This document shows positions 1 to 64,000 of a stretch of DNA of 64,000 nt, in pieces; positions within the stretch are counted from its first letter, which is position 1, and each line of letters starts with the position of its first letter. Source of the stretch: Ypsolopha sequella (taxonomy: Eukaryota; Arthropoda; Insecta; Lepidoptera; Ypsolophidae); assembly GCA_934047225.1 (NCBI GenBank), contig OW203989.1, positions 9,895,977 to 9,959,976 on the forward strand, in the 5' to 3' direction. A program made the translations under genes and the position numbers. Under the pieces are notes generated by a model. It searched no databases, had not been told where the DNA came from, and saw only the letters and a list, made by a program, of their open reading frames with translations.

Positions 1-570
1 AGGATAATAATTGCCGGTTTAAGTATATTACTTCTAAACCCAGGGAAGTGAGATTTTTTAGGACTACAATCTTCTTAACTTTAAGTTCCTATTGCTTTGT
101 AAGCGAGCAATGCGACACTTTATAAACATTGTTGCAGCACTTAATTTTGTCTTGCAATTGGAATTTCTTCTCTCGCCATCAAACTGTGTGGTAACCACTG
201 TAATATTATATATGATTAAGTTACCGTAATAAACGATTTATATTTCTAAAAAAATATTTCTGTTACTATTGTAATTTGGTTTTTTAGGTTATTAGTTTTT
301 AAAAAAACGGAAGATCTCAGCGAAAACAGAAGCCTTCGAAAAAATTTTAAAATTAATTTGGGCAAATAAATGTCATATGTAATATGAAAGGGAGTTTCGT
401 TTAAGTGTAATAGAAGTTGATACCTGTATATGTTATGATAACCTATGCTTTGTACGGTCGCCAATACGTCAACTTACCCAATAACGCATCTTATTACCTC
501 CCAAATGTATCTCAATGGAATTAAACGAATAGCATCAACTGCAGGTAACTGTGCATGCTTTGCATAACAT

Positions 571-630
571 TTTAGGGTTCCGTATCTCATCATGGAAAAG
601 CGGAACCCTTATTGGATTACTCTCTTTTGT
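571..630. repeat. Short GTTCCGT/CGGAACCC interspersed repeat fragment
   Basis: The stretch has AGGGTTCCGT near its left end and CGGAACCCTTATTGG shortly after, so its ends are partly inverted. The same word pair occurs at 7210, 59632 and 61899 in this window. It looks like a truncated member of a repeat common in moth genomes. No coding potential is seen. Confidence 0.4.
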
Positions 631-639
631 TAGGATCGC

Positions 640-1651
640 TTAATCTTTCGGATTAAGGACGATTATCGTTTGCAAATTAATCGTGAGCGTCAAAAGCAGA
701 CGTTAATCATCGTGTGGCCACTCGCTTACGAACTTTAAGTGTATTAGCCTTCACGACTAAATTTAATTCAGTTCCAGAAGATAAAGTAAGCCCCTCAAAT
801 TCGTCGCAGGTGGGTTATTTTCAAAGTCCAATTTCGCACACGGCTCCCCTTAACTTCGCAGATTAGCTCTGATAACTTAGTCAATATGATGTGTTCCGTC
901 TTAACTTAATATTGGAATTGGGAGGTCACGTGGAACTTGCGGTTTGGAGGGAATTTAACTTTGTAACTTCTTTATCTTCTCCTTTAATTTCATACTCGTC
1001 GGTAATGTAAAGTAAATTATGCCCCATGTATGTATGGTAGATCCAGTAGGTTTTACCGACTTGGTTATGGCTATTTGTGGGCTATATGTGTGTGTGGGTT
1101 ACATTTTCAAAACACCCTGGACATGAAATCAGCAAAACCTGAACCAATACCCGGTAGTCATTACAGTACAAATAACTAACTATTTTTAATATTATAAAAG
1201 TGCATTACGAACTAGAAAAGTTTAACTAGAAAAAATTTGCAAAAATGCTATTCTTCGTTATCCATCTTGCCGAGTAGTGTTCACGACGCTGTCTCTGTAT
1301 GTATGTAGTGGCAGTTTAAATTCCGAATGAAATAAAACGGACGTCTGCGCTAGGCTCACGGGATCCCGAATCTGAATTCCTGATCGGGAAACCGGGCTTG
1401 TGTGGCCGCCCTAATAATATTTAGAGTATCCATAGCGATAGAAATTCAAATTTTGCATGAGCATGTGTCATTCAATACTTATTTAAAATATTTGTATACC
1501 TTAGCGGTAGAACATAGCGTTCATAACATAACCCATAATGTATCACCACCTGAGTATAATTTTATATTTAGTTTAAAATACCTATGTTCACAAATAAAGC
1601 TTTCTGATTTCTGATAGATTTCGCTATATTTCTTGTTTATATTTCAAGTAG
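640..1651. other. Non-coding stretch, nothing recognised
   Basis: No reading frame with recognisable protein character, no clear inverted repeat and no RNA gene was seen. A short run of TGTGTGTGTG-like sequence lies near 1088. Confidence 0.4.
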
Positions 1652-1995
1652 CTCGACTGTGGAGGTACCATCATCTTACTTGGAGACCCCCTCGAAGTAA
1701 TTCGGGGGAGAGTAAGAGGACAGCTCACAGGCAAAAAATCAGGAGGCCTACCATGCCTGGGACCGATGGATGGTGGTATATCTATCCCTAATAGCCGGGC
1801 CTTATATGGAACAGACTGGTGACGGGCAGCGGCGTCACTGGTGCGAGGGTTCCGGCACCGCGCTCACCAACCCGCCTGCGCAGCGTGTGAGAGTATGGGC
1901 AATTCTTCCACGATGACCGCCGGGAGTGGCAAAGTCCTGGAAAGGCTTATGTCCAGCAGTGGACGTACTAGGCTGATGGATGGATGGATGGATTT
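1652..1995 (+). mobile_element. RTE-type LINE 3' end with TGGA microsatellite tail
   Basis: The right part reads GCTTATGTCCAGCAGTGGAC, which encodes AYVQQWT followed by a stop, the usual last residues of RTE-clade reverse transcriptases. It ends in a (TGGA)n run at about 1978-1995, as RTE elements commonly do. The left part (1652-1800) recurs in reverse orientation at 55318-55470, and the right part in reverse at 54985-55160. The coding part is too short and damaged to be functional. Confidence 0.6.
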
Positions 1996-2005
1996 CAGGT
2001 AAGCA

Positions 2006-2480
2006 GTGTATGCGTGTGAAAATATTAACTGTTACAGTACAAATAATGAAGCACGCAATGCTGGAAAACTTGTAGGTGTTACTCATAAACTTACGAAATC
2101 TAGTAAGTTGACACATGTTTTAGGTCCCAAAGTTTACAACCTGCTTTCAAGTGACGTATTACAGTCCCTTAATTCAATAATATTTAAAGCCAGGCTTAAG
2201 TGCTGCCTTATCCAGCAGGCGTTTTACTGTCTACAGGACTTTTTAGATAATACTAAAAGTAATTAGCTAGTAGGGTAGGATGACTTCCCTGTCTGTTGAT
2301 TAAAATGTTTAAAATCCATTCAATGTAAATTCATTTAATTATTTTGTATGACTGTACTTAGTTACGTATTTTTAATATTGTATTTTTAAATAGGTGATTA
2401 TGTAAATTTTTGACATCTAATATATTTAACTCTATTGACATGTAATGAAAATTATGAATAAAATGATTATGATTATGATT
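2006..2480 (+). mobile_element. Jockey-type LINE 3' fragment: C-terminus, 3' UTR, repeat tail
   Basis: The frame ending at 2266 reads LGPKVYNLLSSDV and then KARLKCCLIQQAFYCLQDFL. This is the typical C-terminal end of jockey/CR1-like ORF2 proteins (GP-x-I-YN-x-LP ... FK-x-x-LK-x-x-L-x-x-x-x-FY-x-x-x-(E/D)F). About 200 bp of 3' UTR follow, then a simple repeat tail (ATTATG-like, about 2450-2480). The element is 5'-truncated just downstream of the RTE tail, with no endonuclease or RT domain, so it is dead. Confidence 0.7.
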
Positions 2481-3024
2481 ATAAAAACATATAATCTTAA
2501 AGCGACTAACACTGAAATTGGCGGCAAAATCGTAAAATGTACTAAATCACTAAAATCCGTGTTTTTGTAAATATATTGTTTTACTTTCCGTGAACGTGAT
2601 TACTTTCCAAATAATTTTCAAAATATTTGAATTTCAATTGTAATTTTGAATTTTTCCAACATGCCAATTCAATAATATTAAATAATAAATTTCATTTACA
2701 AACCATAAAAAAATACATAAAAATAACAAATCACAAAAAACATTCAGATGGCACTACCACATTTGTTTATGTTATTAGTTCTGCATTTTATCCCATATTT
2801 GAGGATTAATTACTTAATTTACATTTATAAGAGGACTGAAAACCGACAACTTTAAATGGGCGTTAACTGAATACAACTTGAGGCTTATTAATTTTCATGT
2901 TTCAGAGAGTTGAAAATGCATTATTTCTTAGTTACCGAGCAAATAGTTCCTTAAATTAAGACGACCAACCCAGAAATTAGGTATGTACTGTAATTATAGA
3001 ATTACATGAAGCTTGAGGATAATT

Positions 3025-3239
3025 CATGATTTATATAAAAACGGTTCACCTCAATACGTGTTATGATCGGGAAAGCCGACTAGTTTCAGCAGATTTAGAC
3101 TGCCTTCATCTGGGCGAGTTAAGACGTTTACGCGACGACGTTACGCCTCGCACGATGAAGGCAGTCTAAATCCGCTGAAACTGGTCGGCTTTCCCGATCA
3201 TAACACGTATCGAGGTGAGCCGTTTTTATATAAATCATG
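3025..3239. mobile_element. Palindromic MITE (hairpin, 215 bp)
   Basis: The left half starts CATGATTTATATAAAAACGG and the right half ends with its near-perfect complement. The complementary stretch of about 95 bases on each side leaves only a small loop around 3115-3155. No coding potential is seen. This is a fold-back/MITE structure, and no target duplication could be assigned with confidence. Confidence 0.75.
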
Positions 3240-3409
3240 TACTGTAATTATTTAAAAGGTGACTTTAAAACAAAAAATATATATCGTGTTCTATCCGCAG
3301 TAATACTCGAAAACTAAAGGGCTGATCGAGCAAAACTTGATCCCGATAAAACACTAATTGATAAATCACATAACATTCACACAGTAAAATTAAATACTAA
3401 GGTTGTAAA

Positions 3410-3640
3410 ATAAAACATTGCTTGGGTGCCGGCGGCGTTTCTATATATTTAAGTATAGAAACGCAGAAAGAAAAGTAAATCTGGATGTGAGGAGCTCTGA
3501 ACCGGGATTCGAACCCGGGAAGAAAAATATTGTTTCGAAAAATCATTTTTATGAAAAAAAATTCCGTCCATTGCGTCCATGTGAAAAGCATTATTTTCTC
3601 CTATTTTTTCGCTATCCGGAGATCCAGCGACGTCGTCGTA
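3410..3640 (-). repeat. Possible tRNA-derived SINE fragment
   Basis: The word GGGATTCGAACCCGG at about 3504-3518 is the complement of a tRNA T-arm / RNA polymerase III B box. A convincing A box at the right distance was not found and no complete cloverleaf can be drawn. I therefore call it a SINE-like or pseudo-tRNA piece only. Confidence 0.3.
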
Positions 3641-3878
3641 ATGTAGTGCGCGCAGATATGAACGTTATTTCAATATAGTTTATGTCGATATTTGTACCGA
3701 CACAGGTCGACTCAAGGTCGTTAGGTCGTTAGCGACTACCTGCCTCTTAAGAGACAAAACCATTAATGTGTAGGTAGATCTAAAAACAAAGTTTACTCGA
3801 CAGCGATGCTAATGGTACTATGCGGCCGAAAACAAATGACATCCGAGCGCGTTAGCAATTTGCGGGGATATACTCGTA

Positions 3879-4143
3879 CAAGGTGAATTTGTGAACACCG
3901 TCCAAATTCATACTTGAGCCTGGGTAAGTAATCAGCATCATGAACCAATAACGATTTTTGTAAAATTCATAAAATGAAATTTCGACTCCCCATAGTGATT
4001 CACTCAGGACTGGGAGTGAATTACTAAGGGAAGTCGAAATTTCATCATACGAATTTCACAAACATTTTCATCGATTTATGATGCTGGTCACTTACCAAGC
4101 CTCCAGTATGAATTTGGACGATGATCAAAAAGTCACTTTGTAT
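3879..4143. mobile_element. Palindromic MITE, ACAAGGTG family, copy 1
   Basis: The ends read ACAAGGTGA... and ...AGTCACTTTGTAT, and the interior is self-complementary: CCAAATTCATACT pairs with AGTATGAATTTGG, and GAAATTTCGACT with AGTCGAAATTTC. Related copies are at 33128, 36055 (partial), 36893 and 40590 (partial). The family is non-coding, and fold-back pairing is its only conserved feature. Confidence 0.7.
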
Positions 4144-4312
4144 ATTATATTTTGCGGTCCAAACTTGCAATCTCTGTGTGTAAAAATCCAAGCGGTCGCA
4201 CAGATGACAGTAACCGCGGATTGAAGAACGCGGAACACGGCTGTGTGGTTGGCGCCTTTTTTTTGTTCACCTTTTGAAGCGGATGGGGCGTCCACTTTGA
4301 CAGAACCTCAGT

Positions 4313-4580
4313 TATACAAGGTGTAACAGAAAGGTGTAACCATATTTGAAGAGCTTATTCAGTCCATGGTATAGAACAACTTTTTCTATGGAAAAAACCC
4401 TGTATCTTGAAAAAAAATTTTAACTGTTTCATAGAAAAATGTAATGCCGCTCGGCCGAAATGTATGGAAGAGCAGTTTTTTTTGAGATTTCGGGGTTGGC
4501 TCCATAGTAAAAGTTGTTCTATACCATTGACTGAATAAGCTCTTTAAATATGGTTACACCTTTCTGTTACACGTTGTATA
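4313..4580. mobile_element. Palindromic MITE with GTGTAACAGAAAGGTGTAACC termini
   Basis: The left end begins TATACAAGGTGTAACAGAAA and the right end is the matching inverted copy ending in TTTCTGTTACACGTTGTATA. Inverted similarity runs about 70 bp inward, including ACCATATTTGAAGAGCTTAT and its complement. The TATA at each outer edge is consistent with TA target preference. Non-coding. Confidence 0.7.
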
Positions 4581-4582
4581 CG

Positions 4583-4740
4583 GTACTAACTTGATTTCGT
4601 TTGCATTTTTCCGGGATAAAAAGTAGCGTATGTCTCTCTCCGGCCCATAAACTATCTCTATTCAAAAAATCACGTCGATCCGAAACCAACCAACATATTT
4701 TCGCATTTATCATAGGCGTACGGATTGACTCACAGCTATA
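4583..4740. repeat. Interspersed repeat fragment (CCGGGATAAAAAGTAGC type)
   Basis: The words TTTCCGGGATAAAAAGTAGC and TCACGTCGATCCGAAACC are typical of a short repeat seen widely in moth genomes. A second short piece at 5486-5530 (GCCCTCGGTTTCGCTCGCGT) resembles the other end of the same family. Identified from memory only. Confidence 0.4.
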
Positions 4741-5735
4741 CAATATCGACACTACAGTGCAGCGTAGCACTATAAAAATAAGTCTACTACGCTACAAAAA
4801 TGCTACGCGCTTGCTACGAGACGTAGCCAAAAAAGACGGGCAGCAGCAATGAGTTTTAAAACTACGAGTACTTACTTACTTTTAATAAATTGTTATTTAG
4901 CTTTTCCCAGCTCTTTGATTCTCAGTCGACGACGTTTCCGCTTTAAATAACTTCTCCAGCACTGAAATTGCGAAATACTAAAGTTCATTTAAACCCAGCC
5001 TGGTGTGTATAATTGCTAAAACCCGCTTATTTACAGGCTACAGCTAATTTAACCCTTCAGCAAACTACCAACCATTGAAAATGGGAGAGCCTAAACACTG
5101 CCCGTTCAAGCAATGAGCGTGATGGAAATGAGAAACTCTGTGAAAAGGGCAGTGCCCTACTCAGATTACACCAAACTCGTTTATTTTTTCTATTCGGATT
5201 TCATTACATTAAAGCAGTATTCTAATTCAATTTACAGCGGTTACAATAAAGAAAAATATTATTTTTAATACCGAGTATAGAACGTTTATTCAAGTAAGAA
5301 TGCTAGGGATGAAAATGTATCTTTTTAGAACTTCATTTAACATTTCAAACGTATGTACTTTCAAATAATTTAATTTCCTTTTTTAACTCAAAACCTACTT
5401 GTACGAATTAATAAAGGTAAAAATTAGTCCAATGGTATCGTCCTAATATGATGTTATTTTCCAGATTCAATATATTTCCAACTAGCTTTTGCCCTCGGTT
5501 TCGCTCGCGTGGAAGTGTCTTTCAATTATCGAATTTTCAGCCTGGTGGTTTTTTCATCTATTGGCTGGTATTTTATTATACAACATTGGGTGGTTCTTTA
5601 AACAGAAGACACACCAAACAGAAGACAGACAAAATTTTGAAAAAATTGTATTTTTGACCTCGGTACAACTAATAATCATGAAACAACTAAAACAACTAAT
5701 AACCATCTGCAATGTAAATATTATTAATTTATTAT

Positions 5736-5815
5736 TTTAACAGCTCCTTGATAATGCCGTAAGGCGAAACCGGTTGGACTAATAAAACAGTGATATTGTG
5801 AAACAGTACAAGTGG
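5736..5815. repeat. GCCGTAAGGCGAAACCGGTTGG repeat fragment
   Basis: The words ATAATGCCGTAAGGCGAAAC and AACAGTACAAGTGGTTTTAT recur at 41800-42025, where they form a larger inverted pair. This is therefore one arm of a fold-back repeat. Confidence 0.5.
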
Positions 5816-6093
5816 TTTTATCAAAATTGAAAAAAATAATCATGAATTTTGCAAAAATATTTAATTTTTCTTTTAACTTTTTCACTACTTTATTCTTAGT
5901 ATAGACAGATAAATTACCTTGCAAGAGGAAGGGAGCGAGGGCAAATGACATTTTTATCGTTAAGGGCCGACCACACAGAGCCGCGTTCTGCTTTCTGCGT
6001 TCCGCGTTCACTGTAATATAATGTATGTCATAGGTTTGTAATTGTATTTACGTCGCCAATCCCGCAGTGCTTAAAGACTAAAGTAAATAACCA

Positions 6094-6300
6094 GTGATGA
6101 CGTATGGCGCTGAAACTTGGTCTCTTACCAAGGGCTTGATCCGCCGATTTAAGGTCGCTCACCGAGCTATGGAGCGGGCTATGCTTGAGATATCTCTGAC
6201 GGATAAAATCGGAAACGAGGAAATCCGTCAGAGATCGAAAGTGACCGACATAGCCTGCCGGATATTAAGTGGACGTAATATAGACGTGGACGAATACAGG
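6094..6300 (+). pseudogene. RTE-clade reverse transcriptase fragment
   Basis: The translation contains MTYGAETWSLT, then FKVAHRAMERAMLEISL and NEEIRQRSKVTDI. These are conserved blocks in the thumb/C-terminal region of RTE-clade LINE reverse transcriptases, just after the palm domain. Only about 55 residues survive. The frame then enters unrelated repeat sequence and ends, with no catalytic motif present. It is a dead fragment inside the 5964-6841 composite. Confidence 0.75.
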
Positions 6301-6313
6301 CTGATGGATGCAA

Positions 6314-6473
6314 CGGCGGATCCAGGGGGGGTCATGGGGGTGATGACCCCCCCTGGGCCTAGTTCAACTATACAGGCATGCTAAATTCACATAAAATTGC
6401 ACAAAATTTCATTATATATTTGGACTAATTCGGAGCCTGTGACTCCCCCTGGCTCGCAGGCTGGATCCGCCCT
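6314..6473. mobile_element. Short GGCGGATCCAG inverted-end element
   Basis: The ends are GGCGGATCCAGG and CTGGATCCGCC, inverted copies of each other, with G-rich and C-rich runs just inside. A related unit in the other orientation is at about 55165-55317. It resembles a non-autonomous hAT element (CAGTGGCGGATCCAG type), but no 8-bp duplication was resolved. Confidence 0.5.
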
Positions 6474-7209
6474 TGGATAGATGGATGACGTAGTAACTGC
6501 ATGTTAGATTTAGTATTTCACTTGATGTTCTGTATGATAAATACCAATAAAAGTAAATTTTCTCAACCATTTGTACTAATATGTTGTGTTAATTCAATTT
6601 TTTCACGCTAATTATGAATTTTGTGCACATCTGTTATAGATATAAGTATTAGTTTTGGAATTTTCATAAGTCTTATAAATGTTATGTGTTTATATTGTTG
6701 ATGTGCCTTTTCTAATAAATAAATAAGTAATATATGTACTTATGCGACGGCTTGGATCTTTACACACACAGACCGCGGCGGTCAAGGAGAACGCACGTTC
6801 TGATTATTTGGACCGCAGAACGCGCTTTGTGTGGTCGGCCCCACAAAGTACAATACCTTTTATCGGCCCCTTAGAATATCGTTGTATTTCATCATGTCTG
6901 CATCTACAAGAGCCTTGGCTTCGGCCCTGGTAAATGGGTAGCGACCAAATGAGAGTAATAAACGGAATTGGACGCAGTCTGCGTAATGCGTTCGCTTTGC
7001 TATTGTTGGATAAAAAATACCTTGTGTTCTTTCAGAGAGGTATTTCCGGGAAATTGTTTTTGATGAGATTTTCTGATCTTGAGCAGAATTTTATGGGAAG
7101 TGACAGTTGAAATGAGATTATTTGACTTATCGTATGGCTGCGCTACACTTTTAACTTTTACGTTATACGCTGCCGCACAAAGTAATTATCAAATCGTTAT
7201 TTGAGTTTT

Positions 7210-7876
7210 TAGGGTTCCGTAGTCGAACAACAAGGAACCCTTATAGTTTTGATATGTCCGTCTGTCTCTCTGTCTGTCTGTCCGCGGCTTAGCTTAGAGA
7301 CTATTAGTACTAGAAAGCTGTAATTTGGCATGGGTATACATATTTATTACGCCGATAAGGTAAAATTTGTAATGTTAAAATTTAGAAAAAGATTTTTTTT
7401 AGGGTACCTCCCCTACACGTAAAGTGGGAATGATTTTTTTTTCTCGTATATCTCCTCGTGTGGAGTGGCGCTCGATAGGTAATTTAAAAATATTGGGGGT
7501 GTGAGAAGACCATTCTTCGATCCAGGGTTCCGTTTGCGAAATATTAAACTTGAAAGTGTTAATTTTTGTTAGAGTCAAGTGTCCCCCCCCCCCTGCCAGC
7601 GAAACGGTTGTATTTGGAGACGTAAAAAAAATCGCGTCGGTAGTATACATAACGAAATTAAAAGGAAAACTATCACAGCTAAGTAGGCTTTACAAGTTAA
7701 CGAGTACAGATCGCGCCAAACTTTTAGTCTCCTCTAAACACGGGGCGATTCGCATCAGCAGGAACAAAATGTATGGGCTGTTCTTGGGAAGAGCAACTTC
7801 CGAGCGGAGTAGAAGTTTGGCGCGATCTGTATTATTATAGATAATGGTACGGAACTCGCACTTGGCCGGTTTTTTT
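7210..7876. repeat. GTTCCGT...GGCCGG interspersed repeat, copy 1, with nested palindrome
   Basis: It opens AGGGTTCCGTAGTCGAACAA, runs through a GTCTGTCTGTCTG simple-repeat stretch and closes with CGCACTTGGCCGGTTTTTTT. Copies at 59632-60214 and 61899-62466 share start, middle and end. Inside it, 7705-7831 is a small inverted pair (CAGATCGCGCCAAACTTTTAG and its complement) that is absent from the 61899 copy and so is probably a nested insertion. Confidence 0.65.
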
Positions 7877-7944
7877 ATTTTCGTCTGAGCAGGTATATTT
7901 CTTTGGGAAAGTTGTTGAGTATAATTTGTAGATTATGTGGTTAA

Positions 7945-8045
7945 GTTCAAATTCAAATAGTTTATTTTGTAAAGTAGGTACACAAAATACACTTTTTATG
8001 AGTAAAATTTAATCTTAGATTCTGTTCAGAGATACCTGTCCATTC
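7945..8045 (-). repeat. LINE 3' end fragment (CAAATTCAAATAG type)
   Basis: The segment CAAATTCAAATAGTTTATTT followed by ACACTTTTTA and AATTTAATCT also occurs at 32985-33060. It looks like the reverse strand of a LINE 3' UTR. Confidence 0.4.
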
Positions 8046-8615
8046 CCCATATACTATAAAAATAAGGTTTTGCACATTGTATTAAAATGTACATCATTAA
8101 TTTTTACCCACTCGTTTTCTCGAATAAATTCATTTCTTTTAAGCGTTTTTGTTAAGTAATACTCGTAATTATGAATTTTCTATAATAATTATTATTACTT
8201 AACAAAATATACCATATTGAAAATGAAAGCATAGTGCAAATATTAATAATAATTAGTTGAGCTTTCTTAAATATATAGGTACAGTAACAATTGACTGCGC
8301 TATATTTAGTTTAGTAATAATTATTACTTAACAATAATTATTATTATTACTTAACTAAATATACCAGTCCAGTAAAGTATTATTATATATTGGAGAAACC
8401 TCAATTAATTACAAATAATTAATATTTGCACTGAGCTTTCTCCAACAATAAATCTTTTTGTGGTCTTTTACGTTTGTTTGTGAAAATTGTTAGTGTTGTA
8501 CCTAATTAAAAATTAATCTAATTAAAAATAAATTAAAATAATATGAACCACTATGTTTATTACATAAACAAGTAATTTAATAAACAAGAACAGTCTTAAT
8601 GAGGCCATGGAGGCC

Positions 8616-10308
8616 CATCCCAAGTAGCATTCGGGGTTCTATATAAGATGTCTAGTCGTTCACATGTACTCCACAAGCTGTGTAAGTCAGCTGTATAAGA
8701 GCTGTATAGCTTGCTATAATGCTCTTATAGAACCAGTTTGGGCACAAATTAGACAGCCTTAAGTTCACTATGGCTGTACATTAGCAGTATAATAGCATTA
8801 TAATAGCAGTTTAAGTAGTAACATGTGGACTTAAGGCTGACTTACGGCACTATATGGGACGCAGTGTGAACCATACAACATACATGAGTGTAATAAAGAG
8901 TAACAAGTGGCTAAATACACAGCCTCAAATTCACATGTGTCCTATTATTTCTTTATTTTATTATTAATTTCCTCATTGGTTTGGTTTTGTGTGTGCCATC
9001 AGAAACGTTAACTCCGGCTGATCAAGGATAAAAATTTATGATAACACGCGGTATACTTAATAATGTTAATGCCATGGGAATGCAACTTTATCGTGAAATG
9101 TATTCATATTTACAGCTAAAATATTCACGCGCCTCTGAAAAAACGCGATATTCATTTTAAAATATTTAAAACTGGCTGAGAGGAAATCTACAATTTTCAG
9201 TTTTTGATATTATATTGGCATTATAATTATACTACAGTAATTAATTATAACATGAAACCAAAACTCAATCGCTCTATCTGCGTATTTTGTGATAAATCTG
9301 CATGATAATTTTGGAGATTTATTTGGTAAATATTTTAGGTTACGTAGAACAACATGGTGGAAATGAAAAACGGCTATGTGAACTGTTATAACTCCAATTT
9401 AATGCGGTGAGCATTTAAAAGGTTCACATGTGTTCTGTTAGAATGCTGTTAGCTATATGAAGTCCCACATTTGTACCACTACAGAGCCAATGTCTATAAA
9501 TTTATTCTAATGTGAACTTATGTACAGCTTTAAGATGTATTTCAGATCAATTGTGTATCATCGTTTAATTCTTTCAATATACTGAAACTTTAGAGATCCG
9601 CAATAATAATTATTGTCCGTTAAATCGCCTAGCCCAGGTACTAAGACAAGTATGAGTACCTAAAGTACAAATTTTGTAACAAACTAACAAAAATCACTTT
9701 TTGTTTTCGTGTGAGATACCGTGGGATAAGTGTAATAGAATATCACATTCACATTCATGTTCAGCTTACGGCAAATAAGAGTAGTACTTGTGGACAAATA
9801 AACTACTATTGATGTTAATGGACAACACATGTAGTCCTTTTAACAGCCTACAGTGCACATGTGAACCATTTAAACACTTCTGTACAGATAGTAAAAAGAG
9901 GTTATTTTAATGATCACAAACAAGTCCTACTACAGCTACTAGCTGTATAACAGTCTAAAACAAGTAAAAATAACAGCCTTTGGCTTTATAAATGACCACG
10001 TGTGTTCTATTAAAATGCTAGCTCCATAACATCGTACAAGTAGGCCGTTAAACAGCGGTTGCCGTATCTCTACCCTCCTATAATGCTCTTAGTCAGACGG
10101 CTGACTAAAGGATAGTTGTTAGAGTATTATTACACCAACAATCGTATAAAAGTATAACTCTACACCTCTATAAGTCCCTTAGACAGGTGTAGGTGTAATT
10201 AATCGCAATAATGCAGCTTCTACATCACGAGTGAACTGTAATAATGCTTCAAGTACACATGGGAACTAAATGTGTACTCTTAAATGGAGTAAAATGCTAC
10301 TTGGGATG
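8616..10308. mobile_element. 1.7-kb non-autonomous element with CATCCCAAGTAGCAT ends
   Basis: The left end CATCCCAAGTAGCAT and the right end ATGCTACTTGGGATG are perfect 15-bp inverted repeats 1.69 kb apart. The interior has no recognisable protein. It is full of recurring short words, including CACATGTG or close variants (near 8660, 8822, 8932, 9424, 9855, 10000 and 10256) and CTGTATAA/AGCATTATAATAGC-like words (8690-8820). Such reiterated motifs could be transposase-binding sites. No convincing target duplication was found, apart from a possible AT dinucleotide. Confidence 0.6.
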
Positions 10309-12600
10309 TTCCCTATAAATTAACGGTTTATTTTTACTTTTGTATCAGTTAATAAACTTACATATTCATATACATTAAGGTAAGAAAATATAAATAAACT
10401 TTACAGAACAAAGCAAAAGTCAAAGATACCAGCAGAAAGAATTTAATGGCCCTATAAAAAGCTCATAAAGTCAAGGAAATCACTTCTAGCATAATCGTAT
10501 AAAATCGCCTTTTACGACCAAACTACATTGTTGTGGACAAATTGCCATAAGTTTGAGACTTACCTAAATAATTAAAAAGACATGACTAGAGAGTAGAGTT
10601 CAGGGCAAAGTAAAAATAGCGCCTTGCATACATGATTAATTTTTTTGCCTGATTGCAATTGATTTATGTAGTAATGACTGATTATTTTGAATAGAAAGTC
10701 GCCTATATGTTGGCGAAGACAATAAACTAGTGTGGTGCAATAGTTGAATCACGGTAAATTGATTATTTATTTGCAGATTCATTATATTATATTGAAGTAT
10801 AGATACTTATTCCGATTGCAATAAAGACTATTTTATCAGTGTGGCCCCAAAGCTACACTACATACCAGTCGATACTTTATGATTTATGGTTTAATACATT
10901 GACGTAACACGTATTATCTGTCAAAGTCCGAATGTCAAAAAATTATAAAAGGCAAAGTCATCCGTTTCTTGGAGTGTAAAGGCTAATTTCGGCCCTAAAA
11001 TAACTTTTCACAAGTAGATAATCAATAAATTATTTTTTAAATTATTATTAAATTATTATTATTTTAAAAAATTGTACTTAAAATAATTTGAAAATGAATA
11101 TGTTGCAAGCAAATATGTTTAGAATTTTCCCAACATTTGGGAAATGTCTAAGGTCATTGACAATACGTGCACAAAACGAAATTATGCCATAATTTAGACA
11201 GCTATTATTAAAAAAAAATCTTTGTGTAGATTCTATGACCAGATTCTTTTCACCCACTCTATTGTCTTTTAGGGGTCCGTTCCTGAAGGGTGCACTCTAC
11301 AACCTCTATAAAATAGCATTTTTAACGTTAGGTATTTGTGTCAGCTTTATCTTAGAGACGGTAAAACATACAAGTTTCAAAATTTGGCCAAATTGTTGTA
11401 CATACTCTAGTTATACAGTAAGAAATTAGTTACTTGGTTACTTGCCTAGTACAGTAAGAATCTATTCCCATTAAGATATTAACTATTTATTTGGTTGTTA
11501 TTTACTATTTATTTTCTCATTTTGTTTTCTTTGTAGGTGAAAAAAATTGAGAATAGTAGTCTATGCTACAAGGGCGCAAAGGAATAAATCACGAGGACGA
11601 TTCACTACGATCGTGTTTTAAACGTAAACGAGTAATTTATTCCTCTAACGCCCGTGTATCATACTACGTTTTTCAATGCATAGTGTGAGGAAATAAAACA
11701 AATATAATCTTGTGAACTTTAAATTATAATTGGCTCAAATAGACTGTATCCATCCAGAGCCGTTAAACAGTGGAAAAAAAGTGTAACATTTATGGTACAC
11801 AGAAAAGGCTTCAGGTTAGCCAACCATTGTAAATAAATTAAAAAAAAAAATAATAATAAAGCCCTAGGGCAAAATAATCGACTTTCTGTTCCGTCTTGAT
11901 GCATAAAAAGTGGGCCTTTACGAGCACTTGCATTGAAAAATAATAAAGGTGTAGCAACATTCTCCAAAAAAGAAGGCAATCTTTGTTTGATTTTAAAGTA
12001 GCCCATTCATGACCAAGAAGTCTGCATGAGACTAAGATATTTAATTTCATTTGGTAATTTATTTTGACAGGTCCGTCGTCAAATCGCGTCACTGGTTCCT
12101 AATTATTGACCGGATGTACATATAAATTAATTTATCAATTAATTAAGTTATAGTAGAAGTTATGTAAACTAGTTCACAGGTGTTTCAGTTTCAATTATTG
12201 TAGTCTAGACGGGGTCCAGAAACTCACTTGATATTTATTTAAAACTTTATTTTATACCCACCTTCTTAATGGTTTAACACACTCAGCGCCAAAGATATTT
12301 TCTCAATAATCTTTATAACTTTGACATTTTCCAACCCATTCACAACCCAAAACTAATGGCGTATTCCCCAGGGCCATCACTTTTGGACACCACAATAAAA
12401 TGTATACAAATACAAATAATTTATTTCTGTAACTTAATCATAAATGTTTTTACAAGTTGTTGAAGTCTCCTTTTAAGTATACAACGGTGTATACTGAGAG
12501 ATACAAGGCTACGAAGTGGGATCAGTACACCCCTAGGTGTATCATACTACACTGGCGTTAAGAGTGTTAAATAACTTAACCCGTCTTATTTCAAAAGACG
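10309..12600. other. Non-coding, AT-rich; a few inverted words only
   Basis: No gene was recognised. At 11570-11672, CTACAAGGGCGCAAAGGAAT pairs loosely with an inverted counterpart (TTTATTCCTCTAACGCCCG), probably a degraded fold-back repeat. A patch at 12480-12575 (ACTGGCGTTAAGAGTGTTAA) looks like an interspersed repeat. Open frames here show no protein character. Confidence 0.35.
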
Positions 12601-12800
12601 CGTTCGTTTATTTATTTATTTACTTTAATTAAAACGGACAAACCAATTACAATAATTAAAGATAGTAACACAAACATAAAATGGTACAATCAACTAAAAT
12701 AAATAAGAATAACACATAAAGTCAGAAACAGGCCTTCTCACAAAAACACAAACACTCTGAGATTTCTATAGAAAAGAATACGACTTCCAAAGAATTCGAA
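12601..12800 (-). repeat. LINE 3' UTR fragment, reverse orientation
   Basis: The stretch begins TTTATTTATTTATTTACTTT and continues AAACGGACAAACCAATTACA. I recognise this as the reverse of a LINE 3' end common in moths. No coding part is present. Confidence 0.4.
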
Positions 12801-13029
12801 AGGCAGTAAGTATGATTTTCTCTATTCTCGAGATAAATAAAATGGCAGGTACTATTTATAGTTTTGATGCAACAATTATAAAGGTGATTCGTATCTACAG
12901 GAACATTTCCTCAAAGCACTTAGGGCAAACAAATGTTTAATCTTTTAAGCTTGTACACATATGATTACTGTTTTCCTTCCTTATGTATACATAACTAATC
13001 TTCTTTCGGTTTGATGTAAGAAATCTCTC

Positions 13030-13120
13030 ATAGAGATAAGCTCCTCGCTGTACACTAATTTTAATTGTTACTTGTGTAATTACCTATTTTTGTGTACAAT
13101 AAAGAATAAGAATAAAAACA
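13030..13120 (+). repeat. LINE 3' tail (TGTACAATAAAGAATAAGAATAAA)
   Basis: The words CTCGCTGTACACTAATTTTA and GTGTACAATAAAGAATAAGA are typical of the terminal 3' UTR of a jockey-like LINE, ending in an AATAA simple repeat. Only the tail remains. Confidence 0.4.
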
Positions 13121-14379
13121 ATCAAAAATGAAGACAGTACAGATATTTCCTTCCTTTGTGTGGTTTTTCCAAGACCTGCCCCTCTATTCTGTATCTTTAG
13201 TTGCCAATTGGACTAGGTACCTATCATCAAAAACATAGCTAAAAACGGAACTTTCAAAATTGTTATTAGTCGGTATTGAACTATTTACGAACTGTGTCGT
13301 CACCTCAGGTGTGAACATATCATTAGACAATCGGAATTCGATAGTAGGTATATCTATGTTTTTGATGATAGACACCAAGTCCAGATGGCAACTAAATATA
13401 CATAATAGGCCCTCAGGACGGCGATTCTGGCGCGTGCGCAAAAATTGCGAAAGCAGAAATATCAATTATTTCCGTAGAAATTCCCTTGTAAAAACACCTG
13501 AAATCAGCCGTAGCAAATTTTATCGCATTTTCCAGAATAGCTGTCCTGTTGCATAACTTTACTCTTAAAACTTAACTCGTTGAAATTAAGTAGGTAAACT
13601 AAACGACGGAACTAAGAAAGCCTTAACAGTAACAGAAAGCCTTAACAGAAAGCCTTCAGTAAGCTAAATTAGCAGCCCGAAATGTGTCGGTACAAATATC
13701 AACAGAAACAAAATAGAAATAACGTTCATATCAGACTGCATTGCAAAGTGGCTGTTACGACGATCGCTGCGTCGCTGGGTAGCGCAAAATAGAGAAAATA
13801 ATACTTTTCACATATGTTATATTTGATATTTAAAAGTTTTAAACATCAGTTAGATTTTTGTATTGATCGTGTCTGTGTTCAAGTTTAAACCTTGACTCTT
13901 TTGAATTTAAAAAGTTTAAACATTTTATCAATTCTTTAATCCATTTTAAAGCATTTGAAAGGTATTTATTTACTCGTTGTAGAGTAGAGCTTTAAAGGTT
14001 TTAAAATATCGCAATTACGGGATCTCGGTACATAAATCTCATATATTTTTTTCGAAGTTTTGTAATATTCATATAGAAAGTTTAAAGCAATTCAAAAACT
14101 TTTCTAAAGACAGTTTTGCTTCTGAAGCCTCTTAAGTCGCTATATGCAGCAGAAGAGCTGCAACTTAAAAAAAAAAGATATTTACTATTTTTAAATAGCA
14201 TTGTTTTCGTAGACAACATCTTTGATGAGCTCAAATTTTAACTTATGCCAATAGCGGCCGTTTTTTAAGAATAACTAATAAATATGAGGCAATAAATACA
14301 GAAAAAACTTTATTCAAAACACAAAAACTTATATAAGATAATAACAACTTAAAACTATCCTATAAATAAAATAGACCTA

Positions 14380-14990
14380 TTACAAATAAAAAACTGGATC
14401 CAGATCGCTGTCCCTTGGTAAGGTGCCCAGAATGCTGGCTACATTACCTCTCTGAATGGCCAGACTTATTCTCTGGCCGAGGTAAGCACCAGCCCTCTGG
14501 TCACCCGAGACGTTGACCAGGCGCGATGACAGTTCTTTAAATAATTTTCTTGCCTCTGGACCCCACGGGCCCAAAGTCTCGACGCCAAACGGCATAAACA
14601 TGTAGCAGCTGTCTAAGCTTACATATATGCGCCGTTTGTTGCTTTCGGCCGAATCCGCCGCCGCACCAGCAGCTTTACAAGTTTGTCTAACATGGGAGGC
14701 CGCCAGTGTGTCGACGCATGTAGCGTATACAATGGATTAATGACATACCATCAGGCCTCTTGCCATCGTCTCGTACAATCCCCTTTGGTTCAAGAGTGCA
14801 CGGTGTATTGACGGTGACAAGGGCCTTCCGGATGATGTCATTTAGGCTGGCATGGCGGGAGAGACGGCCAGCGCTGCGTCGACACGAGAGCCCGTGGTGG
14901 CCGTATTGGTCAACGTCGGTTCCACAGGGGCAGCGATGTGGAATTGCTAAGATTGTGCCTAGCCGCAGGCCGATGGCGGTGCCAAAAGAA
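14380..14990 (-). pseudogene. C-terminal domain of a retroelement-associated protein, degraded
   Basis: Read on the minus strand from about 14990, the protein shows [17 protein letters not shown], then [43 protein letters not shown] and finally FGVETLGPWGPEARKLF with QRISLAIQRGN. I recognise this domain from uncharacterised, reverse-transcriptase-linked proteins in insects, molluscs and cnidarians. The reading frame is broken around 14700-14745, where GKRPDG should run into the ATCVDT block and sequence is missing. The last part (14380-14601) is a clean frame ending at a stop. A likely 3' UTR follows down to about 14280. There is no RT catalytic motif, and the exact superfamily is uncertain. 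Confidence 0.6.
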
Positions 14991-15024
14991 ATACAACAGA
15001 GTTAAATAAATAAATATTATTCCT

Positions 15025-15092
15025 AACTCCGCCCATTCGATTAGTCGCTAAGAAGAAGAGCAAGAAACTTAGCAAGATCATGTCTATTTTTT
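15025..15092. repeat. Short repeat CGCCCATTCGATTAGT, copy 1
   Basis: CCGCCCATTCGATTAGT...GCAAGAAACTTAGCAAGATC recurs almost unchanged at 33566-33632, each time followed by a T-run. It is probably the 3' end of a short retroposon. Confidence 0.5.
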
Positions 15093-15380
15093 TATAAAAT
15101 ATATTTTTATTTTATAAAGGTATAACTTATACTTGAATTATATAAAGTGATAAAAATACAAGACAGGAGAAATTCATGTAATGAGGACAAATTAGATATA
15201 TTAGTCTACCTGTCTCATATAGTAAATCACCTTTTACAGTTATCTCATCAGTTGATCTATTAATAAGCGTTAAGCCTGTAGAGAAATTATAAATTTGGAA
15301 AATATAATAATCATCATTATACTGAATTATTATTATTATTCTTCCATGCTTCTTTATCGGCCAATTTATAATAAGCTTAA

Positions 15381-16432
15381 TATACCGGGTGGAAAAAATG
15401 TAAGGGCCCTGGAGGGGAACTACCTTAAATCCTTTAGTTAGCTCATTTTACTGAAAGGAAACATTCCTTTATTTTTTAAAAGAAACAAAACTGCATTCAA
15501 AGATCTTCTAAAATTTGCTTGTCTCACCCGGGAACTGAACCAACTAAAAATTAAAAAAATAAACCCACGCTATTTTATTATACAAATCGGTAGGATTATT
15601 GTTCAGGATAAAATTTGTCTAATAAACATTTAGTCCTAAACTCATCTGTTGTGCGAGATACCCATGGAATTGAATATTTATTACAAGTTCTTTATTAACA
15701 ATACCTAGTACTATTATTCACTTGTCAAGAAATAATGATACGCCATTATTACACAATGACAGGACGGAATGAAAGCAAAACAAAACAAAATTTGAAATTC
15801 GAACGAATACTTTTATTGATTTTAGAAATGTTGAAAGTTATCGTTTGAACATCAAATTTGTTGCTCCGCGTTGCAAAAAGAAAATGTGTTCCTTTTTTAA
15901 ACTTTTTGTCAGTACGCCTAGTGCAAGAAGGAATTGTGGTGTGCATAGATTTATTATTACCATTTAACGATTTTTTTTTTGAAGTCTTCAACAAGGTACT
16001 TAAGATAAATAACATTAACAAGCTTGTACTTCATACGATGTCTTTGGTTGTAAGAGAGATAAAAAAATTATAACGTGTCATTTACTTGTTACAAGTGAAC
16101 AGTACTCGGTATTGTTAACAAAGAACTTGTAATAAATATTTAATTTCATGGGTATCTCGTACAACAGATGAGTGTAAGACCAAATGTTTATTAGACAAAT
16201 TTTATTCTGAACAATAATCCTACCGATTCGTATGATAAAATAGCGAGGGTTTATTTTTTTAATTTTTAGTTGGTTCAGTTCCCGGGTGAGACAAGCAAAT
16301 TTTAGAAGATCTTTGAATGCAGTTTTGTTTCTTTTAAAAAATAAAGGAATGTTTCCTTTCAGTAAAATGAGCTAACTAAAGGATTTAAGGTAGTTCCCCT
16401 CCAGGGCCCTTACATTTTTTCCATCCTGTATA
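15381..16432. mobile_element. Long-inverted-repeat element (1.05 kb, arms about 350 bp)
   Basis: The outer ends are TATACCGGGTGGAAAAAATG and its inverted partner ending ...CCATCCTGTATA. The arms (about 15381-15735 and 16085-16432) are near-perfect inverted copies, including GGGCCCTGGAGGGGAACTAC and its complement. The loop (15736-16084) has open frames on both strands but no recognised domain. TA at both edges suggests a Tc1/mariner-type target. This is a non-autonomous fold-back element. Confidence 0.8.
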
Positions 16433-16765
16433 GTTTAATTTAAACTTATTTTCTGCCAAACTAAAAACCTCCTTTTAATGTTTATTGCAAAATATTGTAA
16501 CATATCCAACGAAAGAGGTACTTACGTTGGCAAGTCTGATTTTTGGAAAAGCCATAATTGTTTGTTTCTGGTTTCTATAGAATGGTGCTCACCAAGCCTC
16601 GGGGAAGTCAATATTTTTCAATATTTTATCTAATAACTTGATAAATAAATTCACAAGGAACCGTTAATACATTAATTTCTTTTAATTTTTCTCTTAAGGT
16701 TAAACGTCATTCGCTTAGCGCAAAGTGCATATCTTAACTTAGTTATTCTTATTTAGAAATTTACG

Positions 16766-16900
16766 GTGTTACTACAAAACGGTGTTTAAGTTTAGACAGT
16801 GTTTAAATCTGTTGCTGTCACTTTTTAACAATATGAAAGAAAAGGTGACAACGACAGATTGAAACATTGTCTAAAGTTAAACACCGTTTTGTAGTAACAC
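16766..16900. mobile_element. Palindromic MITE, GTGTTACTACAAAACGGTGT ends
   Basis: GTGTTACTACAAAACGGTGT at the left is matched by ACACCGTTTTGTAGTAACAC at the right. The interior AGACAGTGTTTAAATCTGTTG and CAACGACAGATTGAAACATTG also pair loosely. A 135-bp hairpin without coding potential. Confidence 0.75.
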
Positions 16901-17274
16901 AGTTAAAATTTAAAAGCATTTTGGTGTGTGGCAATTGACGCCAATAATATTTCAGTATTAGTGAGGTTTATTAAGCAAGAGTTTGAAATTTAATGCACAA
17001 TTAGTCATGATCTTGTCTAAACAAAGCTAAAACAGCATTTTAAGTTAGACTAAAATAAGTCCATTTTATTAATTATTTCTTAAATTTGATTATTTTCTTT
17101 TTTTCTAATAATTGAAATCAAAAAGGAAGAATAATGTTTGTATTGTTTTATTTTATCAGAAAAGTCCCGAACATGTATCTATTATGCCTAAGACTCCGAT
17201 AAACCAAATTTTATCAACTATAGAAGTGTAATTTAAATATAGGTATGAACTCACATCTATAGTATATATAAATA

Positions 17275-17660
17275 ATGTCTTTACCTATGAAATTGCCGTT
17301 TTCTATAGAGAATTTGAAGGAAACTCAATTTTCAGTACTAAGATTTTTGCATTTTTTTTAGGAATGACAAATCCAAACTATTCAATGTCATTTGTGTATG
17401 AATGAGACAACAAACATTAAGCTAACAGCAACATTAATTTAATTTTTGAAAAGTGTCAACTGTAAAAAGTCATTACGAATCTTATCAGGGAAACGACCTG
17501 TTTTTGACCATTTAATTTTGGTTATCAAACTGACAATAAAGACACAATTTAATACGACAACTTAAGTCAACTTTCAAACAAAAACAAACAATGGAAATTA
17601 CAAGAATTATGAACTCATGAAACTGTAAGAAAATGTCGGCAATTTCATAGGTAAAGACAT
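17275..17660. mobile_element. 386-bp MITE with 24-bp perfect inverted ends
   Basis: The left end ATGTCTTTACCTATGAAATT (extending to GCCG) and the right end CGGCAATTTCATAGGTAAAGACAT are perfect inverted copies. The interior is non-coding. About 150 bp of it (17310-17470), read in reverse, resembles 18370-18500 inside the neighbouring Polinton arm. No target duplication is clear. Confidence 0.75.
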
Positions 17661-18111
17661 ATTATATATAACTCCAAATTCAGGTAATTCCATCGTCAAC
17701 TCAAAGATAACCTAGTTACCGACTTCAGAGTTCCAATAACAGAGTGTGGACCGCCAGAGGGTCGTGTTGTGTGTCAAACTGTTGCAAACTTTTGTGATTA
17801 AGAAACAATAATGTCGTGAAACAACGTATGTGAAGGATAATCGAGCTCTCTGATATACGATAAAGATGCATGTATAACTCTACTATGTATATGTACTTAG
17901 ACCATTATATGTACCTACAACTTATAAACAAAATAAATTGATCAACTTCGGAAGTTACCGGTTAAGGCGATATGTAAAAGTTTTAGCGTCCCTGTTACTC
18001 CATATACGAAAAAACCCTCAGTGCTAGAGGGACGGATTCGTGGAAAAGTAGCAAAAAGTCGGTTTTTTATTAATATAAAATGAACTAAAGTTGCTATCAA
18101 AATTTCGTTTA

Positions 18112-18117
18112 ACCAGG
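18112..18117. repeat. Left target-site duplication ACCAGG of the palindromic Polinton
   Basis: ACCAGG directly precedes the arm terminus AGTAGTGTG and is repeated exactly at 31192-31197, immediately after the inverted terminus. A 6-bp duplication is what Polinton/Maverick integrases produce. Removing the element would leave ...CGTTTAACCAGGTTCTAG. Confidence 0.85.
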
Positions 18118-18463
18118 AGTAGTGTGTTTTCGCCGGTTCTGGACCACTGAGTAATTAGTTAATGAGATGTGTCAACATTTGCCAAAATAAAACTCAATTG
18201 ACTATTAACTTAATACTGGTTTATGTGCATGCATGTAATTTATTAATGGGATCATTATTTATCTGTTGATAATGAAATAATTAACACGAAAGTTTTGTTA
18301 TAGTCATTCCAAAGTTATTATTCACTTAATACTTTATGTGCATGTCATTGCTATTTGCAGTTTTTTTTTCTACAGCTGACACTTTTCTAATGTTGTCTCA
18401 TTCTAAACATGAAATTTTATAAAATGTGGATTTACCTCCCATTCCTAAAAAAATGTTAGTACC

Positions 18464-19096
18464 TACTGAATATCAAGTTTTCTTCAAATTCTCCATACAA
18501 ACGCCAAAGTTATTATTTTATTATATGTTTAAAATGAATCAATTATTGTATGGTTTGTTTTGAAGATATCTCCAGATGAATGTTACTACACGATATAAAA
18601 ATTGATTTACTTTGGTCCAGTGACTGACGTCAATCATATATGCAGAAGTAACGTCTAAAACAATGCTCAGGTCACGTTTAGGTTTACTAAATTAGTATAG
18701 ACCATTGATGTAATAAAATTGTTCTGAGGTATAGACATAGTAAAACTGATAGTAGTTAGATTTCAGGTACAATTATAAAATATTAATTCGTACTGAATAT
18801 CAAGTTTTCTTCAAATTCTCCATACAAACGCCAAAGTTATTATTTTATTATATGTTTAAAATGATTCAATTATTGTATGGTTTGTTTTGAAGATATCTCC
18901 AGATGAATGTTACTACAGGATATAAAAGTTGATTTACTTTGGTCCAGTGACTGACGTCAATCATATATGTAGAAGTAACGTCTAAAACAATGCTCAGGTC
19001 ACGTTTAGGTTTACTAAATTAGTATAGACCATTGATGTCATAAAATTGTTCTGAGGTATAGACATAGTAAAACTGATAGTAGTTAGATTTCAGGTA
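18464..19096 (+). repeat. Two 306-bp direct repeats inside the left arm
   Basis: Copy 1 is 18464-18769 and copy 2 is 18791-19096 (period 327). Both start TACTGAATATCAAGTTTTCT and end TTAGATTTCAGGTA, with only a few differences. They are mirrored at 30213-30518 and 30540-30845. They sit between the terminus and the first gene, so they could have been part of a terminal replication or promoter region. Function unknown. Confidence 0.8.
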
Positions 19097-19290
19097 AAAT
19101 GATTTTTGGAAAGATGAAAACATAATTGTTTCAGCTCATTACTTTTCTGTTGATGATGAAATGAGTAACGCGAAAGTTTTGTTATAGTAATTCCAAAGTT
19201 ATTATTCACTTAGTAATGGTTTATGTGCATGTCATTTATTATTAGGATACTTGTTTATCTATATCATTTATTAACGATGTAAATTGTCTT

Positions 19291-19324
19291 TATAAGCGAT
19301 AAAGATCTCTGACGACTTATCAGT
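19291..19324 (+). promoter_or_regulatory. Core promoter: TATA box plus insect initiator (left arm)
   Basis: TATAAG at 19291 lies 29-31 bp upstream of a TCAGT initiator at 19320-19324 (predicted +1 at A19322), the spacing expected for RNA polymerase II promoters in arthropods. The next start codon opens the unknown gene at 19349. The mirror copy is 29985-30018. Inferred from spacing and motifs only. Confidence 0.5.
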
Positions 19325-19348
19325 CTCGTTCTAGTTTTCGAACTTACT

Positions 19349-20080
19349 TTGTTATTTATAAAAGAAGACTTATTTTATTATTATTATAGTGGTGTTTTTG
19401 ATCCCTGTCAGTCTATAAAAAACGGACAAATGGAGGTAAGAATAACGAATCTTTATTTATTTTTTTACGTTTTATTCATAACCAAGTTTGATTCCTCAGG
19501 TTCTTTATTTTCTTTTCTTCATATTTTTGTGTTTTTAGTTGTTTTATATATTTTTTTTTTGTTTTGTTTTCAGAATTCAAGGGAATTGTATATCAATGAC
19601 GTGCAAGAAGATGAAGTGTTTGATCCAGTTAGACAGAACCCATATTATTATGCTCAGGACCCTTTAGCCAACTTCGAGGAGGAAATGGCGTCTAGAGCTA
19701 AGAAAAGGAAGATTAATCAAAAGCCTGATACTAATATCGATGCGTTTTTCGATAAAAAGGTGCCAATAAAGATCAAGAGAGGAATCAGTTCGAATGTTGG
19801 GAAACCTAAAGAAAATGGTATACAATACATAGCATTATCAGAAGAAGACAATGCTACGCATCTTATAAAAATTGAGTTATTTGATTTACATAAGATCCGT
19901 GATATTCCACATGAAGAACAATGGAAACATGCTGAAGTTCGAGTAAAATATGTTAGTAAAACCCCTGACGATGAAATTAAACGAATGAGTGAAAGTATTG
20001 TATACAAAATTACGAAGTTTATAGCTGATAACTCTAAATGTAAGAGCTATTTTATTGATTTTGGAAAGATGAAAAAATAA
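19349..20080 (+). CDS. Unknown Polinton-arm protein with one intron (left arm)
   Basis: The frame is open for 243 codons, but 19436-19573 looks like a 138-bp intron. It starts GTAAGA after ATGGAG, has a T-rich tract and ends TTTTCAG before AATTC. Removing it keeps frame and leaves about 197 residues. The part read through the intron is hydrophobic and repetitive, unlike the rest. The mature C-terminal part is charged, with acidic stretches (NDVQEDEVFDPV), a basic nuclear-localisation-like run RAKKRKINQK and a hydrophilic tail. I do not recognise the family. An upstream TATA/initiator pair supports expression. It could be a Polinton accessory or DNA-binding protein, but that is speculation. 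Confidence 0.55.
   Translation: MLFIKEDLFYYYYSGVFDPCQSIKNGQMEVRITNLYLFFYVLFITKFDSSGSLFSFLHIFVFLVVLYIFFLFCFQNSRELYINDVQEDEVFDPVRQNPYYYAQDPLANFEEEMASRAKKRKINQKPDTNIDAFFDKKVPIKIKRGISSNVGKPKENGIQYIALSEEDNATHLIKIELFDLHKIRDIPHEEQWKHAEVRVKYVSKTPDDEIKRMSESIVYKITKFIADNSKCKSYFIDFGKMKK
19436..19573 (+). other. Predicted intron in the unknown arm gene
   Basis: The donor is GAG|GTAAGA. The acceptor is TTTTGTTTTGTTTTCAG|AA after a long T-rich tract. The length is 138 bp, divisible by three with no stop, so both spliced and unspliced forms stay in frame. Confidence 0.6.
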
Positions 20081-20100
20081 TCGTTTCACTTCCTTACTTT

Positions 20101-20172
20101 TGTAAAATACGTTACAACTAATATTTTTATATTGCTCACATATAAGGTTTATTAAGTCAAAATAAAACAACT
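20101..20172 (+). repeat. 70-bp direct repeat, copy left of the polymerase fragment
   Basis: TGTAAAATACGTTACAACTA through AAGTCAAAATAAAACAACT is repeated at 20795-20868 with two extra bases. The polymerase piece lies exactly between the two copies. Mirrored in the right arm at about 28442-28515 and 29137-29208. Confidence 0.85.
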
Positions 20173-20798
20173 TGGATTTATCTTAGAAGTTGATCTTGAA
20201 TATCCCATTGAAAAACATGATCTACACTCTGATTTACCCTTCTGTCCTGAGCTCATAAAAACTTCAAATAATGCAGGTGAAAGATTGATCACAAGTCTTA
20301 ATCTAAAATCAAAGTACGTGATTCACTACGTTAACTTAATACAATGTCTAGAAAATGGATTAATTTTAACAAAAGTTCATCGTGTGTAGCAATTCAACCA
20401 GAAACCTTGGTTAAGAGAATATATAGACTTAAACACTAAATATCGTTCCCAGGCTACTTCTGCTTTTGATAAAGACTTCTATAAATTAATGAATAATTCT
20501 GTTTACGGTAAGACGATGGAAAATGTTGAAAAGAAGGTTAATGTCAAACTTGTAACACATTGGGAGAACAACGGTAAAAAAAATGGGTGCGTCAAGTCTG
20601 TCAAGCAGACCGGGATATCAAAACCGAACTGTGTTTTCGAAAAATTTTATTGCGGTCCAATTAAAAAAAAACAAAACATGTCTATAACAAACCAATTTAT
20701 CTCGCATTTTGTATTCTAGACTTATCCAAAACACTCATGTACCAATTTCACTACGACTACATGAAAATAAAATACGGTCAAAATGTAAAACTAATGTA
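20170..20798 (+). pseudogene. polB: DNA polymerase B (protein-primed) middle fragment, left arm
   Basis: The translated segment holds ILEVDLEYPIEKHDLHSDLP (motif A, D-L-x-Y-P), a stretch ending TKVHR, then FDKDFYKLMNNSVYGKTMEN (motif B, K-x-x-x-N-S-x-Y-G) and VKLVTHWENNGKK. These are diagnostic of the protein-primed family B polymerase of Polintons and related viruses. Breaks are a TAG stop just after the VHR block (about 20386) and a frameshift at an A-run near 20579. The frame resumes with DLSKTLMY-type sequence to about 20785 and then stops abruptly at a 70-bp repeat. The motif C region that normally follows (D-T-D-S) is absent, and so are the exonuclease and N-terminal domains. Catalytically dead. 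Confidence 0.85.
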
Positions 20799-20868
20799 AA
20801 ATACGTTACAACTAATATTTTTTTATATTACTCACATATAAGGTTTATTAAGTCAAAATAAAACAACT
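20795..20868 (+). repeat. 70-bp direct repeat, copy right of the polymerase fragment
   Basis: Second copy of the segment at 20101-20172, about 95% identical. It starts precisely where polymerase homology ends. Confidence 0.85.
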
Positions 20869-20904
20869 CATATCACATAACATAATCTTTTATTTATAAT
20901 ATCA

Positions 20905-21245
20905 TCAAAGCAATCTGTTATAATAGTAGTTTAACATAAAATCGTTTAATATGGTATTATCATGATCGAACAGATTAATAAAATAGTCTAAAGAATACCT
21001 TTCCATTTTAAAATAAATAAATAACAAAGCATATTCCCCCACATACTGAAGTTAAAATACTTTGAAGAATCTTAGTGCTATGTATCCAATTATCCATTGC
21101 TTATAATTTCTATTTAAAAATGATAAATGACTTCCTGTTGGGTTCCTTCCAAAACTGTCTAAATATTCTCCAACTTTATTTATAAAATGAATCAATTTAA
21201 TAGTTCACATGCTTTTTATTGTATAATTTTATTTATTAAGATTGT
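20905..21245 (-). pseudogene. Adenain-like cysteine protease remnant, left arm
   Basis: On the minus strand this reads GEYLDSFGRNPTGSHLSFL, then in shifted frames ILQSILTSVCG, then YALLFIYFKMERYSLDYFI and finally HDNTILNDFML to a stop at 20905-20907. The order (Y-x-D-S-F-G, then a Trp/Gln-containing block, then S-x-V-C-G-x-Y, then an aromatic tail) is that of the C5/adenain protease found in adenoviruses and Polintons, with VCG carrying the nucleophile cysteine. At least two frameshifts break it, one within a run of five G beside the VCG block. The N-terminal half, including the histidine region, is poorly preserved. Units 2 and 3 of the surrounding array repeat most of it without the C-terminal end. 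Confidence 0.65.
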
Positions 21246-22556
21246 ATATTTGACATATCTGGTTATAACTATTTATAACACAACGAATATAACATTGCAC
21301 TGTAATATACGAGTACGAATACAACAATTATTTTTTCACAAAAAAAAAAGGAAATTATAGCTTTTGAGAATGTTTTATAGACTTGTCAATTCAAGCGATA
21401 CTCTCAGGAGAGAGATATCACAAATTAAATACAATAAAAAAAATATCGTGTAATCTACCCAAACAACTCCAACCATTTTGAAAATAACTGAACATTATAA
21501 ACAGATTAATAAAATAGTCTAAAGAATACCTTTCCATTTTAAAATAAATAAATAACAAAGCATATTCCCCCACATACTGAAGTTAAAATACTTTGAAGAA
21601 TCTTAGTGCTATGTATCCAATTATCCATTGCTTATAATTTCTATTTAAAAATGATAAATGACTTCCTGTTGGTTTCCTTCAAAAACTGTCGAAATATTCT
21701 CCAACTTTATTTATAAAATGAATCAATTTAATAGTTCACATGCTTTTTATTGTATAATTTTATTTATTAAGATTGTATATTTGACATATCTGGTTATAAC
21801 TATTTATAACACAACGAATATAACATTGCACTGATATATACGAGTACGAATACAACAATTATTTTTTCACAACAAAAAAAGAAATTATAGCTTTTGAGAA
21901 TGTTTTATAGACTTGTCAATTCAAGCGATACTCTCAGGAGAGAGATATCACAAATTAGATACAATAAAAAAAAAATCGTGTAATCTACCCAAACAACTCC
22001 AAGCATTTTGAAAATAACTGAACATTATAAACAGATTAATAAAATAGTCTAAAGAATACCTTTCCATTTTAAAATAAATAAATAACAAAGCATATTCCCC
22101 CACATACTGAAGTTAAAATACTTTGAAGAATCTTAGTGCTATGTATCCAATTATCCATTGCTTATAATTTCTATTTAAAAATGATAAATGACTTCCTGTT
22201 GGTTTCCTTCAAAAACTGTCGAAATATTCTCCAACTTTATTTATAAAATGAATCAATTTAATAGTTCACATGCTTTTTATTGTATAATTTTATTTATTAA
22301 GATTGTATATTTGACATATCTGGTTATAACTATTTATAACACAACGAATATAACATTGCACTGTAATATACGAGTACGAATACAACAATTATTTTTTCAC
22401 AACAAAAAAAGAAATTATAGCTTTTGAGAATGTTTTATAGACTTGTCAATTCAAGCGATACTCTCAGGAGAGAGATATCACAAATTAAATACAATAAAAA
22501 AAATATCGTGTAATCTACCCAAACAACTCCAAGCATTTTAAAAATAACTGAACATA
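20971..22556 (+). repeat. Three-unit tandem array, period about 530 bp, left arm
   Basis: The units start with CAGATTAATAAAATAGTCTA at 20971, 21502 and 22032, and each ends near AAAATAACTGAACAT. They are about 98% identical. The array begins inside the C-terminal part of the protease remnant, so each unit carries a truncated protease piece plus about 300 bp of upstream sequence. Each unit also contains a 79-codon plus-strand frame in some copies, which I regard as chance. Confidence 0.9.
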
Positions 22557-22689
22557 ACACATGAAAAAAGTTATAATTCAAAAAAATATTAAACATATAA
22601 ATAAATCACTTAACTATACACGAGAACTTCACTAAATAATACATTTTTATTCATGATATATAATTATGTTACTTAAGCATCATTATAAA

Positions 22690-23522
22690 TTTATCCTAAA
22701 GTGCCCCCATAAAGTGTCCGTAGAATTCGATATCAAATACCTTTTAGAATCATCAGATGACAATGTATTTTTTTTTATCTTGCAAATAACAAATTTGGTA
22801 TCACTTAAGCAAATAAAAAGGTTCCCGGTTTATTTAAAGATGAACATGAAGGTGAAATTTTATTGGAGTTTGTAGGATTGCAATCGAAATTGTACTGCAT
22901 AAAAACTGAAAGTCAAGAAATAAAAAAAGCAAAAGGTACAAAAAAGTGTATCACGAAAAACCTAGAGTTTTCATATTATGATAACGTCTTATCACGTGGC
23001 AAGGAACTCAGAAAGACAAACGTACATTTCAAGTCAATAAAACATCAGTTATTTACACAGGAGCTTAACAAGGTGGTATTATCACGCAGGGACAACAAAA
23101 CATTTATTTTAAAAGATAATATATCAACACTATCTTGGGGCCATCATTTACTATTTTGGGCAGTACTTTTCAAAATGGATGCAGGGTTTTTGAGAGATGT
23201 GATGGTATCAAAACATACATACATTCACAGAAATGGTACTAAAATTACAACAGGACTATATGCTGAATCAGATTTTAAAATTTTTGTTAAAGTAAAGAAG
23301 AACACAGATGTATTATTTCTATCATTTGTTGAATGGCAGATGATATCCGATGATTTGTATAAATATTATGTTGGTGAAATTTATAATCTTAAGTCGTTTA
23401 CATACTTATTTTGTGAAAAACGATGTTCTTTAACTTTTATAAATTTTATTTTCATAGCCCTATATGAATATCTACTATTATGTATAACAAAAAAGAGTTC
23501 AGAAACTCCAAAACGATTATGA
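22690..23522 (+). pseudogene. polB: DNA polymerase B C-terminus fused to an unknown domain, left arm
   Basis: From about 22700 the sequence shows polymerase-type residues with one TAA stop (about 22803), then NKKVPGLFKDEHEGEILLEF. This is continuous with the clean frame at 22863, which contains FVGLQSKLYCIK, KKAKGTKKCITK, KSIKHQLFTQELNKVVLSR and DNISTLSWGHH, the conserved end of Polinton-type polymerases. The polymerase should end at about residue 95 of the 219-residue frame (near 23150). The frame nevertheless continues with about 120 residues that I do not recognise (MVSKHTYIHRNGTKI, LSFVEWQMISDDLYKYY). After a probable frameshift in an A-run near 23493, a coherent frame continues to a TAA near 23693. 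The extra part may be a second protein whose start was lost. Confidence 0.75.
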
Positions 23523-24149
23523 AGTTGTTTTAAACTTTATAAATAAAATAACAAAATATTTGAAAACAAATTGTATCTCAAATAACAATATATTAAAAAG
23601 TATACTAGCATTTAATGTAGACTCAAACTCTATTGTAGAATTAGAACTTATAACTAACTGTTTAGATTACTTTTACATTTTTACTATTACATAAGTGAAA
23701 AATAATTTTTGATACCTATTAATAGACTGATTATTATAAAATTGTTATATTTTTTATTTATTTCTCCTGCATCTAACATTTTTTTTGTCTTCGATGTACT
23801 ATTAGCTGCAGGTGTGAACTTGATCAGCACATATCATGTTTTCATTTATGCTAAACGATAACAATCTTGATGTTCTCACATAGTCAGCATTTTTGATATT
23901 AAACAAGTCTCAGCCTGTGTGAAACCTACACCACACAGTTTTGCAATGGAAGTTGATTTTTTGTTTCGAGGCCAGCAAACATATACAAGAAAGTGGTGAA
24001 AATATTAACTAAAGTGTACTTAAGTGCAAAGTGTAAAGTGTAAGTAAGAGTTATGAATAAATAAAACATTTGATTGATAAAAATTATATCTTTTTATTTA
24101 TTATATGAACTAATTAATTCTAAACCTGATAAAACAATTATATAAAAAT

Positions 24150-24652
24150 CTACTTGAAAATAGAAAATTTATCAATATGGTTGTCATAATACCATTTCTT
24201 AATACAACATACATTTCGAAGAGCACATTCATTTTCATGAAAAATACAATTCATTTTTTTGTTAGTGTTTACATAGTTTTTAAACAATTTAAAAAAACTT
24301 GGACATCCCTTATCACCCATATTTATAACAGTACAGCTGTTACAGATTTTATTTAACCATTTAATTTTTTCTAAACCTTTAACAATAACGATTTTATTTT
24401 TAAAATAGGCACTATTACTATTTTAAAATCCTTATAATCCATATATCCTTGTGACCAAATGATACCCCTGTTTCTTTCTATCCAGGCAACTTGCTTCTTT
24501 TCTCCTTTTGTTAAACATTGGAAAGGAAACGGAGGTTTTATCAAAAATACTTGGTTTCGGTCATTAGTTATCAATGCGAACTCCTTTAAAATAAACTCAT
24601 TTTGATAATCTTTAAATCCTTGAATATCAACAAAAATGCAATCAGTGCTCAT
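24150..24652 (-). pseudogene. Cysteine-rich conserved unknown protein spanning the left arm/loop border
   Basis: The minus-strand start at 24652 overlaps the stop of the upstream capsid-like frame by four bases (ATGA). The protein begins MSTDCIFVDIQGFKDYQNEF, contains PPFPFQCLTKGEKKQVAWIE and NRGIIWSQGYMDY, and after a single-base frameshift near 24385-24395 continues with KGLEKIKWLNKICNSC, GDKGCPSFFKLF and ECALRNVCCIKKW to a stop at 24150-24152. I have the impression of a family found in many arthropod genomes as uncharacterised proteins, possibly with an RNase H-like N-terminus (V-D-I-Q-G-F where an exonuclease would have D-x-E). Neither point is established. Its 3' part is duplicated in the right arm at 24994-25160. 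Confidence 0.5.
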
Positions 24653-24993
24653 GATATATTTTTAATGATGTTGCTTAGTGGTTTGTGTTCAAATATACAG
24701 TCGTTCAGTATAAGACAAAAGGCAGCTGTTTGGTTTGGTAATTCACGATCACTCTCTATCTCAACACGTACATCAACCGATCCTGACTTCAGATACTCAT
24801 TTTGACGAGAGCAATCAATAACAAACAGCGGAGCTATATCCTTAAATTCTTCCAACCTTAACAACGGTTCAGGTCAACGACCATAGTACGACTGTTGGAA
24901 TTTAACAAATTGATCATATAATTAGCTGTTGTGCACTATTCAAAACGCTGTCTCCATCTTCGTACACAACGTGTTGAAAATTTAGAAGTTTTC
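24317..24993. other. Unique loop between the two arms (677 bp)
   Basis: This is the only single-copy part of the element. It carries the N-terminal part of the cysteine-rich gene and the C-terminal part of a capsid-like frame, both on the minus strand. Sequence identity between the arms stops at 24316/24994 within a coding region, not at a gene boundary. Confidence 0.85.
24649..24993 (-). pseudogene. C-terminal end of a probable Polinton capsid-type protein, truncated
   Basis: On the minus strand from 24993, the frame (with a TGA and probably one frameshift) shows QSYYGR, then EEFKDIAPLFVIDCSRQNEY, SGSVDVRVEIE and TAAFCLILNDCIFEHKPL, ending at a stop at 24649. The pattern I-D-C-S-x-Q-N ... 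S-G-x-V-D-V-R ... T-x-A-x-C-L-I looks like the C-terminal end of the major capsid protein of arthropod Polinton-like elements. This is recognition from memory and not certain. The protein is cut off exactly at the right arm boundary (24993/24994), so everything N-terminal was lost when the palindrome formed. Confidence 0.45.
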
Positions 24994-25160
24994 GTGATAA
25001 GGGATGTCCAAGTTTTTTTAAATTGTTTAAAAACTATGTAAACACTAACAAAAAAATGAATTGTATTTTTCATGAAAATGAATGTGCTCTTCGAAATGTA
25101 TGTTGTATTAAGAAATGGTATTATGACAACCATATTGATAAATTTTCTATTTTCAAGTAG
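24994..25160 (+). pseudogene. Duplicated 3' part of the cysteine-rich unknown gene, right arm
   Basis: This is the mirror image of 24150-24316. It starts in mid-gene at the GDKGCPSFFKLF block and ends at the same stop (25158-25160). It has no start and no 5' half, which shows that the inverted duplication broke within this gene. Confidence 0.8.
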
Positions 25161-25787
25161 ATTTTTATATAATTGTTTTATCAGGTTTAGAATTAATTAG
25201 TTCATATAATAAATAAAAAGATATAATTTTTATCAATCAAATGTTTTATTTATTCATAACTCTTACTTACACTTTACACTTTGCACTTAAGTACACTTTA
25301 GTTAATATTTTCACCACTTTCTTGTATATGTTTGCTGGCCTCGAAACAAAAAATCAACTTACATTGCAAAACTGTGTGGTGTAGGTTTCACACAGGCTGA
25401 GACTTGTTTAATATCAAAAATGCTGACTATGTGAGAACATCAAGATTGTTATCGTTTAGCATAAATGAAAACATGATATGTGCTGATCAAGTTCACACCT
25501 GCAGCTAATAGTACATCGAAGACAAAAAAAATGTTAGATGCAGGAGAAATAAATAAAAAATATAACAATTTTATAATAATCAGTCTATTAATAGGTATCA
25601 AAAATTATTTTTCACTTATGTAATAGTAAAAATGTAAAAGTAATCTAAACAGTTAGTTATAAGTTCTAATTCTACAATAGAGTTTGAGTCTACATTAAAT
25701 GCTAGTATACTTTTTAATATATTGTTATTTGAGATACAATTTGTTTTCAAATATTTTGTTATTTTATTTATAAAGTTTAAAACAACT

Positions 25788-26620
25788 TCATAATCGTTTT
25801 GGAGTTTCTGAACTCTTTTTTGTTATACATAATAGTAGATATTCATATAGGGCTATGAAAATAAAATTTATAAAAGTTAAAGAACATCGTTTTTCACAAA
25901 ATAAGTATGTAAACGACTTAAGATTATAAATTTCACCAACATAATATTTATACAAATCATCGGATATCATCTGCCATTCAACAAATGATAGAAATAATAC
26001 ATCTGTGTTCTTCTTTACTTTAACAAAAATTTTAAAATCTGATTCAGCATATAGTCCTGTTGTAATTTTAGTACCATTTCTGTGAATGTATGTATGTTTT
26101 GATACCATCACATCTCTCAAAAACCCTGCATCCATTTTGAAAAGTACTGCCCAAAATAGTAAATGATGGCCCCAAGATAGTGTTGATATATTATCTTTTA
26201 AAATAAATGTTTTGTTGTCCCTGCGTGATAATACCACCTTGTTAAGCTCCTGTGTAAATAACTGATGTTTTATTGACTTGAAATGTACGTTTGTCTTTCT
26301 GAGTTCCTTGCCACGTGATAAGACGTTATCATAATATGAAAACTCTAGGTTTTTCGTGATACACTTTTTTGTACCTTTTGCTTTTTTTATTTCTTGACTT
26401 TCAGTTTTTATGCAGTACAATTTCGATTGCAATCCTACAAACTCCAATAAAATTTCACCTTCATGTTCATCTTTAAATAAACCGGGAACCTTTTTATTTG
26501 CTTAAGTGATACCAAATTTGTTATTTGCAAGATAAAAAAAAATACATTGTCATCTGATGATTCTAAAAGGTATTTGATATCGAATTCTACGGACACTTTA
26601 TGGGGGCACTTTAGGATAAA
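25788..26620 (-). pseudogene. polB: DNA polymerase B C-terminus plus unknown domain, right arm
   Basis: This is an identical mirror copy of 22690-23522, with the same polymerase end blocks (FVGLQSKLYC, LNKVVLSR, LSWGHH), the same in-frame TAA and the same unrecognised extension. The open frame is 25788-26447. Confidence 0.75.
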
Positions 26621-26753
26621 TTTATAATGATGCTTAAGTAACATAATTATATATCATGAATAAAAATGTATTATTTAGTGAAGTTCTCGTGTATAGTTAA
26701 GTGATTTATTTATATGTTTAATATTTTTTTGAATTATAACTTTTTTCATGTGT

Positions 26754-28339
26754 TATGTTCAGTTATTTTTAAAATGCTTGGAGTTGTTTGGGTAGATTAC
26801 ACGATATTTTTTTTATTGTATTTAATTTGTGATATCTCTCTCCTGAGAGTATCGCTTGAATTGACAAGTCTATAAAACATTCTCAAAAGCTATAATTTCT
26901 TTTTTTGTTGTGAAAAAATAATTGTTGTATTCGTACTCGTATATTACAGTGCAATGTTATATTCGTTGTGTTATAAATAGTTATAACCAGATATGTCAAA
27001 TATACAATCTTAATAAATAAAATTATACAATAAAAAGCATGTGAACTATTAAATTGATTCATTTTATAAATAAAGTTGGAGAATATTTCGACAGTTTTTG
27101 AAGGAAACCAACAGGAAGTCATTTATCATTTTTAAATAGAAATTATAAGCAATGGATAATTGGATACATAGCACTAAGATTCTTCAAAGTATTTTAACTT
27201 CAGTATGTGGGGGAATATGCTTTGTTATTTATTTATTTTAAAATGGAAAGGTATTCTTTAGACTATTTTATTAATCTGTTTATAATGTTCAGTTATTTTC
27301 AAAATGCTTGGAGTTGTTTGGGTAGATTACACGATTTTTTTTTTATTGTATCTAATTTGTGATATCTCTCTCCTGAGAGTATCGCTTGAATTGACAAGTC
27401 TATAAAACATTCTCAAAAGCTATAATTTCTTTTTTTGTTGTGAAAAAATAATTGTTGTATTCGTACTCGTATATTACAGTGCAATGTTATATTCGTTGTG
27501 TTATAAATAGTTATAACCAGATATGTCAAATATACAATCTTAATAAATAAAATTATACAATAAAAAGCATGTGAACTATTAAATTGATTCATTTTATAAA
27601 TAAAGTTGGAGAATATTTCGACAGTTTTTGAAGGAAACCAACAGGAAGTCATTTATCATTTTTAAATAGAAATTATAAGCAATGGATAATTGGATACATA
27701 GCACTAAGATTCTTCAAAGTATTTTAACTTCAGTATGTGGGGGAATATGCTTTGTTATTTATTTATTTTAAAATGGAAAGGTATTCTTTAGACTATTTTA
27801 TTAATCTGTTTATAATGTTCAGTTATTTTCAAAATGGTTGGAGTTGTTTGGGTAGATTACACGATATTTTTTTTATTGTATTTAATTTGTGATATCTCTC
27901 TCCTGAGAGTATCGCTTGAATTGACAAGTCTATAAAACATTCTCAAAAGCTATAATTTCCTTTTTTTTTTGTGAAAAAATAATTGTTGTATTCGTACTCG
28001 TATATTACAGTGCAATGTTATATTCGTTGTGTTATAAATAGTTATAACCAGATATGTCAAATATACAATCTTAATAAATAAAATTATACAATAAAAAGCA
28101 TGTGAACTATTAAATTGATTCATTTTATAAATAAAGTTGGAGAATATTTAGACAGTTTTGGAAGGAACCCAACAGGAAGTCATTTATCATTTTTAAATAG
28201 AAATTATAAGCAATGGATAATTGGATACATAGCACTAAGATTCTTCAAAGTATTTTAACTTCAGTATGTGGGGGAATATGCTTTGTTATTTATTTATTTT
28301 AAAATGGAAAGGTATTCTTTAGACTATTTTATTAATCTG
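26754..28339 (-). repeat. Three-unit 530-bp tandem array, right arm
   Basis: Mirror copy of 20971-22556, with unit boundaries near 27278/27279 and 27808/27809. Confidence 0.9.
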
Positions 28340-28405
28340 TTCGATCATGATAATACCATATTAAACGATTTTATGTTAAACTACTATTATAACAGATTGC
28401 TTTGA
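28065..28405 (+). pseudogene. Adenain-like cysteine protease remnant, right arm
   Basis: Mirror copy of the remnant at 20905-21245, with the stop at 28403-28405. It has the same frameshifts around the V-C-G block. Confidence 0.65.
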
Positions 28406-28511
28406 TGATATTATAAATAAAAGATTATGTTATGTGATATGAGTTGTTTTATTTTGACTTAATAAACCTTATATGTGAGTAATATAAAAAAATATTAGTT
28501 GTAACGTATTT

Positions 28512-29139
28512 TACATTAGTTTTACATTTTGACCGTATTTTATTTTCATGTAGTCGTAGTGAAATTGGTACATGAGTGTTTTGGATAAGTCTAGAATACA
28601 AAATGCGAGATAAATTGGTTTGTTATAGACATGTTTTGTTTTTTTTTAATTGGACCGCAATAAAATTTTTCGAAAACACAGTTCGGTTTTGATATCCCGG
28701 TCTGCTTGACAGACTTGACGCACCCATTTTTTTACCGTTGTTCTCCCAATGTGTTACAAGTTTGACATTAACCTTCTTTTCAACATTTTCCATCGTCTTA
28801 CCGTAAACAGAATTATTCATTAATTTATAGAAGTCTTTATCAAAAGCAGAAGTAGCCTGGGAACGATATTTAGTGTTTAAGTCTATATATTCTCTTAACC
28901 AAGGTTTCTGGTTGAATTGCTACACACGATGAACTTTTGTTAAAATTAATCCATGTTCTAGACATTGTATTAAGTTAACGTAGTGAATCACGTACTTTGA
29001 TTTTAGATTAAGACTTGTGATCAATCTTTCACCTGCATTATTTGAAGTTTTTATGAGCTCAGGACAGAAGGGTAAATCAGAGTGTAGATCATGTTTTTCA
29101 ATGGGATATTCAAGATCAACTTCTAAGATAAATCCAAGT
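28512..29139 (-). pseudogene. polB: DNA polymerase B middle fragment, right arm
   Basis: Mirror copy of 20170-20798, with one base fewer in the A-run after the HWENNGKK block. Because of that, this copy reads on in the family-like frame (GYQNRTVFSKNFIAVQLKK) where the left copy shifts. It still has the TAG after the VHR block, and the motif C region is missing here too. Confidence 0.85.
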
Positions 29140-29228
29140 TGTTTTATTTTGACTTAATAAACCTTATATGTGAGCAATATAAAAATATTAGTTGTAACGT
29201 ATTTTACAAAAGTAAGGAAGTGAAACGA

Positions 29229-29960
29229 TTATTTTTTCATCTTTCCAAAATCAATAAAATAGCTCTTACATTTAGAGTTATCAGCTATAAACTTCGTAAT
29301 TTTGTATACAATACTTTCACTCATTCGTTTAATTTCATCGTCAGGGGTTTTACTAACATATTTTACTCGAACTTCAGCATGTTTCCATTGTTCTTCATGT
29401 GGAATATCACGGATCTTATGTAAATCAAATAACTCAATTTTTATAAGATGCGTAGCATTGTCTTCTTCTGATAATGCTATGTATTGTATACCATTTTCTT
29501 TAGGTTTCCCAACATTCGAACTGATTCCTCTCTTGATCTTTATTGGCACCTTTTTATCGAAAAACGCATCGATATTAGTATCAGGCTTTTGATTAATCTT
29601 CCTTTTCTTAGCTCTAGACGCCATTTCCTCCTCGAAGTTGGCTAAAGGGTCCTGAGCATAATAATATGGGTTCTGTCTAACTGGATCAAACACTTCATCT
29701 TCTTGCACGTCATTGATATACAATTCCCTTGAATTCTGAAAACAAAACAAAAAAAAAATATATAAAACAACTAAAAACACAAAAATATGAAGAAAAGAAA
29801 ATAAAGAACCTGAGGAATCAAACTTGGTTATGAATAAAACGTAAAAAAATAAATAAAGATTCGTTATTCTTACCTCCATTTGTCCGTTTTTTATAGACTG
29901 ACAGGGATCAAAAACACCACTATAATAATAATAAAATAAGTCTTCTTTTATAAATAACAA
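29229..29960 (-). CDS. Unknown Polinton-arm protein with one intron (right arm)
   Basis: Identical mirror copy of the gene at 19349-20080. The predicted intron is at 29736-29873 and the promoter at 29985-30018. The NLS-like run RAKKRKINQK and the splice signals are preserved in both arms. Confidence 0.55.
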   Translation of the reverse strand: MLFIKEDLFYYYYSGVFDPCQSIKNGQMEVRITNLYLFFYVLFITKFDSSGSLFSFLHIFVFLVVLYIFFLFCFQNSRELYINDVQEDEVFDPVRQNPYYYAQDPLANFEEEMASRAKKRKINQKPDTNIDAFFDKKVPIKIKRGISSNVGKPKENGIQYIALSEEDNATHLIKIELFDLHKIRDIPHEEQWKHAEVRVKYVSKTPDDEIKRMSESIVYKITKFIADNSKCKSYFIDFGKMKK

Positions 29961-29984
29961 AGTAAGTTCGAAAACTAGAACGAG

Positions 29985-30018
29985 ACTGATAAGTCGTCAG
30001 AGATCTTTATCGCTTATA
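29985..30018 (-). promoter_or_regulatory. Core promoter: TATA box plus initiator (right arm)
   Basis: Mirror copy of the TATAAG/TCAGT pair at 19291-19324, driving the minus-strand gene copy. Confidence 0.5.
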
Positions 30019-30212
30019 AAGACAATTTACATCGTTAATAAATGATATAGATAAACAAGTATCCTAATAATAAATGACATGCACATAAACCATTACTAAG
30101 TGAATAATAACTTTGGAATTACTATAACAAAACTTTCGCGTTACTCATTTCATCATCAACAGAAAAGTAATGAGCTGAAACAATTATGTTTTCATCTTTC
30201 CAAAAATCATTT

Positions 30213-30845
30213 TACCTGAAATCTAACTACTATCAGTTTTACTATGTCTATACCTCAGAACAATTTTATGACATCAATGGTCTATACTAATTTAGTAAAC
30301 CTAAACGTGACCTGAGCATTGTTTTAGACGTTACTTCTACATATATGATTGACGTCAGTCACTGGACCAAAGTAAATCAACTTTTATATCCTGTAGTAAC
30401 ATTCATCTGGAGATATCTTCAAAACAAACCATACAATAATTGAATCATTTTAAACATATAATAAAATAATAACTTTGACGTTTGTATGGAGAATTTGAAG
30501 AAAACTTGATATTCAGTACGAATTAATATTTTATAATTGTACCTGAAATCTAACTACTATCAGTTTTACTATGTCTATACCTCAGAACAATTTTATTACA
30601 TCAATGGTCTATACTAATTTAGTAAACCTAAACGTGACCTGAGCATTGTTTTAGACGTTACTTCTGCATATATGATTGACGTCAGTCACTGGACCAAAGT
30701 AAATCAATTTTTATATCGTGTAGTAACATTCATCTGGAGATATCTTCAAAACAAACCATACAATAATTGATTCATTTTAAACATATAATAAAATAATAAC
30801 TTTGGCGTTTGTATGGAGAATTTGAAGAAAACTTGATATTCAGTA
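30213..30845 (-). repeat. Two 306-bp direct repeats, right arm
   Basis: Mirror copies of 18464-19096, with units at 30213-30518 and 30540-30845. Confidence 0.8.
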
Positions 30846-31191
30846 GGTACTAACATTTTTTTAGGAATGGGAGGTAAATCCACATTTTATAAAATTTCAT
30901 GTTTAGAATGAGACAACATTAGAAAAGTGTCAGCTGTAGAAAAAAAAACTGCAAATAGCAATGACATGCACATAAAGTATTAAGTGAATAATAACTTTGG
31001 AATGACTATAACAAAACTTTCGTGTTAATTATTTCATTATCAACAGATAAATAATGATCCCATTAATAAATTACATGCATGCACATAAACCAGTATTAAG
31101 TTAATAGTCAATTGAGTTTTATTTTGGCAAATGTTGACACATCTCATTAACTAATTACTCAGTGGTCCAGAACCGGCGAAAACACACTACT

Positions 31192-31197
31192 ACCAGG
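31192..31197. repeat. Right target-site duplication ACCAGG
   Basis: Exact copy of 18112-18117, directly abutting the right terminus (...CACACTACT|ACCAGG). Confidence 0.85.
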
Positions 31198-31480
31198 TTC
31201 TAGATATTGTTAAAACCCATCTAATAAAATATAATTGCAGTCCATAAGTCATTCTGAATTGTCAAACCAGGAGAATTGGTGTCGAAAAAGACCTCATTTC
31301 AATAAATATTTCTATCGAGCCGAATTTCTCCAATCGCGTTTCTGTTCTAACAGATCCCTAGAAAAAGTATCCAAAAATAATGTACTATTTTATCAAAATA
31401 ATACATTATTTACTGAAGTAGATATGCAAGTCCTTAAAGTGTCGATTTTATTTCCGTAGCGCCTTAAAAATTCGCTTCGA
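31198..31480 (+). other. Flank with a short unrecognised frame after a splice-acceptor-like site
   Basis: ATATAATTGCAG at about 31229-31240 resembles a 3' splice site and is followed by an open frame to 31459 (SELSNQENWCRKRPHFNKYF...). I recognise no domain. It may be a chance frame or a decayed exon or transposon piece. Confidence 0.25.
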
Positions 31481-31830
31481 TTAAATTATGTTAAGATGTG
31501 TTAATTCGAAAACCATTTCGAGATTTAGGTTTAATTAGCCGTATTTTAGAACTTGTGGTCTAAAAAATCTCATGATGACGGATATTTTTACGAAAAAGCT
31601 GCAACTTCCATTTGCCTTCGTGTGACGTCACTTGAGAAATGGCTGTTTAGAAATGTGTCCTTTGCTATCAAGATAAATTTATAATAATTTGCTTCCGACT
31701 AATATGACAGATGAGTAGATAGACAGAGTCATACCACTTTTTTTATAAGCAATCACAATCAGTGTAATGTCTAAAATTCTCAAGTGACGCCATATCGGAC
31801 AATTCTTTATAAAATCATATAAAATAATGG
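31480..31830. repeat. Interspersed repeat (TGTGACGTCACTTGAGAAAT type), copy 1
   Basis: The segment with TATTTTTACGAAAAAGCTGC, CTTCGTGTGACGTCACTTGA and AATTCTCAAGTGACGCCATA occurs again at 61529-62545, where it is interrupted by two later insertions. This uninterrupted copy shows the original order. Confidence 0.65.
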
Positions 31831-31858
31831 TTTATTTATATACCAAAATAATGAAAAT

Positions 31859-32342
31859 CATTATGAGTATAAGATTCGGGTCTTAATCGCGTAAACATAC
31901 AACACACCTTAACGGTTATATGCTTGACGTTTCGACGCCTCTGTAGAAAAGATTTCAAAAGTTTAGATGTGCCCTGGCACCTAAAATCTATTGCATTGTT
32001 TTCATAATGCCGACGCGCGCACACTTATGAGTGCGCAATCTGTCTCTACGGTCAGCAAACTGATCAGACTACTAAAGTTGTTAAAATTATTTACTTTAAG
32101 TGCACGTAAGGCGTCCAACTATCACTGTGTTCAGATGAGCACTGCTTCCAAACGTGTGAGCGTCACCCATTTAAAGGTGGAAACATTTTGGTGCTTTCAT
32201 AGTACGGTAAGGGCTTATCTTAATATTCTTTTTTTTTTTTTTTTTGTCGGCTGTCGTGGTCACAAGCGAAACGTCAAGCACATAACCGTTATGATAAGTT
32301 GTATGTTTACGCGATTAAGACCCGAATCTTATACTCATAATG
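31859..32342. mobile_element. MITE with about 75-bp inverted ends (CATTATGAGTATAAGATTCG)
   Basis: CATTATGAGTATAAGATTCG...ACGTTTCG at the left is matched by the inverted CGAAACGTCAAGCACATAAC...CGAATCTTATACTCATAATG at the right. A frame through the middle (31991-32347) shows no recognisable protein. Confidence 0.75.
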
Positions 32343-32984
32343 TGTGAAAGTTTAAAGTTTACAAATGAAACTAGTAAATAATAAAGTTTCCTAAAACGAA
32401 GTAAATTACCTGAAAAAAAAAATTACAAAAAAATCTTTTAAAAATTAAGCCAAGGGAATTACGGTACCGAAATTTGGCCTTTGCTTATTGGTTGTGGCTC
32501 GTTTCTTTTTCGTATTATTATATTACAAATGTAACATTACAATTTTCTATGAAATTCAATTTCCCAAGACAACATGAAGACGAAGCCTGTCTTAAATTGA
32601 AGGTTCTAGATCCTTGTTTTTGGGTACCGTATCTATAGCAAATAGAAAATCCCACTTTATTGTAGACAGACGGTTCAGCGTCTAAACGTGCCTAAAGTTT
32701 TAAAAGAGCTTTCTCTGTTTTAAGCCAACTTGATAGGAAATTTAATATAGATATTTACTGTAAAGTTTTTAGGATTCGGATTGGTACATGCTCTAGATTC
32801 GGACAGTAAAACTGAAACCTTTATAGCAAAGCATCTGTGTATGTTTGTCCGTGTGCCACCCAATTTTTAAAGATGACCTCTAAGCACAAAGAGCTGGACG
32901 AGAGTGGAAGCATCTCTGGACATAAAGCTGGGAATAGATATTATAGATACTAAAAGAGCTTGCTCGGTTGCTCATTCAATTCAA

Positions 32985-33060
32985 TTCAAATTCAAATAGT
33001 TTATTTTGCAAAATAGTTATACATAATACACTTTTTACAAGTCAAATTTAATCTAATAAA
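32985..33060 (-). repeat. LINE 3' end fragment, second copy
   Basis: CAAATTCAAATAGTTTATTT with ATACACTTTTTACAAGTCAA matches 7945-8045. Confidence 0.4.
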
Positions 33061-33127
33061 AATATATGTAATAAATGTACATGAACTAAATTAAAGGTTT
33101 ATTTAATTTATGTAGCAATATATATAC

Positions 33128-33365
33128 AAGGTGACATTTTGATCCATCGTCCAAATTCATACTGGTGGATTGGTAAGTGATCAATAACAATTTTTGTAAA
33201 ATTCGTAAAATGAAATTTCGACTTCCCATAGTGATTTACTCGGAACTGGAAGTGAATTTCTATGGGAAGCTGAAATTTAATTTTACAAATTTCACAAAAA
33301 TTGTTATTGATCCAAGATACTGATCACTTATCAAGCCTCCAGTATGAATTTGGACGATGATTAAA
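33128..33365. mobile_element. Palindromic MITE, ACAAGGTG family, copy 2
   Basis: Same layout as 3879-4143. It starts CAAGGTGACATTTTGATC, has GAAATTTCGACTTCCCATAG and its inverted partner in the middle, and ends CCAGTATGAATTTGGACG. The two halves pair along nearly the whole length. Confidence 0.7.
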
Positions 33366-33565
33366 ATTAAAGATTAAGATGATGGGTAATAATTTATATT
33401 ATACAAGGTGAAATCCAATCAACCACCCGAACCCATACCGGAGACCCGGCCAGGGACCAGGAACAAGGTTCAATGATCACCAACCGAGCCCCCAGCACGA
33501 ATCCAGGTGGCCGACCAAAATCCTATATACTACATACTAATAGGTTACATATATAAATACATGCC

Positions 33566-33632
33566 TACTTCCGCCCATTCGATTAGTCTTGCTAAGAAGG
33601 GCAAGAAACTAAGCAAGATCATGTCTTTTTTT
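33566..33632. repeat. Short repeat CGCCCATTCGATTAGT, copy 2
   Basis: Matches 15025-15092, including the terminal CATGTCTTTTTTT run. Confidence 0.5.
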
Positions 33633-33663
33633 TCAACATAAAACTTATACTATACGTATACAA

Positions 33664-33826
33664 TAAAGCCGATTCTGAAGGCTTTAATTTTAGTTTTAGT
33701 GGTCAAGACCTACATTTTTCCAAAGTAATTTAGCTTCTGTTCTTAACACTTATGAACTATTTTGCAATGATGAAAATTTAGTTTTGACAGCACTAAAACT
33801 AAAATTAAAGCCTTCAGAATCGGCTA
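33664..33826. mobile_element. Palindromic MITE, AGCCGATTCTGAAGG family, copy 1
   Basis: AAAGCCGATTCTGAAGGCTT at the left and its inverted form at the right bracket TTAGTTTTAGTGCTGTC-type sequence that also pairs. Other copies are at 34146-34256 (3'-truncated), 42024-42190, 42194-42361 and 62993-63159. TTTA/TAAA edges suggest TA target sites. Confidence 0.75.
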
Positions 33827-34039
33827 CAATATATGACTTATATCTACTTTAACCAAGGGAGAGTAAACAACAAAAAATCATGCTTACCGAACTGTACACA
33901 TTTATATTGAGCATTTGTAACCAGCTCGAAAACACGCCCTCTTCCACCCGCAACTCGGGTAATAAGCTCAAAAATCAAACGCCGTCACGTTGGGACGTAA
34001 TAATCGTCGGTAAAACGCGTGTGTACGCACTTATATAAG

Positions 34040-34320
34040 GCGGTAAGAGCTCAGGGGTAGAACGGTGGCCTCTCAATCTCGCGATCCAGGTTCGATCCGC
34101 GGTCAGGCACGCACCAATGAGTTTTTCCAATTTATGTGCATAATAAAGCCGATTCTGAAGGCTTTAATTTTAGTTTTAGTGCTGTCAAAACTAAATTTTC
34201 TTCACTGTAAAATAGTTCTTAAATGCTAGGAACAGAAGCTAAATTCCCTTTGAAAACCTGCATGCCCTAAAAAGCGTATATTTGTGCCCGAAGAACGGCG
34301 AGGGCTCACCACCCATTTTT
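34040..34320 (+). repeat. tRNA-like SINE piece interrupted by a MITE
   Basis: GAGCTCAGGGGTAGAACGG (A-box-like) and CAGGTTCGATCCGCG (B-box-like) at 34048-34100 look like a tRNA-derived head. Further on, TTTGTGCCCGAAGAACGGCG and GGGCTCACCACCCA with a T-run (34270-34330) match the body of the SINE at 40255-40430. The partial AGCCGATTCTGAAGG element (34146-34256) lies between them. Confidence 0.45.
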
Positions 34321-34651
34321 TTTTTTACATACGTGAAACGAAATAAGACTAAATAATTATTAATAAAATTCACGATATAAGTAGTCAGATTTCGCCTGAA
34401 TATTTCGTGAGTAACCGTTTTTATTAATTATCATTCTAAACTACGAATATTTTAGTAGTAAAAAACGAAACAAGTTTCCTCGAGTAAACTGTAAGAGTCG
34501 CATTACCCAACGAACTAAATTTTACAGCGTTTGTATGGAGGTTTGAGCGTAACGACGACGCCTCTTAAACAAATGGTTTTGATATTTCGTTTGTATGAAC
34601 TAGGATTTATATATAAAAGTTTGATTATCATCTTTATCGTCATAGTGACAT

Positions 34652-35122
34652 GTGTTGTTTTTGGAAAAAGGTCTTCGATTGCTCCGCAGGCCCCTTAAGG
34701 CGCTCTTATCCCAGAAGAGTGACTCTCTGTCTTTTTCTTTACGTGTAAAGAGTCAAGAAAATAACCACACTTTTGTACTTTTTCGTTGTTTTTATCGGTT
34801 TTTAAATTGTTTAAAAATAAGGGATATGTTTATTAAAACCCACTTACGTGGTCGACCTAGAAAATTTAAAGAGCAATATTACCAGATGTGTTTCCTTAAT
34901 AAAAGAGTGGAATTATGGAAATGGCATGATTTGATAGGTCTTATTACATGCTGTGTTCGTGAATTATTTCTATTGAGCAAAGTTTATCTGATCGTGTAAC
35001 ACATGCGTGGAAGACCTAGATAAAGGTTCGAACTATATTGCGTTTTTTTTTTTTTGAAGTTTTAGACGATATTTGAAAGTTCTATTTGACTTTGAAATTA
35101 CTGATTTTGGGATAAGAGCGCC
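34652..35122. other. Unrecognised 115-codon frame overlapping a short inverted pair
   Basis: A plus-strand frame (34652-34999) follows a TATATATAAAAG word at about 34607. The predicted protein is basic, with no recognised domain. GGCGCTCTTATCCCA at 34699 is the exact inverse of TGGGATAAGAGCGCC at about 35107, suggesting a MITE of about 420 bp. The frame is therefore probably not a gene. Confidence 0.3.
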
Positions 35123-35267
35123 GTTGACTACACAAACAGCATATCGTGAGAAAGTTAGTTTTAGGTTGCCAGAACTGTTTTTATTTTAAGGTACCGCATT
35201 TTATTTTGAGCGACGCGATTAACGCAATGACTTAAAGACATTACTAAATTGTGATTTGATCATAAAA

Positions 35268-35330
35268 AAACCGGTCAAGTGCGAGTCAGACTCACGTACG
35301 GTTCCGTAATTCGACAGATTTGAGAAGAAT
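35268..35330 (-). repeat. GGCCGG...GTTCCGT repeat fragment, reverse orientation
   Basis: AAAAAACCGGTCAAGTGCGA, GTCAGACTCACGTACGGTTC is the familiar end of the repeat found at 7210, 59632 and 61899. Only about 60 bp remain. Confidence 0.45.
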
Positions 35331-36890
35331 TAGAAGAAAAGTAATTAAAACCTTGCCCGTCTACCAGTTTCGGAGATAAGGGTGGTGGACATACATATTT
35401 TTGAGGTTTTTTAAAGATTTATCGAAACCAGTGTTAGTAATAAATATAGTAAAAGTATATATTTTTACAATCAGCTTTTTAATATCTACAATTTGAAATC
35501 GAGATGTCTGTCATTAGAGGATTGTCAAAATCTGCTGTGTTGTTCCCACTACATCCATGGTTGTTCCAAATAGTGTAAATAAATTCTAAAAAAAAACAAA
35601 CTAAAATAAACTGCCTGCCTATATTATACCCAGAACTACGCACAAATGCTAAGTAATAAAAACGCTAACAAGAGGAATAGAAATGGAATTAGTAAAGCTA
35701 ACATACCGGCTACGTAACATCAGCCTTAGCAGATTGTTAGCAGAACCAAAGCATAACCCTAAAATGTTTCATTTAAAAACATTTCTTAACATTACAGAGT
35801 TTTTTCTGGGACTTACAGCCGAGTACTTGCAGGCACAGGTCCCTTGGCAGCGCCTTAGCGAATCGATTGAGCAACAGGTACAGGCCCCGAAATTTACCTT
35901 TTTAGATGATTATGGTATTGTTGGTTTTTATACTGTTTGAATAAAGGTCATTTTTCATTGCACAAGCTGAACAGTATATAATTGTGGGTCCGGCCTCACT
36001 TCAGCAACTAAGTACCCTTGCATAGGGTAATAGGTATATGTGTGTGACTTTTATTTATACAGCTAAATTCATACTGGAGGCTTGGTAAATGATCACTATC
36101 ACGTATCGATTACACTTTTTGCTAATTTGGCAAAATAAAATGTCGACTTCCCATAGTAATAGCAGAGAAGATAAAGTAGGTATTGTATTGGTAGTAGACT
36201 CGGGCATAGTAAAACCAGAACAGTAGTTTAACTCACGCCCCGTACGAGACTTAAATACTCGTACCTACTGTTGCAGGGTCGTCCCTTCTTTTAGTTTCGT
36301 AGGTATTGAGAAGAACGATAATTCTGGATTTGAAGAAATATTATTGAGGCATCAGAAGACAGTACAATATGTTCGATTGCGTTATGATTGCGTGCTGTCG
36401 ACATATTTGAATTGGTCGGTGACGCGTGGCGCGCAGCGTGGCGGCTTGTTCAAGAGACTGACTGAGCGCGATCGCGGCGTGACCCCGCCTAGCGCCTACC
36501 TTGTATACTTAAGGTTATGACATAGGCTAGAAAAAAATGTGTTTCGGGCGTGGCTAACGCGTCGCGGGGGGAAATTCTCAGTTCTCCCGCCCCGCGCCCC
36601 GCACGTCTGCATCTAACTAAACTTACCATAGATTGTGGATACAATAGACATGCAGCAAATAAAAAGCCGTGATGCAAAAGCATATTTCTATGTGTAGTGT
36701 CAATGTTTATGTCATTCAGATTTATTGAGATTTATTCAGATTGTCATTCTACTTGATATCTACGATTATTTATAAGTTACTATAATTTTTTAAAGAAACC
36801 CATAAGTGATATGCGACCGGTTGCTTCAGTGTAAAATTAATATTACCGCCCAAGTGCTAGCCAAAATCACGCACTGAGGGTTTCGTACCA
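35330..36890. other. No supported gene; CpG-rich patch at 36410-36610
   Basis: An 85-codon plus frame (35683-35940) has no recognised domain. A partial ACAAGGTG-family MITE sits at about 36055-36160. Around 36410-36610 the base composition changes sharply to CpG-rich sequence (GTGACGCGTGGCGCGCAGCG, CGCCCCGCGCCCCGCACG), unlike the AT-rich surroundings. That could be a promoter or a GC-rich repeat. Confidence 0.3.
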
Positions 36891-36892
36891 TC

Positions 36893-37135
36893 AAACAAGG
36901 TGACTTTTTGATATAGCCAAATTCATACTGGAGGCTTGATAAGTAACCAATCAGTACCACTTTTTGGTAATATCGCAAACTAAAATGTTAACTTCCCATA
37001 GTAAATAATTGACTCGGGCTGGGCTTACGTTTGTAGGGAAAACAAAAAACTATAATTTTCGAATGCCACGAAAATGGTCGTCGAACCTTGTTACTGAATT
37101 TGGCTCTATCAACAAAAGTCACTTTATATTTGTAT
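36893..37135. mobile_element. Palindromic MITE, ACAAGGTG family, copy 3
   Basis: It starts ACAAGGTGACTTTTTGATA and ends AACAAAAGTCACTTTATA. CCAAATTCATACTGGAGGCT is followed later by GAATTTGGC in inverted form. More diverged than the copies at 3879 and 33128. Confidence 0.6.
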
Positions 37136-37984
37136 TATTAAAACAGTGTGTTTTCTTTATTTTTACTATCCATTATTGTTGCCAAAACCTTTAAAAAATG
37201 AGATTAGACAGGGCAACATTTAGACCTGGATGATATGAGTGAAAAGGGGCCCACCAATGTGGGGCCCCTTATCTTATTGCCCGGTTTATAATTTTTATCA
37301 ACAGAAATACACCTATTGTACGTCTCACGTATAATATAGCTTAGGAGGGGGGGGGGGGTTTAACCAAGATAATTTTAATTTCAACATTAGTTTGGCAGCA
37401 AAGGGACTTATATTTAGAGGGGTTTTATATCCCTCCTTTATACATATATGGTGAGTTTCATTTATGTAGCCAAATTCATACTGTTGACTCGGTAAGGTCA
37501 GGACCAAGGTTCAATGACCCTTTATGTGAAATACGTAATAATTGAGATACACGTATGGTAAGTCTATGAACGAGAACTGGTTCTTAAATAAACGTTTTTT
37601 TTATTGCATTTAATATATGACTTCAAATTAAAACATTCACTTAATTTAAATATGTTATATAATATAGTAGTATTTTTATATCACAATATAGTTTTTTTTT
37701 ATAATATAGAACATTTCTTCTGTATCAAAATACAGAAAAATCAATAAATCTTTCAAACCTATTCTTTTTGATTTGTGATGATTCATTGTCACTAGTAGAT
37801 CCGCGTTCTTTATTAATTTGTGCTGTTTTTAGACGTTTTTATTAATTATGCTTTCATAATCATCGCTTCCATAAATTTGTCTTATTATATTTATGGGTAA
37901 TGGATCCATGTTTTCTTTATTTTCTTCCAAATCATCTCCAGCTTTTCTTCTCTTTTGCAATATTTTACTAACGGAAACTTCATT

Positions 37985-40020
37985 ATTTTGTCGTTTTCTT
38001 TTTTTTTCGTTGTGGTTTCTTTAGCTTTTCTTTGTTCTTTTTTTCGATTGCTTCTTTGATGAAATCTGGCTCACGCACAGGCAAACCTTTTTTTAATTGA
38101 AGTATTTTTCTGGGCAATATGAAGCTTGCCCTGGATTTGCTAAAACCACGGATGATTTTTATTTATGTTTAGTTTACTTTTGTCGATAGTCCAAAATCGA
38201 ACCTTTTTCTTTTCTATGGATTCTTGCAAGCCCATTTTGTAGACGGTTATTGGGCATTTTATCTCCACTATTAAATCTTCACCATTTTCTCTCTTAATTA
38301 TTCCGTCTGGCGAGGCCCCTAAAACTGGAATATCTTTATCTATGAAGAGACCACAAGTTTTTTGTTTTCTAATATCCATCTGTTTAATGTTTGAAGATGG
38401 CGTTTGGTGTAAAGTTGCCTTTTGAATTTCATATATTGGCCGTTTTGTATTGTAGGACAAAACAACAGCGAATGCCCTACCTGTGTAAGAACCACGGCTA
38501 GTGAAATTTATCCTTTTTCCACCGATAAACTTCGCAATGGTCGAGTCGAAACTCTCAACAATATTACTGTGGCTATTGTGTAGCAAACTCCTGGCATGGG
38601 CTGCAAGAGCGGAGACGATTAAAGTCAGTCGAAGCCACATCCCAGTGCCCCGAAATTGACCGATCAGTTCTTCAGGATCACCACATTTTGCTTCAAAGCA
38701 ATAAAAAGCTTTGCAATGGAGGTGTGAATGGAATACATGAAAAAGAATGGTGTTGATTTCAGAGTGCAGATTATTAATTTTTAATGTATCAGAAGCGTAT
38801 ATTTTGATAATGTTTGATAGCTTTCTTAATATTTCGACGTATCGACATAATACGCTGCTGTGTCATCATTTTCCTTAATTTCACTGGAAATCTTGTGTCT
38901 ACACTTATCATCCGCATTTTATTGCAAAAATTTCTCAGTAAATGATTTATGCATTTGATCTCCTGCACAGTTAAGTTGTTATATGGTTGTGCTTCTAAAA
39001 TCTTGGTATATGTGCTGGAATCACCATCTGAGATGAGGCGGCCATAGATTATGTTATACATAAAAAACGATGATTTGAAACCATCAACCTGTATATCGGA
39101 TTCCATCCCCGAAGACGAACCTTCATAATTTTTATAACATCTATGCTCGATTGTTGCGTTGTTTTTTTCATAATGTTTGCAGATTGAACAATACTTGTTA
39201 CGTACAGCCAAAAAAAGGACCTTCCCAAAGCGCTTCCCAATTATTGCTGCAGCTCCAGAGGAAGACGAGTAATTTGAACGGTACGACCGTTTTGCTCAGC
39301 ATCCATCTCAGTGGTGTGCATAGAACTTTTTTCCAGAAAAGCAATGAGAAGGTCAAGATTGACAACAAAAAATATATGAAAAAATTTAAATAACACTTTG
39401 AAAAAAAAAGATGAAATGAAAATGTTCACTCTAGGGAAGGCAGTGCCTATCCTGGCGTCATACAAACTTTCTTTTTTCAAAGTGTTATTTAGATTTTTTC
39501 ATATTGTTTTTATAGTGAAACTTGACCTTCTCATTGATTTTCCGGAAAAAGTTCTATGCACGCCACTGATCCATCTGCAACCACGTCTATAATTGGTGTA
39601 CCATTCTCGTCAACCCTAATCTCTTTTAGAGCAGCTTCTCTTTCTTCAGATGCAGCATTCACTATAGAATCCACGGCAGATTCTTGCCACTGTTCAGCTA
39701 ATTTGCCATGTATTTTCTGCTAATAGCGTTCGGACATAGCTAGGACATCAACAGAGGACATAAACTGTTCCAGGGCTGAAAAACCTCCACCTATGGCCAT
39801 AATACCAGTGACTGCTGACTTATTTGTATCAAAAATACAACTTTGTTTCGAATCGGTTTGGATAACTTGGCGATATTTGCAAAAGCTACATCTGAATGTA
39901 AGTTTTGATATAAGTTTTGATGTTCCATACAAAATTTCATTTCCAAGGATAGTTTTTTGTGATTCACCGACCAAGTCAACAATTATTACAAAGCAAGATT
40001 GAATCAGCCTTAGTATCACA
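37985..40020 (-). pseudogene. Mutator-like transposase with YqaJ-type C-terminus, broken
   Basis: Read from about 40020 downwards, the order is FRCSFCKYRQVIQ, then IMAIGGGFSALEQFMSSVDV, then VDENGTPIIDVVADG (39580-39625, the D of VADG being the likely first catalytic aspartate). After the 260-bp insertion at 39309-39568 come SGAAAIIG, VRNKYCSICKHYEKNN, MESDIQVDGFKSSFF, LISDGDSSTY and INHLLRNFCNKM. These match the insect Mutator-like transposase family. Downstream comes NIVESFDSTIAKFIGGKRIN, then an exonuclease-like domain with LGASPDGIIKRENGEDLIVE and IKCP (YqaJ pattern G-x-S-P-D-G ... E-x-K) at about 38230-38330. Breaks include a TGA next to the insertion site, frame changes near 38640-38800 and a TAG after NHPWF (38137). 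A C-terminal tail with REPDFI reaches about 37990. Inactive. Confidence 0.8.
39309..39568. mobile_element. 260-bp hAT-type palindromic MITE inserted in the transposase
   Basis: The ends CAGTGGTGTGCATAGAAC and GTTCTATGCACGCCACTG are inverted copies, and most of the interior is self-complementary (AACACTTTGAAAAAA and its inverse). It is flanked by an 8-bp duplication, ATCCATCT (39301-39308 and 39569-39576). The 8-bp duplication and CAG...CTG ends are typical of hAT elements. It splits the Mutator-like gene just after the VADG motif. Confidence 0.88.
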
Positions 40021-40080
40021 GGGACCTACCTGGGGGCCCCAGTACGCATCGGTCCCCTTATTCCGCCACTGCCCCATTTT
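40019..40080. repeat. Repeat fragment (GGGGGCCCCAGTACGCATCGG)
   Basis: A GC-rich piece, ACCTGGGGGCCCCAGTACGC with CCGCCACTGCCCC, abuts the point where transposase similarity ends. It is probably another non-autonomous insertion that truncated the 5' end of the gene. Confidence 0.35.
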
Positions 40081-40254
40081 AATAGTATCATATCTTTTTG
40101 TAATTTGCAACAATCTGTATTTACGTAACCGAAACCCAGCGTTCATTTGAGGAATGTTATTTTGGACAACAATCGTCACGATATGAATCCCTGAGGGGAT
40201 CTAAAAGATATTCCCAAGTGTGAACTGTGAAATGCAAGTCGCAGTTCACTCTTG

Positions 40255-40430
40255 GTACACCCGCTTTTCAGTGACGATTATTATGTGGGTGGTGAGCCCT
40301 ATCGCCGTACTTCGGGCACAAATGGACTAACAGCTGCAACAAATTAATGTTGCACCACGGGAATTGAACCCACGACCTTTGGGATAGAAGGCGAGCGCTC
40401 TACCACTCGGCCAGTTAGCCAATTATATTT
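40255..40430 (-). repeat. tRNA-derived SINE, reverse orientation
   Basis: On the minus strand the head reads GGCTAACTGGCCGAGTGGTA with TAGAGCGCTCGCC (A box) and GTGGGTTCAATTCCCGTGG (B box), so 40357-40424 resembles a tRNA. The anticodon loop is atypical (ATC-like, with C at position 37) and no intact acceptor stem can be drawn, so it is a SINE head, not a tRNA gene. The body (CATTTGTGCCCGAAGTACGG, GGGCTCACCACCCA) matches 34270-34320. Confidence 0.6.
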
Positions 40431-40589
40431 CAATTCAAAGAAAACATTCGAGATCTGCTTTAAAATTAATTTGAACGAAATTGTGTAGCATATAAAAATA
40501 TATATTTTATCATTTACAATTAAAACCAAAATATATAAAAAAAAGAGTAAAAAACATGCCAAACTTAATTAGCGCCGACGCTAAGTGAG

Positions 40590-40725
40590 CGAACAGAGTT
40601 TACGATAGGAGGTCAAAATTTTATTTTGCGATATTACCAAAAAGGATAATCTATCCGTGATACTAATCACTTACCAAGCCTCCCGTACGAATTTGGCTGT
40701 ATAAATAAAAGTCACCTTATTTAAC
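40590..40725. mobile_element. ACAAGGTG-family MITE, partial copy
   Basis: CACTTACCAAGCCTCC, GAATTTGGCTGTATAAATAA and AGTCACCTTAT correspond to the right half of the 36893 copy. The left half is missing. Confidence 0.5.
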
Positions 40726-41799
40726 CAGAGTTATTAAATTGGACAATACAATAAATACCTAACTTCGTCATGTTTTTTATATATTTATTATTTATGAGCG
40801 TAATGTAACATATTAAAAAAAGAAATCGGACTGAGGAATTACTACAACAAGCCGTCTATTCTATTCTGTTTACGTTTAAGTTTCTGTTCTGTTTAAAGAT
40901 TTGGCATCTTATAGGTAAAGTTTTTCAAGATACTTGCTTGTACTAGATGTTGTAATGTCAAAATAGATAATTGCTGCAAAACAAAATGGAAAATTCGCGA
41001 TGCAGCGCAGCGTCGCGGTCCCACGTCCGACAGGCGCCCTGGCTCGACGCAGACTGACTTCACGCAGCGAAACATTTGGTTGGAGGGTTTTTAGCTAATA
41101 CTGAAATATTTTCTAGGGAAAAAAATATTGAATTTAGGTGACATACCTTCGTATTTTAATTACCTATTTTATGAAAAAAAAATCAAGTTGATCTCTTAAC
41201 CGCGTTCTGCAAGCGAACGTTTGAAAAACAAAAAAAAGGGGGGTGCAAAACATTTTTTTTTGACAAAAGTATAAATCTTAGTACATTGTTTATACGTAAC
41301 ATCCCTAGAGAAAAGATTAATAAACCAAATATATTTTTTTCAATGCAAGGAGAGTCCGAATTTCTTCAAACGAATCCTAGATAGCCTGGAGTTGGTCATG
41401 CTCTAGGCTCAGGTACAGTCTTAAGATATTGCTGTTTTGTGCGTACTGTAGTTCGTGCGTACTAGCACGCACACATATTAGCCGCGCGATGTACCTTTGC
41501 TTGAAGATAAACTACTGTTCTGGTTTTACTATGACTCGGGGCTGGGCTTGTGTTTGTAGGGAACAAACGAACATGAAAATATATTTTACGAGTTTCACAA
41601 AAAGGGTCATTGAACCTTGACATTGAGCACTTGCTGAGTCTTAAGTATGAATTTGCCTGCATAGATATAGGCTTTCTTCAAATTAAAAAATATATATTGT
41701 GGTTGTTATCAAAAATACTTAATCAGCGATGATCATTTTTGTTTTCAACTCTAAAATTACTATGATTAATACTTGCGATTGTCGGCACTTGGTGAAACA
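40726..41799. other. No supported gene
   Basis: A GC-rich patch at 41000-41075 (GCAGCGCAGCGTCGCGGTCC) stands out from AT-rich surroundings. A diverged relative of the GGGCTGGGCTTGTGTTTGTAG block of the 36893 MITE is at 41535-41660. Frames here show no recognised domains. Confidence 0.3.
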
Positions 41800-42025
41800 T
41801 CATCATAATCTTGATAAAAACACTTGTACTGTTTCACAATATCACTTTATATTACTCAACCGGTTTCGCCTTTGGCATTATCAAGGAACACTGTTAAATA
41901 TAATAAACAATAAACAAATGTGTAGTGGTTGTTTACATTGCAGATGGTGAATGAAATGATGAAATGATGGTGTACCATGATAATGCCGTAAGGCGAAACC
42001 GGTTGGAGTAATATAAAGTGATATT
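41800..42025. mobile_element. Fold-back repeat with GGCGAAACCGGTTG ends
   Basis: CAATATCACTTTATATTACT followed by CAACCGGTTTCGCC and CATTATCA at 41838-41883 is inverted at 41975-42024 (TGATAATGCCGTAAGGCGAA, ACCGGTTGGAGTAATATAAA). A single-arm relative is at 5736. Confidence 0.6.
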
Positions 42026-42361
42026 AAAGCCGATTTTGAAGGCTTTAATTTTAGTTTTAGTGCTGTCAAAACTTAATTTTCTTGATTACAAAATTGTCTT
42101 TAAATGTTAGGAACACAAGCTAAATTACTTTGGAAAAATTTAAGTTTTGACAGCACTAAAACTAAAATTAAAGCCTTCAGAATTGGCTTTATTATAGCCG
42201 ATTCTGAAGGCTTTAATTTTAGTTTTAGTGCTGTCAAAGCTAAATTTTCTTCATCGCAAAATAGTCCTTAGGTTTAAGGAACAAAAGTTAAATTACTTTG
42301 GAAAATTTTAAGTTTTGACAGCACTATAACCAAAATTCAAGCCTTCAGAATCGGCTTTATT
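42024..42361. mobile_element. Two adjacent AGCCGATTCTGAAGG-family MITEs (copies 3 and 4)
   Basis: Copy 3 is 42024-42190 and copy 4 is 42194-42361. Each is a 167-bp palindrome with TTTAGTTTTAGTGCTGTCAA and its inverse inside. They lie head to tail, separated by TTATT, suggesting that one inserted at the TA-rich border of the other. Confidence 0.75.
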
Positions 42362-43304
42362 ATGCCCATAAAAATAAAATTGGAACCTCTTGAGGTTTCA
42401 GAGTTATTCAAGATGCCGCTGGGGTAACGTTTCGCGAATTGTGTATCTCTTAAACGGCATGACATACAACTACATTTTTTTTTAATAATGTGTGTCCCGA
42501 AATAGAGCATATTTATTTTTTCTATAATCGGCACCGTTGGACAATTAGTTTTTTTTTTTTTTCAATAACCTTAAATTTGATCCTAGCGCTTCAAGGAGAA
42601 AACCTAGAAACTTAGCAATTATAGGGTTGTGTACCTTTTATAAACTTAAAGCATCTTGTGAAATTTGATGTGTGTGTTACCACTCCATAAAGAGTAATTC
42701 CATTTTAATTACCAGGTACTCGTAGCTTTTTCTTTTTCCCATCGTGATGGATGAAAAATAGTATGTATCACTCGGGGCAAGATATTTTGTTCTCGGGCGG
42801 CGTACATTGAATTCCTCGCTACGCTCAGATTCTACTTTAGGAACCTTCGCTCTACTCGGATTCTACTATAGAATCCTTCATTTCGCTCTGAATTCAAAAT
42901 AACGCCCCCGACGTACAAAATATTACTTACTTGGGCCCCTTGTTTACAATATCTATTCCTAAGCTATATAATAAAATATGATTTGTAGGTATATGGAAAA
43001 AAAAATCTAAGCAGAAACCTTTGGGGATACTAAGATTTTTTTTAAATTGTCTGTCTGTATGCTCGCATTTCACGTAAAACATTCAAAAAATACTCATCAG
43101 TTTAATTCGTTCTTTCCTCATTAGATGGCGCCACGCGTACCTATATACTTAACAATATTTTTAACAATGCGTAAATTAGTTTAGTTCACAGGGTAAACAA
43201 CTAAATCACAGTATTGTTTATACTGTGATTTAATGGCACTGCACACTGAGTCACGTATTACAAGGTCCTACAAAGTCGCAGGCTAAAACTAGTACTGCGG
43301 GTCT
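42362..43304. other. No supported gene; loose inverted repeat at 42775-42950
   Basis: GGGGCAAGATATTTTGTTCT at 42776 and AAAATATTACTTACTTGGGCCCC at about 42920 are roughly inverted, with GAATTC words between. This is probably a degraded fold-back repeat. The 3' UTR of the Gemin7-like gene begins further right. Confidence 0.3.
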
Positions 43305-43455
43305 ACCGCGTAATTCTGATTTTCATCAACATCAACTTGAGATTGAAATTTGACGTGCGTGCAAAAGAGATGGCATGTTAGGCGGGCGTCGTCGCACGCA
43401 CGTCAAATTTCAATCTCAAGTTGATGTTGATGAAAATCAGAATTATGTGATAAAC
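43305..43455. mobile_element. Palindromic MITE, GGGTCTACCGCGTAATTCT family, copy 1
   Basis: GCGGGTCTACCGCGTAATTC and GATTGAAATTTGACGTGCGT are inverted at 43393-43450. The loop contains GAGATGGCATGTTAGGCGGG. A second copy is at 57242-57413. Confidence 0.75.
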
Positions 43456-43900
43456 CCCCTGAATTTGTTTTATTAAAATTATATTTTAATGACTATATAT
43501 AATATTCAAGGTACAGATTGTTTCAACTTTATGCATTTTAAGCATAGGATCAAATTTTTGTTCATCTAAACATAACTTTAATGGCGCTACAACTACACAA
43601 CACACTTTAAATGTGTTAAATTCTAAACCGATTCAGCTTTACGCTTAATGTTCTCTAAATGACATGAAATTTACAAGGACCAAAACATTATTCTGAGTAT
43701 TTAATTTTGGTTTCTCATACTAAGATATTATATTTGTAATTTTCTATCACTATATCTTCTGCTATCTACCTATTTAAGCAAAATATCAAGATCTTTCTAC
43801 AGAAATTACTTAGATGTATTATATTGTCTGTGCTTAGACATAATTATTGCAAGGTGTCTTGTTTAAATCCCAAATAACATAATACTAGTTTAAATTAATA
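43456..43900. other. Downstream of the Gemin7-like gene; nothing recognised
   Basis: AT-rich sequence without a recognised repeat or gene. Confidence 0.35.
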
Positions 43901-44082
43901 AAACTGCATACAAATATATCAAAAACTTAAGTTTATTTTTCTTGAATTTCACTTTAGCAATTAAACTATTTTGGCTTCCTGGTTTACTTCATAGCTATAA
44001 TCAAAGCTCTGGAGTGCATAATAAAATCACAACATAACTTGGCTTTTTGCAAATCTCTTGGTAATTTACCCTATAATAATCT

Positions 44083-44673
44083 CTAAGGCAACTCCAATGC
44101 TCTTTCAAACTGCACAGCGAGGACATCTTTAGTTCTTAACAAAGCAGCATCTATTTCCATAGCAGCAGGAGTCTTTAAGTCTCGCACCAAAATCTCGGAG
44201 CCATCAGATTTCAAGCCCGCGAATATAGCTTTGAGTGATGACCGCTCATATGTGACAATGTTGCATGGTTCACCTGAGAGAAGATTTCATTTTGAGGTCT
44301 GGTCAGAGTGTTGATAAGGGGGCATGTTATTCTTTATTTAGTGAACAAGTCAACCCAAAGTACCTATACTTTTTTGGCTTTTATAACTTTGTCTTGGTTA
44401 TGAGAAAGGGACACGGAATCCCGGCCTCTGAAAAAAGTACCTATAACCTCTGAACATCTATACATTATTTTTATTTGTACGTCTTTGTTCGTACAGTTTG
44501 TACTATAAATTACAATAGGTTTATTAGGTAAACAGTAAACAGGGAGAGATTGAGTGTGTAAGTATAAAAGGAGAAAATTTACCGATCAATTCGCCAACAG
44601 CTTGAAGAAAAGATTCACGAAGTTTCGCTCTAACTTCTTGTTCGCTAGCTCCGTTTTCATAAGCAGATGGCAT
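44083..44673 (-). CDS. Gemin7-like LSm-fold protein, two exons
   Basis: Exon 1 (44673-44583) starts MPSAYENGASEQEVRAKLRE and continues SFLQAVGELI. Exon 2 (44273-44083) reads EPCNIVTYERSSLKAIFAGL, then KSDGSEILVRDLKTPAAMEI and DAALLRTKDVLAVQFERALE before a TAG. Donor ATCG|GTAAAT and acceptor TTCTCTCAG|GTG join in frame through a glycine codon, giving about 93 residues. The pattern LRE-x-FL ... (L/V)-x-x-L-x-TP ... ALLR-x-x-D-V matches the Sm-like fold of Gemin7, a subunit of the SMN complex that assembles Sm cores on spliceosomal snRNAs in the cytoplasm. An AATAAA on the minus strand near 43930-43940 could end the transcript. A LINE lies about 80 bp upstream of the start. The gene looks intact. 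The Gemin7 name is a recognition call, and another LSm-like protein is possible. Confidence 0.75.
44274..44582 (-). other. Intron of the Gemin7-like gene
   Basis: It is 309 bp long with GTAAAT at the 5' end and TTCTCTCAG at the 3' end. The plus-strand frame seen across it is antisense and not a gene. Confidence 0.7.
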
Positions 44674-44752
44674 ATTTAAAACAGAGGTGACTAAACTTAA
44701 TACCTATGTAATATTTTTGTTATAATTTTAATTTTGTTTTGTTTGTTATGAT

Positions 44753-44768
44753 TTTCGATATTTTTTCT
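44753..44768. repeat. 16-bp target-site duplication at the LINE 3' end
   Basis: TTTCGATATTTTTTCT here is identical to 50122-50137 on the other side of the LINE and abuts the poly-T (the A-tail on the minus strand). Confidence 0.85.
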
Positions 44769-44829
44769 TTTTTTTTTTTTTTTTTTTTTTTTTTGTCATT
44801 TTTTTTCCTTTATGGAAAAGGCTAAGAGC

Positions 44830-45080
44830 TTAAGCCCATACTGCCTAGTCTTGTTTTGGTTTTTTTTCCTTGCTTGTAATTACAATCGAGGCTAAAAAGC
44901 CTTGTCTTTCGTAGCTATTTTCTTCAATTTTGTATTGTATAATCTTCAGTATTTTATAATCGAGGCAAACTGCCTTGTCTAACGTATTTATAAGATTCAT
45001 TCATTTTATAATCCAGTATTTTTAGGTCATATCCGTATTGTCAAATCAGTTATGTAGGGGTCAATTCCAGTATTGTTATT
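44830..45080 (-). promoter_or_regulatory. LINE 3' UTR with repeated small hairpins
   Basis: Two similar units, AATCGAGGCTAAAAAGCC (about 44883) and AATCGAGGCAAACTGCC (about 44959), can each form a short stem (AGGC/GCCT) and are followed by TTGTCT-CGTA. A third related word, AAGGCTAAGAGCTTAAGCC, lies near the A-tail. Repeated 3' stem-loops of this kind can be recognised by LINE reverse transcriptases. That role is inferred here. Confidence 0.45.
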
Positions 45081-45082
45081 TT

Positions 45083-48000
45083 TCAAATAACTTCGATGGT
45101 ATTCTTGATAAAATTATAAATGGGGTAAAAAGTTTCTGTATTCTTGAGAAGTTCCTGAATAGAGCGCGGGACATCCAGGGCTTCTTTATAAATATTCAAT
45201 AAATTATCAATTAATACTAGTCTTTGTATATTAAATTGAGGGCAATCAAAAAATATGTGGTTCAAAGTTTGAATTTCAAAATTACAATATGTACAATTTG
45301 GGAAAGGTATCATTTTCAATCTGTGTAAATGTTCATTAAATCTGCCATGTCCAATTCTTAGACGACATATTGTTGTATAAAAGTTTCTATGTTTATATTT
45401 TCCGGTGATGAACCATGGTTTCTTGATATCCGAGTTAATGTTACTATACCATTTTCCTTTTATTCGTGTTGTTTCTTCCCAATGGAGCATCCATTGAAGT
45501 TTAATATTCATCTTAATGTCAGTTTTGCAATCTGAAGCTGGCAACTTAATATTTTTGATAGATATTTGATGAATATTAGGATTTTTAGCTATAGAGCTGG
45601 CAAGTTTATCAGCAAGTTCGTTACCAGGAACGTCAATATGAGATGGAGTCCAAATGAAACGTATTTCTCTGTCTTGATTGAGCCAAAGCCTGCTACATTT
45701 TTGCCTTATGTTGTAAATAATATAGTTTGTGCTACCACTGTATGTAGGATTTGATAGCGCCATTAAAACGCTCATGCTGTCCGAAATTATCAACCATTTC
45801 TTGAAACTGAGGTTAGTTAATTCTATATATTCTAAAGCTGCATAAATGGCCTGGGCTTCTGCTGTATATATACTTGCATTTGATGGTAATCTGAAGCCAT
45901 GTCCCAATTTAGTGACAGGATCATAGTAAGCCATGGAGACATTTTTGTTACATACTGAGCCATCTGTATAAATTTGTCTAAAGTTTCTGTATTCATCCAG
46001 TTTATTAAAAACTGCATATTTATCAGTCAGTGTCCTATCTATATCAATCATCAAGCCATAGAATTTGCTCTCGTACGATCCTTCATAACAGGGCAAAGTG
46101 CTACTGTTGTAAATATTATATTTACTCTTATAAGTCAAAATTTCTTGAATGTTCTGAGTTAAAAAGTTATTAGAGTTGAGCCTTAACAGCTTGGAAAGAA
46201 GGAGATTGCCATCTTCAGATAACAACTTAATAATGAAATTAAACTTTAAATTAGTGAATCTGATCATTAATGGACACAAGTTACACTCAATTTGCATTGA
46301 ATTAATGGGAGATGATTTAAAGGCTCCCAATATTAATCTTAAATTAAAATTTTGGATCTTTTCAAGCTTATCTACTAATTTTAGATCTATACAGTAACAG
46401 AAAAAACCATATTCGAAGTGACTTCTTACAAGGGATTTGTATAAAGTTAAAAGAATCTTTGGATCGGCACCCCACTGGCTACCAACCAAAGATCTTAAAA
46501 TGTTGGTAGCTTTTAAAGCTCGTTCTGTTATGCACTCAACATATTTACACCATGAGAGATTATGTGTAAAAATTACGCCCAAAAATTTTGCTTGTGGCTG
46601 AATTGGTAGTAAGTTATTGTCATATTGTAGCTCAACTGCTGATACTTTTTTCTTTGAGAATATGACTACTTTACTTTTAGCTGGACTAATTTCTAGATTT
46701 AAATATTGAAAATAACTATGTAATTTTTTCAGTGCTAAATTTAATTTTTGGGTTGTTTGTGTTATGTTATTACTACTGCAATAAATAGCCAAATCGTCAG
46801 CAAACTGTAAATTGCTGACTTCTGTTCCTAACATTTCATTGAGCCTGTGGATGTAGAGAATATACAGTAAAGGGCTCAAAATTCCTCCTTGACAGACACC
46901 TTTTGTTGACAATCTGGGTACAAAAATGTTATTGGAATTCATTTTTACATAAACTTCTCTTTCACTGATAAACTCATAAATCCACCTTACAGATTTTTCA
47001 GGTATTCCCAAAGAAGAAAGAGTTGTACATAAAATGGAATGATTAATGTTATTGAATGCACCTACAATATCAAAAAAGATACATACAAGATGTTCATTAC
47101 TGTTAACCGCAGTGTCAATATCGTGGAGGAGATGTCCTATGCTTTCTCTTGCTGATCGACCACGACGAAACCCAAACTGATTTCTTGGAAGAATATGATT
47201 AGATTCGATATAAAACTCAAGACGTTGTTTTATAAGTTGCTCAAAAAGTTTACCTGCACAGGATGTTAAAGCAATTGGACGGTAAGAGTCTGCATCATTT
47301 GGATCTTTTTCTGCTTTTAGAATGGGAACCAAGCAGTCTTGCTTCCATTCTTTTGGTATTATTAATTGTTCCCAAAGTAGATTTAAAATTTTTAAAAATT
47401 TTACTAGGCAATCTGTATTCAGTTTTTGAAACATTTTATAAGAAATACAATCTAGACCAAAGGTTGTGTCTTTACGTGACTTGATAGCTGCTTTTAACTC
47501 ATCTATGGTGAATGAATTGATAATGTAACTATTGGTGGGGTTTACAGAAGAATTAGTATTTAATTCTAATGGTTGTGAAACAAAGTCAGGTGTATATTTC
47601 CTTAAGAAGTTATTTATCCAAAATATTTCATTATTATTATTTAGTTTAGTACTTTTACTGTAGGATTTATTAAATTTACGCATAGTTTGCCAGATTTTAG
47701 AAATAGGAGTGGATCTATTTATTTCTGTACAATATTTCTTCCAACTATTTATTCTTTCTAATTTAATAATCATCTTTTTCTCAGCCTGCATTTTTTTAAA
47801 ATTAATATAGTTTAATTCACAAGGATCATGTTTAAATGTTATAAAAGCTTCTTTACTTTTTTGGACTGCATTGGCACACTTTTCATTCCACCATGGAAGA
47901 GGAGAATATCGGTATTTGGAATTGCTTCCTGCTTGTTTCGAACTATTATTGTTAATATTTAGATTTTGGACCTGTTTTCTAAATGTTGATTGTTCAATAG

Positions 48001-48844
48001 CTTTATGAATGATATTACAATAGTCATAATAAGACTGTAGAGGATCATTATAGTTAATAACAAATTCTTTGAGCATAGTGTTAGCAAGCTTTGAAAAATT
48101 ATCCCAATTCACTAGCCGTAGGTTAGGTCTTTTGAGTTCAGTTGTGTTATTTTGAGAAATAAAGCTGTTTATAGGAGAATCAGTGATAGTATTGAATAAT
48201 ATCTCAGTTATTGTGGGTAAATGATAACTTCCCAGGGGGTCATCATGGACTATCCAATTGCAATTAAGGGCTATAGAGGGACTGACTATTGTTAAATCTA
48301 AACCATTTGGTCTCCAGTTATTTGTACCTACAGTTGTTGATTGTGTGTCATTTAACAACACTAAATTGCATTCATTTACAGCGTCAAGGACATCTCTTCC
48401 ACGAGGACTGACAGATTGACAACCCCACATGATGTGATGTGCATTTAGATCACCTGCTACTAAACATGGTTTTGGTAAGGTATTAATAAAATTAACAAAT
48501 TTAGTTTTTCTAAAGTTAGGGCTACATTTTGTTGGAATATAAAGGCTGGCCATTGATAGTGTACTGTTATTATATATTATTTTGATAGCAATATTCTGAA
48601 GTGAGTCATCAAAAAATGTTTTTAATCTACTATACTGTATGTTGTTACGAATGACTATGGCAACACCATTATGTTTATTGCCACAATCATTGCGTTCTAT
48701 AGAGTATCCTTTAATATTTAATCGTTGTGTAGGCTTGAGCCATGTTTCGCAAACTAAAGCAATGTCAATATTATTTTCATACAAAAATTGAGTAAAAATA
48801 TGTCGACTACATAACAAACTTTGAGCATTCCACTGTATTATCTT
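45083..48844 (-). CDS. LINE ORF2: endonuclease, reverse transcriptase, RNase H, zinc-finger-like tail
   Basis: The frame is about 1250 codons long. Counting from 48817: the APE endonuclease has ALVCETWL (residues 20-27), AGDLNAHH (121-128), NGLDLTIVS (171-179) and SYHLP (197-201, tyrosine where most relatives have Asp). The RT has SYRPIALTS, GFRRGRSARE, CQGGILSPLLY and FADDLAIY (about residue 672, the catalytic Asp pair). RNase H has IYTDGS (about 950), AEAQAI, ISDSMS and WTPSHIDVPGNELAD. The tail has C-x2-C-x8-H-x4-C (about 1175). The conserved endonuclease start IIQWNAQS lies upstream of 48817, so the protein must begin nearer 48844. No ATG precedes it, and ORF1 ends at 48844-48846 in another frame, so ORF2 is probably made by coupled reinitiation or frameshifting. 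Confidence 0.93.
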   Translation of the reverse strand, partial: KIIQWNAQSLLCSRHIFTQFLYENNIDIALVCETWLKPTQRLNIKGYSIERNDCGNKHNGVAIVIRNNIQYSRLKTFFDDSLQNIAIKIIYNNSTLSMASLYIPTKCSPNFRKTKFVNFINTLPKPCLVAGDLNAHHIMWGCQSVSPRGRDVLDAVNECNLVLLNDTQSTTVGTNNWRPNGLDLTIVSPSIALNCNWIVHDDPLGSYHLPTITEILFNTITDSPINSFISQNNTTELKRPNLRLVNWDNFSKLANTMLKEFVINYNDPLQSYYDYCNIIHKAIEQSTFRKQVQNLNINNNSSKQAGSNSKYRYSPLPWWNEKCANAVQKSKEAFITFKHDPCELNYINFKKMQAEKKMIIKLERINSWKKYCTEINRSTPISKIWQTMRKFNKSYSKSTKLNNNNEIFWINNFLRKYTPDFVSQPLELNTNSSVNPTNSYIINSFTIDELKAAIKSRKDTTFGLDCISYKMFQKLNTDCLVKFLKILNLLWEQLIIPKEWKQDCLVPILKAEKDPNDADSYRPIALTSCAGKLFEQLIKQRLEFYIESNHILPRNQFGFRRGRSARESIGHLLHDIDTAVNSNEHLVCIFFDIVGAFNNINHSILCTTLSSLGIPEKSVRWIYEFISEREVYVKMNSNNIFVPRLSTKGVCQGGILSPLLYILYIHRLNEMLGTEVSNLQFADDLAIYCSSNNITQTTQKLNLALKKLHSYFQYLNLEISPAKSKVVIFSKKKVSAVELQYDNNLLPIQPQAKFLGVIFTHNLSWCKYVECITERALKATNILRSLVGSQWGADPKILLTLYKSLVRSHFEYGFFCYCIDLKLVDKLEKIQNFNLRLILGAFKSSPINSMQIECNLCPLMIRFTNLKFNFIIKLLSEDGNLLLSKLLRLNSNNFLTQNIQEILTYKSKYNIYNSSTLPCYEGSYESKFYGLMIDIDRTLTDKYAVFNKLDEYRNFRQIYTDGSVCNKNVSMAYYDPVTKLGHGFRLPSNASIYTAEAQAIYAALEYIELTNLSFKKWLIISDSMSVLMALSNPTYSGSTNYIIYNIRQKCSRLWLNQDREIRFIWTPSHIDVPGNELADKLASSIAKNPNIHQISIKNIKLPASDCKTDIKMNIKLQWMLHWEETTRIKGKWYSNINSDIKKPWFITGKYKHRNFYTTICRLRIGHGRFNEHLHRLKMIPFPNCTYCNFEIQTLNHIFFDCPQFNIQRLVLIDNLLNIYKEALDVPRSIQELLKNTETFYPIYNFIKNTIEVI

Positions 48845-49962
48845 TATTTTGTTAGTGAACGTGGAGTAAGGTTTTTGTTATCACTGGGGTTAAAAGATTC
48901 ATTTAAGACATCCAACACATTTTTAGATGATATTGGAGTATCTTGTGTCTTATTTAATGTAATAATTTTGATAATGCTTTGCACTAGGAGATTTAGTGCT
49001 TTGTCATTCGATTTTAATAGAGTTAAGAGATCAAGAGGCTTCTTAGGGCCAAGAGGTGGGAAATTTCCATGATTGAATATGTCAGCGAATGATGGTGTCT
49101 TAACTTTTTGTCTGTTTTCTTGTATTTTCTTTTGCTTAATTGGACACTGAGCTGAAATGCTAACATGATTGCCATCACAATGGAAGCATTTGGCCTGTTC
49201 AATTGGTGTTTTACAAATTTTATATGAATGATCCTCTTTACAGATGGAGCAGCGCTCGGAGTTCTTGCAGAACTTTGCTAAATGGCCATACCTTAGGCAC
49301 CCGAAACATTGTTTGACTGGTGGAATATACGTTGAGATGTCATGCCGCCAACCATCCAAATCCACGTAGTCTGGAAGAACCGACGTCGCGAAAGTGATGG
49401 CTACTGTTTGCAGTGGCTGTTGGATGAAATTATTGTCAATTTTGGTCCTTTTTGTGAATCTCCGAACAGATATTATTTTCTTGTAACTTGATAACATTGT
49501 GTAGATCTTTTTGTTTGTCAAATTGGTGGGCACATTTTTAATTATACCAGTAATTTCAGTGTTTGAAGCAGGTATATTGGCTTTAAATTGGTAGTCTTTT
49601 AAAAATGTAGCATTGTTCAAAAAGGCATTAGCAAGGCTGGCTTTTTCAAAATATATGGCAATTTTGAACTTGTTCATTGATCTAAGGTATTTGACTCCTT
49701 TATTCAATCTTTTAATACAGCTAGATATGGACATCAGGTCTCGTGTTCCTATAGGTATATCCGCATTGGAAGACTCTACGAATACTACAAATTCTGCTGC
49801 ACCGGAATCCTCAGGGTATTGTCTCTTATAGTCAGTAACTAGATAAGGTTTATACGTATCTGCGACTTCAACCTCCGAGTCAGATGACGACGTCGAATCT
49901 GCTTCACATTTTTCGCCCTCTTCATCCTTTTTCCGCTTTTTCCTAGTACGCACCTTCCCCAT
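48844..49962 (-). CDS. LINE ORF1: gag-like protein with three zinc knuckles
   Basis: The 372 residues begin with a basic N-terminus (GKVRTRKKRKKDEEGEK) and an acidic/serine stretch. The central part (about residues 50-200) is RRM-like in character (VFVESSNADIP, FKANIPASNTEITGIIKNVP). Three CCHC-type knuckles follow: CFGCLRYGHLAKFC (about 218-231), CSICKEDHSYKIC and CFHCDGNHVSISAQC. This is the usual layout of nucleic-acid-binding ORF1 proteins that coat LINE RNA in the cytoplasm. The ATG at 49962 is the first good start after the 5' UTR. The stop overlaps the start region of ORF2. Confidence 0.9.
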   Translation of the reverse strand: MGKVRTRKKRKKDEEGEKCEADSTSSSDSEVEVADTYKPYLVTDYKRQYPEDSGAAEFVVFVESSNADIPIGTRDLMSISSCIKRLNKGVKYLRSMNKFKIAIYFEKASLANAFLNNATFLKDYQFKANIPASNTEITGIIKNVPTNLTNKKIYTMLSSYKKIISVRRFTKRTKIDNNFIQQPLQTVAITFATSVLPDYVDLDGWRHDISTYIPPVKQCFGCLRYGHLAKFCKNSERCSICKEDHSYKICKTPIEQAKCFHCDGNHVSISAQCPIKQKKIQENRQKVKTPSFADIFNHGNFPPLGPKKPLDLLTLLKSNDKALNLLVQSIIKIITLNKTQDTPISSKNVLDVLNESFNPSDNKNLTPRSLTK

Positions 49963-50121
49963 GACTTTTTCTGCTTAATAAAGACTCTAATAAAGTTATT
50001 ATTTGTTTTTACTTCCAAAACCCTGAATAATACAGGAGTAATTGATAAAATAAATAAGTTTTTCGAAATTCCCGCCTGGTTACATCGATGGTTTCCCGCG
50101 CTTTTTTTCTTTTTTTTTTTG

Positions 50122-50137
50122 TTTCGATATTTTTTCT
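50122..50137. repeat. 16-bp target-site duplication at the LINE 5' end
   Basis: TTTCGATATTTTTTCT, identical to 44753-44768. Confidence 0.85.
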
Positions 50138-50215
50138 CCATTTTCCAGTTTTTCCACTAAGTTGGGAAAGCAAAGGGAACTTAGCCCATACAGCCATGTC
50201 TGCTGTTCATAGTCT
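50138..50215 (-). repeat. Possible tail of an older related LINE
   Basis: GGGAACTTAGCCCATACAGCC resembles GAGCTTAAGCCCATACTGCC in the 3' UTR of the adjacent LINE (near 44825-44848). The new LINE may have landed in the tail of an older relative. Confidence 0.35.
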
Positions 50216-50380
50216 AAACTCTGATTTTTCATTCCGTAGAATTATGACAGTTTAAGGAAAGGGATGGCAAGTGCAACTTTGCAAGTAAGCGAGATGATTT
50301 GTATCGTTTCTCCTTTACTAGCACAGCGCCGTCCCTTTCCCTGAAATGTCAGAATTCTACGGAATGAAAAATCAGAGTTT
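50216..50380. mobile_element. Palindromic MITE, AAACTCTGATTTTTCATTCC ends
   Basis: AAACTCTGATTTTTCATTCC at the left and GGAATGAAAAATCAGAGTTT at the right are perfect inverted copies. AAGGAAAGGGATGGC and CGTCCCTTTCCCT also pair. A 165-bp hairpin without coding potential. Confidence 0.8.
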
Positions 50381-51228
50381 ACCTCAGAATAAGGAATACA
50401 AATAGAAACCTGGCTAAAATAATACGCGGAGACAAACACCTATCCTTGATTTTCTTACGACATTCTAGTGCGTTAGAGAGAGATGGATATGTATTAGTTT
50501 TTTCTTAATTAGGTAGGTTGTCACTAGTTCGTTGCTTTGCTAGTGATGTAACAATGTCGATTTTTGACTACGATAAATAAACCTTTCTGGTGACAACCTC
50601 TTGCTTTGGAAGGAGGCCATGAGAATTAATAGCAAAGTGGTCTCTGTATACCCCAGTAGGACACATGTTATATAGTGTAAATAAGGAATTAATAAAAGGA
50701 TATCTTTCGTTTAGCATAATATTTTTTATTAAGTACAAATTACTATATCGTAGGCAGGTAGGTACATAAGTTAAGTCCAAAATTGTGCTTGTTTCTAGTA
50801 CAAAAAATGCTGTAGCTTGTATCAGAGATACAACCGTAAACTATTTAAGTGGATACTTTTTAAGTCGCCTCTTAACTCAATCAAATAGATGTTCGTTGAT
50901 GTCGCGTCTTTGTTCAATCAAGGAGGAAGGAATTAATCGCAACAATAGAAATCATAATAATCATAGACTTATAGGATTCGTAATAATAATATTATGTCAA
51001 TGATGAGCGATGACAGCGCGATTACTACAGAGGTCATTTCAATTTTTTTATATCTATCATATAAACATCAACTTATCTTGAATAATTACTAATAACAAAT
51101 AATGAACGATTAAAATACCTAATAACCTGTAATAAGAAATCAAATTATGCGCAGTTCAAGTCAATAAGCATTCCCAAAATTCATTTCACGATAGAACTAC
51201 CCTGTCAAAATACTTTTATTGTCAACCA
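50381..51228. other. Intergenic, no supported gene
   Basis: A 70-codon minus frame (50568-50780) and a 72-codon plus frame (50785-51003) show no recognised domain. The minus-strand AATAAA at about 51214-51220 belongs to the THAP gene. Confidence 0.35.
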
Positions 51229-52680
51229 CTAAGTACGAAAATGTCTTGATCTGCGGAATTTCTTCGTGAAGTCGATCACGGCAGTAACGTGAACGAACAG
51301 GCCTTTCAGAACGATTTGCGAACATAGAAGTATGAACTTTTCTAAATCACAGACATCCATAGGTACTGGTTCTGTTGCCTAAAATTGAAAAATTATCGAG
51401 TCAACATACTATAGTATAGTACAAGCACGTACCTACAAACAAGATTGATAATGCAATTATACATAATTATTTAAAGGTTACCAATGTGTCTGTATCTGGT
51501 AAATATAACGTTGGTAAGGCATCTGCTTTTAAAAGTCTCCATTTTAAATTTTCGTTTGGTCCAAAAGAATCCGACGTAAAGTGTTTCGAACAAATATGAC
51601 CGCTTTTTTTAATTGCCCAATTTGGTCAAATTATTCGTCTAAGCCATTCACTTTTTAATTCTTCCCTTTTTGGAAATCTGTAACAAAAAAATATAGCGAT
51701 ATTTATTCGGCATTATTTTTCTTTTAACTCGCGCTGCAATGAGGGATTTTCTTTTCTTTTTTTTTTTACTCTTCCCTAGTCGCTGGATAGATGGCGCTGA
51801 ACTTGGTAAGTTACTGCAAGGAACGGAACGTCACATAATTTTTTGATTATTGCACTTGGATGTAATTTTGAGATCGTAAAACGAAACGTACATAAAAAAG
51901 TAATTAATGTCATTGTCACATCACATCACAATGACATTTTGAAAATAAATAAATAATAACAACAAGGAAAAAGAAAAAAATAATTAGCAGTCTTTTTATG
52001 AGTTTTCTAAGCCAGAAAGAAAATGTCCCAAGAGAAAAAGAAGAGAAGTCTGTGCCTTGTGGATTTGTATAAAAATGGAGGCATACATCTTTTTCCTAAA
52101 GATGAAAGTCGTAAAGCGCAATGAGTACAAGCCATGGTACATTTTAAACCTGGACGGACCATAACAAAGCATTCGCAAATAATATGCTGAGCACACATGT
52201 CATCAACCAACGAGCGTATGTGACGTGACGTGACGTGACGCAATGTTTTTTTTTTCAATCGTTTTGGCTTTGGCACCTAGCAACGTAGTCAGTTCAACAC
52301 CATCTACAGAGTTCTGGGAAACTATGTTTTTTTTTAATACTCAAAAAGAAAACCTCTCATTAATCTATTATCCTTTATGCACGGCTGCCACGGGAACCAA
52401 TGTTCGATAGTTTGCCACACGGACTTTAGTACATCACTATACGAAAAAACATAACCTCTCGTAGTCGGCAGAAAATCTATATAAAACAGGCAAATATCGG
52501 TGTAGAATTGAACACGAGTATGATTTAAAAGAACTACTATTATTGTTACTGAGTTTTAGGTATGATCCTGAAACTTATTAACATAAAAACTATCAGAACT
52601 CACCGATGAAATGATATTGCTTCATTGTTGTTTTCTTTTCTTCCTGTATGCGATTTACAGCCTTCAATCGCACAAGACAT
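51229..52680 (-). pseudogene. Small THAP-domain gene, three exons, one in-frame TGA
   Basis: Exon 1 (52680-52604) encodes MSCAIEGCKSHTGRKENNNE and AISFH, with the first zinc ligands C-x4-C. Exon 2 (51677-51482) encodes FPKREELKSEWLRRII, a TGA, then PNWAIKKSGHICSKHFTSD and LLKADALPTLYLP (C-x2-H ligands and the A-(V/L)-P-T-(I/L) end of the THAP fold). Exon 3 (51378-51229) encodes EPVPMDVCDLEKFILLCSQI and VLKGLFVHVTAVIDFTKKFR before a TAG. Splice sites (CG|GTGAGT, TTGTTACAG|A, TTG|GTAACC, TTTTAG|G) all join in phase, giving 140 codons. THAP proteins are zinc-dependent DNA-binding proteins. The only defect is the TGA where family members usually have a basic residue, consistent with a CGA-to-TGA change. 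It may be a new pseudogene, a polymorphism or an assembly error. Confidence 0.75.
52023..52216 (+). pseudogene. THAP-like fragment inside the intron, opposite strand
   Basis: From the ATG at 52023 the translation reads CLVDLYKNGGIHLFPKDESR, then KAQ, a TGA, VQAMVHFKPGRTITKHSQII, C, a second TGA and AH. The layout (F-P-K-D ... W replaced by a stop ... T-K-H-S-x-I-C-x-x-H) is that of a THAP zinc finger. Both stops are TGA. It lies antisense within intron 1 of the THAP gene and is too diverged to be a simple inverted copy of it, so it more likely comes from a THAP-bearing transposon. Confidence 0.55.
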
Positions 52681-52699
52681 TTTATTACAATGTTAAAAA

Positions 52700-53100
52700 A
52701 ACAATCAACACAAACAATAATAAATCACACTTTCACGAATTTTGAGAGGAAGAGCACCAAAATATTTAATTTCTCTCGGTGAAGCTGTAAACTTTCGCAA
52801 AATGCAATAGAAATTTCGATGCCACCAAATTAAGAAGTGATGCACGCAACGAACGATATTACAACACAACGATACAATGATGAGACATATTTAATTTGAT
52901 GGTATTATAATATTTAAAATACATCCAAATTACATCCATCTGACATTTGTTTGGTTCAAACTAGTGACACACCAGGAAAAAATATAAAGTAAGTGCGGTC
53001 CGTCGTTTCATTCACTCGTACACAGGAGTAATTTACGTTAGATGAGTACAATGGCTAATGCCCAGTTCTTATTTTAGTCAGGCTTCTATTTGTATTCCTT
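52700..53100. other. Upstream region of the THAP gene; nothing recognised
   Basis: AT-rich, without recognisable repeats. It should contain the minus-strand promoter of the THAP gene, but no clear TATA/initiator pair was seen. Confidence 0.35.
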
Positions 53101-53151
53101 ATTCTGAGGAGTTTACTATCCCATAGACATAGAATGTTAAAGTTTGTTTGA

Positions 53152-53299
53152 TTTGTTGGTTTTCATGACCACCTCCTTTATCAATAGTTTTTTTTAGCAT
53201 ACTTAGCGGGAGTAAAATATATTTGTTGGTTTTCATGACCACCTCCTTTATCAATAGTTTTTTTTTAGCATACTTAGGGTAGTAGCGGGAGTAAAATAT
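53152..53299. repeat. Tandem duplication, about 70 bp, two copies
   Basis: TTGGTTTTCATGACCACCTC...TAGCATACTTAG occurs twice in a row (53155 and 53224), the second copy with one extra T and a GGGTAGTAG insertion. Non-coding. Confidence 0.8.
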
Positions 53300-54022
53300 A
53301 CTCCCTCTACCCTTAGGGTAGGTACCCACTATTACACGCACATAAGCATGTGTCACACACATTGACACTCGATTTTGGTAACATCGTGTTTCCTTGGCTT
53401 TATAAATCTATGAGTTACTATAATTTATGTTCTGTCCTGTCTGAGTCACTGTCCTGTCGTTTCCGTTATAATGATAACCTTATAATGCGAATACAACTGG
53501 GTAAGAAAAAACACACGAAAGGCACAGCCTGTACTTTGGTTCCTTTGAACAATATACCGCACGGCGGCGATTACACAATATTCTATCACTATTATTGATC
53601 AAAGGTTACCACTTCACGCTTTTTTTTCTTTCTTTTTTCAATCTGATTTTTGATAAGTACCATGGAGTTCCTAAGTCCATATAAGGTCCATATCCTACCA
53701 TTTACCTTCAGATAAAGTTCATCTGAGCATTTACCATAATCCTAAGTCTATGATAAGTACCAACACTTTTTTAAAGTTTAGGTTAGGTTGCAGTCCATTT
53801 TGCGCAGTAGATTATAGGGGTGTCATGGGATCACTATAAACCATGGAATTAATATGTACTACTAATTCCATGCTATAAACCACTATTGTCCACCAAAGGC
53901 ACCCACTATTCGGTCACATGGGTCATGTACACCAACAAACGTCAAAAATCGTTGGGAATAATTGGCTGTCAAACGTGATTGTACAGCTAACTTCAGGTCA
54001 CTACGAACAAGCATGGTATAAA

Positions 54023-54120
54023 CCCTGCGGTCCGAAATAGAATTAAATCGCTAAAATCGATTACGAAAGTATGAAGTGAATGGCTTATGATCCATTTTAA
54101 TTCTATTACGGACCGCAGGG
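54023..54120. mobile_element. 98-bp MITE with CCCTGCGGTCCG ends
   Basis: CCCTGCGGTCCGAAATAGAA and the inverted TTCTATTACGGACCGCAGGG bracket a short interior. A diverged copy lies at 61727-61814, inserted in another repeat. Confidence 0.75.
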
Positions 54121-54309
54121 AAACTATGGTGGTTTGTCATAAATTTCATAATATCGTATTATTCATCATAAATTTCATAATACCATATTATCTGTGATAA
54201 TACAATTGTTGCGGTTGGTGGTGGTTTGTAGCCATCTGTCAAAAAGCGCGCGAAAAGAGAAAAGGAAAAATATATCGAAGCTCGTACCATACTGCTTCGA
54301 TATTTTCAT

Positions 54310-54415
54310 TCCTTTTCTTGTACGTACGCCAACATGGGCAGTTATTATTGCGGCGGCATCATAGTCGTTGAAATTGTTTACAAATAGGGAGCTTGAACTG
54401 CGGGCGACTGTGCTT
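54310..54415 (-). repeat. Interspersed repeat (GCGGCGTCATAGCCGTT type), copy 1
   Basis: TTCTTGTACGTACGCCAACA and TTATTGCGGCGGCATCATAG with GTTGAAATTGTTTAC recur at 60380-60475 and, inverted, at 63160-63245. Its minus-strand frame is not a gene. Confidence 0.5.
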
Positions 54416-54984
54416 TCCGATGTTCTCAAAAACGTGTTCTATTCGAGTCTTCCATTCCATCAAAAGAACATACGTAGTATCCCTCTATAATTTGTGAAAA
54501 GAACAAAAACGATAGCTGAGCGTGGTGGACGTGTTGGATTTATTTATAGTATGTTGATCTATGACGGTGCGCACCGTTTTTTAGCGCTTATTCTATGGAC
54601 CGGCTTCTGTTAAAACTACGAGGGCTGCTTCGCTAGACTCCCCAAATGTATTTACATGTGAACCTAACACGCCCCTTCTCGCTTCGCTCGTCGTTGCTCC
54701 TATTTTGACTATTTGTTGAGACTTTCGTACATTTCCTGATGCCGATGTCGCAGGAAACTAATTCGACATTTTACAAACGGTGTCGTCAGTTTCTAAACGC
54801 TCGCTATTTTGCTATTTGACGAATCTTTGTCATGTAGTAGAATTCGACATTTTCTATTTTGCCTCGGCATATATACTTAGTCATTCTTTTAGAATTATGG
54901 AGGGTCGCCTGGCTTCGCTCGGCTCCCAATAATATGTACTTCCATCCATCCCAGCGTGTGTACATCTATCTACGAGCTATCGTA

Positions 54985-55160
54985 TCTATCAGCCTAGTAC
55001 GTCCACTGCTGGACATAAGCCTTTCCAGGACTTTACCACTCCCGGCGGTCATCTGAAGAATTGCCCATACTCACACACGTTGGGCAGGCGGGTTGGTGAG
55101 CGCGGTGGCGGAACCCTCGCACCAGTGACGCCGCTGCCCGTCACCAGTCTGCTCCATGTA
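54985..55160 (-). mobile_element. RTE-type LINE 3' end, reverse orientation
   Basis: This is the reverse complement of the RTE tail at 1800-1995, with GTCCACTGCTGGACATAAGC and GTGACGCCGCTGCCCGTCAC. Confidence 0.6.
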
Positions 55161-55164
55161 AGGC

Positions 55165-55317
55165 CCGGCTATTAGAGCCAGTGGGAGGTCACAGGCTCTG
55201 AATATATAATAAAGTTTTGTGCAATTTAATGTAAATTTAGCGTGTCTGTATAGAAAAAAAACTTAAACTAGGCCCAGGAGTGGGGTCATGACCCCCCCCC
55301 CTGCATCCGCCGTTGTA
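55165..55317. mobile_element. GGATCC-type short element, second copy
   Basis: GGAGGTCACAGGCTCTGAAT at the left and AGGCCCAGGAGTGGGGTCAT with a C-run and GCATCCGCCG at the right correspond, in reverse, to 6314-6473. Confidence 0.5.
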
Positions 55318-55470
55318 TTAGGGATGGATATACCGCCAACCATCGGTCCCAGAGATGGTGGCACTCCTGATTTTTTGCCTGTGAGCTGTCCTCTTACTCT
55401 CCCCCGAATTACTTTGGGGGTCTCCAAGTAAGGTGGTGGTACCTTCACAATCGAGCCCGGCATCAGCTCT
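55318..55470 (-). repeat. Repeat shared with 1652-1800
   Basis: ATTTTTTGCCTGTGAGCTGT and CTCTTACTCTCCCCCGAATT are the reverse of sequence at 1690-1740. At both loci it adjoins an RTE tail, so it probably belongs to the same retroelement. Confidence 0.55.
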
Positions 55471-55837
55471 ACCACCTGTAAATAATATGTAAGTACCTGT
55501 AATATGTACTTACCTACATGTAAACTTAAAACGCTCCTCGCTCCGCTTGCCGTCGCACCATTTTTCACTTTTTGGTGAGACTTTCGATTTCGTATTTTTG
55601 GAAAATGACTATGCAAATTGCAAAACGAGCGTTTAGAAACTGTCGACGCGCCGCCGTTTGTAAAATGCCGAATTTTACTAGTTGCCACCTAGTCAAAGAA
55701 AAAAAAACTTCTGACGAGGATTCGAACCCCAAAACCTGGTTTCCACAGTGGCGCTGGCGTGGCGTATGAGATAACATATTATACCTACTTAGTAGCCTGA
55801 ATAATATAATTATTAATAATAAAGTCGCACGAAAATT

Positions 55838-56186
55838 GCGGTTTCGCAGCTGGATTGTGAAAAACCCACCTTTTTCTAATTAATCGAAACATAACACTTA
55901 AATTCAAAATTCACTCAGTAGTTATTCAACAAAACCTTATTATCTATGTACTGTATATTATGCTGCCATCGCAAAGTTTCCATTGGCTTCTGTAAATTAG
56001 GATTTTAAAATTCAATATTTTTGAAATTCTAATTTACGGAAACTACTGGAAACTTTGCGATGGCAGCATACACAATACGTACGTAATAAGGTTTTGTTGA
56101 ATAACTATGGAGTGAATTTTGAATTTAAGTGTCCTGTTTCGATTAATTAAAAAAAGGCGAGTTTTTCACAATCCGGCTGCGATACC
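55838..56186. mobile_element. Palindromic MITE, 349 bp
   Basis: GGATTGTGAAAAACCCACCT near the left edge is inverted near the right (GGCGAGTTTTTCACAATCC). Inner stretches such as ATGCTGCCATCGCAAAGTTT and its complement also pair, so nearly the whole element folds back. Confidence 0.8.
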
Positions 56187-56337
56187 GCTTTTAAGCGACT
56201 GGTACGAACTAACGTTAACACTTGGCAACAGACAAACGTTAGGTATTTTCGGTATTTAGTTCCACCACGTGGGTTAATTATTTGCTTTGGATTTTGCCCT
56301 GTCTGTGTTTTTACGGGCTCAAAGGGATGCATATACA

Positions 56338-56766
56338 GCCTTGGCCAAAAGTATTATTAAAAAAGATTTAAAAAGATATTATAAAAAAGATGAAAGAATT
56401 TCTAACAAGTAAAACCTATTACAACACAGAAGAATTTTTCAACGATAAATCTATATTACACACATAAATCACATTACAAAACGGAACATTTTAACTACTC
56501 TGTAACATCTAAATCTAACCATTTGTCGGTGACTCTATCCTCATTTCTGTGATTCATTTATTAATTATAGATAGTTAACTAATATTAGTTTTTTAAGTTT
56601 TTATGTATTTTTATTTTTGTTACTAATAATTTAAATAATATATTGCTAGACTTGTAAAAATATTGCTACGCCCTAACAGGGTATCACATGATACTATATA
56701 TTTATTTTCCACCTGTAATAATACTGTGATATGCAAATAAAAAATCTGACTCTGATTATATTAGCC
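56338..56766 (+). mobile_element. Jockey-type LINE 3' fragment
   Basis: IKKMKEFLTSKTYYNTEEFF followed shortly by a stop (about 56465) is a typical LINE C-terminal end (K-x-F-L ... Y-Y-x-x-x-E-F). A 3' UTR with AATAAAAAATCTGACTCTG at the end follows. 5'-truncated and inactive. Confidence 0.6.
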
Positions 56767-57241
56767 ACGTAATTTTAGTTAAAGTAAGACACATTGAGAC
56801 CGCATCAAGTAAGACACATTGGACTTTGTACCTATCTTATATTCTTCTCTGTAGGGGCTAATGTCGTACTGCAAGTGTATAGCTTGATGTGGTCTCCACT
56901 GTACTCTGTGGGCTGCATTAGGGCATTAACTATAGGTACATAATTTCTTTCTGTAATGAAGATGACTTTTTCTAGTTAGTATCTTCGTTTGTTGGTTTCG
57001 TTTCAATCGGTTGTGAAATATGGAAACTGAATCGCTTATTAAGTGAAATTCGTGCTTTTTGAAAAGTAATATAATTACTAGAAGATTGAAAATATGATAA
57101 TTTATATAGTGTAATTAATATTTGTCTTGAGTCAAAAAACACGCCAAAAACATTTTTCAATTTTTTCCATCTACATTGACGAAACTGAATCCAATAAGAA
57201 ACTGATGTTTAGCATTGTGGAGCCCCTTGATTGTTATACTG
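56767..57241. other. No supported gene
   Basis: AAGTAAGACACATTG occurs twice near 56780-56820. Nothing else was recognised. Confidence 0.35.
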
Positions 57242-57413
57242 TCCTGTGGGTCTACCGCGTAATTCTCATTTTCATCAACATCAACTTGAGATTGAAATTT
57301 GACGTGCGTGCGACGACGCCCGCCTAACATGCCATCTCTTTTGCACGCGTTGAATTTCGCATGCATTTGCTTGAAGTTGATACAAATGAGAATTACGCGG
57401 TAGAGCCCCTGCT
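57242..57413. mobile_element. Palindromic MITE, GGGTCTACCGCGTAATTCT family, copy 2
   Basis: Same family as 43305-43455. The left arm is nearly identical and the right arm is more diverged (GAGAATTACGCGGTAGAGCC). The loop orientation is reversed relative to copy 1. Confidence 0.75.
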
Positions 57414-57582
57414 AGTCTAGTATAGCTAACCATATCGAGCTTGATAGCGCGAGTTACAGTGCTCTCTCTCCCTCTGTTGATCTACCTCGAGAGGGATTGA
57501 CACGTTGTATCGAGCGGTTAACGCTCAATATGGTCTGCTATGCTAGACCTCCAGACACACATACGACAAATACCTATTGATA

Positions 57583-58174
57583 CAGTGCGCGCCAATCTTT
57601 TAGTCGCCTCTGAAGATAGCCGCAAGAAGCGACGCAATAGCCGTTTTACGGTGTCAGGGGGACATTACAGAAGCGAGGGCGCGGAGCACACCTGACTGCA
57701 TGCCGCCGCACCACACCCCCCACTTGCCATTTAGCAGGTGTCAACACTATGCGTTCGTGTTAGTGCTACGTCCGTACACTACACACGCGCGCGTAGCATG
57801 AAAAGTATCTTCGTGGAAAAAATTCTATGATTCGTTAACTTTATCGTTGAATCTGTTTGTGTTGCCTTTATTTGTTGTTTTGTTGATTTAGTTTGTTAAA
57901 GTTTATTGTTGTTGTTATGCCTCGCGGTCGTCATAGCGTTTTAAGGCGACAATGTAGGAAAATGGTGTTTATATTAATTTGTTTTATTTATGCACTTAAG
58001 ATTGCACTAATATAATAAATAAATAATTAAATAGGTAGGTACAACAAGTACACCTTCCCACTAATAGTAAACATTTAATAATAAACCGTTGATATTATTG
58101 TTTCCTTGACTGTACCTGCGCAAGCTTGCACTCGCAACTCAATCAGAGGCGACTAAAAGATTAACGCGCACTTG
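57583..58174. mobile_element. 592-bp element with about 30-bp inverted ends
   Basis: CAGTGCGCGCCAATCTTTTA...GTCGCCTCTGA at the left is inverted as TCAGAGGCGACTAAAAGATT...GCGCACTTG at the right. The interior has a GC-rich patch (57600-57800). A related inverted pair is nested in the repeat at 7705-7831. No transposase was recognised. Confidence 0.65.
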
Positions 58175-59631
58175 TACGATACGACTAGCGGTTCAAAGTA
58201 AAACAACCTATATTGTTTAGCATATTCCTTTATTCTTGAATAAGTTGCCTACCGGTTCACATCAAAGATACTCATCACAAAACATTTTCATTCAATGAAA
58301 TAAAAAATTAACGTAATAAATACCTGAATCACTCCGCGATGGGGTACAGGCTAATATTATATAGTCCAGCCTATGGATCGAACAATCTTATAATAGAGGT
58401 AGCTAATATTTTTGACAAACAATTAATCATCTAAGCGAAAATAAGGATAACATGTCCGTCATACATAGTGCACACTACATGCATGTATATTATGCTGTTT
58501 TAAATCTAATTTGGAATTAATAAGCTAACATTTATAATGGCTTAAGATTACGCGATTAATTTATGTCACCTCGTGAAACGTGGCAGTCGATGGCTCATTT
58601 GTTCTTGTCGGTTTCAGATGGGGCGATTGTCTTCGTGTAGTTATGAAATAATCAGAGTGTACCTCTTTAATGCGTGGTTGCGTGGTTTCCTCGGGGTTCC
58701 GTCAATGCTCTGCCAACTGAAAAGTCCATAACAGCAAGCTAATAAAGGTTCTTCTGGCCTGGTGATCTTGGAAGGAGAAATAAATAGGAGTAACCATAAC
58801 CTGCCACAAGTTTGACAAATAAGCGGAATGCTGAAATTGTGGTCTCGGTTACTCATAGTTATTGTGTTTTAATGGATAAAGGATGTAGGTTATGATATTT
58901 TTTTGAAGCAGCAAGTTTTAATGCATATTACGAAATTACCCACATGAGATTAAGTTTCATCACCACAATTTCGATTGGAATGTGAAATGACCCAAATTTA
59001 TCCAACTATTTAGGAGAACTTACAATCAAGGGTCAGTGCGCGTTAAAAATCGTATTGTACATGATTGAAACTTCTAAATGGCAACAATTTTTTCCAGAAA
59101 AGTTGTGTACATGGCGCGCAATCGGCGAAATATCATTTTATTATGATAAACTTGTCTACTTTTCACGAGTGTCATTAAGGCGATATGCGAAAAAAATACG
59201 GGTGTTTCTTTTCTGTGTATATCATGAAATACATGGAAAATTTTAATACATTTCTGGTATATGCATTTTGACTATATAATCTAGGGTTTTGAAATCGAAA
59301 AACATGTTTGGATAAATTTTCTTCGATAGAAATAATTGTTGAAATGAGGTCTTCAAACACAATTTTTCTCCTCCTTTGACGAATAGGAGCTATATACAGA
59401 ACAGAACATATTTTATTAGGTGTGTTTCAATAATATCTAAAGATTCGATATTTGAAATTGTGCTAGCTATTTTAGGTTTTTTAATGAAAATATAAAACCA
59501 ACTTTTTTCCCTTTTGCCCTGAATCCGCCCCTCTCGCACTGCGCGATTTTTCGCTTGGAGTGACAGTGACAAAAATAAAATTCGCATAGCCTCTTAATTA
59601 ACACGTGAATTAAGACGATGGATCAATCTTT
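58175..59631. other. No supported gene
   Basis: Short frames at 58641-58856 (minus) and 59055-59246 (plus) have no recognised domains. A 37-codon frame from 58618, following TTTCAG, is too short to judge. Confidence 0.35.
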
Positions 59632-60214
59632 TTAGGGTTCCGTACCCAAAGAGCAAATCGGAGTCCTATTAATGGCACTCCGCACTCCGTCTGTCCGTAT
59701 GTCACGGGTCTCTAGCTCTTAGACGGACTGAGATAGAAACCTAAATGTTTTATATGTTGTGTAAAATGTTGACCAAAAACTGAATTTTGAATTGAATAAA
59801 TTATTTTTCGTACATGAAAATGGAGCCGAAAAAAAAATTTGGCGTGTCATTGTCTAGAGCTCATTAAGTTGAGTATAAATATATTTTTAATCTTAAAACG
59901 TAAAGAAATGGGTGGCTATCAAAGTTGCCATTTTTGGACCATTTTTGTTACGGGTACCATTTCAAAGTCCAAAGCAGTTAGGAATTTGAAATTTCTGTAA
60001 TATGCTGTATTGAAACAACAAATACTAAAAACGCCGATTTATAATATATTTTTAGGGTTACGTCCCCGAATACTCAACAAACTTAATTTTTGCAGTTTTT
60101 ATGTCAGACAGAATTAGAGTATTACCTAAAATTAAATAAATATCTAGTTTGAAATTATTGGTAATTTATGTACAGAACCCTAAAAGAGCGAGGCCCAACT
60201 TGGCCGGTTTTTTG
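59632..60214. repeat. GTTCCGT...GGCCGG interspersed repeat, copy 2
   Basis: Opens TTTTTAGGGTTCCGTACCCA, has GTCTGTCCGTATGTCACGGG in the early part and ends AACTTGGCCGGTTTTTTG. Confidence 0.6.
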
Positions 60215-60379
60215 AAAATATATAATAGATGTAAAATAGAGAAGCGCATTCGTTAATAAATTATTTATATTATTAATAAACTTTTTTTCATAAATTAAAT
60301 ACAAAACGTACAAAAATGCAAGCGGCATCACATAAACAATTTGCTAACGAAACGAATCGCATGATCAATGCAACTTATT

Positions 60380-60475
60380 CTCATGTACGGACGCCAGCAT
60401 GACAGGCTACCAATTGGCAGTTCTTATTGCGGCGTCATAGCCGTTAAAATGGTTCACTATTAGGAAAATCGAACT
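60380..60475 (-). repeat. Interspersed repeat (GCGGCGTCATAGCCGTT type), copy 2
   Basis: Matches 54310-54415 and, inverted, 63160-63245. Confidence 0.5.
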
Positions 60476-60896
60476 GCAGGTGACTGTACAGTAAACAAAC
60501 TTGCTGCTGTACAATATAACAATGTGGGTACCTGTGAATACACAGAAGATGATGTCTAAACAGCATCCGCGATATTCCAAAACTAGGTTCAGTTCGTCTC
60601 GTCTCCGTTTGGCATACGTTTTATTATAATATCCCTAGAGAATAGTTTTAGATTGGGTACTACGTCGTCGAAATTTCGTCTCTAAAAATCGTTGTTAAGC
60701 AAGGTGTTGTAACTTTTTTATTACACCTATAAAAATATACAAAATTGTTATAGTTTATTGAAATAGTTTGTGGATTTTAGAACTGAAAGTGGAAATGCAA
60801 TGTATTTTTATGAATCCCTAACAAATACCTGCCATATCAAACGGTCTGGATCCGGTTAACTCACGATTGGACTCGAATACTCGATCAAAACTTTAT

Positions 60897-61052
60897 TATG
60901 TTAGGAATACCTCAAAACGACGCAGAGCTGCTAAAAAGGTTTTTACCGACGAATCGCATCGCCCTCTCACGCATGCGAATGAAATGGATCCAAGGCACGT
61001 CCGCGAACGATCCGCCGGATAAAACCTCTCTTTTCTCCGACGACAGCTAGTC
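60897..61052 (+). other. Short frame in a GC-richer patch, unrecognised
   Basis: A 51-codon plus-strand frame, MLGIPQNDAELLKRFLPTNR... to SLFSDDS, lies in sequence noticeably richer in CpG than its surroundings. No domain was recognised. A longer minus-strand frame overlaps it. It could be a small exon, part of a GC-rich repeat or chance. Confidence 0.2.
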
Positions 61053-61189
61053 ACAAAATACCAATCAAATACCTGCAAAGTCCGTCGGTGTGACGACAAC
61101 TACAATCGACATTGCAAGGGGCTATCGCCCGTATGCCAAATACCGAAGTTTTATTTTGGTATGCTACATAAAGCTGTAAAACAATAGTG

Positions 61190-61427
61190 TTCATTTTATT
61201 ACTTGTCAACGATTAACAATTTTGAATGTGGGATAGGGTGGTTACTGGCACGATAGAACGATTAGACAGAGAAGGATGGACCTAAAGCTGGGTTGTATGA
61301 GGCAGAAGAGAGATAGGTTAGAGACAAGGGTTTAGGACGCGTGGTGATTGAAAGAGGCGTATGACATAGAGGTTCTATTAGTCTTTCGCTTACCGTTTCG
61401 AGGTGCATAATGTGATACCTCTGAGAA
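61190..61427 (-). other. Probable 3' UTR of the RS-rich gene
   Basis: The stop codon is at 61428-61430. A minus-strand AATAAA lies at about 61193-61200. No other gene is evident between them. Confidence 0.45.
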
Positions 61428-64000
61428 TCAATGGCGGTCGCGGGAGCGACGGCGGGAACGCTCGCGGGATGAACCTGATGACAAAACCAGTGCATAAGCT
61501 TGTATTCTTGACAAATTAGCTCAGATTAAATTATGTTAAGGTGTTTTAATTAATTCGAAAACCATTTCAAAATTTAGGTCTAATAAGCCGTATTTTAAAA
61601 CTTGTGGTCTAAAAAACGTCTATATTAATATTTTTACGAAAAAGCTGCAACTTCTATTTGCCTTCGTGTGACGTCACTTGAGAAATAGCTGTTTAGAAAT
61701 GTGTCCTTTGCTGTCAAGCAAAATGTCCGAAATAGAATTACATCGCTAAAATCGATTACGAAAGTATGAACTGAATGGCTTATGATCCATTGTAATTCTA
61801 CTTCGAACCGCAGGGAAGATAAATTTATAATAATTTGCTTCAGACTGATTTGACAAATGGGTGACAGATGACTAGACTGACAGAGACAGACAACTTTTTA
61901 GGGTTCCTTAGTCAACAACAAGAAACCCTTATAGTTTCGAAATGTCCGTCTGTCTGTCTGGTCTGTCCGCATATTAGTACTAGGACTATTATTGTTAGTA
62001 CTAGAAAGCTGTAATTTGGCATGGGTATACATATTTATCACGCCGATGAAGTGGTACAATAAAATTTTGAACAAGATTTTTTTAGGGTACCTTCCCTACA
62101 CGTAAAGTGGGGATGTTTTTTTTTCTCGTCTATCCCCTAGTGTGGGGTGTCGTTGGATAGGTAATTTAAAAATATTGGGGGTGTGAGAAAACCATTTTTC
62201 GATCCAGGGTTCTGTTTGCGAAATATTAAGCTTAAAAGTGTTAATTTTTGTTAGAGTCAAGTGTGTCCCCCCCTGCCAGCGAAACGGTTGTATTTGGAGA
62301 CGTGAAAAAAAATACGGTAGTAATATACATAACGAAATTAAAAGGAAAACTACCACAAATTAGTCGACAAATTTATAAAATGTACTTGGAGAAGAAGTCC
62401 GCATATTGTCCAAGGCTACGGAACCCTACACTGCGCGTGGCCCGACACGCACTTGGCCGGTTTTTTTCTATAAGCAATCACACATCACAATCAGTGTATT
62501 GTCTAAAATTCTCAAGTGACGTCATACCCGACAAACCTTAAAAAAATGGTTAATTTATATAACAAAATAATAATAAATAATAATTTTAATAATATTTATT
62601 CGGAAACCCAACAGTCAATTACAATAAGCTTATTTAAAAAATGATAATTATTATTTGAATCGACTTTTCATTTCGATTTGGGTGCACTTTTACACGGCAT
62701 AGGTATAGATAGGTTTGCCAAATTATTTGCCATTGTATTTAAATAAATATCTTACGTCTGTCCTTGCGATGTCTGCGGTCGCGATCCCGGTCTTCGTGAC
62801 GACTGCTTCTGTCTTCGCGAGACCTGCATCACAAGTATATATAATTAAAAGTTCACATGACAACCGCAACTGAAGTTTAAGGAGTGTAAAAAACTATGAG
62901 ATTTTCAGCGATTGCTTCTATCTAGCTACAGATACGCTAACTACCACCGTCATGAACTCGACTTACATATCATACAGTTCAAGCCACCACTAAAGCCGAT
63001 TCCGAAGGCTTTAATTTTAGTTTTAGTGCTGTCAAAACTAAATATTCTTCATTGCAAACTAGTCCTTAAGTGTTAGGATTAGAAGCTAAATTACTTTGGA
63101 AAATTTCAAGTTTTGACAGCACTAAAACTAGAATTAAAGCCTTCAGAATCGGCTTTAATGTGTTTGTAAACGATTTTAATGGCTATGACTCCACAATAAG
63201 AGCTGCAAATAGGTATTCTGTCATGCTGGCGTCCGTACAAATGCTTTTCGTTCCAGGTGACAACATCAAAACAATAAAAATTAAAGCAAGAATTCTTTTA
63301 TAGGATTATGGCTTTTATAACTTTTATTTATAAGTACGGTGAACATTGCATATTGTTGGGTTGACCCTTTGACCCCGTTTAAATAAAGGACGCTTTTTTA
63401 TTACCATTTTAATATTAATATAGTATATAGGTATTGTACGGGTCAATCATTTAAACATAATGTAGTAGGTGAAACTAACTTGACTACGGCGAAGCTCAAT
63501 CAGCATCCTCCTTTCTGCAAAAAAAAAAACACAGCGTAACTACAATACTTACCTCGTGCGCTCTTTATCCTTATCTTTGTCCTTGTCATCCCTATCGCGG
63601 TGTCTCTCTCTGTCCTTGTCTCGGTCCATCCTCTCTCTGTCTCGCTTGTCACTGCCGAGCCCGCCGCTGTTACGCGCGCTGCGATCCCTTTCTCTATCTT
63701 CACGGCGCTTGCGCTCCTTTTCTTGCATCTCTTTCTCGCGCGCTTGGATCATTCCTTCGTATGCTTGACGAAGTTTGAAATACCTGTGTTGGTTAAAATA
63801 AACTATCATTATCAGTAACACAAGCATGCGTAAGGATAGAATTGTTTTTCAAAACAGTCTATGTTATTGTAAGTATGCGGTAACGATATTTATTTACAAA
63901 ACTTGGTGACTACATCAAGACTATTGTACAATTCTGAGAACATATTAAGTTCACATTAATACCTTATTGTACTTTGTTGTTCGAAGACTAGTCTTTGCCA
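61428..64000 (-). CDS. RS/RD-rich protein, probably splicing-related; partial, multi-exon
   Basis: Exons read from the right edge. About 64000-63962 encodes WQRLVFEQQSTI (donor AATAAG|GTATTA). Exon 63783-63553 encodes YFKLRQAYEGMIQAREKEMQ, then a long Arg/Asp/Glu-rich run (RKRREDRERDRS, DRDKDRERHRDR, DKDKDKERTR) ending at GAG|GTAAGT. A short exon, about 63510-63480, encodes RRMLIELRRSQ. Exon 62823-62756 encodes SREDRSSRHEDRDRDRRHRK. The last exon, 61474-61428, encodes SSRERSRRRSRDRH and a TGA. Phases agree for edge to exon 2 and for exon 4 to exon 5. The junctions around the 31-35-bp exon are not fully reconciled, and another exon may exist. The charged RE/RD/RS tail is typical of nuclear splicing or mRNA-processing factors. 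I cannot name the family. The last intron (61475-62755) carries nested repeats. Confidence 0.65.
61727..61814. mobile_element. Diverged CCCTGCGGTCCG MITE, nested
   Basis: GTCCGAAATAGAATTACATC and TTCTACTTCGAACCGCAGGG match 54023-54120, with the left terminus damaged. Confidence 0.65.
61899..62466. repeat. GTTCCGT...GGCCGG interspersed repeat, copy 3, nested
   Basis: Opens TTTAGGGTTCCTTAGTCAAC and ends CACTTGGCCGGTTTTTTT. It matches 7210-7876 closely, except that it lacks the inner palindrome present there. Confidence 0.65.
62993..63159. mobile_element. Palindromic MITE, AGCCGATTCTGAAGG family, copy 5
   Basis: AAAGCCGATTCCGAAGGCTT and its inverse at the right end, with TTAGTGCTGTCAAAAC and its complement inside. 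It sits within an intron of the RS-rich gene. Confidence 0.75.
63160..63245 (+). repeat. Interspersed repeat (GTCATGCTGGCGTCCGTAC type), copy 3, inverted
   Basis: CGATTTTAATGGCTATGACTCC and TCATGCTGGCGTCCGTACAA are the reverse of sequence at 60380-60475. Confidence 0.5.

What the first reader, a model, noticed from the sequence alone, without database searches (positions are those of the whole stretch)
18112..31197. A 13-kb Polinton-type element that is 95% palindrome, with a perfect 6-bp target duplication
Seen: arms 18118-24316 and 24994-31191 are inverted copies, the ends are AGTAGTGTG, and ACCAGG flanks both sides. Known: Polintons/Mavericks make 6-bp duplications, start with AG and encode protein-primed DNA polymerase and an adenain-like protease, both of which are present here in decayed form. 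Inferred: this is a snap-back (hairpin) genome, of the sort known as defective forms of linear protein-primed or hairpin DNA viruses, that was captured by integration. If right, it would be direct genomic evidence that a Polinton replicated as a linear virus-like molecule and that its integrase accepts a hairpin-derived substrate. The duplication argues against the palindrome being only an assembly error.
Basis: partly seen in the sequence, partly recalled or inferred. Interest (0 to 1): 0.93.

Follow-up and report, generated by a model that had tools for sequence, protein, structure and literature searches.

The report
Mirror-image Polinton-derived element family
A virus-like mobile element in this genome exists as a family of near-perfect mirror-image copies that jump as palindromes and keep their two halves alike, which points to folded-back replication of a kind known from some viruses and linear plasmids.

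Summary
The palindrome is real: arms 18118-24316 and 24994-31191 (99.9% identical), 677-bp centre, ends AGTAGTGTG..., perfect 6-bp duplication ACCAGG. It is not a lone captured hairpin. The same assembly holds the 20-bp end 68 times, in 32 opposed pairs and 4 singles. The 11 copies examined in sequence are inverted repeats (C14b uneven); 10 of 10 testable ones have perfect, different 6-bp duplications. Markers lie on both strands in 25 of 32 pairs; 4 pairs are not palindromic by markers.

Arms differ by 0.06% within a copy and 1.4% on average between copies. Among seven copies with one shared centre junction, 88 variable sites have equal arms throughout, 20 do not. Later changes, such as one-arm insertions of 0.6 and 5.2 kb, stay in one arm.

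Frames show a broken polymerase and a capsid fragment; no protease or integrase matched. A 16.6-kb element with the same ends and an open 1,403-aa polymerase frame, not palindromic by markers, is a helper candidate. Best reading: a Polinton-derived snap-back satellite family; no published counterpart appeared in ten library searches.

The parts
18112..18117 (.). left copy of target-site duplication ACCAGG
   Evidence: compared with the right flank
18118..24316 (+). left arm of the palindrome (Polinton end inward)
24317..24993 (.). single-copy centre (677 bp); centre with both junctions found in 11 places of the assembly, the window included
   Evidence: 40 of 207 candidates scored; one of the 11 (C8:29786596) probably belongs to a duplicated segment
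24994..31191 (-). right arm, inverted copy of the left arm
   Evidence: 5 mismatches and one 1-bp gap
31192..31197 (.). right copy of target-site duplication ACCAGG
18118..18137 (+). terminal 20-mer AGTAGTGTGTTTTCGCCGGT, present 68 times in the assembly (36 forward, 32 reverse)
   Evidence: reversed-pattern control 0
31172..31191 (-). same terminal 20-mer, inverted
18450..19103 (+). 327-bp tandem repeat, two units (mirror at 30206-30859)
20969..22555 (+). about 530-bp tandem repeat, three units (mirror at 26755-28341); arms of C17a and of C11 differ here by 1,581 bp
20390..20719 (+). piece of a type B DNA polymerase (mirror about 28591-28919, computed from the arm alignment)
   Evidence: PF03175 E 3.4e-6; the corresponding piece of copy C25 E 1.1e-10
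22809..23522 (+). frame read by eye as polymerase C-terminus (mirror 25788-26501); no Pfam match
   Evidence: the assignment is recalled, not tested
24371..24661 (-). first part of a conserved protein of about 170 aa, spanning centre and left arm; broken here, an open frame in copies C2 and C12
24150..24422 (-). second part of the same protein
24649..24873 (-). C-terminal piece of a double-jelly-roll capsid protein
   Evidence: PF21738 E 2e-17, profile 257-315 of 316
24314..24316 (+). CAC, the inverted 3-bp partner of GTG at 24994-24996, where the strand appears to have folded back
   Evidence: from comparison with copy C2, which reads through this point

Best explanation
The locus is one copy of a non-autonomous foldback family made from one end of a Polinton. 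Shown: the copies examined are inverted repeats with Polinton-type ends and 6-bp duplications at different sites; several centre structures exist; the arms of a copy evolve together. Inferred: during linear, protein-primed replication of a Polinton genome a nascent strand folded back inside the capsid and 170-aa gene region, at or near a short inverted microhomology, and copied itself back to the same end. The product carries the same terminus at both ends, so the polymerase and integrase of helper Polintons can replicate and insert it in trans. In the single-stranded or displaced form the two arms pair as a long hairpin. Re-extension of a 3' end, or mismatch repair in the hairpin, then makes the arms equal again in many cycles, before insertion.
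For: The window and the 10 further copies fetched are inverted repeats. 10 of 10 copies with both flanks in hand have perfect and different 6-bp duplications. Markers lie on both strands in 25 of 32 end pairs; in 18 of the 24 pairs with the polymerase marker on both strands its distances from the two ends agree within about 10 bp. 18 of 22 arms have their own mate as strictly nearest relative; within-copy differences total 17 of 27,316, between-copy mean 1.40%. Seven copies with one shared junction: 88 concordant variable sites against 20 discordant, 15 of these private to one arm. Insertions in one arm stay in one arm. A 16.6-kb element has the same ends, an end marker 404 bp from both ends, the polymerase marker on one strand only and an open 1,403-aa polymerase frame. 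In the same assembly 55 polymerase matches (91 of 240 candidates scored) have no stops and 124 of 126 scored capsid matches (of 278 candidates) have none, so helpers are plausible.
Against: No extrachromosomal form was observed. C17a and C11 share unequal arms in mirror orientation, so at least one transposition copied an uneven palindrome without equalising it; in 6 of the 24 pairs with the polymerase marker on both strands its distances from the two ends differ, and C14b is uneven. Different centres may be central deletions of one old palindrome and not separate fold-backs: C24 has the same inner-arm score as the J3 copies. The 3-bp microhomology is short enough to be chance. 62 of the 88 concordant sites are private to one copy (C13) and may come from few recombination events. 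Relatives of the centre that coincide with full-length capsid matches are only 69% identical, so the true parent may not be in this assembly. Integrase was not located in an element with these ends (one search scored 150 of 3549 candidates, and none of those listed lies in one of the 32 end pairs).
Confidence: 0.7

Rival explanations
1. Chromosomal origin: a resident Polinton end was inverted and duplicated on the chromosome by fold-back repair, and the resulting long-repeat element was then moved as an ordinary transposon.
For: Fold-back repair makes inverted duplications in yeast (start of the abstract of PMC10622511 in the listing); the junction sequence would be the same. C17a and C11 show plain copying of an uneven palindrome.
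Against: It does not by itself explain arms that stay equal while copies diverge, nor, without later central deletions, several centre structures.
Confidence: 0.15
2. Arms are kept equal by gene conversion between the arms after insertion, as in sex-chromosome palindromes (comparison recalled).
For: Arms are nearly identical in the copies examined; a few discordant sites show states shared with other copies (5 of 20).
Against: Private single-arm changes persist: 15 of 20 discordant sites are singletons, C8 alone has 10 discordant sites; one-arm insertions of 610 bp (C8) and 5.2 kb (C14b) are not copied across.
Confidence: 0.1
3. Gradual lengthening of terminal repeats, as in Foldback or Galileo transposons, without snap-back replication.
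For: Tandem repeats inside the arms (327 and about 530 bp), which Foldback elements also have (recalled); Galileo has unusually long repeats for its superfamily (abstract of PMC3688188 in the listing).
Against: Arms reach deep into genes and end at sharp junctions shared among copies; vertebrate Maverick repeats are 46-1,447 bp (passage of PMC8097293); no graded series was seen among the 32 end pairs, though only markers were used.
Confidence: 0.04
4. Assembly or sequencing artefact.
For: Palindromic reads are a known artefact (recalled).
Against: Each of 10 copies has two different flanks with a perfect 6-bp duplication; single-arm changes and insertions show two separate arms; the pattern recurs in 25 of 32 end pairs.
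Confidence: 0.01

Closest known systems
Polintons/Mavericks
   Same: 6-bp target duplications; AGTAGT ends, the (AGT)2 motif reported for vertebrate Mavericks (passages); type B polymerase and double-jelly-roll capsid remnants
   Different: 6.2-kb inverted arms against 46-1,447 bp terminal repeats in the intact vertebrate Mavericks; no integrase or protease matched in the frames scanned; genes broken
Snap-back defective genomes of AAV
   Same: Subgenomes in a snap-back configuration that keep one end (abstract of PMC8235507); helper dependence is recalled
   Different: Here integrated many times with target duplications and kept as a family in a genome; Polinton-type ends
Hairpin and palindromic derivatives of the yeast linear plasmid pGKL1 (recalled; not among the 10 of 71 papers listed)
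   Same: Palindromic deletion derivatives of a protein-primed linear replicon
   Different: Cytoplasmic and not integrated (recalled)
Foldback transposons (Galileo, Tetris)
   Same: Very long inverted repeats with a short centre
   Different: Galileo belongs to the P-element superfamily (abstract in the listing), not to Polintons

Membership tests
Polinton/Maverick | 6-bp target-site duplication | tested here: met
   10 of 10 copies with both flanks in hand
Polinton/Maverick | AG/AGT end motif | tested here: met
   AGTAGT; motif in PMC8097293 passages; 68 exact 20-bp ends
[quoted passage not shown]
   broken pieces only: PF03175 E 3.4e-6 in the window, E 1.1e-10 in copy C25; protein priming itself is inferred
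Polinton/Maverick | double-jelly-roll capsid gene | tested here: met
   C-terminal fragment only, PF21738 E 2e-17
Polinton/Maverick | retrovirus-like integrase | tested here: not met
   no rve match in 9 of 18 frames of 60 aa or more from the left arm and centre nor in 8 frames of other copies; hence filed as Polinton-derived, not as a complete Polinton
Polinton/Maverick | adenain-like protease | tested here: not met
   no match in the same frames
Polinton/Maverick | terminal repeats of hundreds of bases | tested here: not met
   arms of 6.2 kb against 46-1,447 bp
Snap-back defective genome | one end duplicated in inverted form around a unique loop | tested here: met
Snap-back defective genome | free linear or hairpin molecule, replicated with a helper | not testable with these tools
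   only an assembly is held
Foldback transposon (Galileo, FB) | long inverted repeats and short centre | tested here: met
Foldback transposon (Galileo, FB) | P-element-type transposase in the family | not tested
   no transposase match in the scanned frames; relatives not searched

The most novel reading that the evidence does not exclude
A defective-genome lineage of a Polinton lives on as a mobile family whose normal cycle includes a hairpin: in most cycles one arm is copied from the other, so the element carries in effect one half genome written twice, parasitises intact Polintons of the same animal for polymerase, integrase and perhaps capsid, and, being an inverted repeat, may yield double-stranded RNA against its helper.
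Probability: 0.4. Interest if true: 0.88.

Novelty: new variant of a known kind. Interest (0 to 1): 0.74.

Why it matters
How Polintons replicate, and whether they form free linear virus-like genomes in animals, is an open question. A family of integrated snap-back derivatives, with arms that are made equal before insertion, would be a genomic trace of linear replication in a natural host. It also indicates that the insertion machinery accepts palindromic molecules, and it makes helper dependence testable in one living species. Inverted repeats of this size in a genome with intact viral copies are also natural candidates for small-RNA silencing (inference).

Tried and rejected
Rejected: assembly artefact (different flanks, duplications, one-arm changes); a one-off capture (many copies); arm equality by later gene conversion as the main cause (private changes persist); a decayed protease (no match). 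The 170-aa protein was considered as the protease: it aligns with 20 relatives (24 candidates) with invariant D, Q, G, K, E, W, C and H residues, has no Pfam family, and I could not match it to adenain by eye.

Led nowhere: IMG/VR scan with the capsid fragment (no relative confirmed); integrase family in the own assembly (150 of 3549 candidates scored; the family also rings in 6 of 14 control genomes); Rfam at gathering score (none). Literature: 10 searches; I saw listings and starts of abstracts only, several lists being capped (20 of 44, 0, 9 of 9, 20 of 246, 10 of 71, 12 of 26, 12 of 19, 15 of 111, 8 of 16, 6 of 6). No listed paper is, by title and start of abstract, about a palindromic or snap-back Polinton; a mention inside these or in unlisted or unheld papers is not excluded. 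Kapitonov and Jurka 2006 is not held. Passages of PMC8097293 (no 'palindrom' or 'hairpin' in its main text) and PMC10120064, and the abstract and outline of PMC8235507, were read.

Rows left out of counts: one search used the 7 J1 copies whose sequence I held (of 11 J1 places); columns with a gap in any arm were dropped; segment A for C14a_R and segment D for C14a_R and C14b_R were left out (displaced by an insertion or cut short; the displaced C14a pair showed 18 of 320); segment C held 19 of 22 arms and segment D 21 of 22. The chains stop early at tandem repeats in some copies, and several alignments ran through the centre; each figure names its call. C14b could be read only in its two outer 10-kb parts of 20.8 kb.
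Full report
Observation. The window's self-comparison confirms an inverted repeat of 6.2 kb on each side of a 677-bp centre, bounded by a perfect 6-bp repeat. The arms have 5 mismatches and one 1-bp gap.

Family. The window lies in an assembly of 866.8 Mb in 151 contigs, G000. The size and the many contigs of 20-34 Mb would fit a moth, but I did not test the species. The terminal 333 bp matches 53 places (40 of 127 candidates scored), many of them as opposed pairs. The terminal 20-mer with up to one mismatch is found 36 times forward and 32 times reverse, all exact, none in the reversed control; this makes 32 opposed pairs 7.6-25.9 kb apart and 4 single ends.

Ten further copies were fetched in two pieces each. 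All ten are inverted repeats; C14b is uneven, with a 5.2-kb insertion in one arm, a doubled stretch in the other, and its middle not held. Nine have a perfect 6-bp duplication, all different from each other and from ACCAGG: GGTAGG, AACAGG, TCCAGG, AAGCGG, AATGCA, TGCAGG, GAGGTG, AACGTC, TTTAAC. The tenth, C14a, has its right terminus displaced by about 3.7 kb (inferred from positions), so its duplication was not tested.

For the other copies, a polymerase 28-mer and a 40-mer 6.1 kb inside the arm were mapped with up to 3 mismatches; reversed controls gave none. 25 of 32 pairs carry one of them on both strands; of the 24 with the polymerase marker on both strands, 18 have it at equal distances from the two ends within about 10 bp and 6 do not. 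C14:11722711-11743547 (C14b) is one-sided by markers but an inverted repeat by sequence. C38 and C67 have the same one-sided centre type, and the 20 flanking bases printed for one end of each are the same, so they are probably two records of one locus. Four pairs are not palindromic by markers: C4:25745065-25752652, C6:16596029-16612596, C10:26482067-26507978, C11:10663557-10689103. C8:29778342 shares its 20 flanking bases with C8:29154675 and is probably not an independent insertion.

Centres. The window's centre with both junctions is found in 11 places, the window included (J1). Other structures are 7 places with a 430-bp gap and a shorter return (J3), 4 with return on both strands around a gap of about 190 bp (J4), and 1 at C24 (J5) (40 of 207 candidates scored). 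C2, C25, C14a and C14b share a further junction (J2), with parts of the loop missing in C25 and C14a. At J1, copy C2 reads on past the switch point; comparison shows a 3-bp inverted microhomology, CAC/GTG. These structures may be separate fold-backs, or one fold-back followed by central deletions; the inner arms of C24 score the same as those of the J3 copies. I cannot separate the two from the data held.

Arms evolve together. Over four segments (about 2.85 kb where complete), 18 of 22 arms have their own mate as strictly nearest relative; the four exceptions are the arms of C17a and C11. Within-copy differences sum to 17 in 27,316 compared bases; the between-copy mean is 1.40%, the maximum 2.54%. 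In the seven J1 copies in hand, 88 variable sites have equal arms in all seven and 20 do not; 15 of the 20 are singletons. 62 of the 88 are private to C13. If J1 copies descend from one palindrome, as their shared junction suggests, nearly all later changes should sit in one arm unless something equalises them. Private one-arm changes, a 610-bp insertion in one arm of C8 and a 5.2-kb insertion in one arm of C14b remain unequal, so equalising seems to take place mainly before insertion. C17a and C11 share two unequal sites and a 1,581-bp repeat-number difference in mirror orientation, so equalising is not obligatory. From the window's 5 arm differences, and a recalled butterfly rate of 2.9e-9 per site and generation, the insertion would be of the order of 140,000 generations old; this is rough.

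Genes. The arm holds a polymerase in pieces and about 530-bp tandem repeats; the centre holds the end of a capsid gene and part of a conserved 170-aa protein that is an open frame in C2 and C12. Three frames of 255, 109 and 237 aa recur with the same lengths in the J1 copy C12, so the polymerase was probably already broken before J1 copies spread; in C25 one of these pieces runs on for 213 aa, so the damage is not the same in all copies. With no integrase seen, the family should depend on helpers (inference).

Helpers. The same assembly has 126 scored capsid matches (of 278 candidates), 124 without stops, and 55 polymerase matches without stops (91 of 240 candidates scored), 51 of them in frames of 1,176 aa; neither family rings in the 14 control genomes. 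In examples such as C1:2581722 and C1:2585644 polymerase and capsid face each other as they do here. The best polymerase match, in an open frame of 1,403 aa, lies inside the end pair C6:16596029-16612596. This element has the end marker 404 bp from both ends, the polymerase marker twice but on one strand only, and no inner marker. By markers it is a non-palindromic element with the same ends and terminal repeats of at least about 440 bp that do not reach 2.6 kb; the doubled polymerase marker suggests that it is itself a composite. Its sequence was not read.

Comparison. Intact vertebrate Mavericks have 6-bp duplications, AGT-type end motifs and terminal repeats of 46-1,447 bp (PMC8097293, passages). 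Ends and duplication match; arm length and gene content do not. Snap-back genomes are known in AAV (PMC8235507, abstract); hairpin derivatives of a yeast linear plasmid are recalled. No report of a palindromic Polinton was among the papers listed in ten searches (see Tried and rejected).

Verdict. The snap-back reading is the best available, at about 0.7, for a transposing family and not for a single captured molecule. Free molecules, integrase in trans and the exact parent remain unshown.

Noticed in passing
window 45083-49974 (-): Two long open frames, 376 and 1264 aa, that read by eye as an intact non-LTR retrotransposon; not tested with a family search.
   Followed up: no
G000, e.g. C1:2581722-2586582: Dozens of capsid and polymerase matches with identical scores and open frames: apparently a very recent burst of intact Polinton-like elements in this assembly.
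   Followed up: partly
G000:C11:10663557-10689103: End pair 25.5 kb apart whose two ends belong to different subtypes by the spacing of the end marker (404 against 534 and 861): a hybrid or two elements.
   Followed up: partly
G000:C6:16596029-16612596: Element with the same ends and the polymerase marker twice in direct orientation, one inside an open 1,403-aa frame.
   Followed up: partly
G000:C25:6643055-6646726: Single end with the polymerase marker on both strands only 1.5 kb apart: perhaps a further, shorter centre structure.
   Followed up: no
window 24150-24661 (-); L045 6280-6789 (-): Conserved protein of about 155-192 aa without a Pfam family, 20 relatives in public contigs, invariant DxQGF, KE, WxxG, KGxxK and CxxHxxxC residues.
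   Followed up: partly
window 15381-15750 and 16066-16432: Inverted repeats of about 370 bp, 93% identical, 315 bp apart; possibly a small foldback element.
   Followed up: no
window 55838-56188: A 351-bp stretch that matches its own reverse complement at 85%.
   Followed up: no
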